Shown: positions 1 through 64,000 of the stretch, piece after piece
Position numbering within the stretch: position 1 is the first letter of the stretch
Layout: every line of letters begins with the position of its first letter
Source of the DNA: Thiobacillus sp.
Lineage (GTDB): Bacteria > Pseudomonadota > Gammaproteobacteria > Burkholderiales > Thiobacillaceae
DNA length: 64,000 nt
Assembly (NCBI RefSeq): GCF_030696885.1
Contig: NZ_JAUYRI010000005.1
Location: forward strand, 186,001 to 250,000
Direction: 5' to 3'
Made by a program: the position numbers and the translations under genes
The notes under the pieces: generated by a model
The model's input: the letters and a program-made list of their open reading frames with translations, nothing else
What the model was told of the DNA's origin: nothing
Databases searched by the model: none

Positions 1-1257
<1,257 letters not shown>

Positions 1258-1263
1258 ACATGC

Positions 1264-2676
1264 TCAGCCCGGCGTGCCCAGCGCGTCCTCTTTGCTGCCC
1301 AGATTGATCAGCGGGTCGTAGGCCGGTTCGAGCCGCAACAGGATGTCGTAGTAGTTGCGGATGTTCTCGGCAAAGTGGAGCGCTTCGCCGCCGCGCGCGT
1401 AGCCGTATCGCGTGACGTTTGAATAGGTGCCGCGGCTCAGATAGGGCAGCGCTTCCTTGACGTCGGCCCAGCTGTCCGGATTGCCGCCGCGCGCCTGCGC
1501 AATTCGGCGCGCATCTTCCATGTGTCCCTGACCCTGGTTGTAGGCGGCCAGCGCCAGCCAGGTGCGGTCGGGTTCGGCGATGCGAGCCGGCAGCGCGTCT
1601 TTCATCAGGGCCAGATAGCGTGCGCCGCCGAGGATGCTCTGGCGGGGATCGAGACGGTTCGAAACACCCATTCGGTCAGCGGTTTGCCCGGTCAGCATCA
1701 TCAGTCCGCGCACGCCGGTCGGCGAAGTCGCCAGCGGATTCCACTGCGACTCCTGATAACCGATCGCGGCCAGCAGACGCCAGTCGATGCCGGTCAGCGT
1801 CTGCGCTTCCTGGAAATGTCGGCGAAACTCGGGCAGGCGCAGCGGACGGCGCTGCAGGATGCCGAGGATGTCGCTGCTGTCGAGCCGCCTGACATGACCA
1901 AAATAACGTTCATGGATGCGTCGGATGGTGCCGTCCTTGCGCGCCTGTTCGACATAACGCGCGAGCGCATTGCGCATCGCCTGCGAACTGCGGGGCGGCA
2001 GCGCCCACACGATTTTTTGCGTGTCGCCGATATCGAATGCCACGCCGAGGTCGGGGTAGAGGCTGCGCATCGGATCGAAATCCATGCCGCTGATCACCAC
2101 CGCGTCGTACTGGCCTGCCTGCAGTTGCGCCAGCAGTTCTTCCGGCCAGACGTTTTCCAGCGCTGCCCAGGAAATTCCCGGGTACTTGCGCTTTTGCCGC
2201 ATCAGGACGGGGGTGTGACCGGAGCCGATGATCAGCGCCAGCCTCTTGTCTTCCAGTTCGGCCATGCTGCGCGGCCGCCGTTCGCGAGTGCGGTACACGA
2301 TATGGATCGGCGTCTCGAACAGCACTGGGCCGGAGATCAGGTGGCGGTCCTTCACCACGGTTTGCGGCAGGATGGCGGCGACCAGGTGGATGTGGTTGCT
2401 GTCGAGCAGTTCGAACAGGGATTCGGGACGGTTCTTGATGGTCCAGTTCAGCGACCAGTTCTGCGAACGCGCGAAGGACTGGATCAGGTCATGCTCGAAT
2501 CCGGCCGGCTCGCCATTGGCACCGATATAGTAGGAAGCCGGGCTGTTGCGGGTTCCTACCCACAATTCCCCCGTGACTTCGGGCGGCGGTACCGGGCGGC
2601 TGCAAGCGGCCAGTGCCAAATACAGCACCAGCACCAAGCCTCTTCCGATGTGCGCCGTTTTTCTTATGACCGGCAT
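1264..2676 (-). CDS. mltF: Membrane-bound lytic murein transglycosylase F
   Basis: Cleaves peptidoglycan glycan strands to 1,6-anhydro ends at the outer membrane. The 470-aa product has an N-terminal lipoprotein signal (hydrophobic run ending LALAAC, lipobox Cys near residue 22), a periplasmic solute-binding-like domain (about 35-260) and a C-terminal SLT lysozyme-like domain with the catalytic Glu in GYQESQW, followed by GVRGLMMLT. The ATG at 2676 was chosen because it directly precedes the signal peptide. The frame stays open upstream only because it runs through the antisense of the tRNA-Ser gene. It is convergent with serS. E. coli MltF is somewhat longer (518 aa). Confidence 0.93.
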   Translation of the reverse strand: MPVIRKTAHIGRGLVLVLYLALAACSRPVPPPEVTGELWVGTRNSPASYYIGANGEPAGFEHDLIQSFARSQNWSLNWTIKNRPESLFELLDSNHIHLVAAILPQTVVKDRHLISGPVLFETPIHIVYRTRERRPRSMAELEDKRLALIIGSGHTPVLMRQKRKYPGISWAALENVWPEELLAQLQAGQYDAVVISGMDFDPMRSLYPDLGVAFDIGDTQKIVWALPPRSSQAMRNALARYVEQARKDGTIRRIHERYFGHVRRLDSSDILGILQRRPLRLPEFRRHFQEAQTLTGIDWRLLAAIGYQESQWNPLATSPTGVRGLMMLTGQTADRMGVSNRLDPRQSILGGARYLALMKDALPARIAEPDRTWLALAAYNQGQGHMEDARRIAQARGGNPDSWADVKEALPYLSRGTYSNVTRYGYARGGEALHFAENIRNYYDILLRLEPAYDPLINLGSKEDALGTPG

Positions 2677-2707
2677 GAGCGCAGTCTGACCGAGAGTGAA
2701 ATTTTCG

Positions 2708-2736
2708 TCCAGTGAGGCGCACGTCTCGGGTACAAT
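2708..2736 (+). promoter_or_regulatory. Putative promoter of tRNA-Ser
   Basis: TACAAT at 2731-2736 is a good -10 hexamer, followed by a GC-rich discriminator (GCGCGCC), about 10 bp before the tRNA 5' end. GC-rich discriminators are typical of stringently controlled stable-RNA promoters. The -35 region (around 2708-2713) is a poor match, so the call rests on the -10 and its position. Confidence 0.4.
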
Positions 2737-2746
2737 ACGCGCCGCC

Positions 2747-2836
<90 letters not shown>

Positions 2837-2847
2837 ATATTTATTAA

Positions 2848-2879
2848 CCTACTGAAAATAAGTAACAAAATTCAGTAGG
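2848..2879 (+). terminator. AT-rich hairpin just after tRNA-Ser
   Basis: CCTACTGAA (2848-2856) and TTCAGTAGG (2871-2879) form a perfect 9-bp inverted repeat with a 14-nt A-rich loop, 11 bp after the tRNA CCA end. The position suits a transcription terminator for the tRNA, but there is no T-tract after the stem. It could instead be a remnant end of an element inserted at the tRNA 3' side. Confidence 0.4.
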
Positions 2880-3250
2880 CCATCATGTGGGTGGTACAAA
2901 GAAGTGGTCCAAAGCTTATGGAGCGTTGGACCTGTGTACCCCGTCATATCTGTTCTCCCGCGGTGGAATCTTCTGTTTCCGCATCGCCATCCCTGCACGA
3001 CTGCGTCCGGCCCTTTCTGGTCTAACGGAGTTTCGCTGCTCACTCTTTACCCAAGACTAAAAACAGTCCTGACGAAATCCTGGATTCTGTCGATACAAAG
3101 TCAGAGCATATTTGAACCTCCCCTCGGCCATCCCAATTCTTCTCGGCAGTCGATGTCCCGATCCTCCCCGGATTTCGGCCTGCCGGTTGCGGCAGGTGCG
3201 AAAAAGCCATCCCCGCATCGTGCTAGACTCCCGCAAAACCTGAGACAAGC
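2880..3250. other. Intergenic region without recognisable gene
   Basis: About 370 bp between tRNA-Ser and the first flhB copy, visibly less GC-rich than its surroundings. Short frames exist on both strands, but their translations resemble no family I know and they have no convincing ribosome site. No transposase, integrase or clear attachment-site duplication is visible. Its position directly 3' of a tRNA gene makes decayed element DNA possible. Confidence 0.5.
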
Positions 3251-4138
3251 ATGGCCGAGGAGTCAGACCTTTCGCGTACCGAACCGGCAAGCCCGCGGCG
3301 CCTGCAAGAGGCGCGCAATGCGGGCGATGTGCCGCGTTCAGCCGAATTTGCCGCGTGGGCGGTCCTGCTGTCGGCGCTGGGCGCGCTGAGCTGGCTGGCG
3401 CCGCGCCTGTTGCAGTCCCTGCAATCCCTGCTCGAAGCGGCGTTCGCCCCGGGCGCCCATCCGCTTTCCCCGACTTTTCTCGAATCGCTCCAGACCGTGC
3501 TGTGGGTGCTGGTGCCCTTGCTGGCGGTCATTTTTGTCGCCGCGCTGGTAGCGCCAATGCTGCTCTCCGGCTGGGTCTATGCGCCGCAGCGCGCGCAGGC
3601 CGATTTGAGCCGGGTCCATCCTTTCAAACCGCTGGTCCGGCTGTTTTCTGCCGATGCCTGGTTCGATGGCGGGCTGGTGCTGCTGAAGCTCGCGCTGGTC
3701 GGGGCCGCGGTCGGCTGGGTGCTGACGGGCGAATGGCTCGCGCTGCATGGCCAGTCTGCCGACGCTATGCTGGCACCGGCCGCCGCATGGGTCGGGCGTG
3801 GCGTGCTGGCGCTGGCCGCGGCGCTGACGGTGATTGCCGCGCTGGATGCCGGTTGGCGCTGGTGGCGCTACCTGCGCCGCCATGCAATGACCTGGCAGGA
3901 GGTGCTGGCCGAGGCACGCGAAGCCGAGGGCAGCCCGGAAATGCGGGCGCAGATGCGTGAGCGCCAGCAGCAGTCGGGGCAGGGGGCGAACGCCGGGGCC
4001 ATGGCGCGCCCTCACCCTAACCCTGATGAGACGACTGGCCAATCGACTAAGCCCGCGAGCGGGCAAGTCGCTGGTTATCTCCCTGGGGGAGAGGGGACAA
4101 ACGCCAGGCCCACATCGATTAACGAGGTGATCGGGTGA
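3251..4138 (+). CDS. flhB: FlhB-like flagellar export protein lacking the cleavage domain
   Basis: Member of the FlhB/EscU export-gate family, here copy 1 of two in the window. The 295-aa product starts with the family pattern (TEPASPRRLQEARNAGDVPRS) and has four hydrophobic segments between about 30 and 205. The cytoplasmic linker (EAREAEGSPEMRAQMRERQ) matches copy 2 up to about residue 240. It then runs into unrelated sequence encoded by a palindromic repeat (4009-4100), so the NPTH autocleavage site and the whole C-terminal cytoplasmic domain are absent; full-length FlhB is about 380 aa. The TGA overlaps the flhA GTG. The gate's substrate-switch function should be lost, so it may be a decaying gene or a repurposed shortened FlhB. 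Family membership is secure. Confidence 0.85.
   Translation: MAEESDLSRTEPASPRRLQEARNAGDVPRSAEFAAWAVLLSALGALSWLAPRLLQSLQSLLEAAFAPGAHPLSPTFLESLQTVLWVLVPLLAVIFVAALVAPMLLSGWVYAPQRAQADLSRVHPFKPLVRLFSADAWFDGGLVLLKLALVGAAVGWVLTGEWLALHGQSADAMLAPAAAWVGRGVLALAAALTVIAALDAGWRWWRYLRRHAMTWQEVLAEAREAEGSPEMRAQMRERQQQSGQGANAGAMARPHPNPDETTGQSTKPASGQVAGYLPGGEGTNARPTSINEVIG
4009..4100. repeat. Palindromic REP-like repeat inside the 3' end of flhB copy 1
   Basis: The block starts with CCCTCACCCTAACCCT and ends with CTCCCTGGGGGAGAGGGG, the style of dispersed palindromic repeats common between proteobacterial genes. An inner hairpin pairs CGACT-AA-GCCCGC (4044-4056) with GCGGGC-AA-GTCG (4059-4070). Here it is read as the last about 45 codons of the truncated flhB, so it marks the point where the coding sequence was lost or replaced. 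Confidence 0.6.
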
Positions 4139-6213
4139 ACGGGCAGGGCGTGATGGTGATGGGCATGCCGTTGAACCGGCTGGCGGTGCCGCTGCTGGTG
4201 CTGCTGATCCTGGCGATGATGATCCTGCCGCTGCCGACCTTCATGCTCGATGTGCTGTTCACGCTCAACATCGCGCTGGCGATGATCGTGATGCTGGTGA
4301 GCCTGAACGCACGGCGGCCGCTGGATTTCTCGGTGTTTCCCACGGTGCTGCTGCTGACCACACTGCTGCGCCTGTCGCTCAACGTCGCGTCCACCCGCAT
4401 CATCCTGATGGAGGGACACACCGGGCCAGACGCGGCGGGCAAGGTGATCGAATCCTTCGGCAACTTCCTGGTCGGCGGCAACTACGTCGTCGGCTTCGTG
4501 GTGTTCCTGATCCTGGTCATCATCAACTTCGTCGTCATCACCAAGGGCGCCGGGCGCATCGCCGAGGTGGCGGCACGCTTCACGCTGGACTCGATGCCGG
4601 GCAAGCAGCTGGCGGTGGACGCCGACCTCAACGCCGGCTTCATCAACGAGTCCGAAGCGCGCACCCGGCGTGCCGACATCGGGCGCGAAGCAGATTTCTA
4701 TGGCGCGATGGACGGCGCCTCCAAGTTCGTGCGCGGCGACGCGATCGCCGGCATCATCATTCTGCTGGTGAATCTGGTCGGCGGCGTGCTGGTCGGGCTG
4801 TTCCAGCATGACCTGGGGCTGACCGAGGCGCTCGGGCGCTATGCGTTGCTGACCGTGGGCGACGGTCTGGTGACGCAGATTCCGGCGCTGATCATTTCGA
4901 CCGCGGCGGGCATCGTGGTCAGCCGTGCGTCGAGCGAACAGGATCTGTCGCGCGAGTTTTCCACCCAGATTTTCGGCCGTCCGCAGACGCTGTTCATCGC
5001 CGCCGTCGTGCTGGGGGTACTGGGCCTGATTCCAGGCACGCCGCATCTGGCCTTTTTGACCATTGCCGTGGTGCTGGGCGGACTGGGGGGATGGCTGCTG
5101 CGACGCCAGCGTGCAGTGCTTGCGGACACGCCGCTGCTGGAACCGATCGAGGAGTTGCCCGCACCACTCGATGTCACCTGGGACGACATTCCGCCGGTCG
5201 ACGTGCTGGCGCTCGAAGTCGGCTACCGGCTGATTCCGCTGGTCGACCGCAACCAGGGCGGCGCGGCGCTGGCGCGAATCACCGAGTCGCGCCGCCATTT
5301 TGCCGCCGACATGGGCCTGGTGGTGCCGCTCATTCGCGTGCGCGACAACCTCGAACTCAAGCCCAATAGTTATCGCATCACGCTCAAGGGCGTGGTCGTG
5401 GCACACGGCGAAATGCCGACCGGCCAGGTGCTGGCGGTGGATATGGGCGACGTGCTGGGCAAACTCGACGGCACGCCGGGCGCCGATCCGCTGACCGGGC
5501 TGCCGGGCATCTGGATCGAAGCCGGACGCGAGGAGGAAGCCGAATTGCGTGGCTTTGTGGTGCTGGAGCCGGCCGAGCTGATCGCGCGCCAGGTCGAGGC
5601 GGTGTTCCGCCAGCACGCGCCGGAGCTCCTCGGGCGCACCGAAGTGCAGCAGTTGCTCGACACGCTGGCGCGCACGCACCCGGGACTGGTCGAGGACGTG
5701 ACGCCGCGTCATTTGCCGCTGACCACGGTGCAGACAGTGCTGCAGCAATTGATCGCGGAAAACGTCTCGATCCGCGACACCCGCACCCTGTTCGAAACGC
5801 TGGCGGCGCGCGCGCCCCGTAGCCAGGCCATCGACGAACTGCTGGAAACCGTGCGCGCCGCGCTCGGCCGCAGCATCGTCGACCGCCTGTTCGAGGGCAG
5901 CGATACGCTGCAGGTGATCGGGCTGGCGGCGGCGACCGAAGCCCGCCTGTTCAACGAAATGGGCGACGAAGGCGAAGCGCTGCTGAGTCCGCCCACGCTG
6001 GAGGCGCTGAACCAGGCCGCCGAGCGCGCGCTGGCCGAACAGGAAGGCGCCGGTTATCCACCGGTGCTGCTGACCTCGGCCGGTTTGCGCGCCGTGCTGT
6101 CGCGGCTGCTGCGGCGCAATCAGCCGCGGCTGGCGGTGATTGCCTACGCCGAGGTGCCTGCCGATAAAATGGTGCGGGTGAATACGGAACTGAGCATGGG
6201 AGAAGCGGCATGA
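4135..6213 (+). CDS. flhA: Flagellar export gate protein FlhA, copy 1
   Basis: Inner-membrane core of the flagellar type III export gate. The 692-aa product has about eight N-terminal membrane segments (roughly 15-320). The FHIPEP signature region is intact (GAGRIAEVAARFTLDSMPGK, then DADLNAG), and a large cytoplasmic domain follows with VGYRLIPLVD and RDNLELKPNSYRI. The GTG start at 4135 overlaps the flhB stop, with AACGAGG as a plausible ribosome site. The stop overlaps the flhF start by 4 bp. It is the same length as copy 2 at 51175 but clearly diverged along its whole length. No inactivating lesion was seen, in contrast to its flhB and flhG neighbours. Confidence 0.95.
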   Translation: MNGQGVMVMGMPLNRLAVPLLVLLILAMMILPLPTFMLDVLFTLNIALAMIVMLVSLNARRPLDFSVFPTVLLLTTLLRLSLNVASTRIILMEGHTGPDAAGKVIESFGNFLVGGNYVVGFVVFLILVIINFVVITKGAGRIAEVAARFTLDSMPGKQLAVDADLNAGFINESEARTRRADIGREADFYGAMDGASKFVRGDAIAGIIILLVNLVGGVLVGLFQHDLGLTEALGRYALLTVGDGLVTQIPALIISTAAGIVVSRASSEQDLSREFSTQIFGRPQTLFIAAVVLGVLGLIPGTPHLAFLTIAVVLGGLGGWLLRRQRAVLADTPLLEPIEELPAPLDVTWDDIPPVDVLALEVGYRLIPLVDRNQGGAALARITESRRHFAADMGLVVPLIRVRDNLELKPNSYRITLKGVVVAHGEMPTGQVLAVDMGDVLGKLDGTPGADPLTGLPGIWIEAGREEEAELRGFVVLEPAELIARQVEAVFRQHAPELLGRTEVQQLLDTLARTHPGLVEDVTPRHLPLTTVQTVLQQLIAENVSIRDTRTLFETLAARAPRSQAIDELLETVRAALGRSIVDRLFEGSDTLQVIGLAAATEARLFNEMGDEGEALLSPPTLEALNQAAERALAEQEGAGYPPVLLTSAGLRAVLSRLLRRNQPRLAVIAYAEVPADKMVRVNTELSMGEAA

Positions 6214-7328
6214 GCGTACAGGTATTCGTCGCCGCGAATGCGCGTGAAGGGCTGGCGCGCGTTCGCCGCGAACTCGGCGACGACGCCGTGGTGCTGTCCA
6301 CGCGACCGCATCCGCAGGGCGTCGAACTGGTGGCCAGCGCCTACGGTGATCTGACCGTGGCGGCGGCGGGTGAGGTGGCAGACAGCGCAAGCGGCTCGCG
6401 CATCCTGCACGAGCTGTCGCGGCTGCGCGGCATGTTGCAAAACCAGCTGGCCGGTTTTGCCTGGGGCGCGGGCCGGCGACGCGACCCGGTCCGGGTGGCG
6501 CTGCTGCAAACGCTGTTCGCCGCCGGCTTCGGCAGTGCGCTCGCCCGCACGCTGGCGGCGCGCCTGCCGCGCGGACTGGACACTGATGCCGCCCAACGCT
6601 GGCTGCGCCAGGTGCTGATCCGCAATCTGCCGCTGCTGGGACGCGATGCCGATCTGCTGGCGCGAGGCGGGCGTTACGCGCTGGTCGGCCCCACCGGCTC
6701 AGGCAAGACCACCACGCTCGCCAAGCTCGCCGCGCGCGCGGTCGATGTCCACGGCGCCGGCGCCGTGGCGCTGGTGGGCGCCGATACCTATCGCATCGGC
6801 GCGGCGGCGCAGCTTGGCGTGTATGCCGACCTGCTCGACGTGTCGCTGCATGTCGCGGACGATCCGGCCCGGCTGGCGCAGCTGCTGCCCGAGCTCGCGG
6901 CCAAAAAGCTGGTGCTGATCGATACCGCTGGCTTCGCGCCGAACGATCCGCGCACGCGTGACGTGCATGCGCTCGACGCGCTGGGGGTGCGCCGTATCGT
7001 CGTGATGTCCGCCGCCCAGCAGGGCGCGGCGATCGAGCAGGCGATGGCACACTTCGGCCAGGGCGCAGCCGCCTGCATCCTGACCAAGCTCGACGAAACC
7101 CCGCAGCCGGGGGCCGCGCTCGACAGCCTGATACGCCACCGCCTGCCGCTGGCGTATCTCAGCAGCGGCCAGCGGGTGCCGGAAGACCTGCACGCCCCCA
7201 ATGCCGCCTATCTGATCGACCGCGCGCTGAAGGGCGGCCAGCTGGCCACCCCGTATGCACTCGACGCCGAGGACTGGCCGCTGTTTGCCGGCGTCGAGGC
7301 CGAGCGTACGGAACGTCGTGCAGGCTGA
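6210..7328 (+). CDS. flhF: Flagellar biosynthesis GTPase FlhF, copy 1
   Basis: SRP-type GTPase that in polar flagellates recruits early flagellar parts to the pole. In the 372-aa product the N-terminal B domain starts SVQVFVAANAREGLARVRRELG, an N domain follows, and then comes the G domain. That domain carries the P-loop GPTGSGKTTTLAKLAA, then GADTYRIGAAAQL, LIDTAGF and TKLDE. Nucleotide-binding motifs look complete. It is about 50 aa shorter than copy 2, mostly in the linker between the B and N domains. It overlaps flhA by 4 bp and the next gene by 11 bp. Confidence 0.93.
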   Translation: MSVQVFVAANAREGLARVRRELGDDAVVLSTRPHPQGVELVASAYGDLTVAAAGEVADSASGSRILHELSRLRGMLQNQLAGFAWGAGRRRDPVRVALLQTLFAAGFGSALARTLAARLPRGLDTDAAQRWLRQVLIRNLPLLGRDADLLARGGRYALVGPTGSGKTTTLAKLAARAVDVHGAGAVALVGADTYRIGAAAQLGVYADLLDVSLHVADDPARLAQLLPELAAKKLVLIDTAGFAPNDPRTRDVHALDALGVRRIVVMSAAQQGAAIEQAMAHFGQGAAACILTKLDETPQPGAALDSLIRHRLPLAYLSSGQRVPEDLHAPNAAYLIDRALKGGQLATPYALDAEDWPLFAGVEAERTERRAG

Positions 7329-8007
7329 CCAGGCGGCCGGACTGCGGCGGCGCAAGGCGCGCCAGCCGCTGCGCTGCATCCACGGTTTCTTCGAATCCCC
7401 TGACGCCAGCACCCGGCTGGCACACGCGCTGCACCGGCTGGGCCGGACCATCCTGCTGATCGATCTGAATGGCCGCCTGTTCGAGGCCGCCGCGCCGCGC
7501 AGCCTGTTCGACTGGAAGCGCCAGCTCGAACGCGGGCAGCTCCACGGGCTGCCGCAGGCCTATGGCGGCGGCTGGGTCGCGCCCGGCATGCCGGCCGATG
7601 AAGCGGGCTTGCGCGACAGGCTAACCGGTTACGACCCGGTGCTGTTCGATGCCGGCCGCCCGGACACCGCGCCTGCTCTGCTGGCCGGCGCAGTCCATGA
7701 CGCCGTCGTCGAAATCGGCCGTAGCGATGAATCGATGCGCTACGCCTACGCGCTGATCAAGACACTGATGCAGCGGGGCGGCATCGCCCGTATCGGCCTG
7801 CTGGGCGATGCAGCGGCCTGCGAACAGGTGCAGGCCGCGTGTTGCCACTTTATCGGGCAGGCCATGACGAGCGTGCTTTTCGATGCGGCACGCGAAGATG
7901 CGCCATTTGCCGCGCTTGCCGTTAGAATGGCGGGCGACGAGACGCGCCCAGCGGCGCGCTCCCCAACAGAACGCTCAGGAAACATGGCCTTGAATCATGG
8001 CGGTTAA
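7318..8007 (+). CDS. flhG: FlhG/FleN-like MinD-family protein without P-loop, copy 1
   Basis: FlhG is the MinD-like ATPase that works with FlhF to set flagellar number. The 229-aa product has the family N-terminus (QADQAAGLRR, activator helix), but where copy 2 reads SGQQGAGKTS this protein reads HGFFESPDASTR (residues 22-33). The Walker A lysine is therefore gone. Downstream strands such as TILLIDLNG keep the MinD-like fold pattern. ATP hydrolysis is unlikely. The GTG at 7318 was chosen because it gives the conserved start and overlaps flhF; an ATG at 7255 would add residues unlike the family. Assignment rests on position and the N-terminal match. Confidence 0.7.
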   Translation: MQADQAAGLRRRKARQPLRCIHGFFESPDASTRLAHALHRLGRTILLIDLNGRLFEAAAPRSLFDWKRQLERGQLHGLPQAYGGGWVAPGMPADEAGLRDRLTGYDPVLFDAGRPDTAPALLAGAVHDAVVEIGRSDESMRYAYALIKTLMQRGGIARIGLLGDAAACEQVQAACCHFIGQAMTSVLFDAAREDAPFAALAVRMAGDETRPAARSPTERSGNMALNHGG

Positions 8008-8707
8008 ACCCTCGTCGCAAGACGAACAAGTCACCAAGTACGCACCGCTGGTCAAGCGCATCGCGTACCACATGATGGCGCGCCTGCCCGCCAGCGTCGA
8101 AGTCGACGACCTCATTCAGGTCGGGCTGATCGGCCTGCTGGACGCGGTCGGCCGCTTCGACGGCACCCAGGGTGCCCAGTTCGAATCCTATGCCACGCAG
8201 CGCATTCGCGGCGCCATGCTTGACGAGTTGCGCGAGGCCGACTGGCTGCCGCGCCACGTGCGCCAGAAATCACGCCAGATCGAATCGGCCATCCACCGGC
8301 TGGAGCAGCGCAACGGGAAGTCGCCCACCGAACAGGAAATTTCCGCCGAGCTGGGCATGCCGATCGACCAGTACCAGTCGATGCTGGGCGACGTGAAATG
8401 TTCGCAGCTGCTGTATTACGAGGACTTCTCGGATGAAGACAGCGCCAGTTTCCTCGAGCGCTATCTGGTCGACGGCAGCAACGACCCGCTCTCGGTGCTG
8501 GAGGATGCCGGCTTCCGCGAGGGCCTGATCGCCGCGATCCATCATCTGCCCGAGCGCGAGCGCAGCATGATGGGCATGTACTACGAGCAGGACATGAACC
8601 TGAAGGAAATCGGTGCCGTGCTCGGCGTGTCCGAATCGCGCGTGTGCCAGTTGCACTCGCAGGCCGTGGCGCGTCTGCGGGCCCAGCTGAAAATATGGAA
8701 AGACTGA
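7997..8707 (+). CDS. fliA: Sigma-28 flagellar sigma factor FliA, copy 1
   Basis: Sigma-70-family factor that directs RNA polymerase to late flagellar promoters. The 236-aa product shows region 2 (YAPLVKRIAYHMMARLPASV, then VDDLIQVGLIGLLDAVGRF and QRIRGAMLDELREADWLPR), region 3, and region 4 with a helix-turn-helix (LKEIGAVLGVSESRVCQLHSQA). All regions look intact. It starts inside the end of flhG and closes the first cassette. A second fliA lies at 55392. Two sigma-28 genes in one genome could divide promoters or simply be redundant. Confidence 0.94.
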   Translation: MAVKPSSQDEQVTKYAPLVKRIAYHMMARLPASVEVDDLIQVGLIGLLDAVGRFDGTQGAQFESYATQRIRGAMLDELREADWLPRHVRQKSRQIESAIHRLEQRNGKSPTEQEISAELGMPIDQYQSMLGDVKCSQLLYYEDFSDEDSASFLERYLVDGSNDPLSVLEDAGFREGLIAAIHHLPERERSMMGMYYEQDMNLKEIGAVLGVSESRVCQLHSQAVARLRAQLKIWKD

Positions 8708-8787
8708 TGGCAGCAGCGCCCCGCAGGGCGGAACGCGAATAAATCCGCGATAATGACGGCTTGTTCATCCTGCTCGCATCGCCATCC

Positions 8788-10149
<1,362 letters not shown>

Positions 10150-10179
10150 GCCTACGCTCCCCCGACACGGAACTGAGCC

Positions 10180-10560
10180 TTGAAGCCCGCCGCGCGCCCC
10201 GTTTATCTCGATCTGCGCCGCATTCATTTGCCGCTTCCCGGCTGGGTGTCGATCCTGCATCGGGTGTCGGGTGCGCTGCTGTTCCTTGCCTTGCCGCTGG
10301 GCGTGTGGGCATTGTCGGTGTCGCTGGCGGATGAGGCGGGGTTTCAGCGCCTTGCCGATGGCCTGGCGCATCCGGTGGCCCGGTTGGCGCTGCTGGGCTT
10401 GATCTGGGCATGTGCGCATCATCTGTTGGCGGGCGTGCGGCATCTGGCGATGGATACGGACTGGGGGGTCGACTTGAAATCCGCGCGGCGGAGCAGCCTC
10501 ATCGTGCTGCTCGCCAGCGGGCTGCTCACACTGCTGGCTGCCTGGAGGCTGTTCGCATGA
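10180..10560 (+). CDS. sdhC: Succinate dehydrogenase cytochrome b556 subunit
   Basis: Membrane anchor of complex II that helps bind haem b and quinone. The 126-aa protein has the family signature SILHRVSG near the N-terminus, three hydrophobic helices, and [13 protein letters not shown] with the haem-ligand histidine region. The start is a TTG at 10180, preferred because the next residues ([20 protein letters not shown]) match SdhC N-termini; no ATG is available. First gene of sdhCDAB, overlapping sdhD by 4 bp. Confidence 0.93.
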
Positions 10561-10901
10561 AATCGACCGCCGGCGCGCATACCGGCACCGGCACCTGGCT
10601 GGTGCAGCGCGCCTCGGCGGTGGTGCTGGCGCTGGCCTTGCCCGGGCTGGCGCTGTACGTGCTGGCCGCGTTCCCGCTCGACTTCAACGGCTGGCAGGCG
10701 CTGTTCGCGCCGCTGTGGCTGCGCGTGCTGATGCTGCTGACGGCAGCGGCACTGGCGCTGCACGCCTGGGTGGGGATGCGCGACATCTTCATGGACTACG
10801 TGCGTTCGACCGGCCTGCGCCTCGCGCTGCTGCTGGCAGTGATCGTCGTCCTCGCGGGCAGCGTCGTCTGGCTCGCCGCCACGTTATGGAGCCCGGCATG
10901 A
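10557..10901 (+). CDS. sdhD: Succinate dehydrogenase membrane anchor subunit
   Basis: Second membrane anchor of complex II. The 114-aa protein has three hydrophobic segments, an N-terminal [13 protein letters not shown] pattern, and [17 protein letters not shown], where the histidine fits the haem-ligand position of SdhD. The ATG at 10557 overlaps the sdhC stop (ATGA) and the stop overlaps the sdhA start the same way, which fixes the reading frame. Confidence 0.93.
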
Positions 10902-12652
10902 TCACGCGCCGCTTCGATGCGCTGATCATCGGCGGCGGCGGCGCGGGTCTGCGTGCGGCGCTGCAGCTGGCGCGGTCCGACTACACCGTCGCGGTGGTGT
11001 CGAAAGTCTTCCCCACGCGCTCGCACACGGTGTCGGCGCAGGGCGGCATCACCGCCGCGCTCGCCAACGTCGACGACGATCGCTGGGAATGGCACATGTA
11101 CGACACGGTCAAGGGCGGCGACTGGCTGGGCGACCAGGACGCGATCGAGTTCATGTGCCGCGAGGCCGCCACGGCCGTCTACGAACTCGAACACATGGGG
11201 CTGCCGTTTTCGCGGCTGGACAACGGCAAGATCTACCAGCGTCCCTTCGGCGGCCAGTCGAAGAACTTCGGCGGCGAGCAGGCCACCCGCACCTGCGCTG
11301 CCGCCGACCGCACTGGCCACGCGCTGCTGCACACGCTCTATCAGCAGAACATCGCCCACCGCACCCAGTTCTTCGACGAGTACTTCGCACTCGACCTGGT
11401 GCGCGACGCCGACGGCTACTGCCTTGGCGTGACGGCCATGTCCATCGAAACTGGCGAGCCGCTGCTGATCGAGGCGCGCACCACGCTCTTGGCCACCGGC
11501 GGGGCAGGGCGGGTGTTCTGGAACAGCAGCAACGCCATGATCAACACCGGCGACGGCCTCGGCATGGTGCTGCGCGCAGGACTGCCGTTGCAGGACATGG
11601 AGTTCTGGCAGTTCCACCCGACCGGGATTGCCGGGGTCGGCTGTCTGATCACCGAAGGCGTGCGCGGCGAGGGCGGCTATCTATTGAATAAAAATGGCGA
11701 GCGCTTCATGGAACGCTACGCTCCGCACGCCAAGGACCTCGCCGGACGCGATGTGGTCGCGCGTGCCATCGCCATCGAAATCGCCGAAGGCCGCGGTTGT
11801 GGTCCGCAAGCCGACTTTATCGACCTCAAGCTCGACCATCTGGGCGAGGCGCTCATCGCCGAGAAGCTGCCCGGCATTCGCGACCTCTCGATCCGCTTCG
11901 CCGGCGTCGACCCGGCCAAGGGGCCGATTCCGGTCGCACCCACCGCGCATTACATGATGGGTGGCATCCCCACCAACCTGCACGGCCAGGTCGTCGCGCC
12001 CGCGCGCTTCGGGCCCGAGGAACCGGTGCCGGGTCTGTATGCCGTCGGCGAATGCGCCTGTGTTTCGGTACACGGCGCCAACCGCCTCGGCGGCAACTCG
12101 CTGCTCGACCTGATCGTGTTCGGCCGCGCTGCGGGCAAACACATGCAGGACTATCTGCGCGACAACCCCTATCCGCGCCCGCTGCCCGAAGCGGCAGCCG
12201 ACGCCAGCCTGGCGCGGCTCGCCCGCTGGGACCGCCCCGGCAGCGAGCGCGTGGCGGCGATCTCCGATGACTTGCGGCGCATGATGCAGGCGCATGCCGG
12301 CGTGTTCCGCACCGACGCGGTCTTGCGCGAAGGGCTGGAAAAATTGAATGCGCTGGAAGCACGGTTGACGCACGCCGGCTTGCAGGACACCAGTCGCGTC
12401 TTCAACACGGCACGGATCGAAGCGCTGGAACTGGAAAACCTGATCGGCGTGGCGCGCGCCACACTAGTGTCGGCGATCCACCGCACCGAGAGCCGCGGTG
12501 CGCATACGCGCGAGGATTTTCCTGCGCGCGACGACGAAAACTGGCTCAAGCACACGCTGTATTCGCGTGAGGGTGATCAGGTGGATGCCAAGCCGGTGCG
12601 GCTGAAGCCGCTGACGGTGGAATCGATCAAGCCGAAGGAGAGGGTGTATTGA
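10898..12652 (+). CDS. sdhA: Succinate dehydrogenase flavoprotein subunit
   Basis: Catalytic subunit that oxidises succinate to fumarate and holds covalent FAD. The 584-aa product has the dinucleotide-binding motif [19 protein letters not shown], the FAD-attachment histidine in [10 protein letters not shown], the active-site region [13 protein letters not shown], and the C-terminal [13 protein letters not shown] block. Length is normal (E. coli 588). The ATG at 10898 overlaps the sdhD stop; ATG 10886 is a less likely alternative. It is separated from sdhB by a 598-bp gap filled with an inverted repeat, unusual for this operon. Confidence 0.97.
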
Positions 12653-13250
12653 TGGTCTCTTCGCATTTAACTGTTCCGATGCTGGGGCTTCGCTTTTCGC
12701 CTGCGGGCGAGTCACTTTCTTTTGCGTGGCCAAAAGAAAGTAACCAAAGAAAAGGCCACCCCTGGTGTGTCGGCCTTCGGCTCCCCTGCGATGCTCGCCA
12801 CCCGAGGCGGGGCTGGAACTCGCCCTGGCAGGGCACACACAACGTGCCCTGCTGCGGAGCTCAGACACCCAGCCCCTTTTCCCCTCGGGCGGCTGCGCTT
12901 CTCGGCGACACACAAGGGGCACCTGATCAGACGCCAGTGCTAGGACATGTGGGCTCAGTAAGCGCGAACGGTCGGTTTTTGTCCCCTTCAGCGCTGCCGA
13001 TTTGGCGCGTGCGGGCGGGGAAAAAGCGGAACCGTGTCCGAGCTCCGCAGCAAGGCACGTTTTGTGTGCCTTGCCAGGGCGAGTTGGTGGAGCGCCCGCA
13101 CGCGCGCGCCAAATCGGGAACCCGCAGGGCAGCGATGTGGGGTCGCCTTTTCTTTGGTTACTTTCTTTTGGCGAAGCAAAAGAAAGTAACTCGCCCAAAG
13201 GCGAAAAGCGAAGCCGTCGCGCATGCATGGTATTCGCAGAGGGCAGCACT
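12653..13250. repeat. Large composite inverted repeat between sdhA and sdhB (core 12688-13214)
   Basis: Two inverted copies of a unit of about 175 bp face each other: roughly 12688-12862 and 13040-13214, around a 180-bp centre. Each outer end carries a short hairpin based on GTTACTTTCTTTTG / CAAAAGAAAGTAAC. The right one (13157-13170 with 13177-13190) is a perfect 14-bp stem; the left one (12711-12723 with 12732-12744) has one mismatch. The inner arms share CTCGCCCTGGCA and TGCTGCGGAGCTC. Frames are open through it on both strands, but these are artefacts of the repeat. It interrupts the sdh operon without touching coding sequence. No transposase is encoded. Confidence 0.75.
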
Positions 13251-13946
13251 ATGAAATTCCGCCTCTACCGCTACTCCCCAGAATCCGGCGAAAAGCCCAC
13301 CATGCAGGACGTCGAACTCGACATCGAACCCGCCGGCAAGATGCTGCTCGACGCGCTGTTGGCGATCAAGGCGCAGGATGAAACTCTGAGCCTGCGCCGC
13401 TCCTGCCGCGAGGGCGTGTGCGGCTCGGATGCGGTGAACGTCAACGGCAAGAACCGGCTGGCGTGCATCACGCCGCTGACCGAACTGCAGGAGCCGATCG
13501 AAGTGCGGCCGCTGCCCGGGCTGCCGGTGATCCGCGACCTGATCGTGGACATGGAGCCGTTCTACAAGCAGTACCGTTCGATCAAGCCGTGGCTGATCAA
13601 CGACGCGCCCGAGCCGGAGGTCGAGCGGCTGCAAAGTCCTGACGACCGCGCGCTACTCGACGGCGCCTACGAGTGCATCCTGTGTGCCTGCTGCACCACC
13701 TCGTGTCCGTCGTTCTGGTGGAATCCGGACACCTTCGTCGGCCCCGCGGGGCTGTTGCAGGCCTATCGTTTCATTGCCGATTCGCGCGACGAGGCGACCG
13801 CCGCGCGGCTCGACAACCTGGAAGACCCCTACAGGCTCTATCGCTGCCGCGGCATCATGAATTGCGTCGACGCCTGCCCCAAGGGGCTGAATCCGACCGC
13901 GGCGATCGGGCGCATCAAGTCGCTGCTGGTGAAACGTCGTGTCTGA
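13251..13946 (+). CDS. sdhB: Succinate dehydrogenase iron-sulfur subunit
   Basis: Carries electrons from SdhA to the membrane anchors through three Fe-S clusters. The 231-aa protein has the ferredoxin-type cysteines (SCREGVCGSDAVNVNG, then LACIT for the 2Fe-2S cluster) and the C-terminal cluster cysteines CILCACCTTSCPSFWW and CRGIMNCVDACPKGLNP. The ATG at 13251 lies just beyond the repeat. Its ribosome site (GAGGGCAGCACT) is in sequence next to the repeat, so the element may affect expression relative to sdhA. The stop overlaps sdhE. Confidence 0.97.
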   Translation: MKFRLYRYSPESGEKPTMQDVELDIEPAGKMLLDALLAIKAQDETLSLRRSCREGVCGSDAVNVNGKNRLACITPLTELQEPIEVRPLPGLPVIRDLIVDMEPFYKQYRSIKPWLINDAPEPEVERLQSPDDRALLDGAYECILCACCTTSCPSFWWNPDTFVGPAGLLQAYRFIADSRDEATAARLDNLEDPYRLYRCRGIMNCVDACPKGLNPTAAIGRIKSLLVKRRV

Positions 13947-14193
13947 TCGACTGGCCTGGCGCTGCCGCCGCGGCTTGCTCGAGCTGGATCTCTGGCTGGG
14001 TGGCTTTCTGGACGCGCACCGCGCTACACTTCAGCCTGGCGAGGTCGCCGCGCTGGAGCGGCTGCTGGGCCTGTCGGACATGGACCTGCTCGACAGGCTG
14101 CAAGGCCGGTCGCCTGCGGGCGATGCCGCTCTTGCCGCGCTGATTGAACGCCTGCAAGAATACCGGGCAGCAACATTACTGGAATCACAATGA
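13939..14193 (+). CDS. sdhE: FAD assembly factor SdhE
   Basis: Small cytoplasmic protein that promotes covalent flavinylation of SdhA. The 84-aa product has the family motif RRGLLELD (RGxxE type) near the N-terminus and the helical pattern [15 protein letters not shown]. The GTG at 13939 overlaps the sdhB stop, and its own TGA overlaps the gltA start, so it is translationally coupled on both sides. Location between sdhB and gltA agrees with its role. Confidence 0.92.
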
Positions 14194-15485
14194 AAAAAAC
14201 CGTTACCCTCACCTTCAGCGACGGCAGTCCGTCGATCGAGCTGCCGATTCAGCAGGGCACCTATGGCAAGCCGGTCATCGACATTCGCGCGCTCGGCACG
14301 CACGGCTATTTCACCCATGACCCCGGCTTTACCGCGACGTCGAGCTGCAACTCGGCGATCACCTATATCGACGGCGACGAGGGCCTGCTGTATTACCGCG
14401 GCTATCCGATCGAGGAACTGGCCTACCAATCGGACTACATGGAAGTCTGCTACCTGCTGATCCACGGCGAACTGCCGACGGTCGAGCAGAAGGAAACGTT
14501 CGAGACATCGATCCGCCATCACACCCTGCTGCACGACCAGATGGAAAACGTGTTCCGCGGTTTTCGCCGCAGCGCGCATCCGATGGCGGTGATGATCGGC
14601 GTCACCGGTGCGATGTCGGCCTTCTATCACAAGGGCCTGGACAACTTCGATCCGAAGCATCGCGAGATTGTCGCGCACCGGTTGATCGCCAAGGTGCCGA
14701 CGGTGGCGGCGTGGGCCTACAAGTTCAACGAGGGACAGCCCTTCGTCTACCCGCAGAACCGGCTTTCGTATGCCGAGAACTTCATGCACATGATGTTCTC
14801 GACGCCGTGCGCGCCCTACGAGCCGAACCCGGTGCTGGCGCGCGCGCTCGACCGTATTTTCATCCTGCACGCCGATCACGAGCAGAACGCGTCGACCTCG
14901 ACCGTGCGCCTGGCCGGTTCCAGTGGCGCCAATCCTTATGCCTGCATCGCCAGCGGCATGGCCTCGCTGTGGGGTCCGCTGCACGGCGGCGCCAACGAGG
15001 CCGTGCTGCAGATGTTGGAGGAGATGGACGACGTCTCCAAGATCCCCGGCTTCATCAAGCGCGCCAAGGACAAGTCCGATCCGTTCCGCCTGATGGGCTT
15101 CGGTCACCGCATCTACAAGAACATGGACCCGCGTGCCGCGATCATCCGCCAGACCTGCTACGAGGTGCTGGACGAGCTCGGCCTGCGCGACGATCCGCAG
15201 TTCAAGATCGCGCTGGAGCTCGAGCGCATCGCGCTGGAAGACGACTACTTCATCGAGAAGAAGCTCTATCCCAACGTCGATTTCTATTCCGGCATCATCT
15301 TCCGTGCACTCGGCATTCCCCCGAGCATGTTCACCGCGCTGTTCGCGATGGCGCGCACCGCCGGCTGGGTCGCGCAGTGGCACGAAATGCTGTCCGATCC
15401 GGCGCACAAGATCGGCCGGCCGCGTCAGCTCTATACCGGTTCGGCGCGGCGCGATTTTGTGCCGATCGACCAGCGCGGGACCTGA
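14190..15485 (+). CDS. gltA: Citrate synthase (type II)
   Basis: Condenses acetyl-CoA and oxaloacetate to citrate. The 431-aa product matches hexameric type II enzymes in length. It begins [11 protein letters not shown], with a beta-strand N-terminal domain, then [10 protein letters not shown], the active-site histidines in [15 protein letters not shown] and [26 protein letters not shown] and the C-terminal [14 protein letters not shown]. It starts within the sdhE stop (ATGA). Confidence 0.97.
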
Positions 15486-15499
15486 GCCCAAACCCATCC

Positions 15500-18196
15500 A
15501 TGAGCGCGCCTGACTGGTCCCGGACGTCCCCGCTGTATGCCGGCAATGCCGCCTACCTGGAACAGTTCGGCGACGCGGCGCTGGCGCCCTGGCTGGCGCA
15601 GCCGATGCCGGGTCCGGCCGGCGCAACCGATGCCGCGCAGGTGTCGGTGCTGCGCCTCATCAATGCCTACCGCTACCTGGGAGTACGGCAGGCGGAACTC
15701 GATCCGCTGCGGCGTTTCGAGCCGCCGCCCACGCCCGAACTCGACCCCGCGCACTACGGCCTGACCGAGGCCGACCTCGCGCGCGAATTCGAAACCGGTT
15801 CGCTGTGCGGCGTCGACCGCACCACGCTGGCCGACATCCTGCAGCGCGTGCGCGGCGCCTACTGCGGTCATGTTGGCATCGAATACATGCACATCACCGA
15901 CGTGGCGCGCAAACGCTGGCTGCAGGAGCGCATCGAATCGGCGCAAGGCCACTTCGGCGTCTCGGCCGACCTCAAGAAACAGCTGCTCAAGCGCCTGACC
16001 GACGCCGAGACGCTGGAGAAATTCCTGCACACCCAGCACGTGGGGCAGAAGCGTTTTTCGCTCGAAGGCGGCGAGAGCCTGATTCCGCTGCTCGACCAGG
16101 TGATCGAACGCTGCGCCCGCCACGGCGCCAAGGAAGTCGTGCTGGGCATGGCGCATCGCGGACGCATCAACGTGCTGGTCAACATCATGCGGCGCACTGT
16201 GAGCAGCCTCTACGAGGAGCCGGCGAACGGCTGTCCCGGCTCGCCACTGTCGGGCGACGTCAAATACCACCAGGGCTTTTCCACCGACATCAGCACCGAA
16301 TACGGTCCGGTCCATCTGGCGCTGGCGTTCAATCCCTCGCACCTCGAGATCGTGCATCCGGTGGTGCGCGGCTCGGTGCGTGCGCGTCAGGACCGGCGCG
16401 GCGACGTGCTCGGCTACGAAGTGGTGCCGGTGATCCTGCATGGCGACGCCGCGCTGTCGGGGCAGGGCGTGGTGATGGAAAGCCTCAACATGTCGCAGAC
16501 GCGCGGCTTCAGGAATGGCGGCGCGATCCATGTGGTGATCAACAACCAGATTGGCTTCACCACCTCGGACCCGCGCGACGTACGCTCGACACTGTACTGC
16601 ACCGATGTGGCCAAGATGGTCGAGGCGCCGGTGCTGCACGTCAACGGCGACGACCCCGAAGCGGTGGCTTATGCAGTCCAGACCGCGGTGGATTTCCGCT
16701 ACACCTTCCACAAGAACTGTTTCATCGACCTGGTGTGCTACCGCCGCCACGGCCACAACGAGCAGGACGAACCGCTCGCCACCCAGCCGATGATGTATCG
16801 CCGCATCCAGGCGCATCCCAGCACGCGCGTGCTGTATGCGCAGCGCCTGGTCGACGAGGGCGTGCTGACGCAGGCGCAGGCGGACGACCTGGTGGACATT
16901 TGCCGCGAGCGGCTGGAGCACGGTCAGCCGCTCGGCACCCCCGCCCTGTCCAGTTTCAAGGCGACCTTCGGCGTCGACTGGGGACGCTTCAAGGACAACG
17001 CGGCCGCCGAGGTGCCGACCGCGATCTCGGCCACGCGGCTGGATTTTCTGGGTGAGCGCATCACCACGCTGCAGCAGGATGTCGAATTGCATTCGCGGGT
17101 GCAGAAGGTGCTCGACGACCGCATCCGCATGCGCGCGGGCGAGCTGCCGCTCGACTGGGGCTACGCCGAGAACCTCGCCTACGCCAGCCTGCTCGATGCA
17201 GGCCACAACGTGCGTCTGTCCGGGCAGGACTCGGCGCGCGGCACCTTCTTCCATCGCCACGCGGTGTGGCACGACCAGAAGCGTGAGCGCCGCCAAAGCG
17301 GCGTCTATATCCCGCTCGAACACATCCACGATCGGCAGGGCAATTTCACCGTTATCGATTCGCTGCTGTCGGAGGAAGCGGTGCTGGCCTTCGAATACGG
17401 CTACGCGACCGCCGATCCCGACACCCTGGTGATCTGGGAAGCACAGTTTGGCGACTTCGCCAACGGCGCGCAGGTGGTGATCGACCAGTTCATTGCCGGC
17501 GGCGAGGCCAAGTGGGGTCGCCTGTGCGGACTGGTGATGCTGCTGCCGCATGGCTTTGAAGGGCAGGGGCCGGAGCATTCCTCGGCCCGGCTCGAACGCT
17601 ACCTGCAGCTGTGCGCACAGGAGAACATCCAGGTCTGCGTACCGACCCTGCCGGCGCAGATGTTCCACCTGCTGCGCCGGCAGATCGTGCGGCCGTCGCG
17701 CAAGCCGCTGGTGGTGCTGACGCCGAAGAGTCTGCTGCGCCATCCGAGCTCGACCTCGTCGCTGGCGGATTTGAGCGAAGGCGCATTCCTGCCGGTCATC
17801 GACGATCCGCGCGCGCCGCGCACGGCGAAGCGTGTGGTGGCCTGCAGCGGGCGGGTCTGGTTCGATCTCGACTCGACGCGCATCGCGCGCGGCCTTGACG
17901 ACGTTGCGCTGGTGCGCGTGGAGCAGCTTTACCCCTTTCCCGAGCAGGCGTTTCGCGCCGTGCTGGCCGCCTATCCAGAGGCCGACACCTTCGTCTGGGC
18001 GCAGGAAGAACCGATGAACCAGGGCGCGTGGTTCCAGACGCTGCACCATCTGAATCACTGCGCACCCGGCGGCTGCCGCTTCCACTACGCCGGACGCCCG
18101 CCAGCCGCGGCGCCGGCGTCGGGCTACACCTCGCGCCACCGGGCGGAACTGGAAGCCCTGCTGAACGATGCGCTGGAGACCGTTTATGAAAATTGA
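15500..18196 (+). CDS. sucA: 2-oxoglutarate dehydrogenase E1 component
   Basis: Thiamine-diphosphate enzyme that decarboxylates 2-oxoglutarate and transfers succinyl groups to the E2 lipoyl domain. The 898-aa protein begins with the E1o N-terminal segment ([14 protein letters not shown]) that in other systems contacts E2/E3. It then has IEYMHITD, the active-site run [24 protein letters not shown], the ThDP-binding stretch [13 protein letters not shown], and the C-terminal EEPMNQGAW. The ATG at 15500 gives a normal length; the upstream open frame runs antiparallel to nothing conserved and overlaps gltA. It overlaps sucB by 11 bp. Confidence 0.96.
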
Positions 18197-19307
18197 AGTG
18201 CGCGTGCCGACCCTGTCCGACTCGGTGGCCAGCGGTACTCTGCTGCCGTGGCGCAAGATCGTCGGCGAGACGGTCGCGCGCGACGAGACCCTGGTCGACC
18301 TGGAAACCGACAAGGTGATCCTGGAAATCCCCGCGCCGGCGTCCGGCACCGTAATCGAAGTCATGCAGCCGGAAGGCGCGGTGGTGAAGGCCGGCGAAGT
18401 GGTCGCGGTGATCGAGACCGGTGAGAGCGCTGCCGTTGCGGCGCCGGCCGTCGAGAAGAACGCGCCAGCGGCAACGCGCAAGACGCGGACTGCCGCGCCG
18501 CCGCCCGTCGCGGCGCCGGCAGCGCCTGTGGTGCCGCTGCCCACGGCCGCGCCTGTCGTGTCGGCCGCGGCGCCGGGTGAACATCTTCACCCGGCGAACG
18601 TCATGCCCCAATCGACCAAACGCGAGCCGATGTCGCGGTTGCGCCAGCGGGTGGCCGAGCGCCTGGTCGCGGCACAGCATACCGCCGCCATGCTCACCAC
18701 CTTCAACGAGGTGAACATGCAGCCGGTGAACGAACTGCGCCAGCGCTACAAGGCCGAGTTCGAGGTCAGGCACGGCGTCAAGCTGGGCTACATGTCCTTC
18801 TTTGTGCGCGCGGTGTGCCAGGCGATGCAGCAGTTTCCGATCGTCAACGCCGCCATCGACGGCAACGACATCGTGTGGCAGGACGATGTCGACATCGGCA
18901 TCGCCATTTCCAGTCCGCGCGGGCTGGTGGTGCCGATTTTGCGCCGCGCGCAGACGCTGTCGTCGGCCGAGATCGAGCTGGCCATCGCCGACTTCGCCCA
19001 GCGTGCGCGCGCGAGCCGGCTCACGCTCGAGGACCTGTCCGGCGGCAGCTTCTCGATCACCAATGGCGGTGTGTTCGGCTCGCTGCTGTCCACGCCCATT
19101 CTCAATCCGCCGCAGTCGGCCATCCTCGGCATGCACACCATTCAGGAACGCCCGGTGGCTGAGAACGGCCAGGTGGTGATCCGTCCGATGATGTACCTGG
19201 CGCTGACCTACGATCACCGGCTGATCGATGGGCGCGACGCGGTACAATTTCTGGTGGCGGTGAAGGCCGCGCTGGAAGCGCCGGATGCGCTGCTGCCGGC
19301 CCCCTGA
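18186..19307 (+). CDS. sucB: 2-oxoglutarate dehydrogenase E2 component without a visible E3-binding domain
   Basis: Dihydrolipoyl succinyltransferase, core of the 2-oxoglutarate dehydrogenase complex. Residues 1-78 are a lipoyl domain with the lipoylated lysine in [11 protein letters not shown]. Residues about 150-373 are the acyltransferase domain, with the catalytic block [16 protein letters not shown]. The 373-aa length is short (E. coli 405). The stretch between them is an Ala/Pro-rich linker, and I cannot find the small peripheral-subunit-binding domain (the usual GTGxxGR...DV pattern). No lpdA follows; an ABC ATPase does. E2 function is clear, but how E3 is recruited is open. Confidence 0.94.
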
Positions 19308-19320
19308 TCCGGCCCTCACG

Positions 19321-20169
19321 ATGAACGCATCCGCCCCGCAGCAAAACGTCCCGCCATCCTCGCCCGATAACCTGGTCGAGATCAGCGACCTGCATTTCGC
19401 GTTCGAGCAGAATCAGGTGCTCAAGGGGGTCAATCTCGCTATCCCGCGCGGCAAGCTGGTCGCCATCCTCGGCGTCAGCGGCTGCGGCAAGACCACGCTG
19501 CTGCGGCACATCGGCGGCCAGCTGAAGCCGGCGCGCGGCGAGGTGACGTTCGACGGCCAGGTGGTGCACACGCTCGGCAACAATGCGCTCTACGCGATGC
19601 GGCGCAAGATGGGCATGATGTTCCAGGTCAGCGGGCTGTTCAGCGACCTCTCGGTGTTCGACAACATCGCGTATCCGATCCGCGAGCATACCGACCTGCC
19701 GGAAGACGTCGTCCGCGACCTGGTGCTGATGAAGCTCGATGCCGTGGGCCTGCGCGGCGCACGTGACCTGATGACCGGCGAGCTGTCGGGCGGCATGGAG
19801 CGCCGCGTGGCGCTGGCCCGCGCGATCGCGCTCGACCCGATGCTGATCATGTACGACGAGCCCTTCGCCGGGCTCGACCCGATTTCGCTCAACACCGTTG
19901 CCAGCCTGATCCGTACGCTCAACGATGCGCTCGGCCTGACCTCGATCGTGGTGACCTACGATGTCTCGGAGTCGCTCAAGGTCGCCGACTACGTTTATTT
20001 CATTCATGACGGCGTCGTGGTGGCGGAAGGCGAAGCCGCGGCCATGGCCGATTCGCGCGACCCCTTCGTGCACCAGTTCGTCCATGCCAAGCCGGATGGC
20101 CCGGTGGCTTTCCAGTATCCCAGCCGCCCCTACTCAGAAGCGCTGGACCTCCCTCCGACCCCACCCTGA
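19321..20169 (+). CDS. MlaF-like ABC transporter ATPase
   Basis: ATP-binding subunit related to MlaF, which powers phospholipid transport between outer and inner membranes. The 282-aa protein shows Walker A GVSGCGKTT (51-59), signature LSGGMERRVALARA and Walker B LIMYDEPFAGLDP with the catalytic Glu at 180. At the switch-loop position it reads VTYDVSES, so the usual His is Tyr213. MlaE, MlaD and the other partners are not next to it; it is the last gene after sucB and is followed by a terminator. The start ATG at 19321 lies 13 bp after sucB. Family assignment is good; the exact transporter is uncertain. Confidence 0.78.
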   Translation: MNASAPQQNVPPSSPDNLVEISDLHFAFEQNQVLKGVNLAIPRGKLVAILGVSGCGKTTLLRHIGGQLKPARGEVTFDGQVVHTLGNNALYAMRRKMGMMFQVSGLFSDLSVFDNIAYPIREHTDLPEDVVRDLVLMKLDAVGLRGARDLMTGELSGGMERRVALARAIALDPMLIMYDEPFAGLDPISLNTVASLIRTLNDALGLTSIVVTYDVSESLKVADYVYFIHDGVVVAEGEAAAMADSRDPFVHQFVHAKPDGPVAFQYPSRPYSEALDLPPTPP

Positions 20170-20182
20170 CCCCCTGATCAAG

Positions 20183-20218
20183 CCTGCCAGACGGCGCACT
20201 GCGCGCCGCGGCAGGTTT
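20183..20218 (+). terminator. Terminator after the TCA/ABC operon
   Basis: CCTGCC (20183-20188) pairs with GGCAGG (20210-20215), and an inner CGGCGC (20192-20197) pairs with GCGCCG (20203-20208), followed by TTT. It lies 13 bp after the ABC ATPase stop and before the response-regulator gene. The T-run is short, so it may be a weak terminator. Confidence 0.6.
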
Positions 20219-20317
20219 CAGTTAAGCCCGTAACAGCCGTTATTTCCCTGAATGACACGCTTTCTGGGGTAAAACTGCGGTGATCAGCGGCAATTTCGGA
20301 TGTTCTGGGGTGCGGCC

Positions 20318-21982
20318 ATGAGTCTGGATTGGGTCGGTTCGGACGATGCGTCGATTGATTACAGTGCGCTGCGCGCGCTGGTGGTGGAGGATTACCCCGG
20401 CATGCGCAACGCGCTGCGTCTGACCTTGTCCAACTTCGGCATCACCAAGGTTCAACTCGTCTCCAACGCGTCGGAGGCCATTTATCACGTCAAGCAGAAG
20501 TCCTACGACTTCATCCTGTGCGATTTCAATCTGGGTGACGGCCGTGACGGGCAGCAGTTGCTGGAGGAGTTGCGTCACGGCAACCTGATTTCCATCGAGA
20601 CGGTCTTCATCATGGTGACGGCCGAGTCCTATTACGAGAAAGTGGTTGCGACGGCCGAGCTGGCGCCGGATGACTACATGATCAAGCCGTTCAGTCCGGA
20701 ACTCCTGCGCAGCCGGCTCGAAAGCATCCTGCTGAAAAAATGGGCCTTTCGCGACGCCTACCGGCATTTCATGACCGGCGAACTGGAAGACGCCATCGTG
20801 GCCTGCGACCAGCTGATCCGGGGCAAGCCAAAGCATCTGGTGGACGCCTTGCGTTTCAAGGGAGAACTGCTGGTCGCGCTCGGCCGCTTCGAAGAAGCGG
20901 AGACCTTGTACCAGCAGGTGATTTCGATGCGTGCGGTGCCGTGGGCACGCCTGGGACTGGCCCGCTCCCTGCATCAGCAGAACAAGGACGAGGCCGCCGA
21001 GGAGGTTCTTCGCGACGTCATGGAGCAGGCGCCCGAGATGGTCGCCGCCTACGATCTGCTTTCCGATGTGTGCCTGGCCAAGAAGGATGCGCCGGCAGCC
21101 CAGCAGGCGCTCGAGAGAGGCGTTGCCATTTCTGCCCGCACGGTGCGCCGGCAACAGCGCCTGGGCGAAATCGCCCAGAACAATGGCGACCTCGATACGG
21201 CGCGCGCAGCGTTTTCCAATGTGCTGGAAAAAGGCCTGCATTCCGTCTTCGTCACGCCCAGCGATTTCGGCAACCTGTGCCGGGTGCAGCTCGAGCAGGG
21301 CGATCTGCAGGGCGTCGCAAAAACCCTGAAGGACAACAAGAACATTCTGCAGGGCAGCCCGGAAGGGCAACTGGTGGCGGCGGTTGCCCAGGGCATGGCG
21401 CACGTCAAGGCCGGCAATCTGGAGGCGGCGGCGAAATCGGTGGAGGCGGCCGCCGCGCTGCGTGCCAGCGGTACGCACGGCGATCCTGCCCTGATGCTGG
21501 ATCTGGCGGGTACCTGTATGGTCAGCGGCCGCCTCGAGGAGGCCGACAGCATCGTGGCCGAGGTGGCGCGCAATGCACACGACAGCGAGTCGCTGCTGGC
21601 CAAGGCCCGCAAGCTCTACGATGAATCCGGACGCACCGAGGCCGGCGCTTCCGTGCTTTCGAAGGCGACCTCCGACGTGCGCAAGCTCAACAACGAAGGC
21701 GTGGTGCTGGCCCAGCGGGGCGACTTCAAGTCGGCGGTCGAGAAGCTGCTGACGGCGTGTAGCGAAGCACCCCATAACCCGCGCATCATGATGAACGCCG
21801 TCTGGGTCATCCTCAAATTCATCGACCAGGCCGGCATGGACGAAAAGCTGATCGCGTCAGCCAGGCACCATCTGAATGAAGCAGAACGCCAGGCGCCGGG
21901 CCACACGCGGATTGCGGGCCTGCGGCTGCACCTGAAAGAGGTGGAAAACCGTTTTGGCATCCAGCGAAAGGGCGCCGCGTGA
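20318..21982 (+). CDS. Response regulator with CheY receiver and TPR-rich output
   Basis: The 554-aa protein starts with a complete receiver domain (residues about 18-135): acidic pair E24/D25, phosphoacceptor D69 in LCDFNLGDG, T101 and K123 in MIKPF. The rest (about 140-540) is helical with TPR-like repeats (ALGRFEEAETLYQQV, NGDLDTARAAFSNVL, SGRLEEADSIV), a protein-binding output rather than DNA binding. The ATG at 20318 was chosen for its upstream GGGGTG; ATG 20300 is also possible. It overlaps the next gene, a small histidine kinase, by 4 bp, so the pair is probably a phosphorelay unit. The target is unknown. Confidence 0.85.
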   Translation: MSLDWVGSDDASIDYSALRALVVEDYPGMRNALRLTLSNFGITKVQLVSNASEAIYHVKQKSYDFILCDFNLGDGRDGQQLLEELRHGNLISIETVFIMVTAESYYEKVVATAELAPDDYMIKPFSPELLRSRLESILLKKWAFRDAYRHFMTGELEDAIVACDQLIRGKPKHLVDALRFKGELLVALGRFEEAETLYQQVISMRAVPWARLGLARSLHQQNKDEAAEEVLRDVMEQAPEMVAAYDLLSDVCLAKKDAPAAQQALERGVAISARTVRRQQRLGEIAQNNGDLDTARAAFSNVLEKGLHSVFVTPSDFGNLCRVQLEQGDLQGVAKTLKDNKNILQGSPEGQLVAAVAQGMAHVKAGNLEAAAKSVEAAAALRASGTHGDPALMLDLAGTCMVSGRLEEADSIVAEVARNAHDSESLLAKARKLYDESGRTEAGASVLSKATSDVRKLNNEGVVLAQRGDFKSAVEKLLTACSEAPHNPRIMMNAVWVILKFIDQAGMDEKLIASARHHLNEAERQAPGHTRIAGLRLHLKEVENRFGIQRKGAA

Positions 21983-22632
21983 CATTCAATCACACCGATC
22001 TGTATGCCGCGCTGATCCACGAACTGAAGAACGATCTCGGCCTGCTTTCGATCACGCTCGACAGCATTGCGCCGCAGGGCGAGGCGACGCACGATGCTGC
22101 AGTCGATTCGGCGCGGCTGCTGTGTCAGGGGGTGGTCGACCGCCTGCAGCAGGCGCTGCGGGTCTACAAAGCGATCGACCAGCCGATCCGCCCGTCGATC
22201 GATGCCTGGTCGCCACACGATGCGGTGCATGAAATCCGCGACCGGGCGGCGTCGCTCTCGCGCGGCCGCATCCGGGTCGAGGCCATGCTGTCACCGGAGG
22301 TGCCGGAAATCTGGTTCTTCGACCGCGACCTGGTTGAAATGGCCCTGATCAACGCCATTCACAATTCCCTGGCCTATGCGCGATCGAGTCTGCGCATCGA
22401 GGCAAGCATGCTGGAAGGCGCTCTTGCGCTGACCGTGCGCGATGACTCGCCGGGCTATCCGGCACATATCCTGGCCGGCGCAGCTACGGATTCAAGCGGC
22501 CACACCCGGCAGACCGGCCTCGGCCTGCAGTTTTCCAGACTGATCGCAGAGAGTCACGACAATCGGGGGCGTCGGGGCGAACTGCGTCTTCACAACGATC
22601 AGGGCGCAGTGTTCTGCCTGCTGCTGCCCTGA
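21979..22632 (+). CDS. Small histidine kinase without a sensor domain
   Basis: The 217-aa soluble protein has an H-box-like HELKND at residue 14, an N box (NAIHNSLAYA at 125-134), a DDSPGYP box near 155 and a TGLGLQFSRLIAE G box. It is therefore a minimal dimerisation plus ATPase module with no membrane or sensory segment. It starts at a GTG inside the stop of the receiver-TPR gene, implying co-translation. It may phosphorylate that protein, receiving its input through another protein. Convergent with xfp. Confidence 0.8.
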   Translation: MTFNHTDLYAALIHELKNDLGLLSITLDSIAPQGEATHDAAVDSARLLCQGVVDRLQQALRVYKAIDQPIRPSIDAWSPHDAVHEIRDRAASLSRGRIRVEAMLSPEVPEIWFFDRDLVEMALINAIHNSLAYARSSLRIEASMLEGALALTVRDDSPGYPAHILAGAATDSSGHTRQTGLGLQFSRLIAESHDNRGRRGELRLHNDQGAVFCLLLP

Positions 22633-22663
22633 CGCGGCGCTTCATGCTGCCTGGACCCCTGCG

Positions 22664-25045
22664 CTAATACGGCCACACCCAGGCGTCCGCCTCCGGCTGA
22701 TCGACCCCGTGCTCGTGCGCGTAGTCGCGGCAATCGATCTGCATGTCGCGCAGCTTCTGCTTGACGTGGGCACCGGCCACGCACAGCTCGGGCACGCGGT
22801 TGATCACGTCGATGGCGAGGCTGAAGCGGTCGATTTCGTTCTCGATCGCCAGTTCCAGCGGCGTGTTGATGCTGCCCTTTTCCTTGTAGCCGCGCACGTG
22901 CATGTTGTCGTGGTTGGTGCGGCGGTAGGCCAGCCGGTGGATCAGCCAGGGATAGCCGTGGAAGTTGAAGATCACCGGCTTGTCGAGCGTGAACAGGCTG
23001 TCGAAATCGCGATCCGACAGGCCGTGCGGGTGTTCGCCGGCCGGCACCAGCGTGTAGAGATCGACCACGTTGATGAAGCGCACTTTCAGATCGGGGAAGT
23101 GCTCGCGCAAGAGCACCGTCGCGGCCAGCGCTTCCTTAGTGGGGATGTCGCCGGCGCTGGCCATCACCACGTCGGGCTCCGATCCGGCGTCGTTGCTCGC
23201 CCATTCCCAGATGCCGATGCCCTTGGTGCAGTGCTTGATGGCCGCCTCCATGTCCAGGTACTGCAGGTGCTTCTGTTTGTCGCAGACGATCACGTTGATC
23301 AGATTGGTGCTTTCCAGGCACCTGGCGGAGATCGCCAGCAGTGTGTTGACGTCGGGTGGCAGGTAGATGCGCGTCACCGCAGGACTCTTGTTCACCACCA
23401 GATCGAGAAAGCCCGGATCCTGGTGAGTGAAGCCATTGTGGTCCTGGCGCCAGACGGTCGAGGTGATCAACAGGTTGAGCGAAGCCACCGGCGCCCGCCA
23501 CGGCACCTCCTTGCACATCGCCAGCCATTTGGCGTGCTGGTTGAACATCGAGTCGATGACATGGACGAAGGCTTCGTAGGTAGAGAAAAAGCCGTGCCGG
23601 CCGGTCAGCAGATAGCCTTCCAGCCAGCCCTCCAGTGTGTGTTCGGACAGCATTTCCATCACCCGTCCATCGGGTGACAGTTCGCTGCCGCCGGCGTCTT
23701 CGGGATAGATATCGGCGAGCCAGGTTTTCTTGGTGACCTCGTAGAGGTTATCGAGCTTGTTCGACGCATTCTCGTCCGGGCCGAACACGCGAAAGTTGTC
23801 CATGTTCTGTGCCATCACGTCGCGCAGCAGTTTGCCGAGCGGGCGCGTGTTTTCTGCCGTCTCCTTGCCGGGGCCGGGCACGTCGGCAGCGTAGGCGCGA
23901 AAATCCGGCATTCGCAGCGGGCGCCGCAACAGGCCGCCATTGGCATGGGGATTCGCGCTCATGCGGCGGTTGCCGGTGGGCGCCAGCGCACGCAGTTCCG
24001 GGCGCAGGCGGCCGGCCTCGTCGAACAGCGCGTGTGGGTCATAGCTGCGCAGCCAGGTTTCCAGCTGTTGCAGGTGGGCCGGGTCGCTGCGTACGCCGGC
24101 CAGCGGCACCTGGTGCGCACGCCAGAAGCCTTCGACTTTCTTGCCGTCGACCTCGGCCGGGCCGGTCCAGCCCTTGGGCGAACGCAGCACGATCATCGGC
24201 CAGCGCGGCCGCCCGGGTACGCCGGTTCGCCGTGCTTCGCCCTGGATGCGGTGAATCTCCAGCACACATTGCTCCATCGTCACCGCCATCTCGGCATGCA
24301 TGGTCATCGGGTCCGAGCCTTCGACGAAATAGGGCGTCCAGCCGTAGCCCTTGAACAGGTTTTCCAGTTCCTCGTGCGAAATGCGCGCCAAGATCGTCGG
24401 GTTGTGGATCTTGTAGCCGTTGAGATGCAAGATGGGCAGCACGGCGCCATCGCGGATCGGATTGAGGAATTTGTTGGAATGCCATGCGGTGGCGAGCGGC
24501 CCGGTTTCGGCCTCGCCGTCGCCCACCATCACGGCCACCAGCAGGTTCGGGTTGTCGAACGCGGCGCCGAAAGCATGCGAGACGCTGTAGCCGAGCTCGC
24601 CGCCTTCGTGGATCGAACCGGGGGTTTCCGGCGTGCAGTGGCTGCCGATGCCGCCGGGGAAGGAGAATTCTTTGAAGAAGCGGCGCATGCCGGCGTCGTC
24701 TTCGCTCTTGATGGGATAGACCTCGCTGTAGGTCCCTTCAAGGTACGCCGGCGCCAGCACGCCGGGCGCGCCGTGGCCGGGGCCGGCGAGGAACATGGCG
24801 TCGAGCTCATACTGCAGGATCAGCCGGTTGAGGTGGACCCAGGTGAAGCTCAGGCCCGGGCTGGCGCCCCAGTGGCCGAGCAGGCGGCGCTTGATGTGCT
24901 CGACCTGCAGCGGCTCCCGCAGCAGGGGGTTGTCGCGCAGATAAATCATGCCGGCCGCAAGGTAGTTGCAGGCGCGCCAGTAGGCGTCGATCTTTTCCAG
25001 CGTTTCGGCAGAGGGTGGGGGGGGAATCGGGGTCGGTGCGTTCAT
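22664..25045 (-). CDS. xfp: Xylulose-5-phosphate/fructose-6-phosphate phosphoketolase
   Basis: Thiamine-diphosphate enzyme that splits xylulose 5-phosphate or fructose 6-phosphate with phosphate to give acetyl phosphate and a C3 or C4 sugar phosphate. The 793-aa length is typical. Visible blocks include [40 protein letters not shown], the ThDP-binding [20 protein letters not shown] and [14 protein letters not shown]. It overlaps the upstream 1177-aa gene by 4 bp. Acetate kinase (ackA at 32238), on the same strand further upstream, could convert its acetyl phosphate to acetate and ATP. Confidence 0.97.
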
Positions 25046-28000
25046 GGCTGGAGACTCTCAAGAGGGGTGCTGCCATGATGCGCAGACACCGTTACAAACA
25101 GTCGATCGCCGGCGTCGAGGGGTCCGTTCGCGGGCGGCGCGAGCGGATCGGCGCCGAGCGTGCCGATGAATTCACGCCAGGACTCGGGATCGGCCAAGGC
25201 GTCGAGTCTGGCTCGGGCATAGGCGAAACGGGCGTCGAGGTCGAGGCGGCGCGCTTCATCCACGTTACGACGGTTTTCCCGGAAATGCGAGAGTTCGTTG
25301 AGCTTACGTGTCCACAGCGCGAGGTCACGTTCGCGCTTGACCTGCAGGCGCTGCCAATACCAGCTCGATTCAAGCAGGGTTTTACGCGTGAACAGGGCAC
25401 GTATCTCTAGTGAGTGCACGTCCAGGCCGTGATAGTTCCCGAACGCCATGATGGCGAGCAGCGCCTGCAGCGGCGGACAGGCCTCGGCGATGCTGCCGTC
25501 CTCGAAGTAGCGTCGCGCCACCCGCTCCTGCGCCTCGACGATGTTGTGAACGCCGTCCGCGAAGTCGGCCAGGTTCTGGGTCTCCGGTTTGAGGATGGCC
25601 TCGGTGAAGACCGCGCGTGGGTTGTCGAAAATCTTGCCCATGAAGTGGGCGACGAAGCGTTCGGTGATGCGGTAGCCAAGCCGGCTCGCCGGCACGCGCT
25701 GGCCCTCGAAATCAAAATCGTCGAGCGCTTCCAGGTAGCCATGCTCGATCAGCCAGGCGGCTCGGCGCTGCTCCGGATGCAGCCGCGCCCAGATTTCCGG
25801 CACCAAGAGGCTGATGTCGTGGTCCACGCGCACCTGGGGGCCGACGTGGCCCGCCGAGGTGGAAAAGCCGTCATGCCCGGTGAGAATCATCGACACCAGC
25901 GCGTTGTTGAGGTCGGCCGTGGGCCGCAGCGCGTTGAACGGCCCCTTGGTGAGCGCGCCTTCCGAGCCCGCACCGGTGGTGGAAGGTGATTTGCCGGTCA
26001 GGGAACAGATGTAGTCCATGAACAGTTCCGGCAAATCCTGGTAGTGGAGCGGGTTGTACACCGCCAGAGAGCGGATCCCCGCCTCGGGCGGGTTGTTGCG
26101 GCGTCCGGACAACACCGCGTCGACGCTGACGCACACCGGCGCATCGGCGGGCAGCTTGCGGTGGAAGCGCATGCCCATCTCCGCCGCGTATTTGCGCATC
26201 GGATTGACGAGGTCGGGCCGCAATTGCAGATAGCGCGGATTCTTCGACGGCTTGCCGTCGACCATCCGCGGCCGCGCCGAGGACACCGCGATCTGTCCGG
26301 CACGCGCGGCGTGCTGCAGCAACTCGCGCATCGGCGGCGTGTAGGCATGCAGCCGCATGACGTTGTCGACCTCTGTCGCGAGCGCTGCTCCGCCAAGCGG
26401 CTCGAAATTGGCGATGAAATTGCCAGGCAGCGCCATGTCGATTTCGGTCTGCTTGTCGTAGCCCGGCGTGACGGCATCGTCCGGGCGCTGGAACAATCGA
26501 CGCTCGCAGTTGTAGGTGAGCTTCACGCTGCAAGCCGGGTCCAGTCCCGGCTTGCAGCCGCTGAGCATCGCTACAGGCGCGACCACCGAGGCGGTGATGT
26601 CGTCCTCCATCTGAACTTTCTCGGCAGGAATGAAATCCTGGCGCAGCTTGAAGGTACGCCACTGTCCCTCGGCATCGAAGCCTACCCGCAGATAGCTGGC
26701 GATGATGCGCCGTCCGAACATCTTAAGCTCGTGGCCCGGCGCGCCGTCCACCACGTCGACCGCGAGCTGTTCGTCCCAGCGCTCGCCCCACTCCGGACGA
26801 TGGAAGCGCTTGATCAGGAACACCAGTGCCAGGATGCGCGGCGGAATGCTGTCGAGCCAGGCGTTGTAGGTGTCGGTGTGGCTGGGCGAAGGCGTCAGCA
26901 GCTTGATCACGGAGCCGAGGCTGCGCTCCATGCTCAGGGGATTGCGCGACGGGTCGCGGTCCTCGTGCTCGAAGCCGGGGCGGAAACGCGTGCTGTAGTC
27001 GTGCTCGAAAATCTGCCGCACCCAGGCCAGGTCCCGTTCCAGATCGTCGATGAACAGCGGGCCGTAGATCACCGCATCCTCGAGCGACTTGGAAATTTCC
27101 GACTTGCCGCCGCCGGAAACGGTGCAGGGCTTGTGGCAGAAGGTGCCCTCGGGCTCGATGCCGATCAGCCGCCACGAAGGCGCCCCCGGGTGCGGGCGCA
27201 TCTCGACCTTGTAGCCGTTGGGCTGCATGTAGAGCTTGTCCGGCATCAGGCGGATCTGGTGGGTCCGGCCATCGTGCTCCCAGGTGATGCTCTGCGCGTT
27301 GAGGTCGAAGCGCACCGCCTGCGGCACATAGACGATGTCCGGATAGTTCACGTCGAGCGCATGGCCTCCGGGCATCAGGCGCATGAACGGGCCGTAGCGC
27401 GCCACCATGTCCTGGAACGAATAGCCCGGCTCGCGCGTGCTGCTGTCGACGCCGTATTCCTCGCCATGGTTGCGGCACTGGAACAGCAGCGCGCCGCCGG
27501 CGTGCTCCTCCTCGGACAGTCCATAGAGGTTGGCGGCGAAGCTGATCTGGGTTTTGACTTCCTTCTTGCAGTAGCCGAAATAATTGTCGGCCAGGATCGT
27601 GACCATCACGCCGCTGGCATCGCGCGCGGTGAGCTTGAACGCCTGCCCCTCGTTGTAACGCTCGTCGGGCGATTTCCAGCACATGCCTTCGCGCCGCTGG
27701 CGTTCGTTCGCCTCATCCCAGTGCGGCAGGCCGAGTTCGCGCTTGGTCAACGTGACCAGGTGCGGGGCCAGCACCACGCAACCGCTGTGGCCGCTCCAGT
27801 TTTCCATATCCAGGCTGGCGTCGTGTTCCGGCAGATAGGGGTTGCCGCCGTTGCCGAAGATGCTCTCGACGAAATCCAGGTTGCTGACCAGGTTGCCGGG
27901 GGCGAAGAAACGGATCTCCATGCTCTTCTGTGGTGCCACGCCGGGAATCTCCGGACAGATCACCGGGCGCATCAGCAGGGAAACGAACATGCGCGCGGGG

Positions 28001-28575
28001 TTGGGCTGATTCACCGTGTATGGCAGCGTGAGCAGCGTATCGGGCGGGTTGAACGCATGCGCGAGCATGCGTGCGAACACTTCGCGTGGCACCGCCTTCT
28101 TGTCGCCGGGAATCGGCAATCCGCCCTCGCTGACATGGAACAGGCCCTGGGTGGTGCGGCGGTCGCTGGCCGGGTTGTGCAACACGCCCTGGGCCACGCG
28201 GTAACTCGACACGATGTCCGAGTTGAAGACATCCGCATCGACCGGCAGCGACAGCTCGCGCGCCAGCCCCTCATGGTCGAGGATGAAGGTCTGCCCCGGC
28301 AGTTGCGGCACCGCCTCCACGCCTTCGAGGTAGCGTTCGAGAAAGTCCTGGATGCGGCGGTCGGGCGGACTCAGATACCCCGACAGCAGCCAGTTTTTGG
28401 CGCGGTAGGCCATGAGCAGGTCGTGCGCCACGTCCATGAATTCGTCGCTGTCCTGTCCGCGCACTGGAATCTCGCCGGAGGAGGCGAGCTTGAGGTTGAT
28501 GTACAGACGCAGGTTGTCCTGCTCGCGCTGCGCATCCGGTGTCGGGTCAAGGCGAAATTCGTTGAGTCGGTTCAT
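25042..28575 (-). CDS. 1177-aa conserved protein, possibly PPi-type PEP carboxykinase
   Basis: A large, apparently soluble protein of 1177 aa. I tentatively place it with the pyrophosphate-dependent PEP carboxykinases (EC 4.1.1.38) known from Entamoeba and propionibacteria, which are of similar size and unlike ATP/GTP enzymes. What is visible: a glycine-rich phosphate-loop-like [14 protein letters not shown] (about 484-497), several conserved-looking blocks ([46 protein letters not shown]), and no signal peptide or membrane helix. It is translationally coupled to xfp and downstream of glgP, so a job in central carbon metabolism is likely. The enzyme name is recalled from family size and motif style and not proven; treat it as a hypothesis. 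Confidence 0.5.
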
Positions 28576-28679
28576 GGCAGCGTCCTATCGGTTGGTGCAT
28601 CACTTGGCCGGTGAGCCCGGCATCGCTGCATGGCTGTCCCGTAAACGCCGGCAGCATTGAGTCATGGAAACCTGCGTGC

Positions 28680-31205
<2,526 letters not shown>

Positions 31206-31478
31206 GGTGTCGCTATCCGTTAGGGAGTCCAACCTTATTCAGCAAACTGGATGCCAACTCCAAAAATCAGAATTTTCCCGTTCAAACCCTCTATCCACTG
31301 CGGCCTCGTCTTTACGGGCACGTCACTCACCCGACAGACCGCACCATGGCGAGGCAAAGCCGCACCAGTCTGTTGCACCGTTTTTATGCGATGTGCCGCA
31401 GCCCTTGCGGAAACGCGGGTGAGAACTGGCCTGGCTTTTGCATCTCGAGTGTCAAGGAACAACCCGGCAAGGAAAATC

Positions 31479-32195
31479 ATGCTCAAACAGGTATTGCTGC
31501 GCCATGGCGAAAGTCAGTGGAACCGGGAAAACCGGTTTACCGGGTGGACCGATGTCGATCTGTCCGATACGGGACGCATGGAGGCTGCGAAAGCGGGTCG
31601 CCAGCTGCGGGATCATGGCATCGTGTTCGATGGCGCCTACGTCTCCGTCCTGCAGCGGGCGATTCGCACCCTGTGGCTGTTGAAGGAAGCCATGGACCAG
31701 GTCTGGATGCAGGAAGTGAAGGACTGGCGCCTCAACGAACGGCACTATGGTTCACTGCAGGGGCTGAACAAGACCGAAATTGCCGAACATTATGGTGAAG
31801 CGCAGGTCCATCTGTGGCGACGCAGCTTCGATGTCAGGCCGCCGGCGCTCCATGCCTCCGATCCGCGCCACCCCCGTTTTGACCTACGTTACCGCAGCCT
31901 GCCTGCCGGGCGTCTGCCGACCGGCGAGTCGCTCGACGACACGCTGCTGCGCGTGCTGGAACTCTGGTACGAGTCCATCCTGCCCGACATGCAGGCCGGC
32001 AAAACCCTGCTGATTGCCGCCCATGGCAACAGCCTGCGCGCGCTCGTCAAGCATCTAGATGCCCTGTCCGTCGCCGAAATCGAGGCGCTGACCATTCCCA
32101 CCGGCGTGCCGCTGGTTTACGAATTCGACGATGAACTCCGCGTCCTGGCCCGCTACTATCTGTCCGAGGAAGCCGGTCAGCGCGAGGCAGCCTGA
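31479..32195 (+). CDS. gpmA: 2,3-bisphosphoglycerate-dependent phosphoglycerate mutase
   Basis: Interconverts 3- and 2-phosphoglycerate. The 238-aa product has the catalytic histidine motif VLLRHGESQWN, NRFTGWTDVDLS, NERHYGSLQGLNK and the second histidine in LLIAAHGNSLRALVK. The start ATG at 31479 has a clear AAGGA ribosome site. Upstream in-frame codons are not conserved and were left out. It is transcribed away from glgP and converges on ackA. Confidence 0.96.
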   Translation: MLKQVLLRHGESQWNRENRFTGWTDVDLSDTGRMEAAKAGRQLRDHGIVFDGAYVSVLQRAIRTLWLLKEAMDQVWMQEVKDWRLNERHYGSLQGLNKTEIAEHYGEAQVHLWRRSFDVRPPALHASDPRHPRFDLRYRSLPAGRLPTGESLDDTLLRVLELWYESILPDMQAGKTLLIAAHGNSLRALVKHLDALSVAEIEALTIPTGVPLVYEFDDELRVLARYYLSEEAGQREAA

Positions 32196-32237
32196 TCGCA
32201 TTGTTCCAGCGACTGCCCGAACCACGCTCCTGTTCGT

Positions 32238-33428
32238 CTACGTGGGGCGTTCATCCGCCGTCAGCGCCCAGGCGTGGCGAGCGATCACGTATTCCTCATT
32301 GGTGGGAATGACCCAGACCGAGATGCGGCTGTGCGGAGGGCTAATACAGGGTCCGTGGCGATGGTTCGCGGCGTCGTCCAGTTCCAGGCCAAGCCAGGCC
32401 AAGCGACGGCAAATCGCCGCACGGACCGAAGCGGCGTGCTCGCCGATGCCGGCGGTGAACACCAGCGCATCGAGACCGTCCAGCGCGACGGCATGGCTGG
32501 CGATGGCCTGGCTGGTCCGGTAGGCGAACAGGTCGAGCGCCTCGGCTGCATGGGGATCGTCGCTGGCCTGCAACACGCGCACATCGCCGCTGATGCCGGA
32601 CAGGCCCAGCAGACCGCTGCGGTGGTGCAAAAGATCGTCAAGCTGATCCAGGCTCATGCCTTCCTCGCGCAGCAGGTAGAGCAGCACGCCGGGATCGAGC
32701 GCGCCGCAGCGGCTGGCCATCGGGATGCCGTCGAGCGGCGTGAAGCCCATCGAGGTTTCCACGCTGCGTCCGTGCTGCATCGCGCACAGGCTGGCACCGT
32801 TGCCCAGATGCGCGACCACCACCCGGCCGGCTGCAGCATCGCCCAGGTAATCCGGCATCACGGCGGCAATATGTTCGTACGACAGTCCATGGAAGCCGTA
32901 GCGGCGGATGCCGCGTTCATCGAGTTCGCGCGGCAGCGCAAAGCGTCGGGCCCGCGGCGGCAGGGTGTGATGGAACGCGGTATCGAAGCAGGCAACCTGC
33001 GGCAGGTCCGGCCGCAGCCGGGCCAGCGCGCGGATGCCTGCCAGGTTGTGCGGCTGGTGCAGCGGGCTGAGCGGAATCAATTTTTCCAGGTCGCTCAGTA
33101 CGACCGCATCGACCCGCACCGGATGGATGTAGTCGGCGCCGCCATGCACCACGCGATGCCCGGCGGCGGACAGGGACAGATCGGGGTGGCGGGTGTGCAG
33201 CCAGTCCAGCAGGTGCCGTAGCGCCTGTTCGTGGTCGGCTGCCGGCACGGCACGGTCGACCCGGTCTTCGGCATCGGCCGCGTGCAGCAGCCGAAACCGC
33301 GCCTCCCGTCCGATTTCCTCGATGACCCCGCGATATCGGATTTGCAGCGCATTCGCCGGGCCGGCCAGATAGATGGCAAATTTGAGGCTGGACGAGCCAG
33401 CGTTGAGGATCAGCAGGGCGGCGTTCAT
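32238..33428 (-). CDS. ackA: Acetate kinase
   Basis: Transfers phosphate between acetyl phosphate and ADP to make acetate and ATP. The 396-aa protein starts LILNAGSSSLKFAIY, the ASKHA phosphate-1 motif, and has GHRVVHGG, ACFDTAFHHTLP, YGFHGLSYEHIA, VAHLGNGASLCA and VFTAGIGEHAASVR. No phosphotransacetylase is next to it, so phosphoketolase at 22664 is the obvious acetyl phosphate source in this region. It is the last gene of a minus-strand run starting near 36.4 kb. Confidence 0.96.
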   Translation of the reverse strand: MNAALLILNAGSSSLKFAIYLAGPANALQIRYRGVIEEIGREARFRLLHAADAEDRVDRAVPAADHEQALRHLLDWLHTRHPDLSLSAAGHRVVHGGADYIHPVRVDAVVLSDLEKLIPLSPLHQPHNLAGIRALARLRPDLPQVACFDTAFHHTLPPRARRFALPRELDERGIRRYGFHGLSYEHIAAVMPDYLGDAAAGRVVVAHLGNGASLCAMQHGRSVETSMGFTPLDGIPMASRCGALDPGVLLYLLREEGMSLDQLDDLLHHRSGLLGLSGISGDVRVLQASDDPHAAEALDLFAYRTSQAIASHAVALDGLDALVFTAGIGEHAASVRAAICRRLAWLGLELDDAANHRHGPCISPPHSRISVWVIPTNEEYVIARHAWALTADERPT

Positions 33429-33501
33429 GGGCGTTCGATGTGGCGGGCAGGCCGGCGCACGCGGGCTGTGCGCGCCGCGGCGGCGCAGGCAGTCCGTCTG
33501 A

Positions 33502-33876
33502 CTACTCTTCCAGCAGTGCCACCGTGGTTTCGGCCGTGATCCTGTCGATGCATAACTGCACCATACAGTATTCGTTCAGTTCGTCGACCGGCGTCGGATC
33601 GTCCGCACAACTGCAGCCGGCGATCACGCCGGTGAAGAAAATCCCCGCCTTGATGCATATCTGGCCGGCATCTTCGTTCACGCTGATCAGCATAGCCTGG
33701 AAGGGCCGGTCGGTCACATAGCTGCTGGCGGCCAGCGCTTGCTGCAGCGGCAGGCTGCCGGCATCGATTTGCTCGATTTCCTGTTTCAGGACGGTTTCGA
33801 ACCGGGGTGTGTTCCAGGCGTTCAGGGTGTTGGGCAGTCGGATCATGGGCAGGGGGATGGCAATGCGGGCTTGCAT
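33502..33876 (-). CDS. Conserved hypothetical protein, 124 aa
   Basis: Small soluble protein of unknown function that resembles conserved hypotheticals in other beta- and gammaproteobacteria. Recognisable blocks are LPNTLNAWNTPRFETVLK, EIEQIDAGSLPLQQAL and GVIAGCSCADDPTPVDELNEYC. The C-terminal cysteines in CSCADD and EYC could bind metal. The ATG at 33876 has a GAGGAG ribosome site; M11 (33846) is a possible later start. Same strand and 73 bp before ackA. Confidence 0.75.
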   Translation of the reverse strand: MQARIAIPLPMIRLPNTLNAWNTPRFETVLKQEIEQIDAGSLPLQQALAASSYVTDRPFQAMLISVNEDAGQICIKAGIFFTGVIAGCSCADDPTPVDELNEYCMVQLCIDRITAETTVALLEE

Positions 33877-33891
33877 AGACTCCTCGGAGAA

Positions 33892-34407
33892 TCAGGGTGG
33901 AGGCCACCGGCATGTTCGTGAGAACACCCACGGCTCATCGATCAGGGGCCCGGCGGCAACCTGTTCGCCGGTGTCTGCGCGCAGCAGCAGCGCCTGTCTG
34001 GGATGAAGCGCCTCTTTCAAAAGGTAACGCATCCCGGCCGCCAGTTCCACCTCGATCACATAGCAGCGAATGCGCTGCGGAATCGGCGGATAGCCAGCGG
34101 GCATGCTGATGACCCAAAGGGTATGTTTGCCGTCTGTCAGCACGTAGTCGTAATCCTTCCAGCCGGCGGCCGGGATGCGCAGCGTTTCCAGTGGCTGCCG
34201 ATCCACCCCGCGCAGCAGCAAGGGATTATTCGTGCGTTCATTCAGTCGCGCGACGCGGGTGGGGTCATCGAGCGGCGCACCCAGAACCGGAATGAGGGTG
34301 GGCGGTGAATGGGCACAGCCGACCAGGCCTGCTGCGGCCAGCACGAGTCCTGATCGCAGCAGGGCGCGTGTGGCGGCACGGTGGCCGTTCAGGATCGGCT
34401 CAGACAT
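33892..34407 (-). CDS. Putative lipoprotein of unknown function
   Basis: The 171-aa product carries a lipoprotein signal (ALLRSGLVLAAAGLVGC, lipobox LVGC) and should be exported and anchored in a membrane. I do not recognise the mature domain, which contains LIPVLGAPLDDPTRVARLNE and LWVISMPAGYPPIPQRIRC. The ATG at 34407 places the signal peptide at the N-terminus and overlaps the stop of the VOC gene by 8 bp. It sits 15 bp before the next hypothetical, so it is part of the same transcript. Confidence 0.65.
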   Translation of the reverse strand: MSEPILNGHRAATRALLRSGLVLAAAGLVGCAHSPPTLIPVLGAPLDDPTRVARLNERTNNPLLLRGVDRQPLETLRIPAAGWKDYDYVLTDGKHTLWVISMPAGYPPIPQRIRCYVIEVELAAGMRYLLKEALHPRQALLLRADTGEQVAAGPLIDEPWVFSRTCRWPPP

Positions 34408-34798
34408 GCGGGAAGCTGGGGTTGTGCGCGACTTCCCAGACAAAACCATCGGGATCGGTGAAATAACCGGAGTAGCCACCCCAGTCCGTCGGATGTCCGG
34501 GCCGGGTGACGGTGCCGCCACACGCGGCCACCCGGGTCAGCAATGCATCCACCTCGGCCGGCGAGCGCACGTTGTGCGCCAGTGCAAAGCCGCGGAAGCC
34601 CGAGCCTGCCGGCGCCAGGCCGGCATCCTCTGCCAGGCTTTCGCGCGACCACAGCGCTAGCCAGGTTGTCCCGAGTTCGAAAAAAGTGATCGACGGCGGG
34701 GTTTCCAGTTTAGGCAGACCCAGACAGTTCGCGTAGAAGCGGGTAGCGCGTTCGAGGTCGGCGACGCCGAGGGTGATGAGACTGATGCGGGGTTCCAT
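34400..34798 (-). CDS. VOC (glyoxalase/bleomycin-resistance fold) family protein
   Basis: The 132-aa protein shows the vicinal-oxygen-chelate pattern: ISLITLGVADLERATRFYANCLGL at the start, then FFELGTTWLALW and YSGYFTDPDGFVWEVAHNP at the end, where the Glu matches a typical metal ligand. Substrate cannot be predicted. It lies 9 bp after the hydrolase gene and overlaps the lipoprotein gene. Confidence 0.85.
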   Translation of the reverse strand: MEPRISLITLGVADLERATRFYANCLGLPKLETPPSITFFELGTTWLALWSRESLAEDAGLAPAGSGFRGFALAHNVRSPAEVDALLTRVAACGGTVTRPGHPTDWGGYSGYFTDPDGFVWEVAHNPSFPHV

Positions 34799-34807
34799 GC
34801 GGTCTCC

Positions 34808-35443
34808 TCAGGACGTGTGCGTGTGTGCAGGCGCGAGCGTTGCAAGCGACCGGATCATGTCGTCGACGACCGGCGCCGAATTCATGATGAAAGTGTGAAG
34901 GGCCGGCACCCTGACCGTGGCCGCGGCGCAGTGGCCGGTGGCCTCGGCCACGCTAAGGATGCCGTCGTTGGCCTCCATGCCGAACGGGAACCACGCTGCG
35001 CGCGGACCGGCGGTGCCCGCATAGATCCGGACCCGGCCCGGCGGCAGCGGCAGCCCGCGCATGAAATCCTCCGATGCCAGCAGGCGGCCCATTTCGCCCA
35101 TTACTCTTTTGTATAGCCAAAAGCGCGAAAAGAACCGCGCGGCCTTGCACGCACCCATCGGCGGCGCCAGGAAAAAACAGGCTGCGGGCATCTGTCCCGC
35201 CAGTCGGGCGAGGGTCGCGCGGATGATCACCGAGCCGAGCGAATGGCCGACCAGCGCGTAGGGCGCGCTGCCGACCCGGCGTTCGATCAGCCGCGCCAAG
35301 CGGCCGCTCGCGCCCTGCAGGGTTTCGAACGTGGGCGAATAGCCGAACAGGATGGCATGGTGGCCGGCGCGCCGCAGACGCCGACGCAACCGCAGCATCG
35401 AAAGCGGCGTGCGGCCCATGCCATGAATCAGGATGAGCTTCAT
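34808..35443 (-). CDS. Alpha/beta hydrolase (lipase-like)
   Basis: The 211-aa protein begins KLILIHGMGRTP, the oxyanion-side HG motif, and has the nucleophile elbow GHSLGSVI with the catalytic Ser. A late His (VPALHTFIMN) fits the triad. No signal peptide. The ATG at 35443 directly gives the first beta strand. Seven bp after the macro-domain gene. Substrate unknown, perhaps an ester or lipid. Confidence 0.8.
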   Translation of the reverse strand: MKLILIHGMGRTPLSMLRLRRRLRRAGHHAILFGYSPTFETLQGASGRLARLIERRVGSAPYALVGHSLGSVIIRATLARLAGQMPAACFFLAPPMGACKAARFFSRFWLYKRVMGEMGRLLASEDFMRGLPLPPGRVRIYAGTAGPRAAWFPFGMEANDGILSVAEATGHCAAATVRVPALHTFIMNSAPVVDDMIRSLATLAPAHTHTS

Positions 35444-35450
35444 CTGCGCT

Positions 35451-35963
35451 TCAGCTGTCGGCAAGCTGGCGCTGATAGCGCGCGAGGTCCCCTGCCGTAT
35501 GGCAGCAGAAGATCACCTCGCGGATCAGCGGAAACGCCGGCACCTGCGCGCGCACGGTCGCCACCGCAATCCGGGCAGCGGCCTCTTTTGGATAACCGTA
35601 CACACCGGTGCTGATGGCCGGGAAGGCGAGCGACGCGAGACCGTGTGCAGCCGCGATCTCGAGCGAACGCCGGTAGCACGATGCCAGCTGTTCCGCTTCC
35701 CCGCGGTCGCCGCCGTGCCAGACCGGACCGACGGTGTGGATGACGTACCGGGTAGGCTGCTGAAACCCCGGCGTGAGCCGGGCGTCGCCGGTCGCGCAGC
35801 CGCCCAGCGGCCGGCACGCATCCAGCAGCTGCGGGCCGGCGGCGCGATGGATCGCGCCGTCGACCCCGCCGCCGCCGAGCAGCGTAGGGTTGGCGGCATT
35901 GACGATGGCATCCACTGCGAGCGTGGTGAGGTCGGCCTGAACGGCGCGCAGGGTGGCAGGCAT
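35451..35963 (-). CDS. Macro-domain protein, O-acetyl-ADP-ribose deacetylase type
   Basis: Binds ADP-ribose derivatives; YmdB-like members hydrolyse O-acetyl-ADP-ribose. The 170-aa product has [20 protein letters not shown] followed by IHRAAGP, the hallmark Asn and glycine-rich loop, and [12 protein letters not shown] for the second loop. The ATG at 35963 starts right before the first strand ([14 protein letters not shown]). It lies between the thioesterase and hydrolase genes with gaps of a few bp, so they are likely co-transcribed. Confidence 0.9.
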
Positions 35964-35967
35964 ACGG

Positions 35968-36393
35968 CTAGGCGCGGGTGTCTTTCTTCGCGCGCACGCG
36001 GGCGTCAAATTTTTCCCGGTTGATCACGAAGCGTTCGTGGCGTCCCCGGGAAATCCGGTCCACGCCATCGTGCGCCTCGACGGCAAACACCAGCCGCCTG
36101 CCGTCGACTTCGATCAGTTCGACCGTCGCGGTCACTTCCTGACCGGGTGGGGTGGCAGCCTCGTGGCTGACGTCGATATGCGTGCCCACCGTCTGCTCGC
36201 GAGGTCCGTCCAGGTAGGGATTGATCGCGCGGATGCAGGCCCATTCGAGAAAACCGACCAGAAAGCCGGTGGCAAACACCTCCGGCATGGCGACGAACTC
36301 GGGCGCTTCCGGATACAACGCCGGCACGGTCTTGGATGCCGGGATCACGAAACGGTGGGTGTAGCGCAGGCCGGGTTTCAGCGATTCATTCAT
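35968..36393 (-). CDS. Hotdog-fold thioesterase, FlK-like
   Basis: The 141-aa protein resembles the fluoroacetyl-CoA-thioesterase-like branch of hotdog thioesterases: [61 protein letters not shown]. Probable hydrolysis of a small acyl-CoA, but the substrate is unknown. The ATG at 36393 matches family N-termini; upstream in-frame sequence is not conserved. First gene of the minus-strand run that leads to ackA. Confidence 0.75.
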
Positions 36394-36799
36394 TAACGGC
36401 TCCGGAGGGTGACGGCACAGCCTGGGGGGTCTGCGCGACTGGCGCCACGAACACAAGACGCCACTCAGTGTAGCGGGTGGCTCGGCGAAGGACTCGTTTT
36501 CGATGGCAAAGCCGGCGAGCTTTGAGGGCCGCAAGTACGTTTTGGCGTCTCCGAGCATCATGTGGCGAGCACTTGGCGCAAACACGTAGCGTCACAGAAG
36601 CGAATTTCAGCAGAAACATAGCCCATATTGATATCGTTCAAATGCACCCGGTACCGATGTGCAATCAGGCCTGGCGACAGCCCGGACAGCCCGATGCCGT
36701 ACACTCGGGGCAAGGCAGTCCTAAGCCCTACTCATCGCGGGCTTGATAATTCCGCACATCACCTCAAAATAAGGCTAAGAAGACAGGCTTATTCCGGCT
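36394..36799. other. Divergent intergenic region between thioesterase and clpS
   Basis: About 400 bp separating the minus-strand run from clpS-clpA. Short open frames in both directions have no recognisable products. It should hold promoters for both sides; a candidate for clpS is listed separately. No repeat or RNA gene was recognised. Confidence 0.5.
36743..36770 (+). promoter_or_regulatory. Putative promoter of clpS-clpA
   Basis: TTGATA (36743-36748) and CAAAAT (36765-36770) are spaced by 16 bp, about 30 bp before the clpS ATG. Both hexamers are partial matches to sigma-70 consensus. Confidence 0.3.
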
Positions 36800-37108
36800 A
36801 TGGCAACCAAGCGAGAAAGCACTACCCTACTGGAACCGGCTGCGGCAAAAGTGAAGCCGCCGCCGCTCTACAAGGTGTTGTTGCTGAATGACGATTACAC
36901 CCCGATGGAGTTCGTGGTGCACGTTCTGAAAAAGTTTTTCGGCATTGACCAAGAACGGGCCACGCAAATCATGCTCAAAGTGCATACTGAGGGCGTGGGT
37001 GTGTGCGGGGTATACCCGCGCGATATCGCAAACACCAAGGTGGAGCAGGTCGTGGATTTCGCCCGGCAGCATCAGCACCCGCTGCAATGTACGATGGAGG
37101 AAAGTTGA
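36800..37108 (+). CDS. clpS: ClpS adaptor protein
   Basis: Delivers N-end-rule substrates to the ClpAP protease. The 102-aa protein has the core [17 protein letters not shown], whose NDD residues line the N-degron pocket, and [16 protein letters not shown]. It lies directly before clpA (1 bp between genes), the usual arrangement. Confidence 0.96.
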
Positions 37109-37109
37109 G

Positions 37110-39362
37110 ATGATTGCCCAGGAACTCGAAGTCACGCTGCACATGGCGTTCATGGACGCACGGCAGAAACGCCACGAATTCATTTCGGTGGAGCACCTGC
37201 TGATGGCGATGCTGGACAATCCCTCGGCAATGGAGGTGCTGCGTGCCTGCGGCGCCAACCTCGAGTCGATGCGCGAGCAACTCGGCGCCTTCATCGAGGA
37301 GCACACCCCCAAGGTGGATGGCGCAGGCGAGGTCGATACCCAGCCCACGCTCGGCTTCCAGCGCGTGATCCAGCGCGCGATCCTGCATGTGCAGTCGTCC
37401 GGCAAGAAGGAAGTGACCGGCGCCAACGTGCTGGTGGCGGTATTCGGCGAAAAGGATTCGCATGCGGTGTATTTCCTCACCCAGCAGGGCGTGACCCGGC
37501 TCGACATTGTCAACTTCATCTCCCACGGCATCACCAAGACCCCGCAGAGCGAGCCGGTGCGGCCCGACGAAGTGGCCGAGTCCAGCTCCGAGGCCCCGGC
37601 CGCGTCGCCACTCGACAGCTTTGCGCAGAACCTGAATACGCAGGCACTGGCCGGCAAGATCGACCCGCTGATCGGGCGCGATCAGGAACTGGAACGCGTG
37701 ATCCAGACCCTGTGCCGCCGGCGCAAGAACAACCCGCTGCTGGTAGGCGAGGCCGGCGTGGGCAAGACTGCGATTGCCGAAGGCCTGGCGCGCCGCATCA
37801 TCGAAGGCGGGGTGCCCGATATCCTGGCGCAAAGCACCGTGTATGCGCTGGACATGGGGGCGCTCTTGGCCGGCACCAAATACCGCGGCGACTTTGAGCA
37901 GCGCCTGAAGGGCGTGCTGAAGCAGCTCGCCGACAATTCGAAGGCGATCCTGTTCATCGACGAGATCCATACCCTGATCGGCGCCGGAGCGGCGTCGGGC
38001 GGCACGCTCGACGCCTCCAACCTGCTGAAGCCGGCACTGTCGTCGGGCAACCTGCGCTGCATCGGCGCGACCACGTACACCGAATATCGCGGCATTTTCG
38101 AGAAAGATCACGCCTTGTCGCGGCGTTTCCAGAAAATCGACGTGCCCGAGCCCTCGGTCAGCGAGACGGTGGCGATCCTGCGCGGCCTGAAGTCGCGCTT
38201 CGAGGACCATCATGGCGTCAAATACACGGCGGCCGCGCTGACCACCGCGGCACAGCTGGCGGCGCGCTACATTAACGACCGTCACCTGCCGGACAAGGCG
38301 ATCGACGTCATCGACGAAGCGGGCGCAGCGCAGCGCATCCTGCCGAAATCCAAGCAGAAGCGCACGATCACGCCGAAGGAGATCGAGGACATCATTGCCA
38401 AGATCGCGCGGATTCCGCCCAAGACCGTGTCGTCCGACGACAAGAACTCGCTGAAGACGCTGGACCGCGACCTCAAGGCCGTGGTGTTTGGCCAGGACAC
38501 CGCGATCGACGCGCTCGCCACCGCGATCAAGATGTCGCGCAGCGGGCTCGGCAATCCGCAGAAGCCGATCGGCAATTTCCTGTTTTCCGGGCCCACCGGG
38601 GTCGGCAAGACCGAGGTCGCGCGCCAGCTGGCCTACGTGCTGGGGGTCGAGCTGATCCGCTTCGACATGTCGGAATACATGGAGCGCCATGCGGTGAGCC
38701 GCCTGATCGGCGCGCCGCCGGGCTATGTCGGCTTCGACCAGGGTGGCCTGTTGACAGAAGCGATCAACAAACACCCCTATGCCGTTGTTTTGATGGATGA
38801 AGTCGAAAAGGCACACCCGGATATTTTCAATGTACTGCTGCAGGTGATGGACCACGGCACGCTGACCGATACCCACGGGCGCAAAGCCGATTTCCGCAAT
38901 GTGGTGCTGGTCATGACGACCAACGCTGGCGCGGAAATGCTCAACCGGGCCAGCATCGGCTTTTCCAACTCGCGCGAAAGTGGCGACGAGATGGCCGAGA
39001 TCAAGCGCATGTTCACGCCGGAGTTCCGCAACCGGCTCGATGCGATCATTCCGTTCGCGGCGCTGACCGAGCCGATCATCCTGCAGGTGGTCGACAAGTT
39101 CCTGATGCAACTGGAAGAGCAGTTGCACGAGAAGAAGGTCGAGGCGGTGTTCACCGATGCCTTGAAGGCCTATCTGGCCAAGAACGGCTTCGACCCGCTC
39201 ATGGGCGCACGGCCGATGGCGCGCCTGATCCAGGACACCATCCGCAAGGCCTTGGCCGACGAGCTGCTGTTTGGCAAGCTGGCGCACGGCGGGCGGGTGA
39301 CCATCGACATCGACGCCAACGGTCAGGTCAGTCTGGTGTTCGAGGAGGCCGTGCCGGCCTGA
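37110..39362 (+). CDS. clpA: ATP-dependent Clp protease ATPase subunit ClpA
   Basis: Hexameric AAA+ unfoldase that feeds ClpP. The 750-aa product (E. coli 758) has the Clp N-domain ([20 protein letters not shown]), D1 Walker [16 protein letters not shown] with Walker B LFIDEIH, and D2 Walker [16 protein letters not shown] with [13 protein letters not shown]. The ATG at 37110 follows a GGAGG ribosome site. Partner of clpS; clpP is not in this window. Confidence 0.97.
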
Positions 39363-39399
39363 TTTCGGGGTCCTGCATAAAGTTTATCGCGTGGGTGGC

Positions 39400-39489
39400 C
39401 GTATTAACGTTAAGCGGCAGGTGCGCATTCCGGGTTGACGGTGTTTCCGTCACCCGGGGATGTATGCCTGCGATCTGACCGTTAATACG
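39400..39489. promoter_or_regulatory. Nested inverted repeats before the coiled-coil gene
   Basis: CGTATTAACG (39400-39409) is repeated in exact inverted form, CGTTAATACG, at 39480-39489, so the pair can enclose the whole 90-bp leader. Inside is a hairpin CCGGGTTGACGG / CCGTCACCCGG (39430-39441 with 39447-39457, one bulge). The right arm ends next to the ribosome site of the downstream gene. It may be a clpA terminator, an mRNA leader structure, or both. Confidence 0.4.
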
Positions 39490-39500
39490 AAGGAGTCGTC

Positions 39501-40073
39501 ATGAATCTCCCCCACGCATCCCGCATTGCCGTCGTTGTGCTGATCGGCCTGCTGCCCGCCGGCGCACCCGCGGCCGAACCGCCCGCCGATAGCGGTGACC
39601 TCGCCGCAGTCGGCGAGCGCATTCGCCAGACCGGTGTGCAGATTCGTGAAGACCTCAAGGAAGCCCGCGCCCGTCTCGAAGCCCAGAAGGCACGCGAAGA
39701 GGTTGAGCGCAAGCGGGAAGCCGAGCGTGCCCGCCAGCAGGCTGCCCGCGAAGCCGCCGAGCAACTCGCCCTGAAGCAAGTCCAACAGCGCCAGGCCCAG
39801 GAAGCGGCGCAGGCGCAGGCACGTCGCGATGCGGCCCTGAAGGCGGAACAGGCCGAACGCGCCCGTGAGGCCGCGCTGAACGCGAAGCGCATTCAGGATG
39901 AGCAGGCCGCGCGGGAAAAAGCCGCGCTCGCGCTGCAGCAAGCTCGCAAGTCGAGCGGCCCTGCAGCGATGAACGATCCCACTCGTGAAACCGCAAAAGA
40001 TCGGGCGGCACGCGCCCTGCGCGAGGCGCGTCAGTCGAATGGCCCGAAGGCCATGGCGGACGAGGGGCAGTAA
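39501..40073 (+). CDS. Secreted coiled-coil protein of unknown function
   Basis: The 190-aa product has a signal peptide (RIAVVVLIGLLPAGAPAA, cleavage after about residue 25), then a long charged Ala/Glu/Arg/Gln-rich coiled coil (about 45-145). Two short tandem copies follow, AALALQQARKSSGPAAM (141-157) and AARALREARQSNGPKAM (169-185). It should be periplasmic or secreted. A strong AAGGAG ribosome site precedes ATG 39501. No family is recognised, and the low-complexity helix makes similarity to coiled-coil proteins uninformative. It sits between clpA and the exopolysaccharide-type genes. Confidence 0.7.
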   Translation: MNLPHASRIAVVVLIGLLPAGAPAAEPPADSGDLAAVGERIRQTGVQIREDLKEARARLEAQKAREEVERKREAERARQQAAREAAEQLALKQVQQRQAQEAAQAQARRDAALKAEQAERAREAALNAKRIQDEQAAREKAALALQQARKSSGPAAMNDPTRETAKDRAARALREARQSNGPKAMADEGQ

Positions 40074-40300
40074 AACCCGAAGACGGGATTACGTCCGACA
40101 GCGGGCGCACTTCCACCGTATCCGTTACGGGCAGGTGCGCCGCGCATGAAGCCCGTGTCATTTGACCCTGCCCGCACGTCGTGCAGGGGCTCAAGCCTCC
40201 TAATTTGCCACATAGAACTTCGCGGCTCGTGCAGCAGGCTGGCTTGCCGAATACAGTTCAATCCCTCACCATACGGGCACGTTCGATAATAGGAGTGCCC

Positions 40301-41200
40301 ATGAAATCCCGTCATGCATCGTTAATTACGCTCGCCGCGCTTGCCATGCTGCTGTCCGCATGCGAAAAACCTGCCACTGAAACCAAGAGCGCAACCGTGG
40401 CCACCGTTGCCGGCGACACGATCAGCGAAGCGGAACTGGACTTGGCCGTATCCCGCCTGGGCGACTTGAATGAAGCACAGACCGCAGATGCGAAAAGCAA
40501 GGTGCTGCAGGCCCTGATCGATCAGCGCCTGGTGGCGGAAGCGGCCAAAAAGACCGGCCTGGACAAGGATCCGGCGGTGCAGATCGCGGTGGCGCAGGCC
40601 GGCCGCCAGGTGCTGGCGGAGGCCTATGCCGAACGCAATTTCAAGGATGTCGCCAAACCCGCAGAAACCGAAATCGCCGAGTACTACAACCAGCATCCGG
40701 AACTCTTTTCCCAGCGCCGGATTTACCGCATCCAGGAGCTCGATCTCCAGGTTGAGCCCCCGCGGGTGGCCGAGGTCGAGGCCCAACTCACGAGCAGTCA
40801 CTCAATGGGGGATTTCGTCAACTGGGTGAAGGAGCAGGGCATCGATGGCAAGACGGCGGTGGCGGTGAAACCGGCCGAGCAGATTCCGGCGCCCCTGCTG
40901 GGCCGGCTCAGCCAGATGAAAGATGGCCAGGTGACGGTGTTCTCGACGCGTCCGGGGCAGTTGCTGATTCAGCAGTTGCTGGAAAGCCAGATGCAACCGG
41001 TGTCGCTGGAACAGGCGCATGACGTCATCGAGCGCGCCCTGATGGTGCAGAAGCGCAAGGAACTGCTGGAAGCGGACATGAAGAAGCTGCGTGAGGCGGC
41101 CAAGATCGAATACAGCAGCGCCTATGCACCGGCCGTCGAGAAGCAAGCCGACGAAGAAAAGCCCGACAGCGAGAAGGCGGACGAAAAACCTGCCAATTGA
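40301..41200 (+). CDS. EpsD-family peptidyl-prolyl isomerase lipoprotein
   Basis: Parvulin-like foldase of the EpsD type associated with exopolysaccharide loci. The 299-aa protein has a lipoprotein signal ([14 protein letters not shown], lipobox Cys21) and a SurA-like N-terminal region ([30 protein letters not shown]). The central isomerase-like region has diverged ([17 protein letters not shown]), and an acidic tail follows. An AGGAG site precedes ATG 40301. It overlaps the rfbB region, so it likely belongs to the polysaccharide operon. Confidence 0.75.
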
Positions 41201-41208
41201 GTGCTCCG

Positions 41209-42276
41209 ATGATCCTGGTGACCGGAGGCGCCGGTTTCATCGGCGCCAATTTCGTTCTGGATTGGCTGGCGGCTTGCAATGAAAGCATCGTCAATCTCGA
41301 CAAACTGACCTATGCGGGCAATCTGGAAAACCTGACGTCCCTGCGTGACAACGCGAGGCATGTGTTTGTGCAAGGCGACATCGGTGATCGCGCACTCGTC
41401 GACGACCTGCTGGCCCGTCACCGACCCTGCGCGGTCATCAACTTCGCCGCCGAAAGCCACGTCGACCGCTCCATCCACGGTCCGGCCGAATTCATCGAGA
41501 CCAATGTGGTCGGCACCTTCAATCTGCTGGAAGCGGTACGCGCGCACTGGTCGGCGCTGCCGGCGGATGAACAGGAGACATTCCGATTTCTGCACGTGTC
41601 GACCGACGAGGTGTACGGCTCGCTCGGCCCGACCGATCCGGCGTTTTCCGAAACCACGGCGTATGCGCCGAACAGCCCGTATTCGGCGTCCAAGGCCGCA
41701 TCCGACCATCTGGTGCGCGCCTACCACCACACCTACGGCCTGCCGGTGCTGACCACCAACTGCTCGAACAACTACGGCCCGCTGCAGTTTCCGGAAAAGC
41801 TGATCCCGCTGGTGATCCACAACGCCTTGGCGGGCAAGTCGCTGCCGATCTACGGCGACGGCAGTAATGTGCGCGACTGGCTCTACGTCGGTGACCATTG
41901 CAGCGCGATCCGTCGCGTGCTGGAAGCGGGCAGGGTGGGGGAGACCTACAACATCGGCGGCTGCAACGAGAAGACCAATCTCGACGTCGTCAACACGCTG
42001 TGCGCCATCCTCGATGAACTGCATTCCGGCTCGCCGGTGACGCCGCACGCCCGTCTGATCACTTTTGTAAAGGATCGCCCTGGGCATGACCAGCGCTACG
42101 CGATCGATGCGAGCAAGATCGAACGCGAACTCGGCTGGACGCCCAGCGAGACTTTCGAGACCGGCATTCGCAAGACGGTGGCCTGGTATCTGGCGCACCA
42201 GGACTGGGTCAATCACGTGACCAGCGGCGAATACCGCAGCTGGGTATCCAGAAACTACGCAGACACGCACGCATGA
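41209..42276 (+). CDS. rfbB: dTDP-glucose 4,6-dehydratase
   Basis: Second step of dTDP-L-rhamnose synthesis. The 355-aa short-chain dehydrogenase starts [15 protein letters not shown], the NAD-binding GxxGxxG, and has STDEVYGSL and [15 protein letters not shown] with the catalytic Tyr/Lys. The ATG at 41209 aligns with family N-termini; a TTG at 41197 overlapping the epsD-like stop would add four residues. It overlaps rfbA by 4 bp. Confidence 0.97.
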
Positions 42277-43157
42277 GCACACGCAAGGGCATCATCCTCG
42301 CCGGCGGCTCCGGCACCCGTCTGTATCCCATCACCCAGGCCATTTCCAAGCAGCTGCTGCCGGTGTATGACAAGCCCATGGTGTACTACCCGCTGACCAC
42401 ACTGATGCTGACGGGGATCCGCGACATCCTGCTGATTTCCACGCCGCAGGACACGCCGCGCTTCGAACAGCTGCTAGGCGACGGCGCGCAGTGGGGGATC
42501 AGCATCCGCTACGCGGTGCAGGCCGCGCCCGAAGGATTGCCGCAGGCCTTCCTGATCGGCAGCGATTTCATCGGTCCCGACGCCTGTGCCCTGGTGCTGG
42601 GCGACAACATTTTTTACGGCCACGAACTGAGCCAGGATTTGCAGATGGCCGGGCAGCGCGCGCACGGCGCCACCGTGTTCGCCTACCCGGTGACGGATCC
42701 TGAGCGTTATGGCGTGATCGAGTTCGACGCCGACGGCCATGCGGTCAGCCTGGAGGAAAAACCCGCCCACCCCAAATCGCGCTATGCCGTCACCGGGCTA
42801 TATTTTTTCGACAACCGGGTGATCGACATCGCACGGGCGTTGAAGCCTTCAGCGCGCGGCGAGCTCGAAATCACCGACCTGATCCGCCAGTACTTCGAGT
42901 GGGGTGAGCTCGACGTGCAGGTGATGGGGCGCGGTCAGGCCTGGCTCGATACCGGCACCCACGATTCGCTGATCGATGCGGCGCTCTATATCCAGACCAT
43001 CGAAAAACGCCAGGGCCTGAAGATCGCCTGTCCGGAAGAGATCGCCTATCGCAGGGGGTTTATCGATGCGGCACAGCTGCAGGCACTGGCGCAGCCGCTG
43101 ATGATGAATGGCTACGGTCAGTATTTGATGGACGTGCTGAACGATCGGGTGTTCTGA
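42273..43157 (+). CDS. rfbA: Glucose-1-phosphate thymidylyltransferase
   Basis: Makes dTDP-glucose from glucose 1-phosphate and dTTP, the entry to dTDP-rhamnose. The 294-aa protein begins [17 protein letters not shown], the nucleotidyltransferase signature, followed by [17 protein letters not shown] and GDNIFYGH. Coupled to rfbB (4-bp overlap) and rfbC (1-bp overlap). Glucose 1-phosphate could come from the glycogen phosphorylase encoded at 28680. Confidence 0.97.
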
Positions 43158-43699
43158 TGCAGGTGATCGCAACCCAGCATCCCGAGGTGCTGCTACTACG
43201 CCCTAAAGTATTTGCCGACGCGCGCGGCTTCCTGTTCGAGAGCTATAACCGCAAGGCTTTTGCCGAGATCGGCATCGACGTCGAGTTCGTGCAGGACAAT
43301 CACTCGCGCTCGGGTCGCGACGTGCTGCGCGGCCTGCATTATCAGCTTCGGCAGCCGCAAGGCAGGCTGGTGCGCGTGGTGGCAGGCGAAGTGTTCGACG
43401 TGGCGGTCGACCTGCGCCGCGCCTCGCCCCATTTCGGTCGCGTCGCTGCTTGCCGGCTGTCGGCCGAGACGCACGAAATGGTCTGGATCCCGCCGGGCTT
43501 TGCGCACGGCTTTCTGGTGCTGTCCGACCATGCCGAGTTTCTCTACAAGGCTACCGATTACTACGTGCCGGGACACGAGCGCTGTTTGCAGTGGAATGAC
43601 CCGGCACTGGATATTGCCTGGCCGTTGGATGGCGAACCGCTGCTGTCCGCCAAGGACCAGCTCGGTCTGCCGCTCGATCAGTGCGAGGTGTTTGGGTGA
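43157..43699 (+). CDS. rfbC: dTDP-4-dehydrorhamnose 3,5-epimerase
   Basis: Third enzyme of dTDP-rhamnose synthesis. The 180-aa cupin-fold protein shows FVQDNHSRSGRDVLRGLHYQ with the catalytic His, then AVDLRRASPHFG and WIPPGFAHGFLVLSD. Overlaps rfbA by one base and rfbD by 4 bp. Confidence 0.96.
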   Translation: MQVIATQHPEVLLLRPKVFADARGFLFESYNRKAFAEIGIDVEFVQDNHSRSGRDVLRGLHYQLRQPQGRLVRVVAGEVFDVAVDLRRASPHFGRVAACRLSAETHEMVWIPPGFAHGFLVLSDHAEFLYKATDYYVPGHERCLQWNDPALDIAWPLDGEPLLSAKDQLGLPLDQCEVFG

Positions 43700-44574
43700 A
43701 AATCCTGCTCACCGGCGTCAACGGCCAGGTGGGCTGGGAATTGCAACGGTCGCTGGCGCCGCTGGGCGAGGTCATCGCAGCCGACCGCAATGTACTCGAC
43801 CTCGCCGATACGGCGGCCATTCGTCGCGCAGTCGCTGCGATTGCGCCGAACCTGATCGTCAATCCGGCCGCCTACACAGCGGTGGACAAGGCCGAATCCG
43901 AGACCGGGTTGGCGCACGCAATCAACGCGGCCGCACCGCGCGAACTGGCCGCCTGTGGCATCCCGCTGGTGCATTTTTCCACTGACTATGTGTTCGACGG
44001 GCACAAGGCCGGCGCGTACACCGAAGACGACACGCCCAGTCCGCTGGGGGTCTATGGCGCGAGCAAGCTGGCGGGCGAGCAGGCGGTGCAGCGCGGGGGC
44101 ATCCCGCACCTGATCCTGCGCACCAGTTGGGTGTACGGCCTGCGCGGACGCAACTTCCTTTTGACCATGCAACGGCTGGCGCGCGAGCGCGAGTCCCTGG
44201 CGGTGGTCGACGACCAGTTTGGCGCGCCGACCTGGTCGCGCCTGATTGCCGAGGCCACGGCGCTGACGATCGCGCGCTGGCTGGATCGCCCCGATCAAAC
44301 TGCAACATCGGGGGTTTATCATCTGAGCTGTGACGGGCGCACCAGCTGGCATGGCTTCGCTGCGGCGATCCTGGCACAGCTTGCGCGCGAGGACACCAAA
44401 TTGGCCCAACTGACAGCGATCCCGACTTCGGGCTATCCTACGCCGGCGCCGCGCCCGGCCAATTCGCAACTGGATTGCGGCAAGCTGGCGGCGACGTTCG
44501 GTGTGCGGCTGCCCGACTGGGAGGCGGCACTGGCCCTGTGTCTGGGGGATAATGTGCCACGTTCGACACAATGA
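43696..44574 (+). CDS. rfbD: dTDP-4-dehydrorhamnose reductase
   Basis: Last enzyme of dTDP-L-rhamnose synthesis. The 292-aa protein starts KILLTGVNGQVGWEL (NAD(P)-binding) and has NPAAYTAVDKAE, FSTDYVFDG and YGASKLAGEQAV with the catalytic Tyr/Lys. The GTG at 43696 overlaps the rfbC stop and gives the correct first strand. Followed 20 bp later by manC. Confidence 0.96.
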   Translation: MKILLTGVNGQVGWELQRSLAPLGEVIAADRNVLDLADTAAIRRAVAAIAPNLIVNPAAYTAVDKAESETGLAHAINAAAPRELAACGIPLVHFSTDYVFDGHKAGAYTEDDTPSPLGVYGASKLAGEQAVQRGGIPHLILRTSWVYGLRGRNFLLTMQRLARERESLAVVDDQFGAPTWSRLIAEATALTIARWLDRPDQTATSGVYHLSCDGRTSWHGFAAAILAQLAREDTKLAQLTAIPTSGYPTPAPRPANSQLDCGKLAATFGVRLPDWEAALALCLGDNVPRSTQ

Positions 44575-44594
44575 CAATTTAAAGAGCTGACGAT

Positions 44595-46016
44595 ATGACT
44601 ACCATCCATCCCGTGATTCTTTCCGGGGGCTCCGGCACCCGTCTGTGGCCCCTGTCCCGCGCGGCGCTGCCGAAGCAGCTGCTGCCGCTCGCCAGCGACA
44701 AAAGCCTGCTGCAGGACACCGTCAGCCGCCTGGCCGACATGCCGGAAATGGCGGCCCCGCTGATGGTGTGCAATGTCGAGCACCGCTTCATGATCGCCGA
44801 GCAGATGCGCCAGATCGACACGCCGCCGCACGCCATCGTGCTGGAGCCGGTGGGACGCAACACTGCGCCGGCGATTGCGGTGGCTGCGCTGATGCTGTCG
44901 CGTGCCGATGCGGACGCCCTGATGCTGGTGCTGCCGGCCGATCACTTGATCGGCGACGTCGCGGCCTTTCATGCCGCCATCCGCACCGCGGCCGAGGCGG
45001 CACAACACGGGCATCTCGCCACCTTCGGCATCGTGGCCGCCACCCCGGAAACCGGCTACGGCTACATCCGGAAGGGTGCACCGCTGGCCGACAGCGCGGG
45101 CGCGCACCAGGTGGCGGCCTTCGTTGAGAAGCCCGACCTGGCCACGGCGCAGCAGTATGTGGCGTCCGGCGACTATTTCTGGAACAGCGGCATGTTCCTG
45201 TTCCGCGCGACCGATTTTCTCGACGAGTTGAAGGCCTTGCGCCCGGATATTCTCGATGCCAGCCGCGCAGCACTCGATGCCGCCTCGCTGGACCTCGATT
45301 TCGTGCGGCTGGACCCGGCGGCCTTCGAGGCCTGCCCGTCGGACTCGGTCGACTACGCGGTGATGGAACACACCCGCCGCGCCGCCGTGGTGCCGGCCGA
45401 CATGGCCTGGAACGACATCGGCGCCTGGACTGCGTTGTGGGACGTGGCGGAGAAGGACGGGCAGGGCAACGCCACCCGCGGCGACGTCATGCTGGAAAAC
45501 GCCCGCAACAACTTCGTTCGCGCCGAAACCCGGATGGTGGCGCTGCTCGGCGTGACCGACCTGGTGGTGGTGGAAACCGCCGACGTGGTGCTGGTGGCAA
45601 ACAAGGACCAGGTGCAGGACGTGAAGAAGCTGGTGGATCGCCTGAAGGCCGAAAAGCGCTGCGAACACCTGATCCACAAGCAGGTGTACCGGCCCTGGGG
45701 TTGGTACGAGGGCATCGACGAGGGCGAGCGCTTCCAGGTCAAGCGCATCATGGTCAAGCCGGGCGAAAAGCTCAGCCTGCAGATGCACCACCACCGCGCC
45801 GAGCACTGGATCGTCGTGTCCGGCACCGCCAGCGTCACCTGCGGCGACGAAGTCATGCTGCTGACCGAGAACCAGTCGACCTATATCCCGCTGGGGACCA
45901 GCCACCGCCTGGAAAACCCCGGCAAGATCGACCTGCACATGATCGAGGTGCAGTCGGGCACCTACCTGGGCGAGGACGACATCGTGCGTTTCGAGGATAT
46001 CTACAAGCGCAGCTAG
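44595..46016 (+). CDS. manC: Mannose-1-phosphate guanylyltransferase / mannose-6-phosphate isomerase
   Basis: Bifunctional type II enzyme supplying GDP-mannose for surface polysaccharide. The 473-aa protein has the N-terminal guanylyltransferase (HPVILSGGSGTRLWPLSR; VEKPD) and a C-terminal cupin isomerase domain (VYRPWGWYEGIDEGERF; LQMHHHRAEHWIVVSGTA). Ends the polysaccharide-precursor run and is followed by a strong terminator. Which polysaccharide is made cannot be told, since no glycosyltransferase or polymerase lies in the window. Confidence 0.96.
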   Translation: MTTIHPVILSGGSGTRLWPLSRAALPKQLLPLASDKSLLQDTVSRLADMPEMAAPLMVCNVEHRFMIAEQMRQIDTPPHAIVLEPVGRNTAPAIAVAALMLSRADADALMLVLPADHLIGDVAAFHAAIRTAAEAAQHGHLATFGIVAATPETGYGYIRKGAPLADSAGAHQVAAFVEKPDLATAQQYVASGDYFWNSGMFLFRATDFLDELKALRPDILDASRAALDAASLDLDFVRLDPAAFEACPSDSVDYAVMEHTRRAAVVPADMAWNDIGAWTALWDVAEKDGQGNATRGDVMLENARNNFVRAETRMVALLGVTDLVVVETADVVLVANKDQVQDVKKLVDRLKAEKRCEHLIHKQVYRPWGWYEGIDEGERFQVKRIMVKPGEKLSLQMHHHRAEHWIVVSGTASVTCGDEVMLLTENQSTYIPLGTSHRLENPGKIDLHMIEVQSGTYLGEDDIVRFEDIYKRS

Positions 46017-46044
46017 GACAAGCAGACGGGGGTAGCCATGACCC

Positions 46045-46066
46045 GGCCACGCGAGTGGCCTTTTTT
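46045..46066 (+). terminator. Rho-independent terminator after manC
   Basis: Perfect stem GGCCAC (46045-46050) / GTGGCC (46055-46060) with a GCGA loop and six T residues directly after. It lies 28 bp after the manC stop and separates the polysaccharide genes from flhDC. Confidence 0.9.
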
Positions 46067-46164
46067 GCCCTCTGTAGGACAAACACCGACACCGAATGTG
46101 GTAGATATCGGACCGGCAATACAGCGCTTCTCTACGTTAACTTTCCCCTGTCCCGTCCGAAAAC

Positions 46165-46204
46165 GAATTCAACACGCTGACTTAAGTGTGAATTCGAAAA
46201 TAAT
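46165..46204 (+). promoter_or_regulatory. Putative flhDC control region
   Basis: GAATTC-A-ACAC (46165-46175) and GTGTGAATTC (46186-46195) form an inverted repeat with one bulge, overlapping a possible sigma-70 promoter CTGACT (46177-46182), 16 bp, AATAAT (46199-46204). The symmetry suggests an operator at the flagellar master operon. The implied leader before ATG 46226 is short (about 15 nt), which weakens the promoter placement. Confidence 0.35.
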
Positions 46205-46225
46205 TTCGACGGAAGGACAGGCAAA

Positions 46226-46543
46226 ATGAAAATGGACGAAATGCTGGACGAGATGCGCGATGTCAATCTCAACTACCTGATGCTGGCGCAGAGCATGATC
46301 CAGCACGACAAGGCCACGGCCATATTTCGCCTCGGCATCACCCAGGACGTCGCCGAACTGGTCGAGGCCCTGACCCCCGCACAGATTCTCAAGCTGGCCA
46401 GCTCCGGCATGATGGTGTCGCGCTTGCGCTTCGACGGCGGCGCGGTGCTGAATATGCTGACCAATTACACCAAGGATCGCTCGCTTGCACAGTCGCACGC
46501 CGCCATCCTGATGGCCGCCCAGCAAGCCGAAGCCTTCGCCTGA
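46226..46543 (+). CDS. flhD: Flagellar master regulator subunit FlhD
   Basis: With FlhC forms the FlhD4C2 activator of class II flagellar promoters. The 105-aa product shows the family pattern DVNLNYLMLAQSMIQHDKATA, FRLGI and LTPAQILKLA. A GGAAGGA site precedes the ATG. Followed 27 bp later by flhC. Confidence 0.95.
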   Translation: MKMDEMLDEMRDVNLNYLMLAQSMIQHDKATAIFRLGITQDVAELVEALTPAQILKLASSGMMVSRLRFDGGAVLNMLTNYTKDRSLAQSHAAILMAAQQAEAFA

Positions 46544-46570
46544 ATCCAGCACCACACAAGGGAGCGAGAC

Positions 46571-47119
46571 ATGGGCAAAAAAAGCCTGCTGACTGAAATG
46601 CGCGACACCCAACTGGCGATCGAACTGATCGAACTCGGCGCCCGCCCGCAAGTACTGGAATCTGAAACCACGTTGTCGCGCGAGCGGTTGCTCAAGCTGT
46701 ACAAGGAAGTGAAGGGCGTATCACCACCCAAGGGCATGCTGCCGTTCTCGACCGACTGGTTCCTGACCTGGCTGCCCAACGTTCATTCCTCGCTGTTCAT
46801 CAACATCCACCGCTATATCACCCGCAACAGCGACTGCAGCGGCATCGAAGCCGTATTGAAAAGCTACCGCCTGTACCAGGAATACCTGCACACCAACCAG
46901 ATCGAGGCCGTGTTGAGCTTCACCCGCGCCTGGACACTGAACCGTTTCTTTGAAAGCCGCATGCTCGAAACCGCCGTCTGCAGTGACTGCGGCGGTCACT
47001 TCGTGGTGCATCCGGACGACCTGCACGACAAATATGTGTGCGGCCTGTGCAATATGCCCGCGCGCGCCGGCAAAACCCGCAAGGCCAAGGCCGCGGCCGA
47101 GCTTAGCGCCGCAGCCTGA
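46571..47119 (+). CDS. flhC: Flagellar master regulator subunit FlhC
   Basis: DNA-binding partner of FlhD. The 182-aa protein has the N-terminal helices (LAIELIELGARPQVLESET; LSRERLLKLYKEVKG) and the C-terminal zinc site with four cysteines (CSDCGGHFV and CGLCNMPAR). A GGGAGCGA ribosome site precedes ATG 46571. Single copy in this window, although the late flagellar cassette is duplicated. Confidence 0.95.
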   Translation: MGKKSLLTEMRDTQLAIELIELGARPQVLESETTLSRERLLKLYKEVKGVSPPKGMLPFSTDWFLTWLPNVHSSLFINIHRYITRNSDCSGIEAVLKSYRLYQEYLHTNQIEAVLSFTRAWTLNRFFESRMLETAVCSDCGGHFVVHPDDLHDKYVCGLCNMPARAGKTRKAKAAAELSAAA

Positions 47120-47142
47120 GCGTACGGTCCCGGCCGCCGGCA

Positions 47143-47913
47143 ATGACGCGCCTGCCAGTTGCGCTCCAATCTCTCCTCATACAGTGCGCCGCTCTCCTCC
47201 TGGCGTTACTGTTCAACGGCCTGATCCAGGCCGTTTTTTTATTCTCGCCCGTGCTGTGGCAACTGGCCCTGGCCCAAGGCGCACTCGCCGCCGGGCTCAG
47301 CCATTACTGGAAGCAGCCGATCTGGTGGCGCCCGCTGCATGCCGGGTTCCTGCTCGTTGTTCTTGCGGCCTTGCAGCTGGATTTACCGGCCTGGGCCTAC
47401 CTGGCGGCCTTCCTGCTGTTGCTGCTGTTCTACTGGAGCAGTTTCCGCACCCGGGTTCCCCTCTATCTGTCTGACCGCAAGGCCTGGCAGGCGCTGGCAG
47501 CGCAGTTGCCGGAGCGCGGCCCGTTCCGTCTCATCGACCTCGGCAGCGGCTTCGGCGGCGTGCTATTCCATCTGGAGGCGCGTTTTCCGCAGGGGCAGTT
47601 CAGCGGCGTCGAAATCGCGCCGGCGCCGTGGCTGATCAGCCGGTTGCGCGCACGCCTCAGGCACAGCCGGGTCGATTTCCTGCGCCGCGACTATGCACAT
47701 CTTGACCTGGGCGCGTTCGACGTCGTGTTCGCTTTTCTGTCGCCTGCGGCGATGCCGGACCTGTGGCAGCAGGCCGAGCGCCAGATGCGCCCCGGCAGCC
47801 TGTTCGTCAGCCTGTCCTTCGGCGTCGACGCCCGTCCACCCGATCGGGTGATCCCCTTGGCCGAGGGCGAGCGGCACACCCTTTACGTATGGTGCATGCA
47901 GGGGAGTGGTTGA
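47143..47913 (+). CDS. Membrane-anchored class I SAM-dependent methyltransferase-like protein
   Basis: The 256-aa product begins with about four hydrophobic segments (residues about 8-105) and then a Rossmann domain with motif I LIDLGSGFGGVLFHLEA, VEIAPAPWLISRL and DVVFAFLSPAAMPDLW. It looks like an inner-membrane methyltransferase. Substrate unknown. It sits between flhC and motA on the same strand with 23 bp to flhC, an unusual partner for a flagellar locus. It may be an independent passenger, since motA has its own promoter-like site downstream. Confidence 0.75.
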   Translation: MTRLPVALQSLLIQCAALLLALLFNGLIQAVFLFSPVLWQLALAQGALAAGLSHYWKQPIWWRPLHAGFLLVVLAALQLDLPAWAYLAAFLLLLLFYWSSFRTRVPLYLSDRKAWQALAAQLPERGPFRLIDLGSGFGGVLFHLEARFPQGQFSGVEIAPAPWLISRLRARLRHSRVDFLRRDYAHLDLGAFDVVFAFLSPAAMPDLWQQAERQMRPGSLFVSLSFGVDARPPDRVIPLAEGERHTLYVWCMQGSG

Positions 47914-47932
47914 ATTTACTGAGGCCGCGCCA

Positions 47933-47959
47933 TCAAGTTTCGTGTGATCTGGTCGAATT
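47933..47959 (+). promoter_or_regulatory. Sigma-28 (FliA)-type promoter of motA
   Basis: TCAAGTTT (47933-47940) matches the sigma-28 -35 box TAAAGTTT at 7 of 8 positions. After exactly 11 bp, GTCGAATT (47952-47959) matches the -10 box GCCGATAA at its G, C, G and A positions. It lies about 90 bp before motA, a known class III gene. Confidence 0.5.
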
Positions 47960-48047
47960 CATCCCTGAGTACTCTCGCTTCAAATGCCGGAAAGCGGACC
48001 GCACGATGGTGTCCGGATCCGGCCGACCCAAGTAAAGGAACAGACAG

Positions 48048-48908
48048 TTGTTAGTCATCGGTGGGTATATTACGGTTCTGCTGTGCGTGTTTGGCGGCTA
48101 TGCGCTGGCGGGGGGCTATCTGGCGGCCTTGTGGCATCCGATCGAGCTCCTCATTATCGGCGGTGGCGCGATCGGCGCCTTTCTGGTGGCCAACAACAGC
48201 AAGGCCATCAAGGCCACGTTGAAGGCCTTGCCCACCTTGTTCAAGGGATCCAAATACAACCGCGCGCTCTACATGGACGTGCTCGCGCTGCTGTACGAGC
48301 TGCTGACCAAAATCCGCAAGGAAGGCCTGATGTCGATCGAGGCCGATGTTGATGCGCCGGAGAGCAGCCCGCTGTTCGCCAAGTACCCGGCCATCCTGGC
48401 CGACCACCACATCATCGAATTTCTCACCGACTATCTGCGCCTGATGGTCAGCGGCAGCATGAACGCCTTCGAGATCGAGAACCTGATGGACAACGAGATC
48501 GAAACCCACCACCAGGAAGGCGAGATTCCCGTGCACAGCGTGAGCAAGCTGGGCGACGGCCTGCCGGCGTTCGGCATCGTGGCGGCAGTGATGGGCGTGG
48601 TCAAAACCATGGGCTCGGTCGGCCTACCGCCCGCTGAGCTGGGCATCCTGATCGGTGCGGCCTTGACCGGCACCTTCATCGGCATCCTGCTGGCCTATGG
48701 TTTCGTCAGCCCGCTCGCCAACCTGCTGGAGCAGAAGCTGAACGAATCGACCAAGATGTTCCAGTGCGTCAAGGTCACGCTCCTGGCCAGCATCAACGGC
48801 TACGCGCCGGCCATCGCGGTCGAATTCGGCCGCAAGGTGCTGTTCTCGACTGAGCGGCCCTCCTTCAGCGAACTGGAAACGCATGTGAAGGGCGCGAAAT
48901 CGCGCTGA
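48048..48908 (+). CDS. motA: Flagellar motor stator protein MotA
   Basis: Proton-channel stator subunit. The 286-aa protein has four membrane helices: the first two at LVIGGYITVLLCVFGGYALAG and HPIELLIIGGGAIGAFL, the last two near GIVAAVMGVVKTMGSVG and LTGTFIGILLAYGFVSPLA, where conserved prolines occur. The start is a TTG at 48048, supported by AAAGGAA nine bases before it and by the match to MotA N-termini. Followed by motB after 37 bp. Confidence 0.95.
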   Translation: MLVIGGYITVLLCVFGGYALAGGYLAALWHPIELLIIGGGAIGAFLVANNSKAIKATLKALPTLFKGSKYNRALYMDVLALLYELLTKIRKEGLMSIEADVDAPESSPLFAKYPAILADHHIIEFLTDYLRLMVSGSMNAFEIENLMDNEIETHHQEGEIPVHSVSKLGDGLPAFGIVAAVMGVVKTMGSVGLPPAELGILIGAALTGTFIGILLAYGFVSPLANLLEQKLNESTKMFQCVKVTLLASINGYAPAIAVEFGRKVLFSTERPSFSELETHVKGAKSR

Positions 48909-48945
48909 CCGCGGCGCTGACGTCCGCGTACCCGCATAAGCCTTC

Positions 48946-49881
48946 ATGAGCGAGCAAAAACCCCCGATCATCGTCAAGCGCATCAAGAAAGTGACGGGCG
49001 GCCACCACGGTGGCGCCTGGAAGATCGCCTATGCCGACTTCGTCACCGCGATGATGGCCTTCTTCCTGCTGATGTGGCTGCTCGGCTCGACCGCCAAGGG
49101 CGACCTCGAAGGCATTTCCGAGTATTTCAAGACCCCGCTCAAGGTGGCCATGCAAGGCGGCTCGGGCAGCGGCGACAGCTCCAGCGTGATCAAGGGCGGC
49201 GGCACCGACATCACGCGCCAGTCCGGTCAGGTCAAGAAAGGCGAAACCGAACCCGAGAAAAGAACCTTCAACCTGAGAGCGGCCAAAGCCGAGCTCGAAC
49301 GGGTCGAGAAGGAGAACCTCAAGCAACTGAAAAAAAGCCTGGAGAAGGCGATCGATGCCAACCCCACACTGCGTCAGTTCAAGCGCCAGTTGCTGATCGA
49401 CATCACCAGCGAGGGCCTGCGCATTCAGATCGTCGACGAGCAGAACCGGCCGATGTTCAACCTCGCCAGCGCCGAATTGCAGCCCTACACCAAGATCATT
49501 CTGCGTGAGATCGGCCCGCTGCTGAACGACGTGCAAAACCGCGTCAGCCTGTCAGGGCACACCGACGCAATGCCCTATGCCAACCGCGAACGCGGCTACA
49601 GTAACTGGGAACTGTCGGCCGACCGCGCCAACGCCTCGCGCCGTGAACTGGTCGCGGGCGGCATGGACGACGCAAAAATGCTGCGCGTGGTCGGACTCGC
49701 CTCATCGGTGCCCTTCGGCAGTGCCCAGCCGCTGGACCCGGTCAATCGCCGCATCAGCATCATCGTGATGAACAAGCGTACCGAGGAGGCCATCACTAAA
49801 GAGGCCTCCGGTGTCAGCGACCCCGCCGAGATCGAAGCCGAGACCGGCGAAACGCCGGACGCTGACACAGCAGCGCGTTGA
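48946..49881 (+). CDS. motB: Flagellar motor stator protein MotB
   Basis: Anchors the stator to peptidoglycan and carries the channel Asp. The 311-aa product has one N-terminal helix with the proton-binding Asp in YADFVTAMMAFFLLMWLL, a charged linker, and a C-terminal OmpA-like peptidoglycan-binding domain (LSGHTDAMPY, NWELSADRANASRREL, NRRISIIVM). Paired with motA. A second MotA/B-type pair lies at 56105-57863. Confidence 0.95.
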   Translation: MSEQKPPIIVKRIKKVTGGHHGGAWKIAYADFVTAMMAFFLLMWLLGSTAKGDLEGISEYFKTPLKVAMQGGSGSGDSSSVIKGGGTDITRQSGQVKKGETEPEKRTFNLRAAKAELERVEKENLKQLKKSLEKAIDANPTLRQFKRQLLIDITSEGLRIQIVDEQNRPMFNLASAELQPYTKIILREIGPLLNDVQNRVSLSGHTDAMPYANRERGYSNWELSADRANASRRELVAGGMDDAKMLRVVGLASSVPFGSAQPLDPVNRRISIIVMNKRTEEAITKEASGVSDPAEIEAETGETPDADTAAR

Positions 49882-50029
49882 TCCACGCGCCGCTGGCGCG
49901 AAATAGCAGGCCAAATCCACCCTTATTCCCCTGATCGCCAGCGTTTCGCCTGGCCAATAATTCAGCTTAAGAAAACCCGTCTCGCGCACCTGCGCGGGGC
50001 AGGGTTCCCTCCAACAGGTGAGAACCGGG

Positions 50030-51178
50030 ATGGCTGAAGAGCAAAACGATCAGGAAAAGACAGAATCAGCGTCGCCACAAAAGCTGGAAAAGGCGCGCGA
50101 GGAAGGTCAGGTCATCCAGTCGCGCGAACTGAGCACGTTTGTCGTGCTGATGGCGAGCGGGTCCGCCCTGTGGATCATGGCCAACGGACTGGGGCAGACC
50201 CTGTCGCACATCATGCGCGACGGCCTGAGTTTCGAGCCCGGCTTTGCGCGCGACACGTCGCATGTCATGGCGCAGCTATCGAGTCTTTTCTTTGAAGCGG
50301 CGTTTGCACTGGCCCCGTTTTTCCTGCTGGTGGTATTTGCCACCGTGATTACGCCGCTGCTGCTGACGGGCTGGTTGTTCAGCACCAAGGCGCTGATGCC
50401 GAAATTCAATCGTCTCAACCCGGCATCGGGCATCAAGCGCATGTTCTCGAGCCAGGGCCTGGTCGAACTGGTCAAGGCGCTGGCCAAGGTGGGGCTGCTC
50501 GGCGGCGTCGCCGTGTGGCTCATCTGGATCAACGTCGAATCCGTTTTCTCGCTCAGCATGGAGTCGCCCGTACAGGCCATCCAGCACATGGGCGATATGA
50601 TTGGCAAGATCTTTCTGCTGGTCTCGGCCACGATGGTGTTCATCGTCATGATCGACCTGCCGTTCCAGATCTGGAACCACTTCAAGAAGCTCAGGATGAG
50701 CATGGAAGAACTGCGGCGCGAGGCCAAGGAATCCGAGGGCGACCCGCATCTGAAGGCGCGTATCCGTGCCCAGCAGCGCGAGATGGCACGCCGCCGCATG
50801 ATGTCCGAGATCCCCACCGCCGACGTGGTAGTGACCAACCCGACCCATTACGCGGTTGCGCTCAAGTACACCGAAGGCAAGATGGGCGCGCCGCGCGTGG
50901 TGGCCAAGGGTGCCGACGTCGTCGCCGCGCGCATCCGCGAGCTCGCAGCCGAGCACAAAATCCCGATGCTGGAGGCGCCACCGCTGGCGCGCGCGCTGTT
51001 CCGCCACACCGAAATCGGCAATGAAATCCCGGCCACCCTCTACGCAGCGGTGGCCGAAGTGCTGGCCTATGTGTTCCAGCTGCGCCATTACCAGCAGACG
51101 GGCGGCGCTTATCCCGCAGCGCCGACCGTGCTGCCGGTGCCGCCCGAACTTGATCCGCTGCAGACCACCACCGCATGA
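50030..51178 (+). CDS. flhB: Flagellar export protein FlhB, full-length copy 2
   Basis: Export-gate component that switches secretion from rod/hook to filament substrates. The 382-aa protein has the N-terminal KTESASPQKLEKAREEGQV, four membrane helices, and the C-terminal cytoplasmic domain with the autocleavage motif NPTH at 270-273. ATG 50030 was chosen; four in-frame codons upstream are not conserved. It overlaps flhA by 4 bp. This is the intact counterpart of the truncated gene at 3251. Confidence 0.96.
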   Translation: MAEEQNDQEKTESASPQKLEKAREEGQVIQSRELSTFVVLMASGSALWIMANGLGQTLSHIMRDGLSFEPGFARDTSHVMAQLSSLFFEAAFALAPFFLLVVFATVITPLLLTGWLFSTKALMPKFNRLNPASGIKRMFSSQGLVELVKALAKVGLLGGVAVWLIWINVESVFSLSMESPVQAIQHMGDMIGKIFLLVSATMVFIVMIDLPFQIWNHFKKLRMSMEELRREAKESEGDPHLKARIRAQQREMARRRMMSEIPTADVVVTNPTHYAVALKYTEGKMGAPRVVAKGADVVAARIRELAAEHKIPMLEAPPLARALFRHTEIGNEIPATLYAAVAEVLAYVFQLRHYQQTGGAYPAAPTVLPVPPELDPLQTTTA

Positions 51179-53253
51179 ACGGTACCCTGAGCCTCTCCAG
51201 TCTGTTCAATGGCGCCAACGTTCGTGCGCTGGCGGCGCCGATTTTCATCGTCCTGATTCTGGCGATGCTGGTGCTGCCGCTGCCGCCGATCGCGCTGGAT
51301 TTGCTGTTCACGTTCAACATCGCGCTGTCCATCATGGTGTTGCTGGTCAGCCTGTCGACCAAGAAGGCGCTCGATTTCGCCGCCTTCCCGACGGTGTTGC
51401 TGCTGTCCACCCTGATGCGGCTGTCGCTCAACGTGGCATCGACTCGGGTGGTGCTGCTGGAAGGCCATACCGGCCCGGACGCCGCCGGCAAGGTGATCGA
51501 GGCCTTCGGCCATTTTCTGGTCGGCGGCGATTACACGGTCGGCATTATCGTGTTCGTCATTCTGGTGGTGATCAACTTCATCGTCATCACCAAGGGCGCC
51601 GGCCGCATCGCCGAAGTCAGCGCGCGTTTTACCCTCGATGCGATGCCGGGCAAGCAGATGGCGATCGACGCCGACCTGAATGCCGGCCTCATCGACGAAA
51701 ACGAGGCGCGTCGCCGCCGCACAGAAATTTCGCAGGAAGCTGATTTTTACGGTTCGATGGACGGTGCCTCGAAATTCGTCCGCGGCGATGCGATCGCCGG
51801 CATCCTGATTCTGATCATCAACATCGTCGGCGGCCTGCTCATCGGCCTGATGCAGCACGACATGTCTCTGGCCGACGCCGCCCGCAACTACACGCTGCTG
51901 GCGATTGGCGACGGCCTGGTGGCACAAATCCCGGCCCTGGTCATCTCGATTGCTGCCGGCATCATCGTCAGCCGCGTCAGTACTGAAGAGGATATCGCCG
52001 GTCAGATGATGTCCAACGTCTTCAATAAGACCCAGGCGCTCTATCTCACTGCTGCGATCCTCGGCCTGATGGGCATGATTCCCGGCATGCCGAACTTCGT
52101 CTTCCTGCTGCTGGCGGGCGGCATCGTCTGGCTCGCCTGGCGAGGCAGCCACCAAAAACCCGAGGTGGAACCGGAGGTGCAGGAGGCCCCGCTTGCCTCC
52201 GTCGAAAGCCAAGAAGCCAGCTGGGAAGATGTGGCACCGGTCGACACCCTGGGGCTGGAAGTCGGCTATCGCCTGATCCCGCTGGTGGACAACGCGGCCG
52301 ACGGCGAACTGGTGCGCCGCATCAAGGGCATCCGCAAGAAATTCGCGCGCGAGATTGGCTTCCTGCCGCCCGCCGTGCACATTCGCGACAATCTCGAGAT
52401 CAATCCGAACAGCTATCGCATCACCCTGAAAGGCGTGGAAATCGGCAGCGGCGAAGTGCGCACCGGCCTGTTCCTCGCCATCGACCCGGGCAACATCAGC
52501 GCCACCTTGCCGGGTGTCGCCACAACCGATCCCGCGTTCGGCCTGCCGGCGGTGTGGGTCGAGTCTGGCCTGCGCGAACAGGCACAGTCGATGGGTTACA
52601 CCGTGGTCGACCCCGGTACCGTGATCGCCACCCATCTGAACCATCTGGTCACCCTGCATGCCGCCGAACTGCTCGGCCGCCAGGAAGCGCAGGCACTGCT
52701 CGACCACCTGGGCAAGAGTGCGCCCAAGCTGGTGGAAGACCTGGTGCCGAAAATGCTGACGCTCTCCGCAGTGCAGAAAGTGCTGCAGAACTTGCTGATC
52801 GAAGGCGTGGCAATCCGCGACATGCGGACCATCATCGACACCTTGCTCGAGCATGCCACGCGGGTGCAGGACCCGCACGAACTCACCGCGCTGGTGCGGG
52901 TGGCGCTGGGCCGTTCCATCGTGCAGCAGATCTACGGCTCGACCAATGAACTGCCGGTGATCGCACTCGACCAGGGCCTGGAGCGCCTGCTGATGCAGAC
53001 CCTGCAAACCGGCCACGATGCCGCCGGCATGGAGCCGGGGCTGGCCGACACCTTGCTGGAACGGACCCAGACGTCCACCCAGCGTCAGGAGGCCCTGGGT
53101 CATCCCGCGGTGCTGCTGACGCCGGCCGTGCTGCGTCCGCTGCTTGCACGTTTCCTGCGGCGCACCGTGCCGCAACTCAAAGTGCTTTCGCACGCTGAAG
53201 TACCCGAAGGCAAACAGATCAAAGTGACTTCCCTTGTAGGAGGAGCAGCATGA
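51175..53253 (+). CDS. flhA: Flagellar export gate protein FlhA, copy 2
   Basis: Core of the flagellar export gate. The 692-aa product has about eight membrane segments, the signature GAGRIAEVSARFTLDAMPGK and DADLNAG, then a cytoplasmic domain with VGYRLIPLVDNAADGEL and RDNLEINPNSYRI. Coupled to flhB before and flhF after by 4-bp overlaps, with a GGAGGAG site at its end serving flhF. Confidence 0.97.
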   Translation: MNGTLSLSSLFNGANVRALAAPIFIVLILAMLVLPLPPIALDLLFTFNIALSIMVLLVSLSTKKALDFAAFPTVLLLSTLMRLSLNVASTRVVLLEGHTGPDAAGKVIEAFGHFLVGGDYTVGIIVFVILVVINFIVITKGAGRIAEVSARFTLDAMPGKQMAIDADLNAGLIDENEARRRRTEISQEADFYGSMDGASKFVRGDAIAGILILIINIVGGLLIGLMQHDMSLADAARNYTLLAIGDGLVAQIPALVISIAAGIIVSRVSTEEDIAGQMMSNVFNKTQALYLTAAILGLMGMIPGMPNFVFLLLAGGIVWLAWRGSHQKPEVEPEVQEAPLASVESQEASWEDVAPVDTLGLEVGYRLIPLVDNAADGELVRRIKGIRKKFAREIGFLPPAVHIRDNLEINPNSYRITLKGVEIGSGEVRTGLFLAIDPGNISATLPGVATTDPAFGLPAVWVESGLREQAQSMGYTVVDPGTVIATHLNHLVTLHAAELLGRQEAQALLDHLGKSAPKLVEDLVPKMLTLSAVQKVLQNLLIEGVAIRDMRTIIDTLLEHATRVQDPHELTALVRVALGRSIVQQIYGSTNELPVIALDQGLERLLMQTLQTGHDAAGMEPGLADTLLERTQTSTQRQEALGHPAVLLTPAVLRPLLARFLRRTVPQLKVLSHAEVPEGKQIKVTSLVGGAA

Positions 53254-54515
53254 ACGTGAAACGAATCGTCGCCAAAACATCCCGGGAGGCCATGCGTCAG
53301 TTGCGTGAGCTACTCGGACCCGATGCGGTCATCCTCTCCAATCGCGCTGTGGATGGCGGAGTCGAGGTGTTGGCGCTGGCCGCCGACGACATCGCCAGCA
53401 TGGCGCCGCCCGCGGTGGAAAAACCGGTATCGGCGCCCGCTGCAGTGCCCGTTTTTCGCCATGCGGGTCTGGGCCGGACGCCCGAACCGACGCCCGAGGT
53501 CACGATCAAGCGTCGCCTGATCGAGCGCGTCGCGGTGCCGAGCCAGGAGAGCGCGCAACTGGCGAAAAGCGTCATCAGCGAAATCAAGACGCTGCAGACG
53601 CGGCTGGAAAGCCAGCTCGCCGACCTGGCCTGGCGCGACCTGCCGGGACGCGACCCGTCCGGCGCCACGCTGATGCGCGAAATGCTGACGGCCGGATTCA
53701 GTGCCACGCTGGCGCGCGAGATGCTGGAAGCCCTGCCCAAAGGCGACGCCGACCAGGCACAGGTCTGGATGCGCAACACACTGATGAAGCGCCTGCAGGT
53801 GATGCAGAACGAAACCGACATGCTCGACGCCGGCGGTGTGTTCGCCCTGATGGGCCCGACCGGCGCCGGCAAGACCACCACCACCGCCAAGCTGGCTGCA
53901 CGCTTCGTGGTGCGTCACGGCGCCGAAAAGCTGGCGCTGCTGACCACCGACAGCTACCGGATCGGCGGCCACGAACAGCTGCGCATCTACGGCAAGATTC
54001 TCGGCGTGACCGTGCATGCGGTGCGCGACGCCGCCGACCTGCGCTTGGCGTTGGCCGAATTGCGCAATAAGCACACCGTGCTGATCGACACCATCGGCAT
54101 GAGCCAGCGCGACCAGGCCGTTGCCGAACAGGTGGAAATGCTGTGCCAGGCCGGCCAGCCGATCAAGCGCCTGCTGATGCTCAATGCCACCAGCCACGGC
54201 GACACCCTCAACGAGGTGGTGCAGGCCTACCAGACACGCGGTCTGGACGGCTGCATCCTGACCAAGGTCGACGAGGCCGCGAGCCTGGGCCCGGCACTCG
54301 ACTGCGCGATCCGCCACGAACTCAACGTGCACTACCTGGCCACCGGCCAGCGGGTGCCCGAGGACCTGCACCTGGCCAACCGCCAGTACCTGGTTCACCG
54401 CGCCTTCAAGACCCGCACGCTGTCCTCGCCCTGGAAACTGGACGACAGCGAACTGGCGTTCGCGCTTTCCGGCATGCACACCCCGCATCGTGAAAGCGCG
54501 GTGGCCCTTGGATAA
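53250..54515 (+). CDS. flhF: Flagellar biosynthesis GTPase FlhF, copy 2
   Basis: SRP-like GTPase for flagellar placement. In the 421-aa product the B domain starts NVKRIVAKTSREAMRQLRELLG, a Pro/Ala linker follows, and the G domain has MGPTGAGKTTTTAKLAA, TDSYRIGGHEQL, LIDTIGMSQRD and TKVDEA. Strong ribosome site (GGAGGAGCAGC). Overlaps the flhG gene by about 26 bp if the GTG at 54490 is used. Confidence 0.95.
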   Translation: MNVKRIVAKTSREAMRQLRELLGPDAVILSNRAVDGGVEVLALAADDIASMAPPAVEKPVSAPAAVPVFRHAGLGRTPEPTPEVTIKRRLIERVAVPSQESAQLAKSVISEIKTLQTRLESQLADLAWRDLPGRDPSGATLMREMLTAGFSATLAREMLEALPKGDADQAQVWMRNTLMKRLQVMQNETDMLDAGGVFALMGPTGAGKTTTTAKLAARFVVRHGAEKLALLTTDSYRIGGHEQLRIYGKILGVTVHAVRDAADLRLALAELRNKHTVLIDTIGMSQRDQAVAEQVEMLCQAGQPIKRLLMLNATSHGDTLNEVVQAYQTRGLDGCILTKVDEAASLGPALDCAIRHELNVHYLATGQRVPEDLHLANRQYLVHRAFKTRTLSSPWKLDDSELAFALSGMHTPHRESAVALG

Positions 54516-55389
54516 GTTCGTCAGTGATCAGGCCGCCGGACTGCGCCGCTTGCTGGGGCAGACCGGGTTTCAGGTCATTACCGTGATGTCGGGGCAGCAG
54601 GGCGCGGGCAAGACGTCCGCCACCGCCAACCTGGCCGTCGCGCTGGCGCGCTCCGGGCGCGACGTGCTCATCATCGACCAGGACCAGCATGGCCGCGGTG
54701 CCTGCGCGGCGCTGGGCCTGACGCCGCGCTACGACGTGGCGGACGTGCTCGCCGGTCAGTGCACGCTGGACGCCTTGCTGCTGACCGGCCCCGACAACGT
54801 TCAGGTGCTGCCGCTGGGAGGCGGCTTCACCCGGCTTGGCCGCCTGTCGATGCGCGACCAGGAATGGCTGGCGCAATGCTTCAACCGCCTGCAATGCGGT
54901 GTCGACGTAGTGCTGGTCGACATGGAAGAGGCCACCGACCCCGACGCGCTGCCACTCGGCCTTGCCGCGACCGAGATCATGGTCGTGCTGCCGCCCGGTA
55001 GCACCGCGATCACCCAGGGCTACACGCTGGTCAAGCGGCTGTCGCAGAACTTCGGCAAGCGCCGCTTCCGTCTGCTGCTCAATCGCATGGAATCGCAGGA
55101 ACAGGCGCAGGCCGTTGCGCAGAATTTCTCCCAGACTGCCGAGCGCTATCTGGGGGTCGCGGTCGATTACCTGGGGTATATTCCGCTCGACGAGCGCATG
55201 ACCCGCGCCAGCCATTTGCACACCTCGGTGGTGGACGCCTTCCCGGTTGCACAATCCACCTCGCAGTTCCGTAAACTGGCGGAGGGTTTGCTCTGCTGGC
55301 CGCAGCCCCCCAGCCTGGGAAGCGTCGGGGCGTTCATGCAGCGCGTGATCCAGGGCGGCTGCCTGGTGGAAGCCTATAGGAGAGGGTAA
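54490..55389 (+). CDS. flhG: Flagellar number regulator FlhG (MinD-like), copy 2
   Basis: MinD-family ATPase that limits flagellar number and works on FlhF. The product (299 aa from GTG 54490, or from TTG 54508 six codons later) has the activator helix DQAAGLRRLL, Walker A SGQQGAGKTSATANLA, LIIDQDQH and a later DMEEATD block. The lysine of the deviant Walker A (KGGxGKT) is Gln here, but the core GKT is kept. Copy 1 at 7318 has lost even that. Lies between flhF and fliA as in polar flagellates. Confidence 0.88.
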   Translation: MKARWPLDKFVSDQAAGLRRLLGQTGFQVITVMSGQQGAGKTSATANLAVALARSGRDVLIIDQDQHGRGACAALGLTPRYDVADVLAGQCTLDALLLTGPDNVQVLPLGGGFTRLGRLSMRDQEWLAQCFNRLQCGVDVVLVDMEEATDPDALPLGLAATEIMVVLPPGSTAITQGYTLVKRLSQNFGKRRFRLLLNRMESQEQAQAVAQNFSQTAERYLGVAVDYLGYIPLDERMTRASHLHTSVVDAFPVAQSTSQFRKLAEGLLCWPQPPSLGSVGAFMQRVIQGGCLVEAYRRG

Positions 55390-55391
55390 GG

Positions 55392-56123
55392 GTGTATACC
55401 GCAAGCGGAAAAAGCGAAAAAAGCGACCTGCTGACGCAGTACATGCCCATGGTCAAACGACTGGCCCATCACATGATGGGCCGTTTGCCGCCGAGCGTCG
55501 AAGAAGACGACCTGGTGCAGGCGGGCATGATCGGCCTGTTGGACGCGATCAGCCGTTATGACGAAGCGCAGAGCGCACAGTTCGAGGCCTACGCGATCCA
55601 GCGCATCCGCGGCTCGATGATCGACGAGCTGCGCCAGATCGACTGGATGCCGCGCAGCGCGCGGCAGTCGATGCGCAAGATCGAGCAGGCCATCAGCGCG
55701 CTGCAGCACAAGCTCGGGCGCCAGCCCAGCGAAACCGAAATCGCCGAAGCCATGAAGATTCCGCTCGCCGACTACCAGTCGATGCTGGGTGACGCGCGCG
55801 GGCACCAGCTGCTGTACTTCGAGGATTTCGGCGACACGGACGAGGACGATTCCTTCCTCGACAAGCAGTCCGCCGCCGAATCCAGCATGCCGTTGCCGCA
55901 GTTGCTCGACGCCAACCTGCGTGCCTGCATCATCGCCGGCATCGAGAACCTGCCCGAACGCGAACAGCTGCTGATGTCGCTGTACTACGAACAGGAACTC
56001 AACCTGCGCGAGATCAGCGAAGTGTTCGGCGTCACCGAATCACGCATCTGCCAGTTGCATGGCCAGGCGATCGCGCGGCTTCGCGCCAAGCTCAAGGAAG
56101 ACTCATGGATCGCGGAAGCCTGA
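55392..56123 (+). CDS. fliA: Sigma-28 flagellar sigma factor FliA, copy 2
   Basis: Late flagellar sigma factor. The 243-aa protein has region 2 (YMPMVKRLAHHMMGRLPPSV; EEDDLVQAGMIGLLDAISRY; QRIRGSMIDELRQIDWMPR) and region 4 (LREISEVFGVTESRICQLHGQA). The GTG at 55392 follows AGGAGAGGG. It overlaps motC by about 19 bp. It is the sigma factor expected to read the motA promoter-like site at 47933. Confidence 0.96.
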   Translation: MYTASGKSEKSDLLTQYMPMVKRLAHHMMGRLPPSVEEDDLVQAGMIGLLDAISRYDEAQSAQFEAYAIQRIRGSMIDELRQIDWMPRSARQSMRKIEQAISALQHKLGRQPSETEIAEAMKIPLADYQSMLGDARGHQLLYFEDFGDTDEDDSFLDKQSAAESSMPLPQLLDANLRACIIAGIENLPEREQLLMSLYYEQELNLREISEVFGVTESRICQLHGQAIARLRAKLKEDSWIAEA

Positions 56124-56842
56124 TCGGTCTCACGCTGGCGGCGGTCGCCATCCTCGGCGGCCAGGCGATGGAGGGCGGCCATGTCAGCACCTTCCTGCAG
56201 CCGGCCGCCTTTGTCATTGTCGTGATCGGCACGCTCGGCGCGGTGATGCTGCACTATCCGCTGCCGGTCTTCATCAAGGGCGTGCGCATGGCCAAATGGG
56301 CGTTCCGTCCGCCCGAAGATGAAAGCATCGTGCTGATCCGCCGCGTGGTGCAGTGGGCGCAGTTGGTGCGTGTCGAGGGCCTGCTGGCGCTGGAAAAGCA
56401 CCTCGACCTGACGCGCGACCCATTCCAGAAGGGCGGTCTGCAACTGCTGATCGACGGCGCCGACGCGGCCAAGCTGCGCGACACGCTCGACGTTCAGATC
56501 GTCGGCTTCGAGACCGAGCAGCGGCAGGCCGCGCGGGTGTGGGAAGTCGCCGGCGGTTATGCGCCGACACTCGGCATTCTGGGCGCGGTGATCGGCCTGA
56601 TCCACGTGATGGAAAACCTGGCCGACCCCAGCAAGCTGGGCGCCGGCATCGCAGTCGCCTTCGTAGCCACCATCTACGGCGTGGGGCTGGCCAACCTGGT
56701 GTTCCTGCCCATCGCCAACAAGATCAAGTTCACCATCGCGCGCCAGGTGAGCGACCGCGAGATCCTCAGCGACGGCCTTGTCGGCATCGCCCAGGGCGAC
56801 AATCCGCGCATCATCGAAGCCCGGCTCAGAGGCTATCTATGA
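56105..56842 (+). CDS. motC: Second stator A subunit, MotC/PomA type
   Basis: The 245-aa protein is a MotA-family stator subunit. It has four helices: SLIGLTLAAVAILGGQAMEGG, FVIVVIGTLGAVMLHYP, YAPTLGILGAVIGLIHVM and AVAFVATIYGVGLANLVFLP. The last two carry the usual conserved prolines and threonines. It starts within fliA. Its stop TGA (56840-56842) falls in the left terminal repeat of an inserted element that separates it from motD. Ion specificity (H+ or Na+) cannot be decided here. Confidence 0.93.
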   Translation: MDRGSLIGLTLAAVAILGGQAMEGGHVSTFLQPAAFVIVVIGTLGAVMLHYPLPVFIKGVRMAKWAFRPPEDESIVLIRRVVQWAQLVRVEGLLALEKHLDLTRDPFQKGGLQLLIDGADAAKLRDTLDVQIVGFETEQRQAARVWEVAGGYAPTLGILGAVIGLIHVMENLADPSKLGAGIAVAFVATIYGVGLANLVFLPIANKIKFTIARQVSDREILSDGLVGIAQGDNPRIIEARLRGYL

Positions 56843-57081
56843 TCCTAGAAACCGTGGTTGACCGCTTATAAGCTCATGGCGTACCGCTTGAATACGTCTT
56901 TCTGCGCCTTGGGTCGCGCTCGCGTAAAGGGTGACTCCGCTACGTACCCGCTGGCACGCCTGGTCACGCGCCTGCCTTTGTCACTCGTCGTTGCAGGCAA
57001 TGGCCTGCTGCCTCCTCATTTCGCGGCAGCCACCTGCCCAGACGCACCATCGGGTGCGTCCAACCAGGGTTCCTAGGATCA
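56840..57081. mobile_element. MITE-like element between motC and motD
   Basis: About 242 bp bounded by 21-bp imperfect inverted repeats: left 56840-56860 and right 57061-57081. Read inward, both begin TGATCCTAG and agree at 19 of 21 positions (AACC and TGGTTG shared). Just inside the right end is a perfect hairpin GACGCACC-ATCG-GGTGCGTC (57041-57060). No protein is encoded. The left end carries the motC stop codon and the right end supplies the A of the motD ATG, so the element fits exactly between the two genes. A clear target-site duplication was not seen. Confidence 0.7.
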
Positions 57082-57863
57082 TGCGTCGCCGCCGCCGCAT
57101 TGCATCCGACCATGACAACCACGACCGCTGGCTGATTTCCTACGCCGATTTCATCACGCTGCTGTTTGCGTTTTTCGTCGTGATGTACGCCATCTCGGCG
57201 GTCAGCGAATCCAAATACCGCGTGCTGGCCGGCGCGCTCGGTGGCGCGTTCGGCAAGACGGTAGCGACCGACATGCCGGTGCCGCAGTTGACGCCGACGC
57301 CGCTGCCACCCGAAGTCAGCCAGCGCAGCCTCAAGCAGCAGCAGGCCATCGAGGAAGAAGAGCACATGGCCGAGGTGGCCAACAACCTGCTCGATGTGAT
57401 GGGCCCGCTGGTGAAGGAGGGCAAGGTGCGGATGACGCAGAGCCGGCGTGGCGTCAGCATCGAAATCAACGCCAATGTGCTGTTCGAGCCCGGCCGCGCG
57501 GAGTTGGAGCCACAATCGCTGGAAGTGCTGAGCGCAGTGGCGAACACCCTCAAAAACGAACCCTTCAAGCTCGAAATCACCGGCCATACCGACCCCGTGC
57601 CGATCACCAGCCCGCTGTTCGCATCGAACTGGGAGCTGTCGGCGGTGCGTGCCACCAGCGTGGTTCGTCTGCTCGCCGACAACGGCATTTCGCCCGATCG
57701 GCTCTACGCCATCGGGCGCGAGGCCAGCCAGCCGATTGCGTCAAACGACACGCCCGAAGGCCGGGCACGCAACCGCCGGGTCGAGCTGATGATTCTGTCC
57801 GGCCTGCCGGATGTGGTCGAGGAAATTCCGGTACGCCCGGCTGCCGATCCCGCCGCACCTTGA
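57081..57863 (+). CDS. motD: Second stator B subunit, MotD/MotB type
   Basis: The 260-aa protein has an N-terminal helix with the ion-binding Asp (RWLISYADFITLLFAFFVVMY) and a C-terminal OmpA-like peptidoglycan-binding domain (ITGHTDPVPITS, NWELSAVRATSVVRLL, RNRRVELMI). The ATG at 57081 immediately follows the MITE-like element, whose right end holds the upstream leader, so its original ribosome site has probably been replaced. Partner of motC. A possible weak hairpin follows before lon. Confidence 0.93.
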   Translation: MRRRRRIASDHDNHDRWLISYADFITLLFAFFVVMYAISAVSESKYRVLAGALGGAFGKTVATDMPVPQLTPTPLPPEVSQRSLKQQQAIEEEEHMAEVANNLLDVMGPLVKEGKVRMTQSRRGVSIEINANVLFEPGRAELEPQSLEVLSAVANTLKNEPFKLEITGHTDPVPITSPLFASNWELSAVRATSVVRLLADNGISPDRLYAIGREASQPIASNDTPEGRARNRRVELMILSGLPDVVEEIPVRPAADPAAP

Positions 57864-57922
57864 AAACGGGCAGATCGGCCCGATCTTCTGTCACTGTTGT
57901 TTCGGACTAAGATGATCAGACC

Positions 57923-60304
57923 ATGCCCAATGATCCCGCACTCGAAGGCGAAATCGTCCCTGACGACCGCCAGTTGCCCAGCTCGCCGGTGCTGCCGACC
58001 GAGCTCCACCTGCTGCCGCTGACCGAAAAGCCGTTCTTCCCGGCGCAAACCCTGCCGCTGCTGATGAACGAGGCGCCGTGGCTGTCGACCGTGGAAGCCA
58101 TCGGCGACACCGCGCACCACATGGTGGGCCTGGTCGTGGTCAAACCCGACAACACCGACGACATCAAGCGCGCCGATTTCCGCAGCATCGGCACCGTGGT
58201 GCGCATCCATCATCCGGTCCGCACCGACGGCAAGATGCAGTTCATCGCCGAGGGCACGCGCCGCTTCCGCATTGTCGAGTGGCTGTCGGAAACCGCGCCC
58301 TACAAGGTCCGCGTCGAGTACCCCAACGAGACCGGCAAGGCGGATTCCGAGGAAATCCGCGCCTATTCGATTGCCATCATCAACACCATCAAGGAGTTGC
58401 TGCCGCTCAATCCGCTGTATTCGGAGGAGCTCAAGTTCTTTCTCAACCGCTTCGGGCCGAACGAGCCCTCGCGGCTGACCGACTTTGCCGCCAGCCTCAC
58501 CACTGCCTCCAAGCTGGAATTGCAGGAGGTGCTGGAAGCATTCGGCCTGAAGAAGCGGATGGAGAAGGTGCTGGTGCTGCTGAAGAAGGAACTCGACGTC
58601 GCCCGCCTGCAATCGGACATCCGTGGCAAGGTCGACGAGAAAATGACCGAGCAGCAGCGCGAATTCTTCCTGCGCCAGCAGTTGAAGGCGATCCAGAAGG
58701 AGCTCGGCCTTGCCAAGGACGACAAGACTGCCGAGCTCGACACGTTCCGGGAACGCATTGCCAAGCTGACGCTGCCGGCGCCGGCCCAAAAGCGCATCGA
58801 CGAGGAAATGCACAAGCTCTCCCTGCTGGAGACCGGTTCGTCGGAGTACACCGTCACCCGCAACTACCTCGACTGGCTGACCGTGCTGCCGTGGGGCGTG
58901 CATACCCAGGACAAGATCGACCTCGAGCGCGCGCGCAAGATCCTCGACCGCGACCACGATGGACTGGAGGACGTGAAGGACCGCATCATCGAATTCCTCG
59001 CCGTCGGTGCGATGCGCGGCGAAATGGCCGGCTCGATCCTGCTGCTGATCGGCCCGCCCGGCGTCGGCAAGACCTCGATCGGCAAGTCGATTGCGGAAGC
59101 GCTGGGGCGCAAGTTCTACCGCTTCTCGGTCGGCGGCATGCGCGACGAGGCCGAAATCAAGGGCCACCGCCGCACCTACATCGGCGCCATGCCGGGCAAG
59201 TTCGTGCAGGCGTTGAAAGAGGTGGAATCGGCCAACCCGGTCATCATGCTCGACGAGATCGACAAGATCGGCGCCAGCTTCCAGGGCGACCCGGCCTCGG
59301 CCTTGCTGGAAGTGCTCGACCCCGAGCAGAACGCCGACTTTCTCGACCATTACCTCGATGTGCGTTTCGATCTGTCCAAGGCGCTGTTCATTTGTACCGC
59401 GAACGATTTCTCCATCCCCTCGGCGCTGCTCGACCGCATGGAAGTCATCCGCCTCTCCGGCTATATCACCGAGGAAAAGATCGCGATTGCCAAACATCAC
59501 CTGTGGCCGCGCGTGCTGGAGCGGGCCGGCCTGAAAAAGAACCAGCTCGCGATCAGCGAAGGCGCATTGCGCCACGTGATCGAGGGCTATGCGCGCGAAG
59601 CCGGCGTGCGCAACCTGGAAAAACAGCTGGGCCGGGTGGCGCGCAAGGCTGTGGTCAAGATCCTCGGCGGCAGCGCCACGCCAATCCGGATCGGCGTCAA
59701 GGAAATCGAGGCCTATCTCGACAAGCCGGTGTTCAGCCGCGAAAAACCGATGAGCGGGGTAGGGATCGTCACCGGTCTCGCGTGGACCGCGATGGGCGGC
59801 GCCACGCTGCCGGTCGAGGCGTCGCGGGTCCATACGCTTAACCGCGGTTTCAAGCTCACCGGCAAGCTGGGCGAGGTGATGAAGGAATCGGCCGAAATCG
59901 CCTACAGCTATGTCGCCTCGCACCTGAAAACCTACGGCGCGGACATCACCTTCTTCGACAAGGGCTTCGTTCACCTGCACGTGCCGGAAGGGGCGACGCC
60001 CAAGGATGGACCCAGCGCCGGCGTGACCATGGCGACCGCGCTGCTGTCACTGGCCAAAAACCAAAAAATCCCGCGCCCGCTGGCGATGACCGGCGAACTG
60101 ACCCTGACCGGCAAGGTGTTGCCGGTCGGCGGCATCCGCGAAAAAGTCATCGCTGCGCGGCGAGTCGGCATCCATGAACTGATCCTTCCGGACGCCAACC
60201 GGCGCGACTTCGACAAGCTGCCCGAGCATATCCGCGCCGGATTCACCGTGCATTACGCCAAGCGCTATCAGGATGTCGCGGCGGTGGTGTTCGGCGCGGA
60301 TTGA
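57923..60304 (+). CDS. lon: ATP-dependent protease Lon
   Basis: Cytoplasmic AAA+ serine protease for damaged and regulatory proteins. The 793-aa protein has the N-terminal substrate domain ([20 protein letters not shown]), Walker [10 protein letters not shown] with Walker [12 protein letters not shown], and the protease domain with the catalytic Ser in [16 protein letters not shown] and the Lys in [10 protein letters not shown]. Length is typical. Transcribed alone, ending at a bidirectional terminator. Confidence 0.97.
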
Positions 60305-60310
60305 TTCCGG

Positions 60311-60346
60311 GACAGGACAACGACAATCCCAGCCGGTTGTCCTGTC
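60311..60346. terminator. Bidirectional terminator between lon and dsrE2
   Basis: Perfect 11-bp stem GACAGGACAAC (60311-60321) / GTTGTCCTGTC (60336-60346) with a 14-nt loop, centred in the 57-bp gap between the convergent genes. Long T-runs are absent on both sides, but position and symmetry fit a shared terminator. Confidence 0.7.
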
Positions 60347-60361
60347 TCGTTCGGTGCGACT

Positions 60362-60973
60362 TCAAATGAACAGGCAAACATCGGACTTCTGCGCGGTTGG
60401 CAGAAAGCTGGCGGCGCCGATCCAGCCCTCGATTTCGGGGATGAATTCATCCTGCGAGTAGCCGAACAGGTCCACCGTCATCTGGCAGGCAAACAGCTTG
60501 GCGTCCGCCTCGATGCACGCGCTGCGCAATTCGTCGATGGTGGCCACGCCTTTGTTTTTCACTGTTTGCGCCATCAGCCCGGTTGCCATTTTTTCGAATC
60601 CGGGTACACCAGCCATGACGACGTTCGGCACCTTCCAGTTAATGTCTTTCAGCCACTGCGGTCCAAACGGCATCTTCATCGGCATGCTGGGGTTGCCGAG
60701 CGGACTGATCTCGAGGTGGAGATCCTTCTTGAGCAGTTCCAGCCCATAGAAGGTGAAGAAAACGGACACATCCCAGCCCAGCGCGCCGGCGGTCGACGCC
60801 AGGATGAACGGCGGGTACGCCCAATCCAGGGTGCCTTTGGTGGCGATAATGGACAGGGATGGGACATGCGCGGCTTCGCGTTCGGCCATCCTGGCCTCGA
60901 AGCGCTGGTCGAACCACTGATCGAATTGGGACTGATCCAGTGTTGGCGGGGTGATCTTGTCTGCTACGCCCAT
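60362..60973 (-). CDS. dsrE2: DsrE2-like sulfur carrier/transfer protein
   Basis: DsrE/DsrF/DrsH-like protein of the DsrE2 type, linked to cytoplasmic sulfur transfer together with TusA in sulfur oxidisers. The 203-aa product has SLSIIATKGTLDWAYPPFIL, hydrophobic stretches near ASTAGALGWDVSVFFTFYG, and a cysteine in KLFACQMTVDLFGY that fits the sulfur-binding site of the family. It lies 10 bp after tusA on the same strand, an arrangement known from rhd-tusA-dsrE2 clusters; no rhodanese is present here. Confidence 0.85.
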   Translation of the reverse strand: MGVADKITPPTLDQSQFDQWFDQRFEARMAEREAAHVPSLSIIATKGTLDWAYPPFILASTAGALGWDVSVFFTFYGLELLKKDLHLEISPLGNPSMPMKMPFGPQWLKDINWKVPNVVMAGVPGFEKMATGLMAQTVKNKGVATIDELRSACIEADAKLFACQMTVDLFGYSQDEFIPEIEGWIGAASFLPTAQKSDVCLFI

Positions 60974-60983
60974 GGTCTTCTCC

Positions 60984-61217
60984 TTATGCCTTGCGGATGA
61001 GAAATTCGAACTCGCCCTGATTCGAACTGGACGAGATCAGGTCATGCCCGGTTTGCTTGCAGAAGGCTTGCATATCCTTCAGGGAACCGGGGTCGGTAGA
61101 GATGACGGCGAGTGTGTCCCCGGTACCCAGTTCAGACAGGGCTTTTTTGGTGCGCAAAATAGGCAACGGGCAGTTCAAGCCGCGTGCATCCAGGCTATGT
61201 GTGGCAGGTGCATTCAT
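60984..61217 (-). CDS. tusA: TusA-family sulfurtransferase
   Basis: Small sulfur carrier that passes sulfane sulfur between proteins. The 77-aa protein has the hallmark LDARGLNCPLPILRTKKAL with the persulfide Cys16 in CPxP, followed by DPGSLKDMQAFCKQTGH. The ATG at 61217 is preferred over GTG 61226 because AGGAG lies 8 bp before it. A palindromic TetR-type operator lies 24 bp upstream. It forms a unit with dsrE2 and is downstream of tetR on the same strand. Confidence 0.93.
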   Translation of the reverse strand: MNAPATHSLDARGLNCPLPILRTKKALSELGTGDTLAVISTDPGSLKDMQAFCKQTGHDLISSSSNQGEFEFLIRKA

Positions 61218-61240
61218 CGTAATCACTCCTCATGGTAGAT

Positions 61241-61254
61241 GACCGTTCGGTCAA
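61241..61254. promoter_or_regulatory. TetR-type operator upstream of tusA
   Basis: GACCGTTCGGTCAA, part of the near-perfect palindrome TGACCG-TT-CGGTCA (61240-61253), 24 bp before the tusA ATG. It matches the site upstream of tetR (61957-61970) at 11 of 14 positions in the same orientation, so the TetR protein encoded at 61335 is the likely ligand. Confidence 0.65.
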
Positions 61255-61334
61255 GAGAATCGGCAAAAAAATTGCCGGGCGAAAACGGCTTAATGTTCTC
61301 CAAGGGGGAAAAAACGTGACCTGATCGCATCAGA

Positions 61335-61940
61335 TCAGTCACCGCTTAATTCGATGCGCAGCGTCTTGATCGCAGGGCCCAGTCGATAGAGCAGTTCGGG
61401 ATCATTTTGCGCCTTGGCCAGCAAGATCACCCCCTCGAGATAGGCCAGCATGGCTTCAGCGGTCAGGCCCGCATCCAGGGGCGGGATGGTGCCAGCGGCC
61501 ACGGCCTGTTCCAGCGTTTCCTTGAAGCGGGACTTTGCGCGCGTAAAAATCGCGAGCAGCTTGGCGCGCAGAATATCGTCCTGGGTGCTGACTTCCAGCG
61601 TCAGGTTGCCAAAGATGCAACCCAGCATGCGCCCATGCACTTGCTTGATCGACTTCTGCCAGAAGTAGGCTGCATCGATCAAATAATCGATCCGCTCCAT
61701 CGGCGGCAAGGCCGGATCGAAGGCTTCGGCAACAAAGCCGTTGGCCCATTCGTCCGCAAACGCGTCGATTACCGCCATCACGAGATCGCGCTTGGACGGG
61801 AAGAAGTGATAGAAACTTCCTTTTTGCACCCCGGCGCTCTCGCAGATTTCCTGGATGCCTACATTCGCGTAGCTGCGCGAGTGAAAACGCGGCTTGGCGG
61901 CTGCGATGATGCGGGAACGGGTGTCGGTTGCGATATTCAT
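61335..61940 (-). CDS. TetR/AcrR family transcriptional regulator
   Basis: The 201-aa product has an N-terminal helix-turn-helix typical of TetR proteins (TRSRIIAAAKPRFHSRSYANVG, then VQKGSFYHFFPSKRDLVMAV) and a helical ligand domain. It is close in style to the AcuR/NemR-like branch. ATG 61940 is chosen; ATG 61949 is three codons upstream. A palindromic site lies at 61957-61970, consistent with autoregulation. A possible promoter (TTGCAT, 17 bp, TACGAT, read on the minus strand) would give a nearly leaderless mRNA. Downstream on the same strand are tusA and dsrE2, which carry a matching operator. The inducing ligand is unknown. Confidence 0.88.
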   Translation of the reverse strand: MNIATDTRSRIIAAAKPRFHSRSYANVGIQEICESAGVQKGSFYHFFPSKRDLVMAVIDAFADEWANGFVAEAFDPALPPMERIDYLIDAAYFWQKSIKQVHGRMLGCIFGNLTLEVSTQDDILRAKLLAIFTRAKSRFKETLEQAVAAGTIPPLDAGLTAEAMLAYLEGVILLAKAQNDPELLYRLGPAIKTLRIELSGD

Positions 61941-61956
61941 GCGCTGCATCGTAGTA

Positions 61957-61970
61957 GACCGACCAGTCAA
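61957..61970. promoter_or_regulatory. TetR-type operator upstream of tetR
   Basis: GACCGACCAGTCAA, 17 bp upstream of the tetR start, resembles the tusA-proximal site (GACCG-N4-GTCAA shared). It lies between the hexamers of a possible promoter, the usual place for repression by its own product. Confidence 0.6.
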
Positions 61971-62060
61971 ATGCAAGTGGGTTTTGTTAGACGCCCAGAT
62001 AGGGATCAGCGACGCCGAATCCTTTGGGGCGGGGCCTGTCGAGTCGGGTAAAATGCCGGG

Positions 62061-62868
62061 ATGACCGAAGCTGCGCTCCTCGACCTGCCGCCCGACGCCA
62101 CCCCCGCCGCACCTGTGATCAGGGTGCGCGGCGAGCTGCTGACCGAATTGCCGCAGGACCTCTACATCCCGCCCGACGCGCTCGAGGTCTTTCTCGAGGC
62201 CTTCGAGGGCCCACTCGACCTGCTCTTGTATCTGATCCGGCGCCAGAACCTCGATGTGCTCGACATCCCGATGGCGGCGCTGACCAAGCAATACATGGCC
62301 TACGTCGAAGCGGCGCGCGCCACCCGACTGGAGCTGGCAGCGGAATATCTGCTGATGGCGGCAATGCTGATCGACATCAAGTCACGCATGCTGTTGCCTC
62401 GCCGTGAGCAGGCCGAGGACGCCAGCGAAGGCGACGACCCGCGCGCCGAGCTGGTGCGCCGCCTGCTCGAGTACGAGCAGATGAAGCTCGCCGGCCAGCA
62501 CCTCGACGCCATGCCGCAGGCTGGGCGCGATTTCGACACCGTCAGCGTGTTTCTGCCGGCTGCCGCCCGGCGCCTGCCGAGCCTGCATCCGGAGGAGCTG
62601 GCCGCGGCCTGGCTTGCGATCCTGTCGCGCGCGAAGAACCGCACCCACCACCGCATCGGCCGCCAGGACCTGTCGATCCGCGAAATCATGAGCCGTATCC
62701 TGAAGCAGATGACGCCAGGCGAGTTCATGGAATTCAAGGACTTGTTCCCGGAAGCGGCGACAGTGCATGAACTCGTGGTCACCTTCCTCGCGGTGCTGGA
62801 ACTGACCAAGGAAACCCTGCTCGACGTGACGCAGGCCGAGCCGTTTGACCCCATCTACGTAAAGCTCC

Positions 62869-62888
<20 letters not shown>
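62061..62888 (+). CDS. scpA: Segregation and condensation protein A
   Basis: Kleisin subunit that links SMC heads in chromosome condensation. The 275-aa product has [23 protein letters not shown] and [21 protein letters not shown] near the N-terminus and a C-terminal winged-helix ([24 protein letters not shown]). It overlaps scpB by about 20 bp, the standard pair. Confidence 0.95.
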
Positions 62889-63543
<655 letters not shown>

Positions 63544-63544
63544 C

Positions 63545-64000
63545 ATGGCACGCCCTGCATCCCCCATCCGCCGCCCGCCCTCCGCCCCCATGGGGCGTGC
63601 GGCGAGCCGCCTGCAACAGGCGCTCGCTCCCGAAGCCGCGAGTGAACGTCTGCAGAAGGCGCTGGCCTCGGCCGGCCTCGGCTCGCGCCGCGAAATGGAG
63701 GAATGGATTGCCGAGGGCCGCGTGCAGGTCAACGGCGAAACCGCCCTCATTGGCAGCAAGGTCGGCCCGCGCGACATCGTCAAGGTCAGCGGCCGCCGCG
63801 TCTATCTGCGCTTTGACGAAAAGCGCACCCGCATCCTGATCTATCACAAGTCGGAAGGCGAGATCGTCACCCGCGACGACCCCAAGGGCCGCGCCACCGT
63901 GTTCGATGCGCTGCCGAAGATCCGCGGCGCCAAGTGGATTTCGATCGGCCGGCTCGACTACAACACCGACGGCCTGATGGTCTTCACCACCGACGGCGAG
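63545..64000 (+). CDS. rluB: RluB-type pseudouridine synthase, 3' end cut by window edge
   Basis: Modifies 23S rRNA uridine to pseudouridine. The 152 codons present contain a short basic leader, an S4 RNA-binding domain (SERLQKALASAGLGSRREME), and the start of the catalytic domain with the active-site Asp in GRLDYNTDGLMVFTTDGE at the window edge. The ATG at 63545 is 1 bp after the scpB stop; the scpA-scpB-rluB order is common. Distinguishing RluB from RluE/RsuA needs the missing C-terminus, but neighbourhood favours RluB. Confidence 0.9.
   Translation, partial: MARPASPIRRPPSAPMGRAASRLQQALAPEAASERLQKALASAGLGSRREMEEWIAEGRVQVNGETALIGSKVGPRDIVKVSGRRVYLRFDEKRTRILIYHKSEGEIVTRDDPKGRATVFDALPKIRGAKWISIGRLDYNTDGLMVFTTDGE

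Follow-up and report, generated by a model that had tools for sequence, protein, structure and literature searches.

Why does a Thiobacillus genome carry the gene cassette flhB-flhA-flhF-flhG-fliA twice within a short distance, and what could the copy that lacks key parts of FlhB and FlhG be for? Here we follow that copy through the genome and its relatives, and ask whether it is a decaying duplicate or an export machine with a task of its own.

Two cassettes in one window

In the window (the whole 64-kb stretch of DNA analysed here), the open reading frames place the five genes in identical order and with tight overlaps at 3251-8707 (copy 1) and again at 50018-56123 (copy 2), both on the forward strand, as the initial annotation had reported. 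Its statement that copy 2 adjoins flhDC and stator genes is likewise borne out: flhD, flhC, one intervening gene, motA and motB of the main system, included for comparison, lie upstream (46226..49881, forward strand), and a second MotA/MotB-like pair lies 3’ of copy 2. The genes of copy 2, which belong to the main system, are flhB2 (50018-51178), flhA2 (51175-53253), flhF2 (53250-54515), flhG2 (54490-55389) and fliA2 (55392-56123). Between the copies, FlhA is 52% identical, FliA 56% and FlhF 37%, with 28% for FlhB over its N-terminal part and a weak 30% for FlhG. An extended -10-like element, CGTGCTAGACT, lies 5’ of flhB1 (3219..3229, forward strand) and is predicted to act as a promoter element; upstream of flhB1, TGCTAGACT is invariant in 15 aligned genomes of the genus.

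Copy 1 belongs to an incomplete second flagellar system

The initial annotation had proposed looking for a second fliPQR/fliC set in the genome; one exists for the export genes only. A second fliFGHIJ-orf-fliOPQR cluster lies on another contig (C24:88246-95610), outside the window, and copy 1 is the other half of this incomplete system, which we call system 2. By Pfam, the gate proteins FlhA, FliP, FliQ and FliR are all present, together with FliH, FliI and FliJ, and FlhB is represented by its membrane half only. No second rod or hook was found, as the five Flg_bbr_C matches in the genome all fall in the main flg cluster and each of the 56 genomes searched has at most five matches to this family. 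Nor was there a second FliM or FliN (the two FliMN_C matches in the genome are both in the main cluster) or a second flagellin: the two Flagellin_N matches in the genome both belong to the main system, one being fliC and the other, at C11:26160 and considered as a second flagellin, flgL. We also considered whether orfM, the frame between fliJ2 and fliO2, is a remnant of FliM, and set this aside; its alignment to the FliM middle domain runs collinearly across 120 columns, with an E-value of 0.14, and among 12 flagellar families the lowest E-value was for FliO (0.008, over only 19 columns), none of them convincing.

Shared changes in the proteins of system 2

One change is in FlhB1 (3251..4138, forward strand; 295 aa), which by Pfam consists of the membrane half only, without the NPTH cleavage motif or the C-terminal domain; its Bac_export_2 match covers positions 2-241 of 335, and that of FlhB2 covers 1-335. 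In each of the 21 genomes sampled, which span three genera, the protein ends ahead of the switch domain, and the NPTH autocleavage motif, found in 11/11 main FlhB proteins, occurs in none of the 21 short FlhB proteins of these relatives. FlhG1 (about 7285..8007, forward strand; about 240 aa, exact start uncertain) is altered as well. It gave no Pfam match at an E-value of 0.001 and no NCBIfam match at an E-value of 1, FlhG2 matches the CbiA/ParA family of Pfam, and the assignment of FlhG1 rests on its motif and on structure matches, the ten best of which, for a model of modest quality, are all FlhG or FleN. The P-loop is missing from FlhG1 in 21/21 sampled genomes of the three genera, and the QAxGL motif of the N-terminal FlhF-activating helix is retained in all 21, preceded by D in 17 and by H in four g12 genomes; in FlhG, a DQAxxLR helix activates FlhF (PMC12826062). 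The initial annotation had described FlhB and FlhG as having lost key parts: their absence is confirmed, yet because it is common to all genomes sampled in three genera, we regard the missing parts as old shared features.

FlhF1 (6210..7328, forward strand; 372 aa) is an SRP-type GTPase (SRP54, 1.6e-30; TIGR03499 FlhF above cut-off), and FliA1 (7997..8707, forward strand; 236 aa) is a sigma-28 factor by FliA/WhiG models above the NCBIfam cut-off. FlhA1 (4135..6213, forward strand; 692 aa), a full-length export gate subunit above the NCBIfam FlhA cut-off, has an altered chaperone dimple, with F459 and T490 replaced in 41/41 sequences; the export residues R147, R154, D208 and D249 are retained in the same 41. 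The FliG of system 2 has lost R281 in 21/21 genomes and EHPQ in 18/21 (it is retained in G111, G113 and G116), residues that serve torque generation and FliM binding. In the FlhA tree, FlhA1 is set apart as a clade of its own with a long stem, which rules out a recent duplicate of FlhA2. The clade is placed beside all other betaproteobacterial FlhA proteins and that of E. coli, with only moderate support (88 and 89, by a quick method and on a long stem), so that its origin may be either ancient paralogy or transfer.

A second FlgM and its sigma-28-like site

A second anti-sigma-28 gene, flgM2, is present in 54/56 genomes by our own grouping of the matches. A sigma-28-like site agreeing at 10 or more of 13 positions stands upstream of flgM2 in 14/20 genomes, and in nine of these the match is 13 of 13; the other six genomes carry a variant element there. 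In four genomes without a rod and hook (G004, G023, G030 and G040), the sole FlgM has the neighbours of flgM2. Only one of these, G004, has a good sigma-28 site at flgM2, and the other three show only a divergent TAAGG-N14-GCCGTATT that is no better than shuffled sequence as a sigma-28 site. In 428,138 bases of G004 (23 stretches), eight sites agreed at 11 or more positions out of 13, where shuffled sequence gave 5.0. One of the eight is the flgM2 site, the one other 12/13 site falls within a holB-like gene, and no further convincing site was found in those bases. In the 64-kb window, no site with two or fewer mismatches was found.

A possible FlgM valve

Our preferred reading, to which we give close to an even chance, is that the copy 1 system is a natural, late-locked FlgM valve, a non-motile export machine of the Thiobacillus lineage. 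Put in general terms, and more tentatively, a flagellum may have been reduced to a membrane transcription valve, that is, to a rodless, late-locked exporter whose main job would be export of an anti-sigma factor and whose sigma-28 regulon would be unrelated to swimming. The parts list, the shared losses, the selection and retention described below and the site at flgM2 are read directly from sequence; the assembly of the machine, its late-locked state, the export of FlgM2 and the pairing of FliA1 with FlgM2 are steps that we infer. The arrangement suggests a motility organelle turned into a signalling valve.

FliF, FliG, FliHIJ, FliPQR with FliO, FlhA and the membrane half of FlhB would form an inner-membrane exporter lacking its own rod, hook, filament, FliM and FliN, positioned by FlhF1 and by FlhG1, the latter reduced to an activator of FlhF. 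Because FlhB lacks the C-terminal switch domain, the machine would be locked in the ‘late’ export state, closed to rod and hook subunits. FlgM2 would be the most likely substrate, with the periplasm as its destination, since no outer conduit was seen. Released by this export, FliA1 could then transcribe its regulon; in many species flgM2 would itself belong to that regulon and so provide feedback. Salmonella exports FlgM as a late substrate; as FlhA1 lacks the dimple used by chaperoned late substrates, docking of FlgM2 would follow an unusual route. Support for such a state comes from engineered Salmonella: when the rod-hook genes, the FlhB C-domain and Fluke are all missing, FlgM fusions pass constitutively into the periplasm by late export, and loss of the C-domain stops early substrates (PMC13344023). 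Besides the docking route, several points weigh against the valve: in that work, loss of the C-domain was insufficient by itself while Fluke was present; the elements at flgM2 in G023, G030 and G040 are divergent; the stretches of G004 gave no further convincing sigma-28 site; and FlhG1, orfM, FliF2 and FlhB1 change quickly, with a frame change of fliF2 in G002.

A serious possibility, if well short of even, is that system 2 is instead a general secretion or envelope machine unrelated to motility, which exports other proteins or is tied into another surface system such as type IV pili, with sigma-28 and FlgM2 merely timing its expression. System 2 is complete enough for export, and a valve devoted to its own regulator alone would seem costly. 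In Lysobacter enzymogenes, which is non-flagellate, flagellar proteins are secreted by way of the retained flagellar export genes, and these genes also influence twitching (PMC7277350, PMC9927559). Against this, the stretches read show no gene for a candidate substrate within or next to either cassette, and two features point to a narrower range of substrates: FlhA1 is without the dimple for chaperones of the FlgN/FliS/FliT type, and FlhB1 is without the docking domain for early substrates.

Comparison with known systems

Among the known systems closest to the FlgM valve that we favour is the engineered Salmonella (PMC13344023), which shares with system 2 an FlhB without C-domain, the absence of rod and hook, and the presence of sigma-28 and FlgM. 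That strain is a laboratory construct, whereas the Thiobacillus state is natural, old, common to several genera and known from sequence, and in Thiobacillus FlhA, FlhG, FliG and FliF are changed too. Lysobacter likewise retains export genes without a flagellum; these are the remainder of its only flagellar set and lack FliG, whereas the Thiobacillus set is a second one that retains FliG, comes with a FliA of its own and is also found next to a complete flagellum. Flag-2 of Enterobacterales and the lateral flagella of Bradyrhizobium resemble system 2 in being second flagellar gene sets beside a main one. These sets encode whole flagella, whereas a rod/hook set for system 2 is missing from all 56 genomes searched. 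Chlamydia pneumoniae, with flagellar FliI, FlhA and FliF, also has a small flagellar subset without a flagellum, although this amounts to about three proteins beside an injectisome (PMC2830194), against at least 14 flagellar genes, including the whole gate, in system 2. Searches of openly licensed papers, several of them on subjects other than Thiobacillus and one too broad to speak to absence, gave no previous description of system 2 in Thiobacillus.

What half a flagellar motor might be used for has been asked before (PMC12199754), and system 2 would provide natural material for that question. It would also bear on whether the substrate class is set by removing the FlhB C-terminal domain, as the engineered Salmonella suggests (PMC13344023), and would reveal which residues of FlhA, FliG, FliF and FlhG become dispensable once the exporter builds no axis or rotor. 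Species that have system 2 and have lost the main flagellum would make a clean genetic test possible.

Retention, selection and the remaining alternatives

System 2 is found in three genera, Thiobacillus and two related ones, and either accompanies a normal flagellum or takes its place. FlhA1-type and FliI2-type genes are each found in 53/56 genomes of the genus, FlhA2 in 46/56 and both FlhA types in 45/56, with G051 having FlhA2 without FlhA1. Rod and hook are missing from 4/27 good-quality genomes, the same G004, G023, G030 and G040, which retain system 2 with no FlhA2, FliI2 as the only FliI and FlhB1 as the only FlhB; no separate protein corresponding to the FlhB C-domain was found in these four. 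Most g12 genomes also carry system 2 with the short FlhB only, and the flhA1 tree requires at least three changes of flagellar state.

This distribution weighs heavily on the idea, which we consider improbable, that system 2 is the remnant of an old second flagellum, retained by chance and slowly decaying. FlhG1, orfM, FliF2 and FlhB1 do change more rapidly than the corresponding proteins of the main system, where there is one, and isolated lesions are seen in a frame change of fliF2 in G002 and an internal stop in a partial flhA1 match of G033. A chance remnant would nevertheless have had to survive in 53 of 56 genomes by either FlhA1 or FliI2, to persist through several losses of the main flagellum, and to show identical losses in three genera. 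The core enzymes are moreover under purifying selection (dN/dS of 0.136 for FlhA1, 0.080 for FliI2 and 0.062 for FliA1), which for flhA1 and fliA1 is similar to or stronger than that on the main copies. The initial annotation had allowed for simple gene decay, with copy 1 absent from relatives and relaxed selection on its flhA and fliA; neither was found, and decay is disfavoured by the selection, the retention and the persistence after loss of the main flagellum. Its overall interpretation is partly supported, in that a repurposed export module with its own sigma-28 is favoured over a decaying duplicate or transferred system.

It is still less probable that system 2 assists the main flagellum, perhaps as an alternative gate for export or as a store for basal bodies. 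The co-occurrence of both FlhA types in most genomes would suit such a role, but the system is kept in the four good genomes that lack the rod and hook, FlhA2, the main FliI and FlhB2, and in most g12 genomes with their short FlhB alone. A non-flagellar type III injectisome, with which system 2 has core families in common, is highly improbable, as FliG, FliO, FlhF and FliA accompany the system and FlhA1, FliI2 and FliF2 score above the flagellar NCBIfam cut-offs and below those of the injectisome models (594 vs 692 bits for hrcV, 480 vs 605 for SctN and 77 vs 162 for SctJ).

Composition of the second system

The two flhB-flhA-flhF-flhG-fliA cassettes, 3251-8707 and 50018-56123 of the window (C28:186001-250000 of a 3.0 Mb source genome in 35 contigs), are as the initial annotation described. 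The nearest loci to FlhA1 that carry a genus name are from Thiobacillus MAGs (87% and 83%). The second fliPQR set that the annotation had envisaged is present on contig C24, where one of the genome's two FliP genes was found by a FliP search, the other lying in the main cluster. There, fliF2 (458 aa), fliG2, fliH2, fliI2, fliJ2, orfM (153 aa), fliO2, fliP2, fliQ2 and fliR2 follow one another at C24:88246-95610 with short gaps or overlaps. Together with the first cassette in the window they form a second set, system 2, whose products are an MS-ring protein and FliG, an export gate with an ATPase complex, FlhF and an FlhG-like protein, and FliA. The flagellin envisaged alongside fliPQR was not found for system 2, nor was a rod, hook, FliM or FliN of its own, as profile matches in the genome all belong to the main system (five Flg_bbr_C matches, each on C11, and two FliMN_C matches, a FliM and a FliN). 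Neither fliE nor fliK was seen within the system-2 cassettes.

On C11 the main system has flgA to flgL followed by che genes. The start of C28 carries che genes, fliR to fliF and fliE, the gene of a separate FlhB C-domain protein, and fliS, fliD and fliC. The separate C-domain-like protein (C28:26408-26722, minus strand; L091:6408-6722) is of the FlhX type.

Distribution and selection

The initial annotation held that absence of copy 1 from related genomes and relaxed selection on flhA1 and fliA1 would reduce it to simple gene decay; the data point the other way on both counts. Among 56 genomes of the genus (g1), FlhA1-type proteins occur in 53, at 82-100% identity (48 near full length and five partial, one of these with an internal stop), and were missed in G005 (75% complete), G015 (94%, contamination 8) and G051 (79%). 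FliI2-type proteins also occur in 53, at 89-100% identity (48 near full length, five in pieces), and were missed in G005, G035 and G037. Rod/hook matches were found in 41 of the 56 genomes, and in 23 of the 27 good ones (completeness ≥90%, contamination ≤5%). The four good genomes without any such match, G004, G023, G030 and G040, yielded no FlhA2 at E 1e-100, a single FliI at E 1e-60, which is FliI2, and one FlhB-family match at E 0.001, which is FlhB1. By profile search, the separate FlhB C-domain protein is present in most g1 genomes but not in these four (none at E 0.001). On a nucleotide tree of a single gene (41 flhA1 sequences), the four together with G049 (79% complete), all counted as non-flagellate, require four changes of flagellar state, at least three of them forced by well-supported branches. 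The straightforward reading is that the main flagellum was lost several times and system 2 kept, although a regain is conceivable for any one change.

The core enzymes of system 2 are firmly constrained, and some outer parts drift. Median Nei-Gojobori dN/dS over 55 pairs of 11 genomes, a relative measure here because mean pS was 0.36-0.57, was (main counterpart second) 0.136 and 0.133 for FlhA1, 0.080 and 0.149 for FliI2, 0.062 and 0.096 for FliA1, 0.181 and 0.202 for FlhF1, 0.178 and 0.131 for FliG2, 0.211 and 0.232 for FliH2, 0.226 and 0.275 for FliJ2, 0.28 and 0.209 for FlhB1, 0.331 (G002 frame change included) and 0.229 for FliF2, and 0.41 and 0.137 for FlhG1. Values for which no main counterpart was measured were 0.398 (orfM), 0.253 (FliO2), 0.162 (FliP2), 0.204 (FliQ2) and 0.25 (FliR2).

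A survey of the family (117 genomes) showed, among the matches listed, short proteins resembling FlhB1 in g1 and in the related genera g4 (2/3) and g12 (8/9), with open frames of 259-310 aa except for one contig-end piece; ordinary FlhB frames in these genera, among the same matches, were at least 376 aa, one partial excepted. Each of the 12 g4 and g12 genomes has a FliI2 relative (76-79%). Gene context was listed for 46 of the 80 loci from an FlhA1 search: FlhB is short at L003, L005 and L006, L004 ends before FlhB, and FlhB is of ordinary length at the remaining loci where it was called. Both cassettes were read in 21 genomes (15 g1, two g4, four g12), never within one 20-kb stretch, and system-2 genes were found in all 21, some by weak matches; flhG was placed by position in three g12 and both g4 genomes, as was orfM of g4. 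FliG2 of the g4 genomes G059 and G060 (L190, L191) sits in a single frame of 729-731 aa. The FliF match of G059 lies in that same long frame, which suggests a natural FliF-FliG fusion, and FliF of G060 gave no match. In G002 (L184) the fliF2 matches are split over two reading frames, reflecting either a broken gene or a sequence error.

Residues lost and kept

R281 and EHPQ of FliG, which serve torque and FliM binding, are lost from FliG2 in 21/21 and 18/21 genomes, respectively. FliF2 has an alignment gap at about E. coli residues 285-360, which we take to be the collar region, in the eight system-2 rows listed; it is filled in the two main FliF listed. FlhA1 retains R147, R154, D208 and D249, residues linked to export energetics, in all 41 sequences, whereas F459 and T490, both kept in 11/11 main FlhA, are replaced in 41/41; D456 is conserved in 37 sequences and replaced by E in four. 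The FlhA dimple docks FlgN, FliS and FliT complexes (PMC8166844), and its loss from FlhA1 fits a machine no longer taking such cargo.

NPTH is absent from FlhB1 in 21/21 genomes and present in 11/11 main FlhB; FlhB1 of g1 terminates with a linker that varies and a conserved (D/N)EV(I/A)G tail. FlhG1 lacks the P-loop in 21/21 but keeps QAxGL in all of them, preceded by D in 17 and by H in the four g12 genomes. The helix bearing QAxGL stimulates the FlhF GTPase (PMC12826062). An FlhG1 structure predicted from four sequences had a mean pLDDT of 63.5, and its ten best solved-structure matches were all FleN/FlhG (E 6e-6 to 9e-5) with poor superposition (rmsd >8). The fast-evolving 153-aa orfM product (C24:93040-93501; L087:17040-17501), encoded between fliJ2 and fliO2, had no family match and resembled the FliM middle domain only weakly and without significance.

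A second anti-sigma factor

At E ≤0.1, a FlgM match was found in 55 of the 56 genomes, G054 being the exception; 39 have two matches and 16 a single one, among the latter G004, G023, G030 and G040. Grouped by score and position, a second type, flgM2, is present in 54/56. The neighbourhood, read in 20 genomes (L208-L227; gene names by eye), is common to all 20, with flgM2 itself of 101-102 aa, though called short in G008, an mfd-like gene in 19, where the stretch reaches, a serB-like (13) or DUF1015-like (seven) neighbour, a small metal-binding-like gene in 13, and a GGDEF/EAL-like gene on the opposite strand.

Upstream of flgM2, the sigma-28-like site TAAAG-N14-GCCGATAA is matched at 10 or more of 13 positions in 14 of the 20 genomes (13/13 in nine, 12 in three including G004, 11 in one with a spacing of 15, and 10 in one), scores that 0-5 of 200 shuffles reached in each case. 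Across 267 loci the exact consensus occurs 11 times: nine times at flgM2 loci and twice in E. coli, upstream of flgM and of tar, the E. coli sites serving as a positive control. Shuffles of L208 gave none. In G002, G023, G030, G040, G043 and G053 the match was no better than in shuffles, and these share TAAGG-N14-GCCGTAT(T/C). G004 is thus the only one of the four non-flagellate genomes with a good site, and FliA1 is its natural putative reader. Across L208-L227 promoter type largely follows the upstream gene, serB-like with the consensus and DUF1015-like with TAAGG, with G011 as the one exception.

Proposed function

Judged from sequence, system 2 is a member of the flagellar export family that fails defining tests of both flagellum and injectisome. 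Partial flagellar sets are known in Lysobacter (PMC7277350, PMC9927559), in Chlamydia (PMC2830194) and from surveys (PMC12199754), and flhA transcripts, the copy not specified, were raised in Thiobacillus biofilm (PMC10287647). Searches of mainly openly licensed literature found no description of a second set shared across the family that combines a short FlhB with a sigma-28 and an FlgM of its own.

In Salmonella (PMC13344023), early substrates dock on the FlhB C-domain, which together with Fluke keeps the machine in early mode; without the C-domain, early substrates are not exported. Where rod-hook genes were absent, removal of the C-domain and Fluke led to constitutive late export, and FlgM fusions reached the periplasm without FliK. 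System 2 shares this layout: it has no FlhB C-domain, rod or hook, and it carries its own FlgM. Read most simply, system 2 would be an exporter of FlgM2 locked in late mode, and this export would free FliA1; both FlgM2 export and FliA1-FlgM2 pairing are inferred. One weak point of this reading is that the flgM2 promoter is distinct in only some members of the genus. A broader role in secretion, like that in Lysobacter, is nearly as likely.

Genes beside the cassettes

Just before copy 1 lie a tRNA gene (2747-2833) and, on the minus strand at window 1264-2637, the gene of an MltF-like protein, judged by eye to combine solute-binding and lytic transglycosylase parts. This neighbourhood was not visibly conserved in the relatives that were read. 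Directly 3' of fliA2 is a second MotA/MotB-like stator pair (window 56105-57863).
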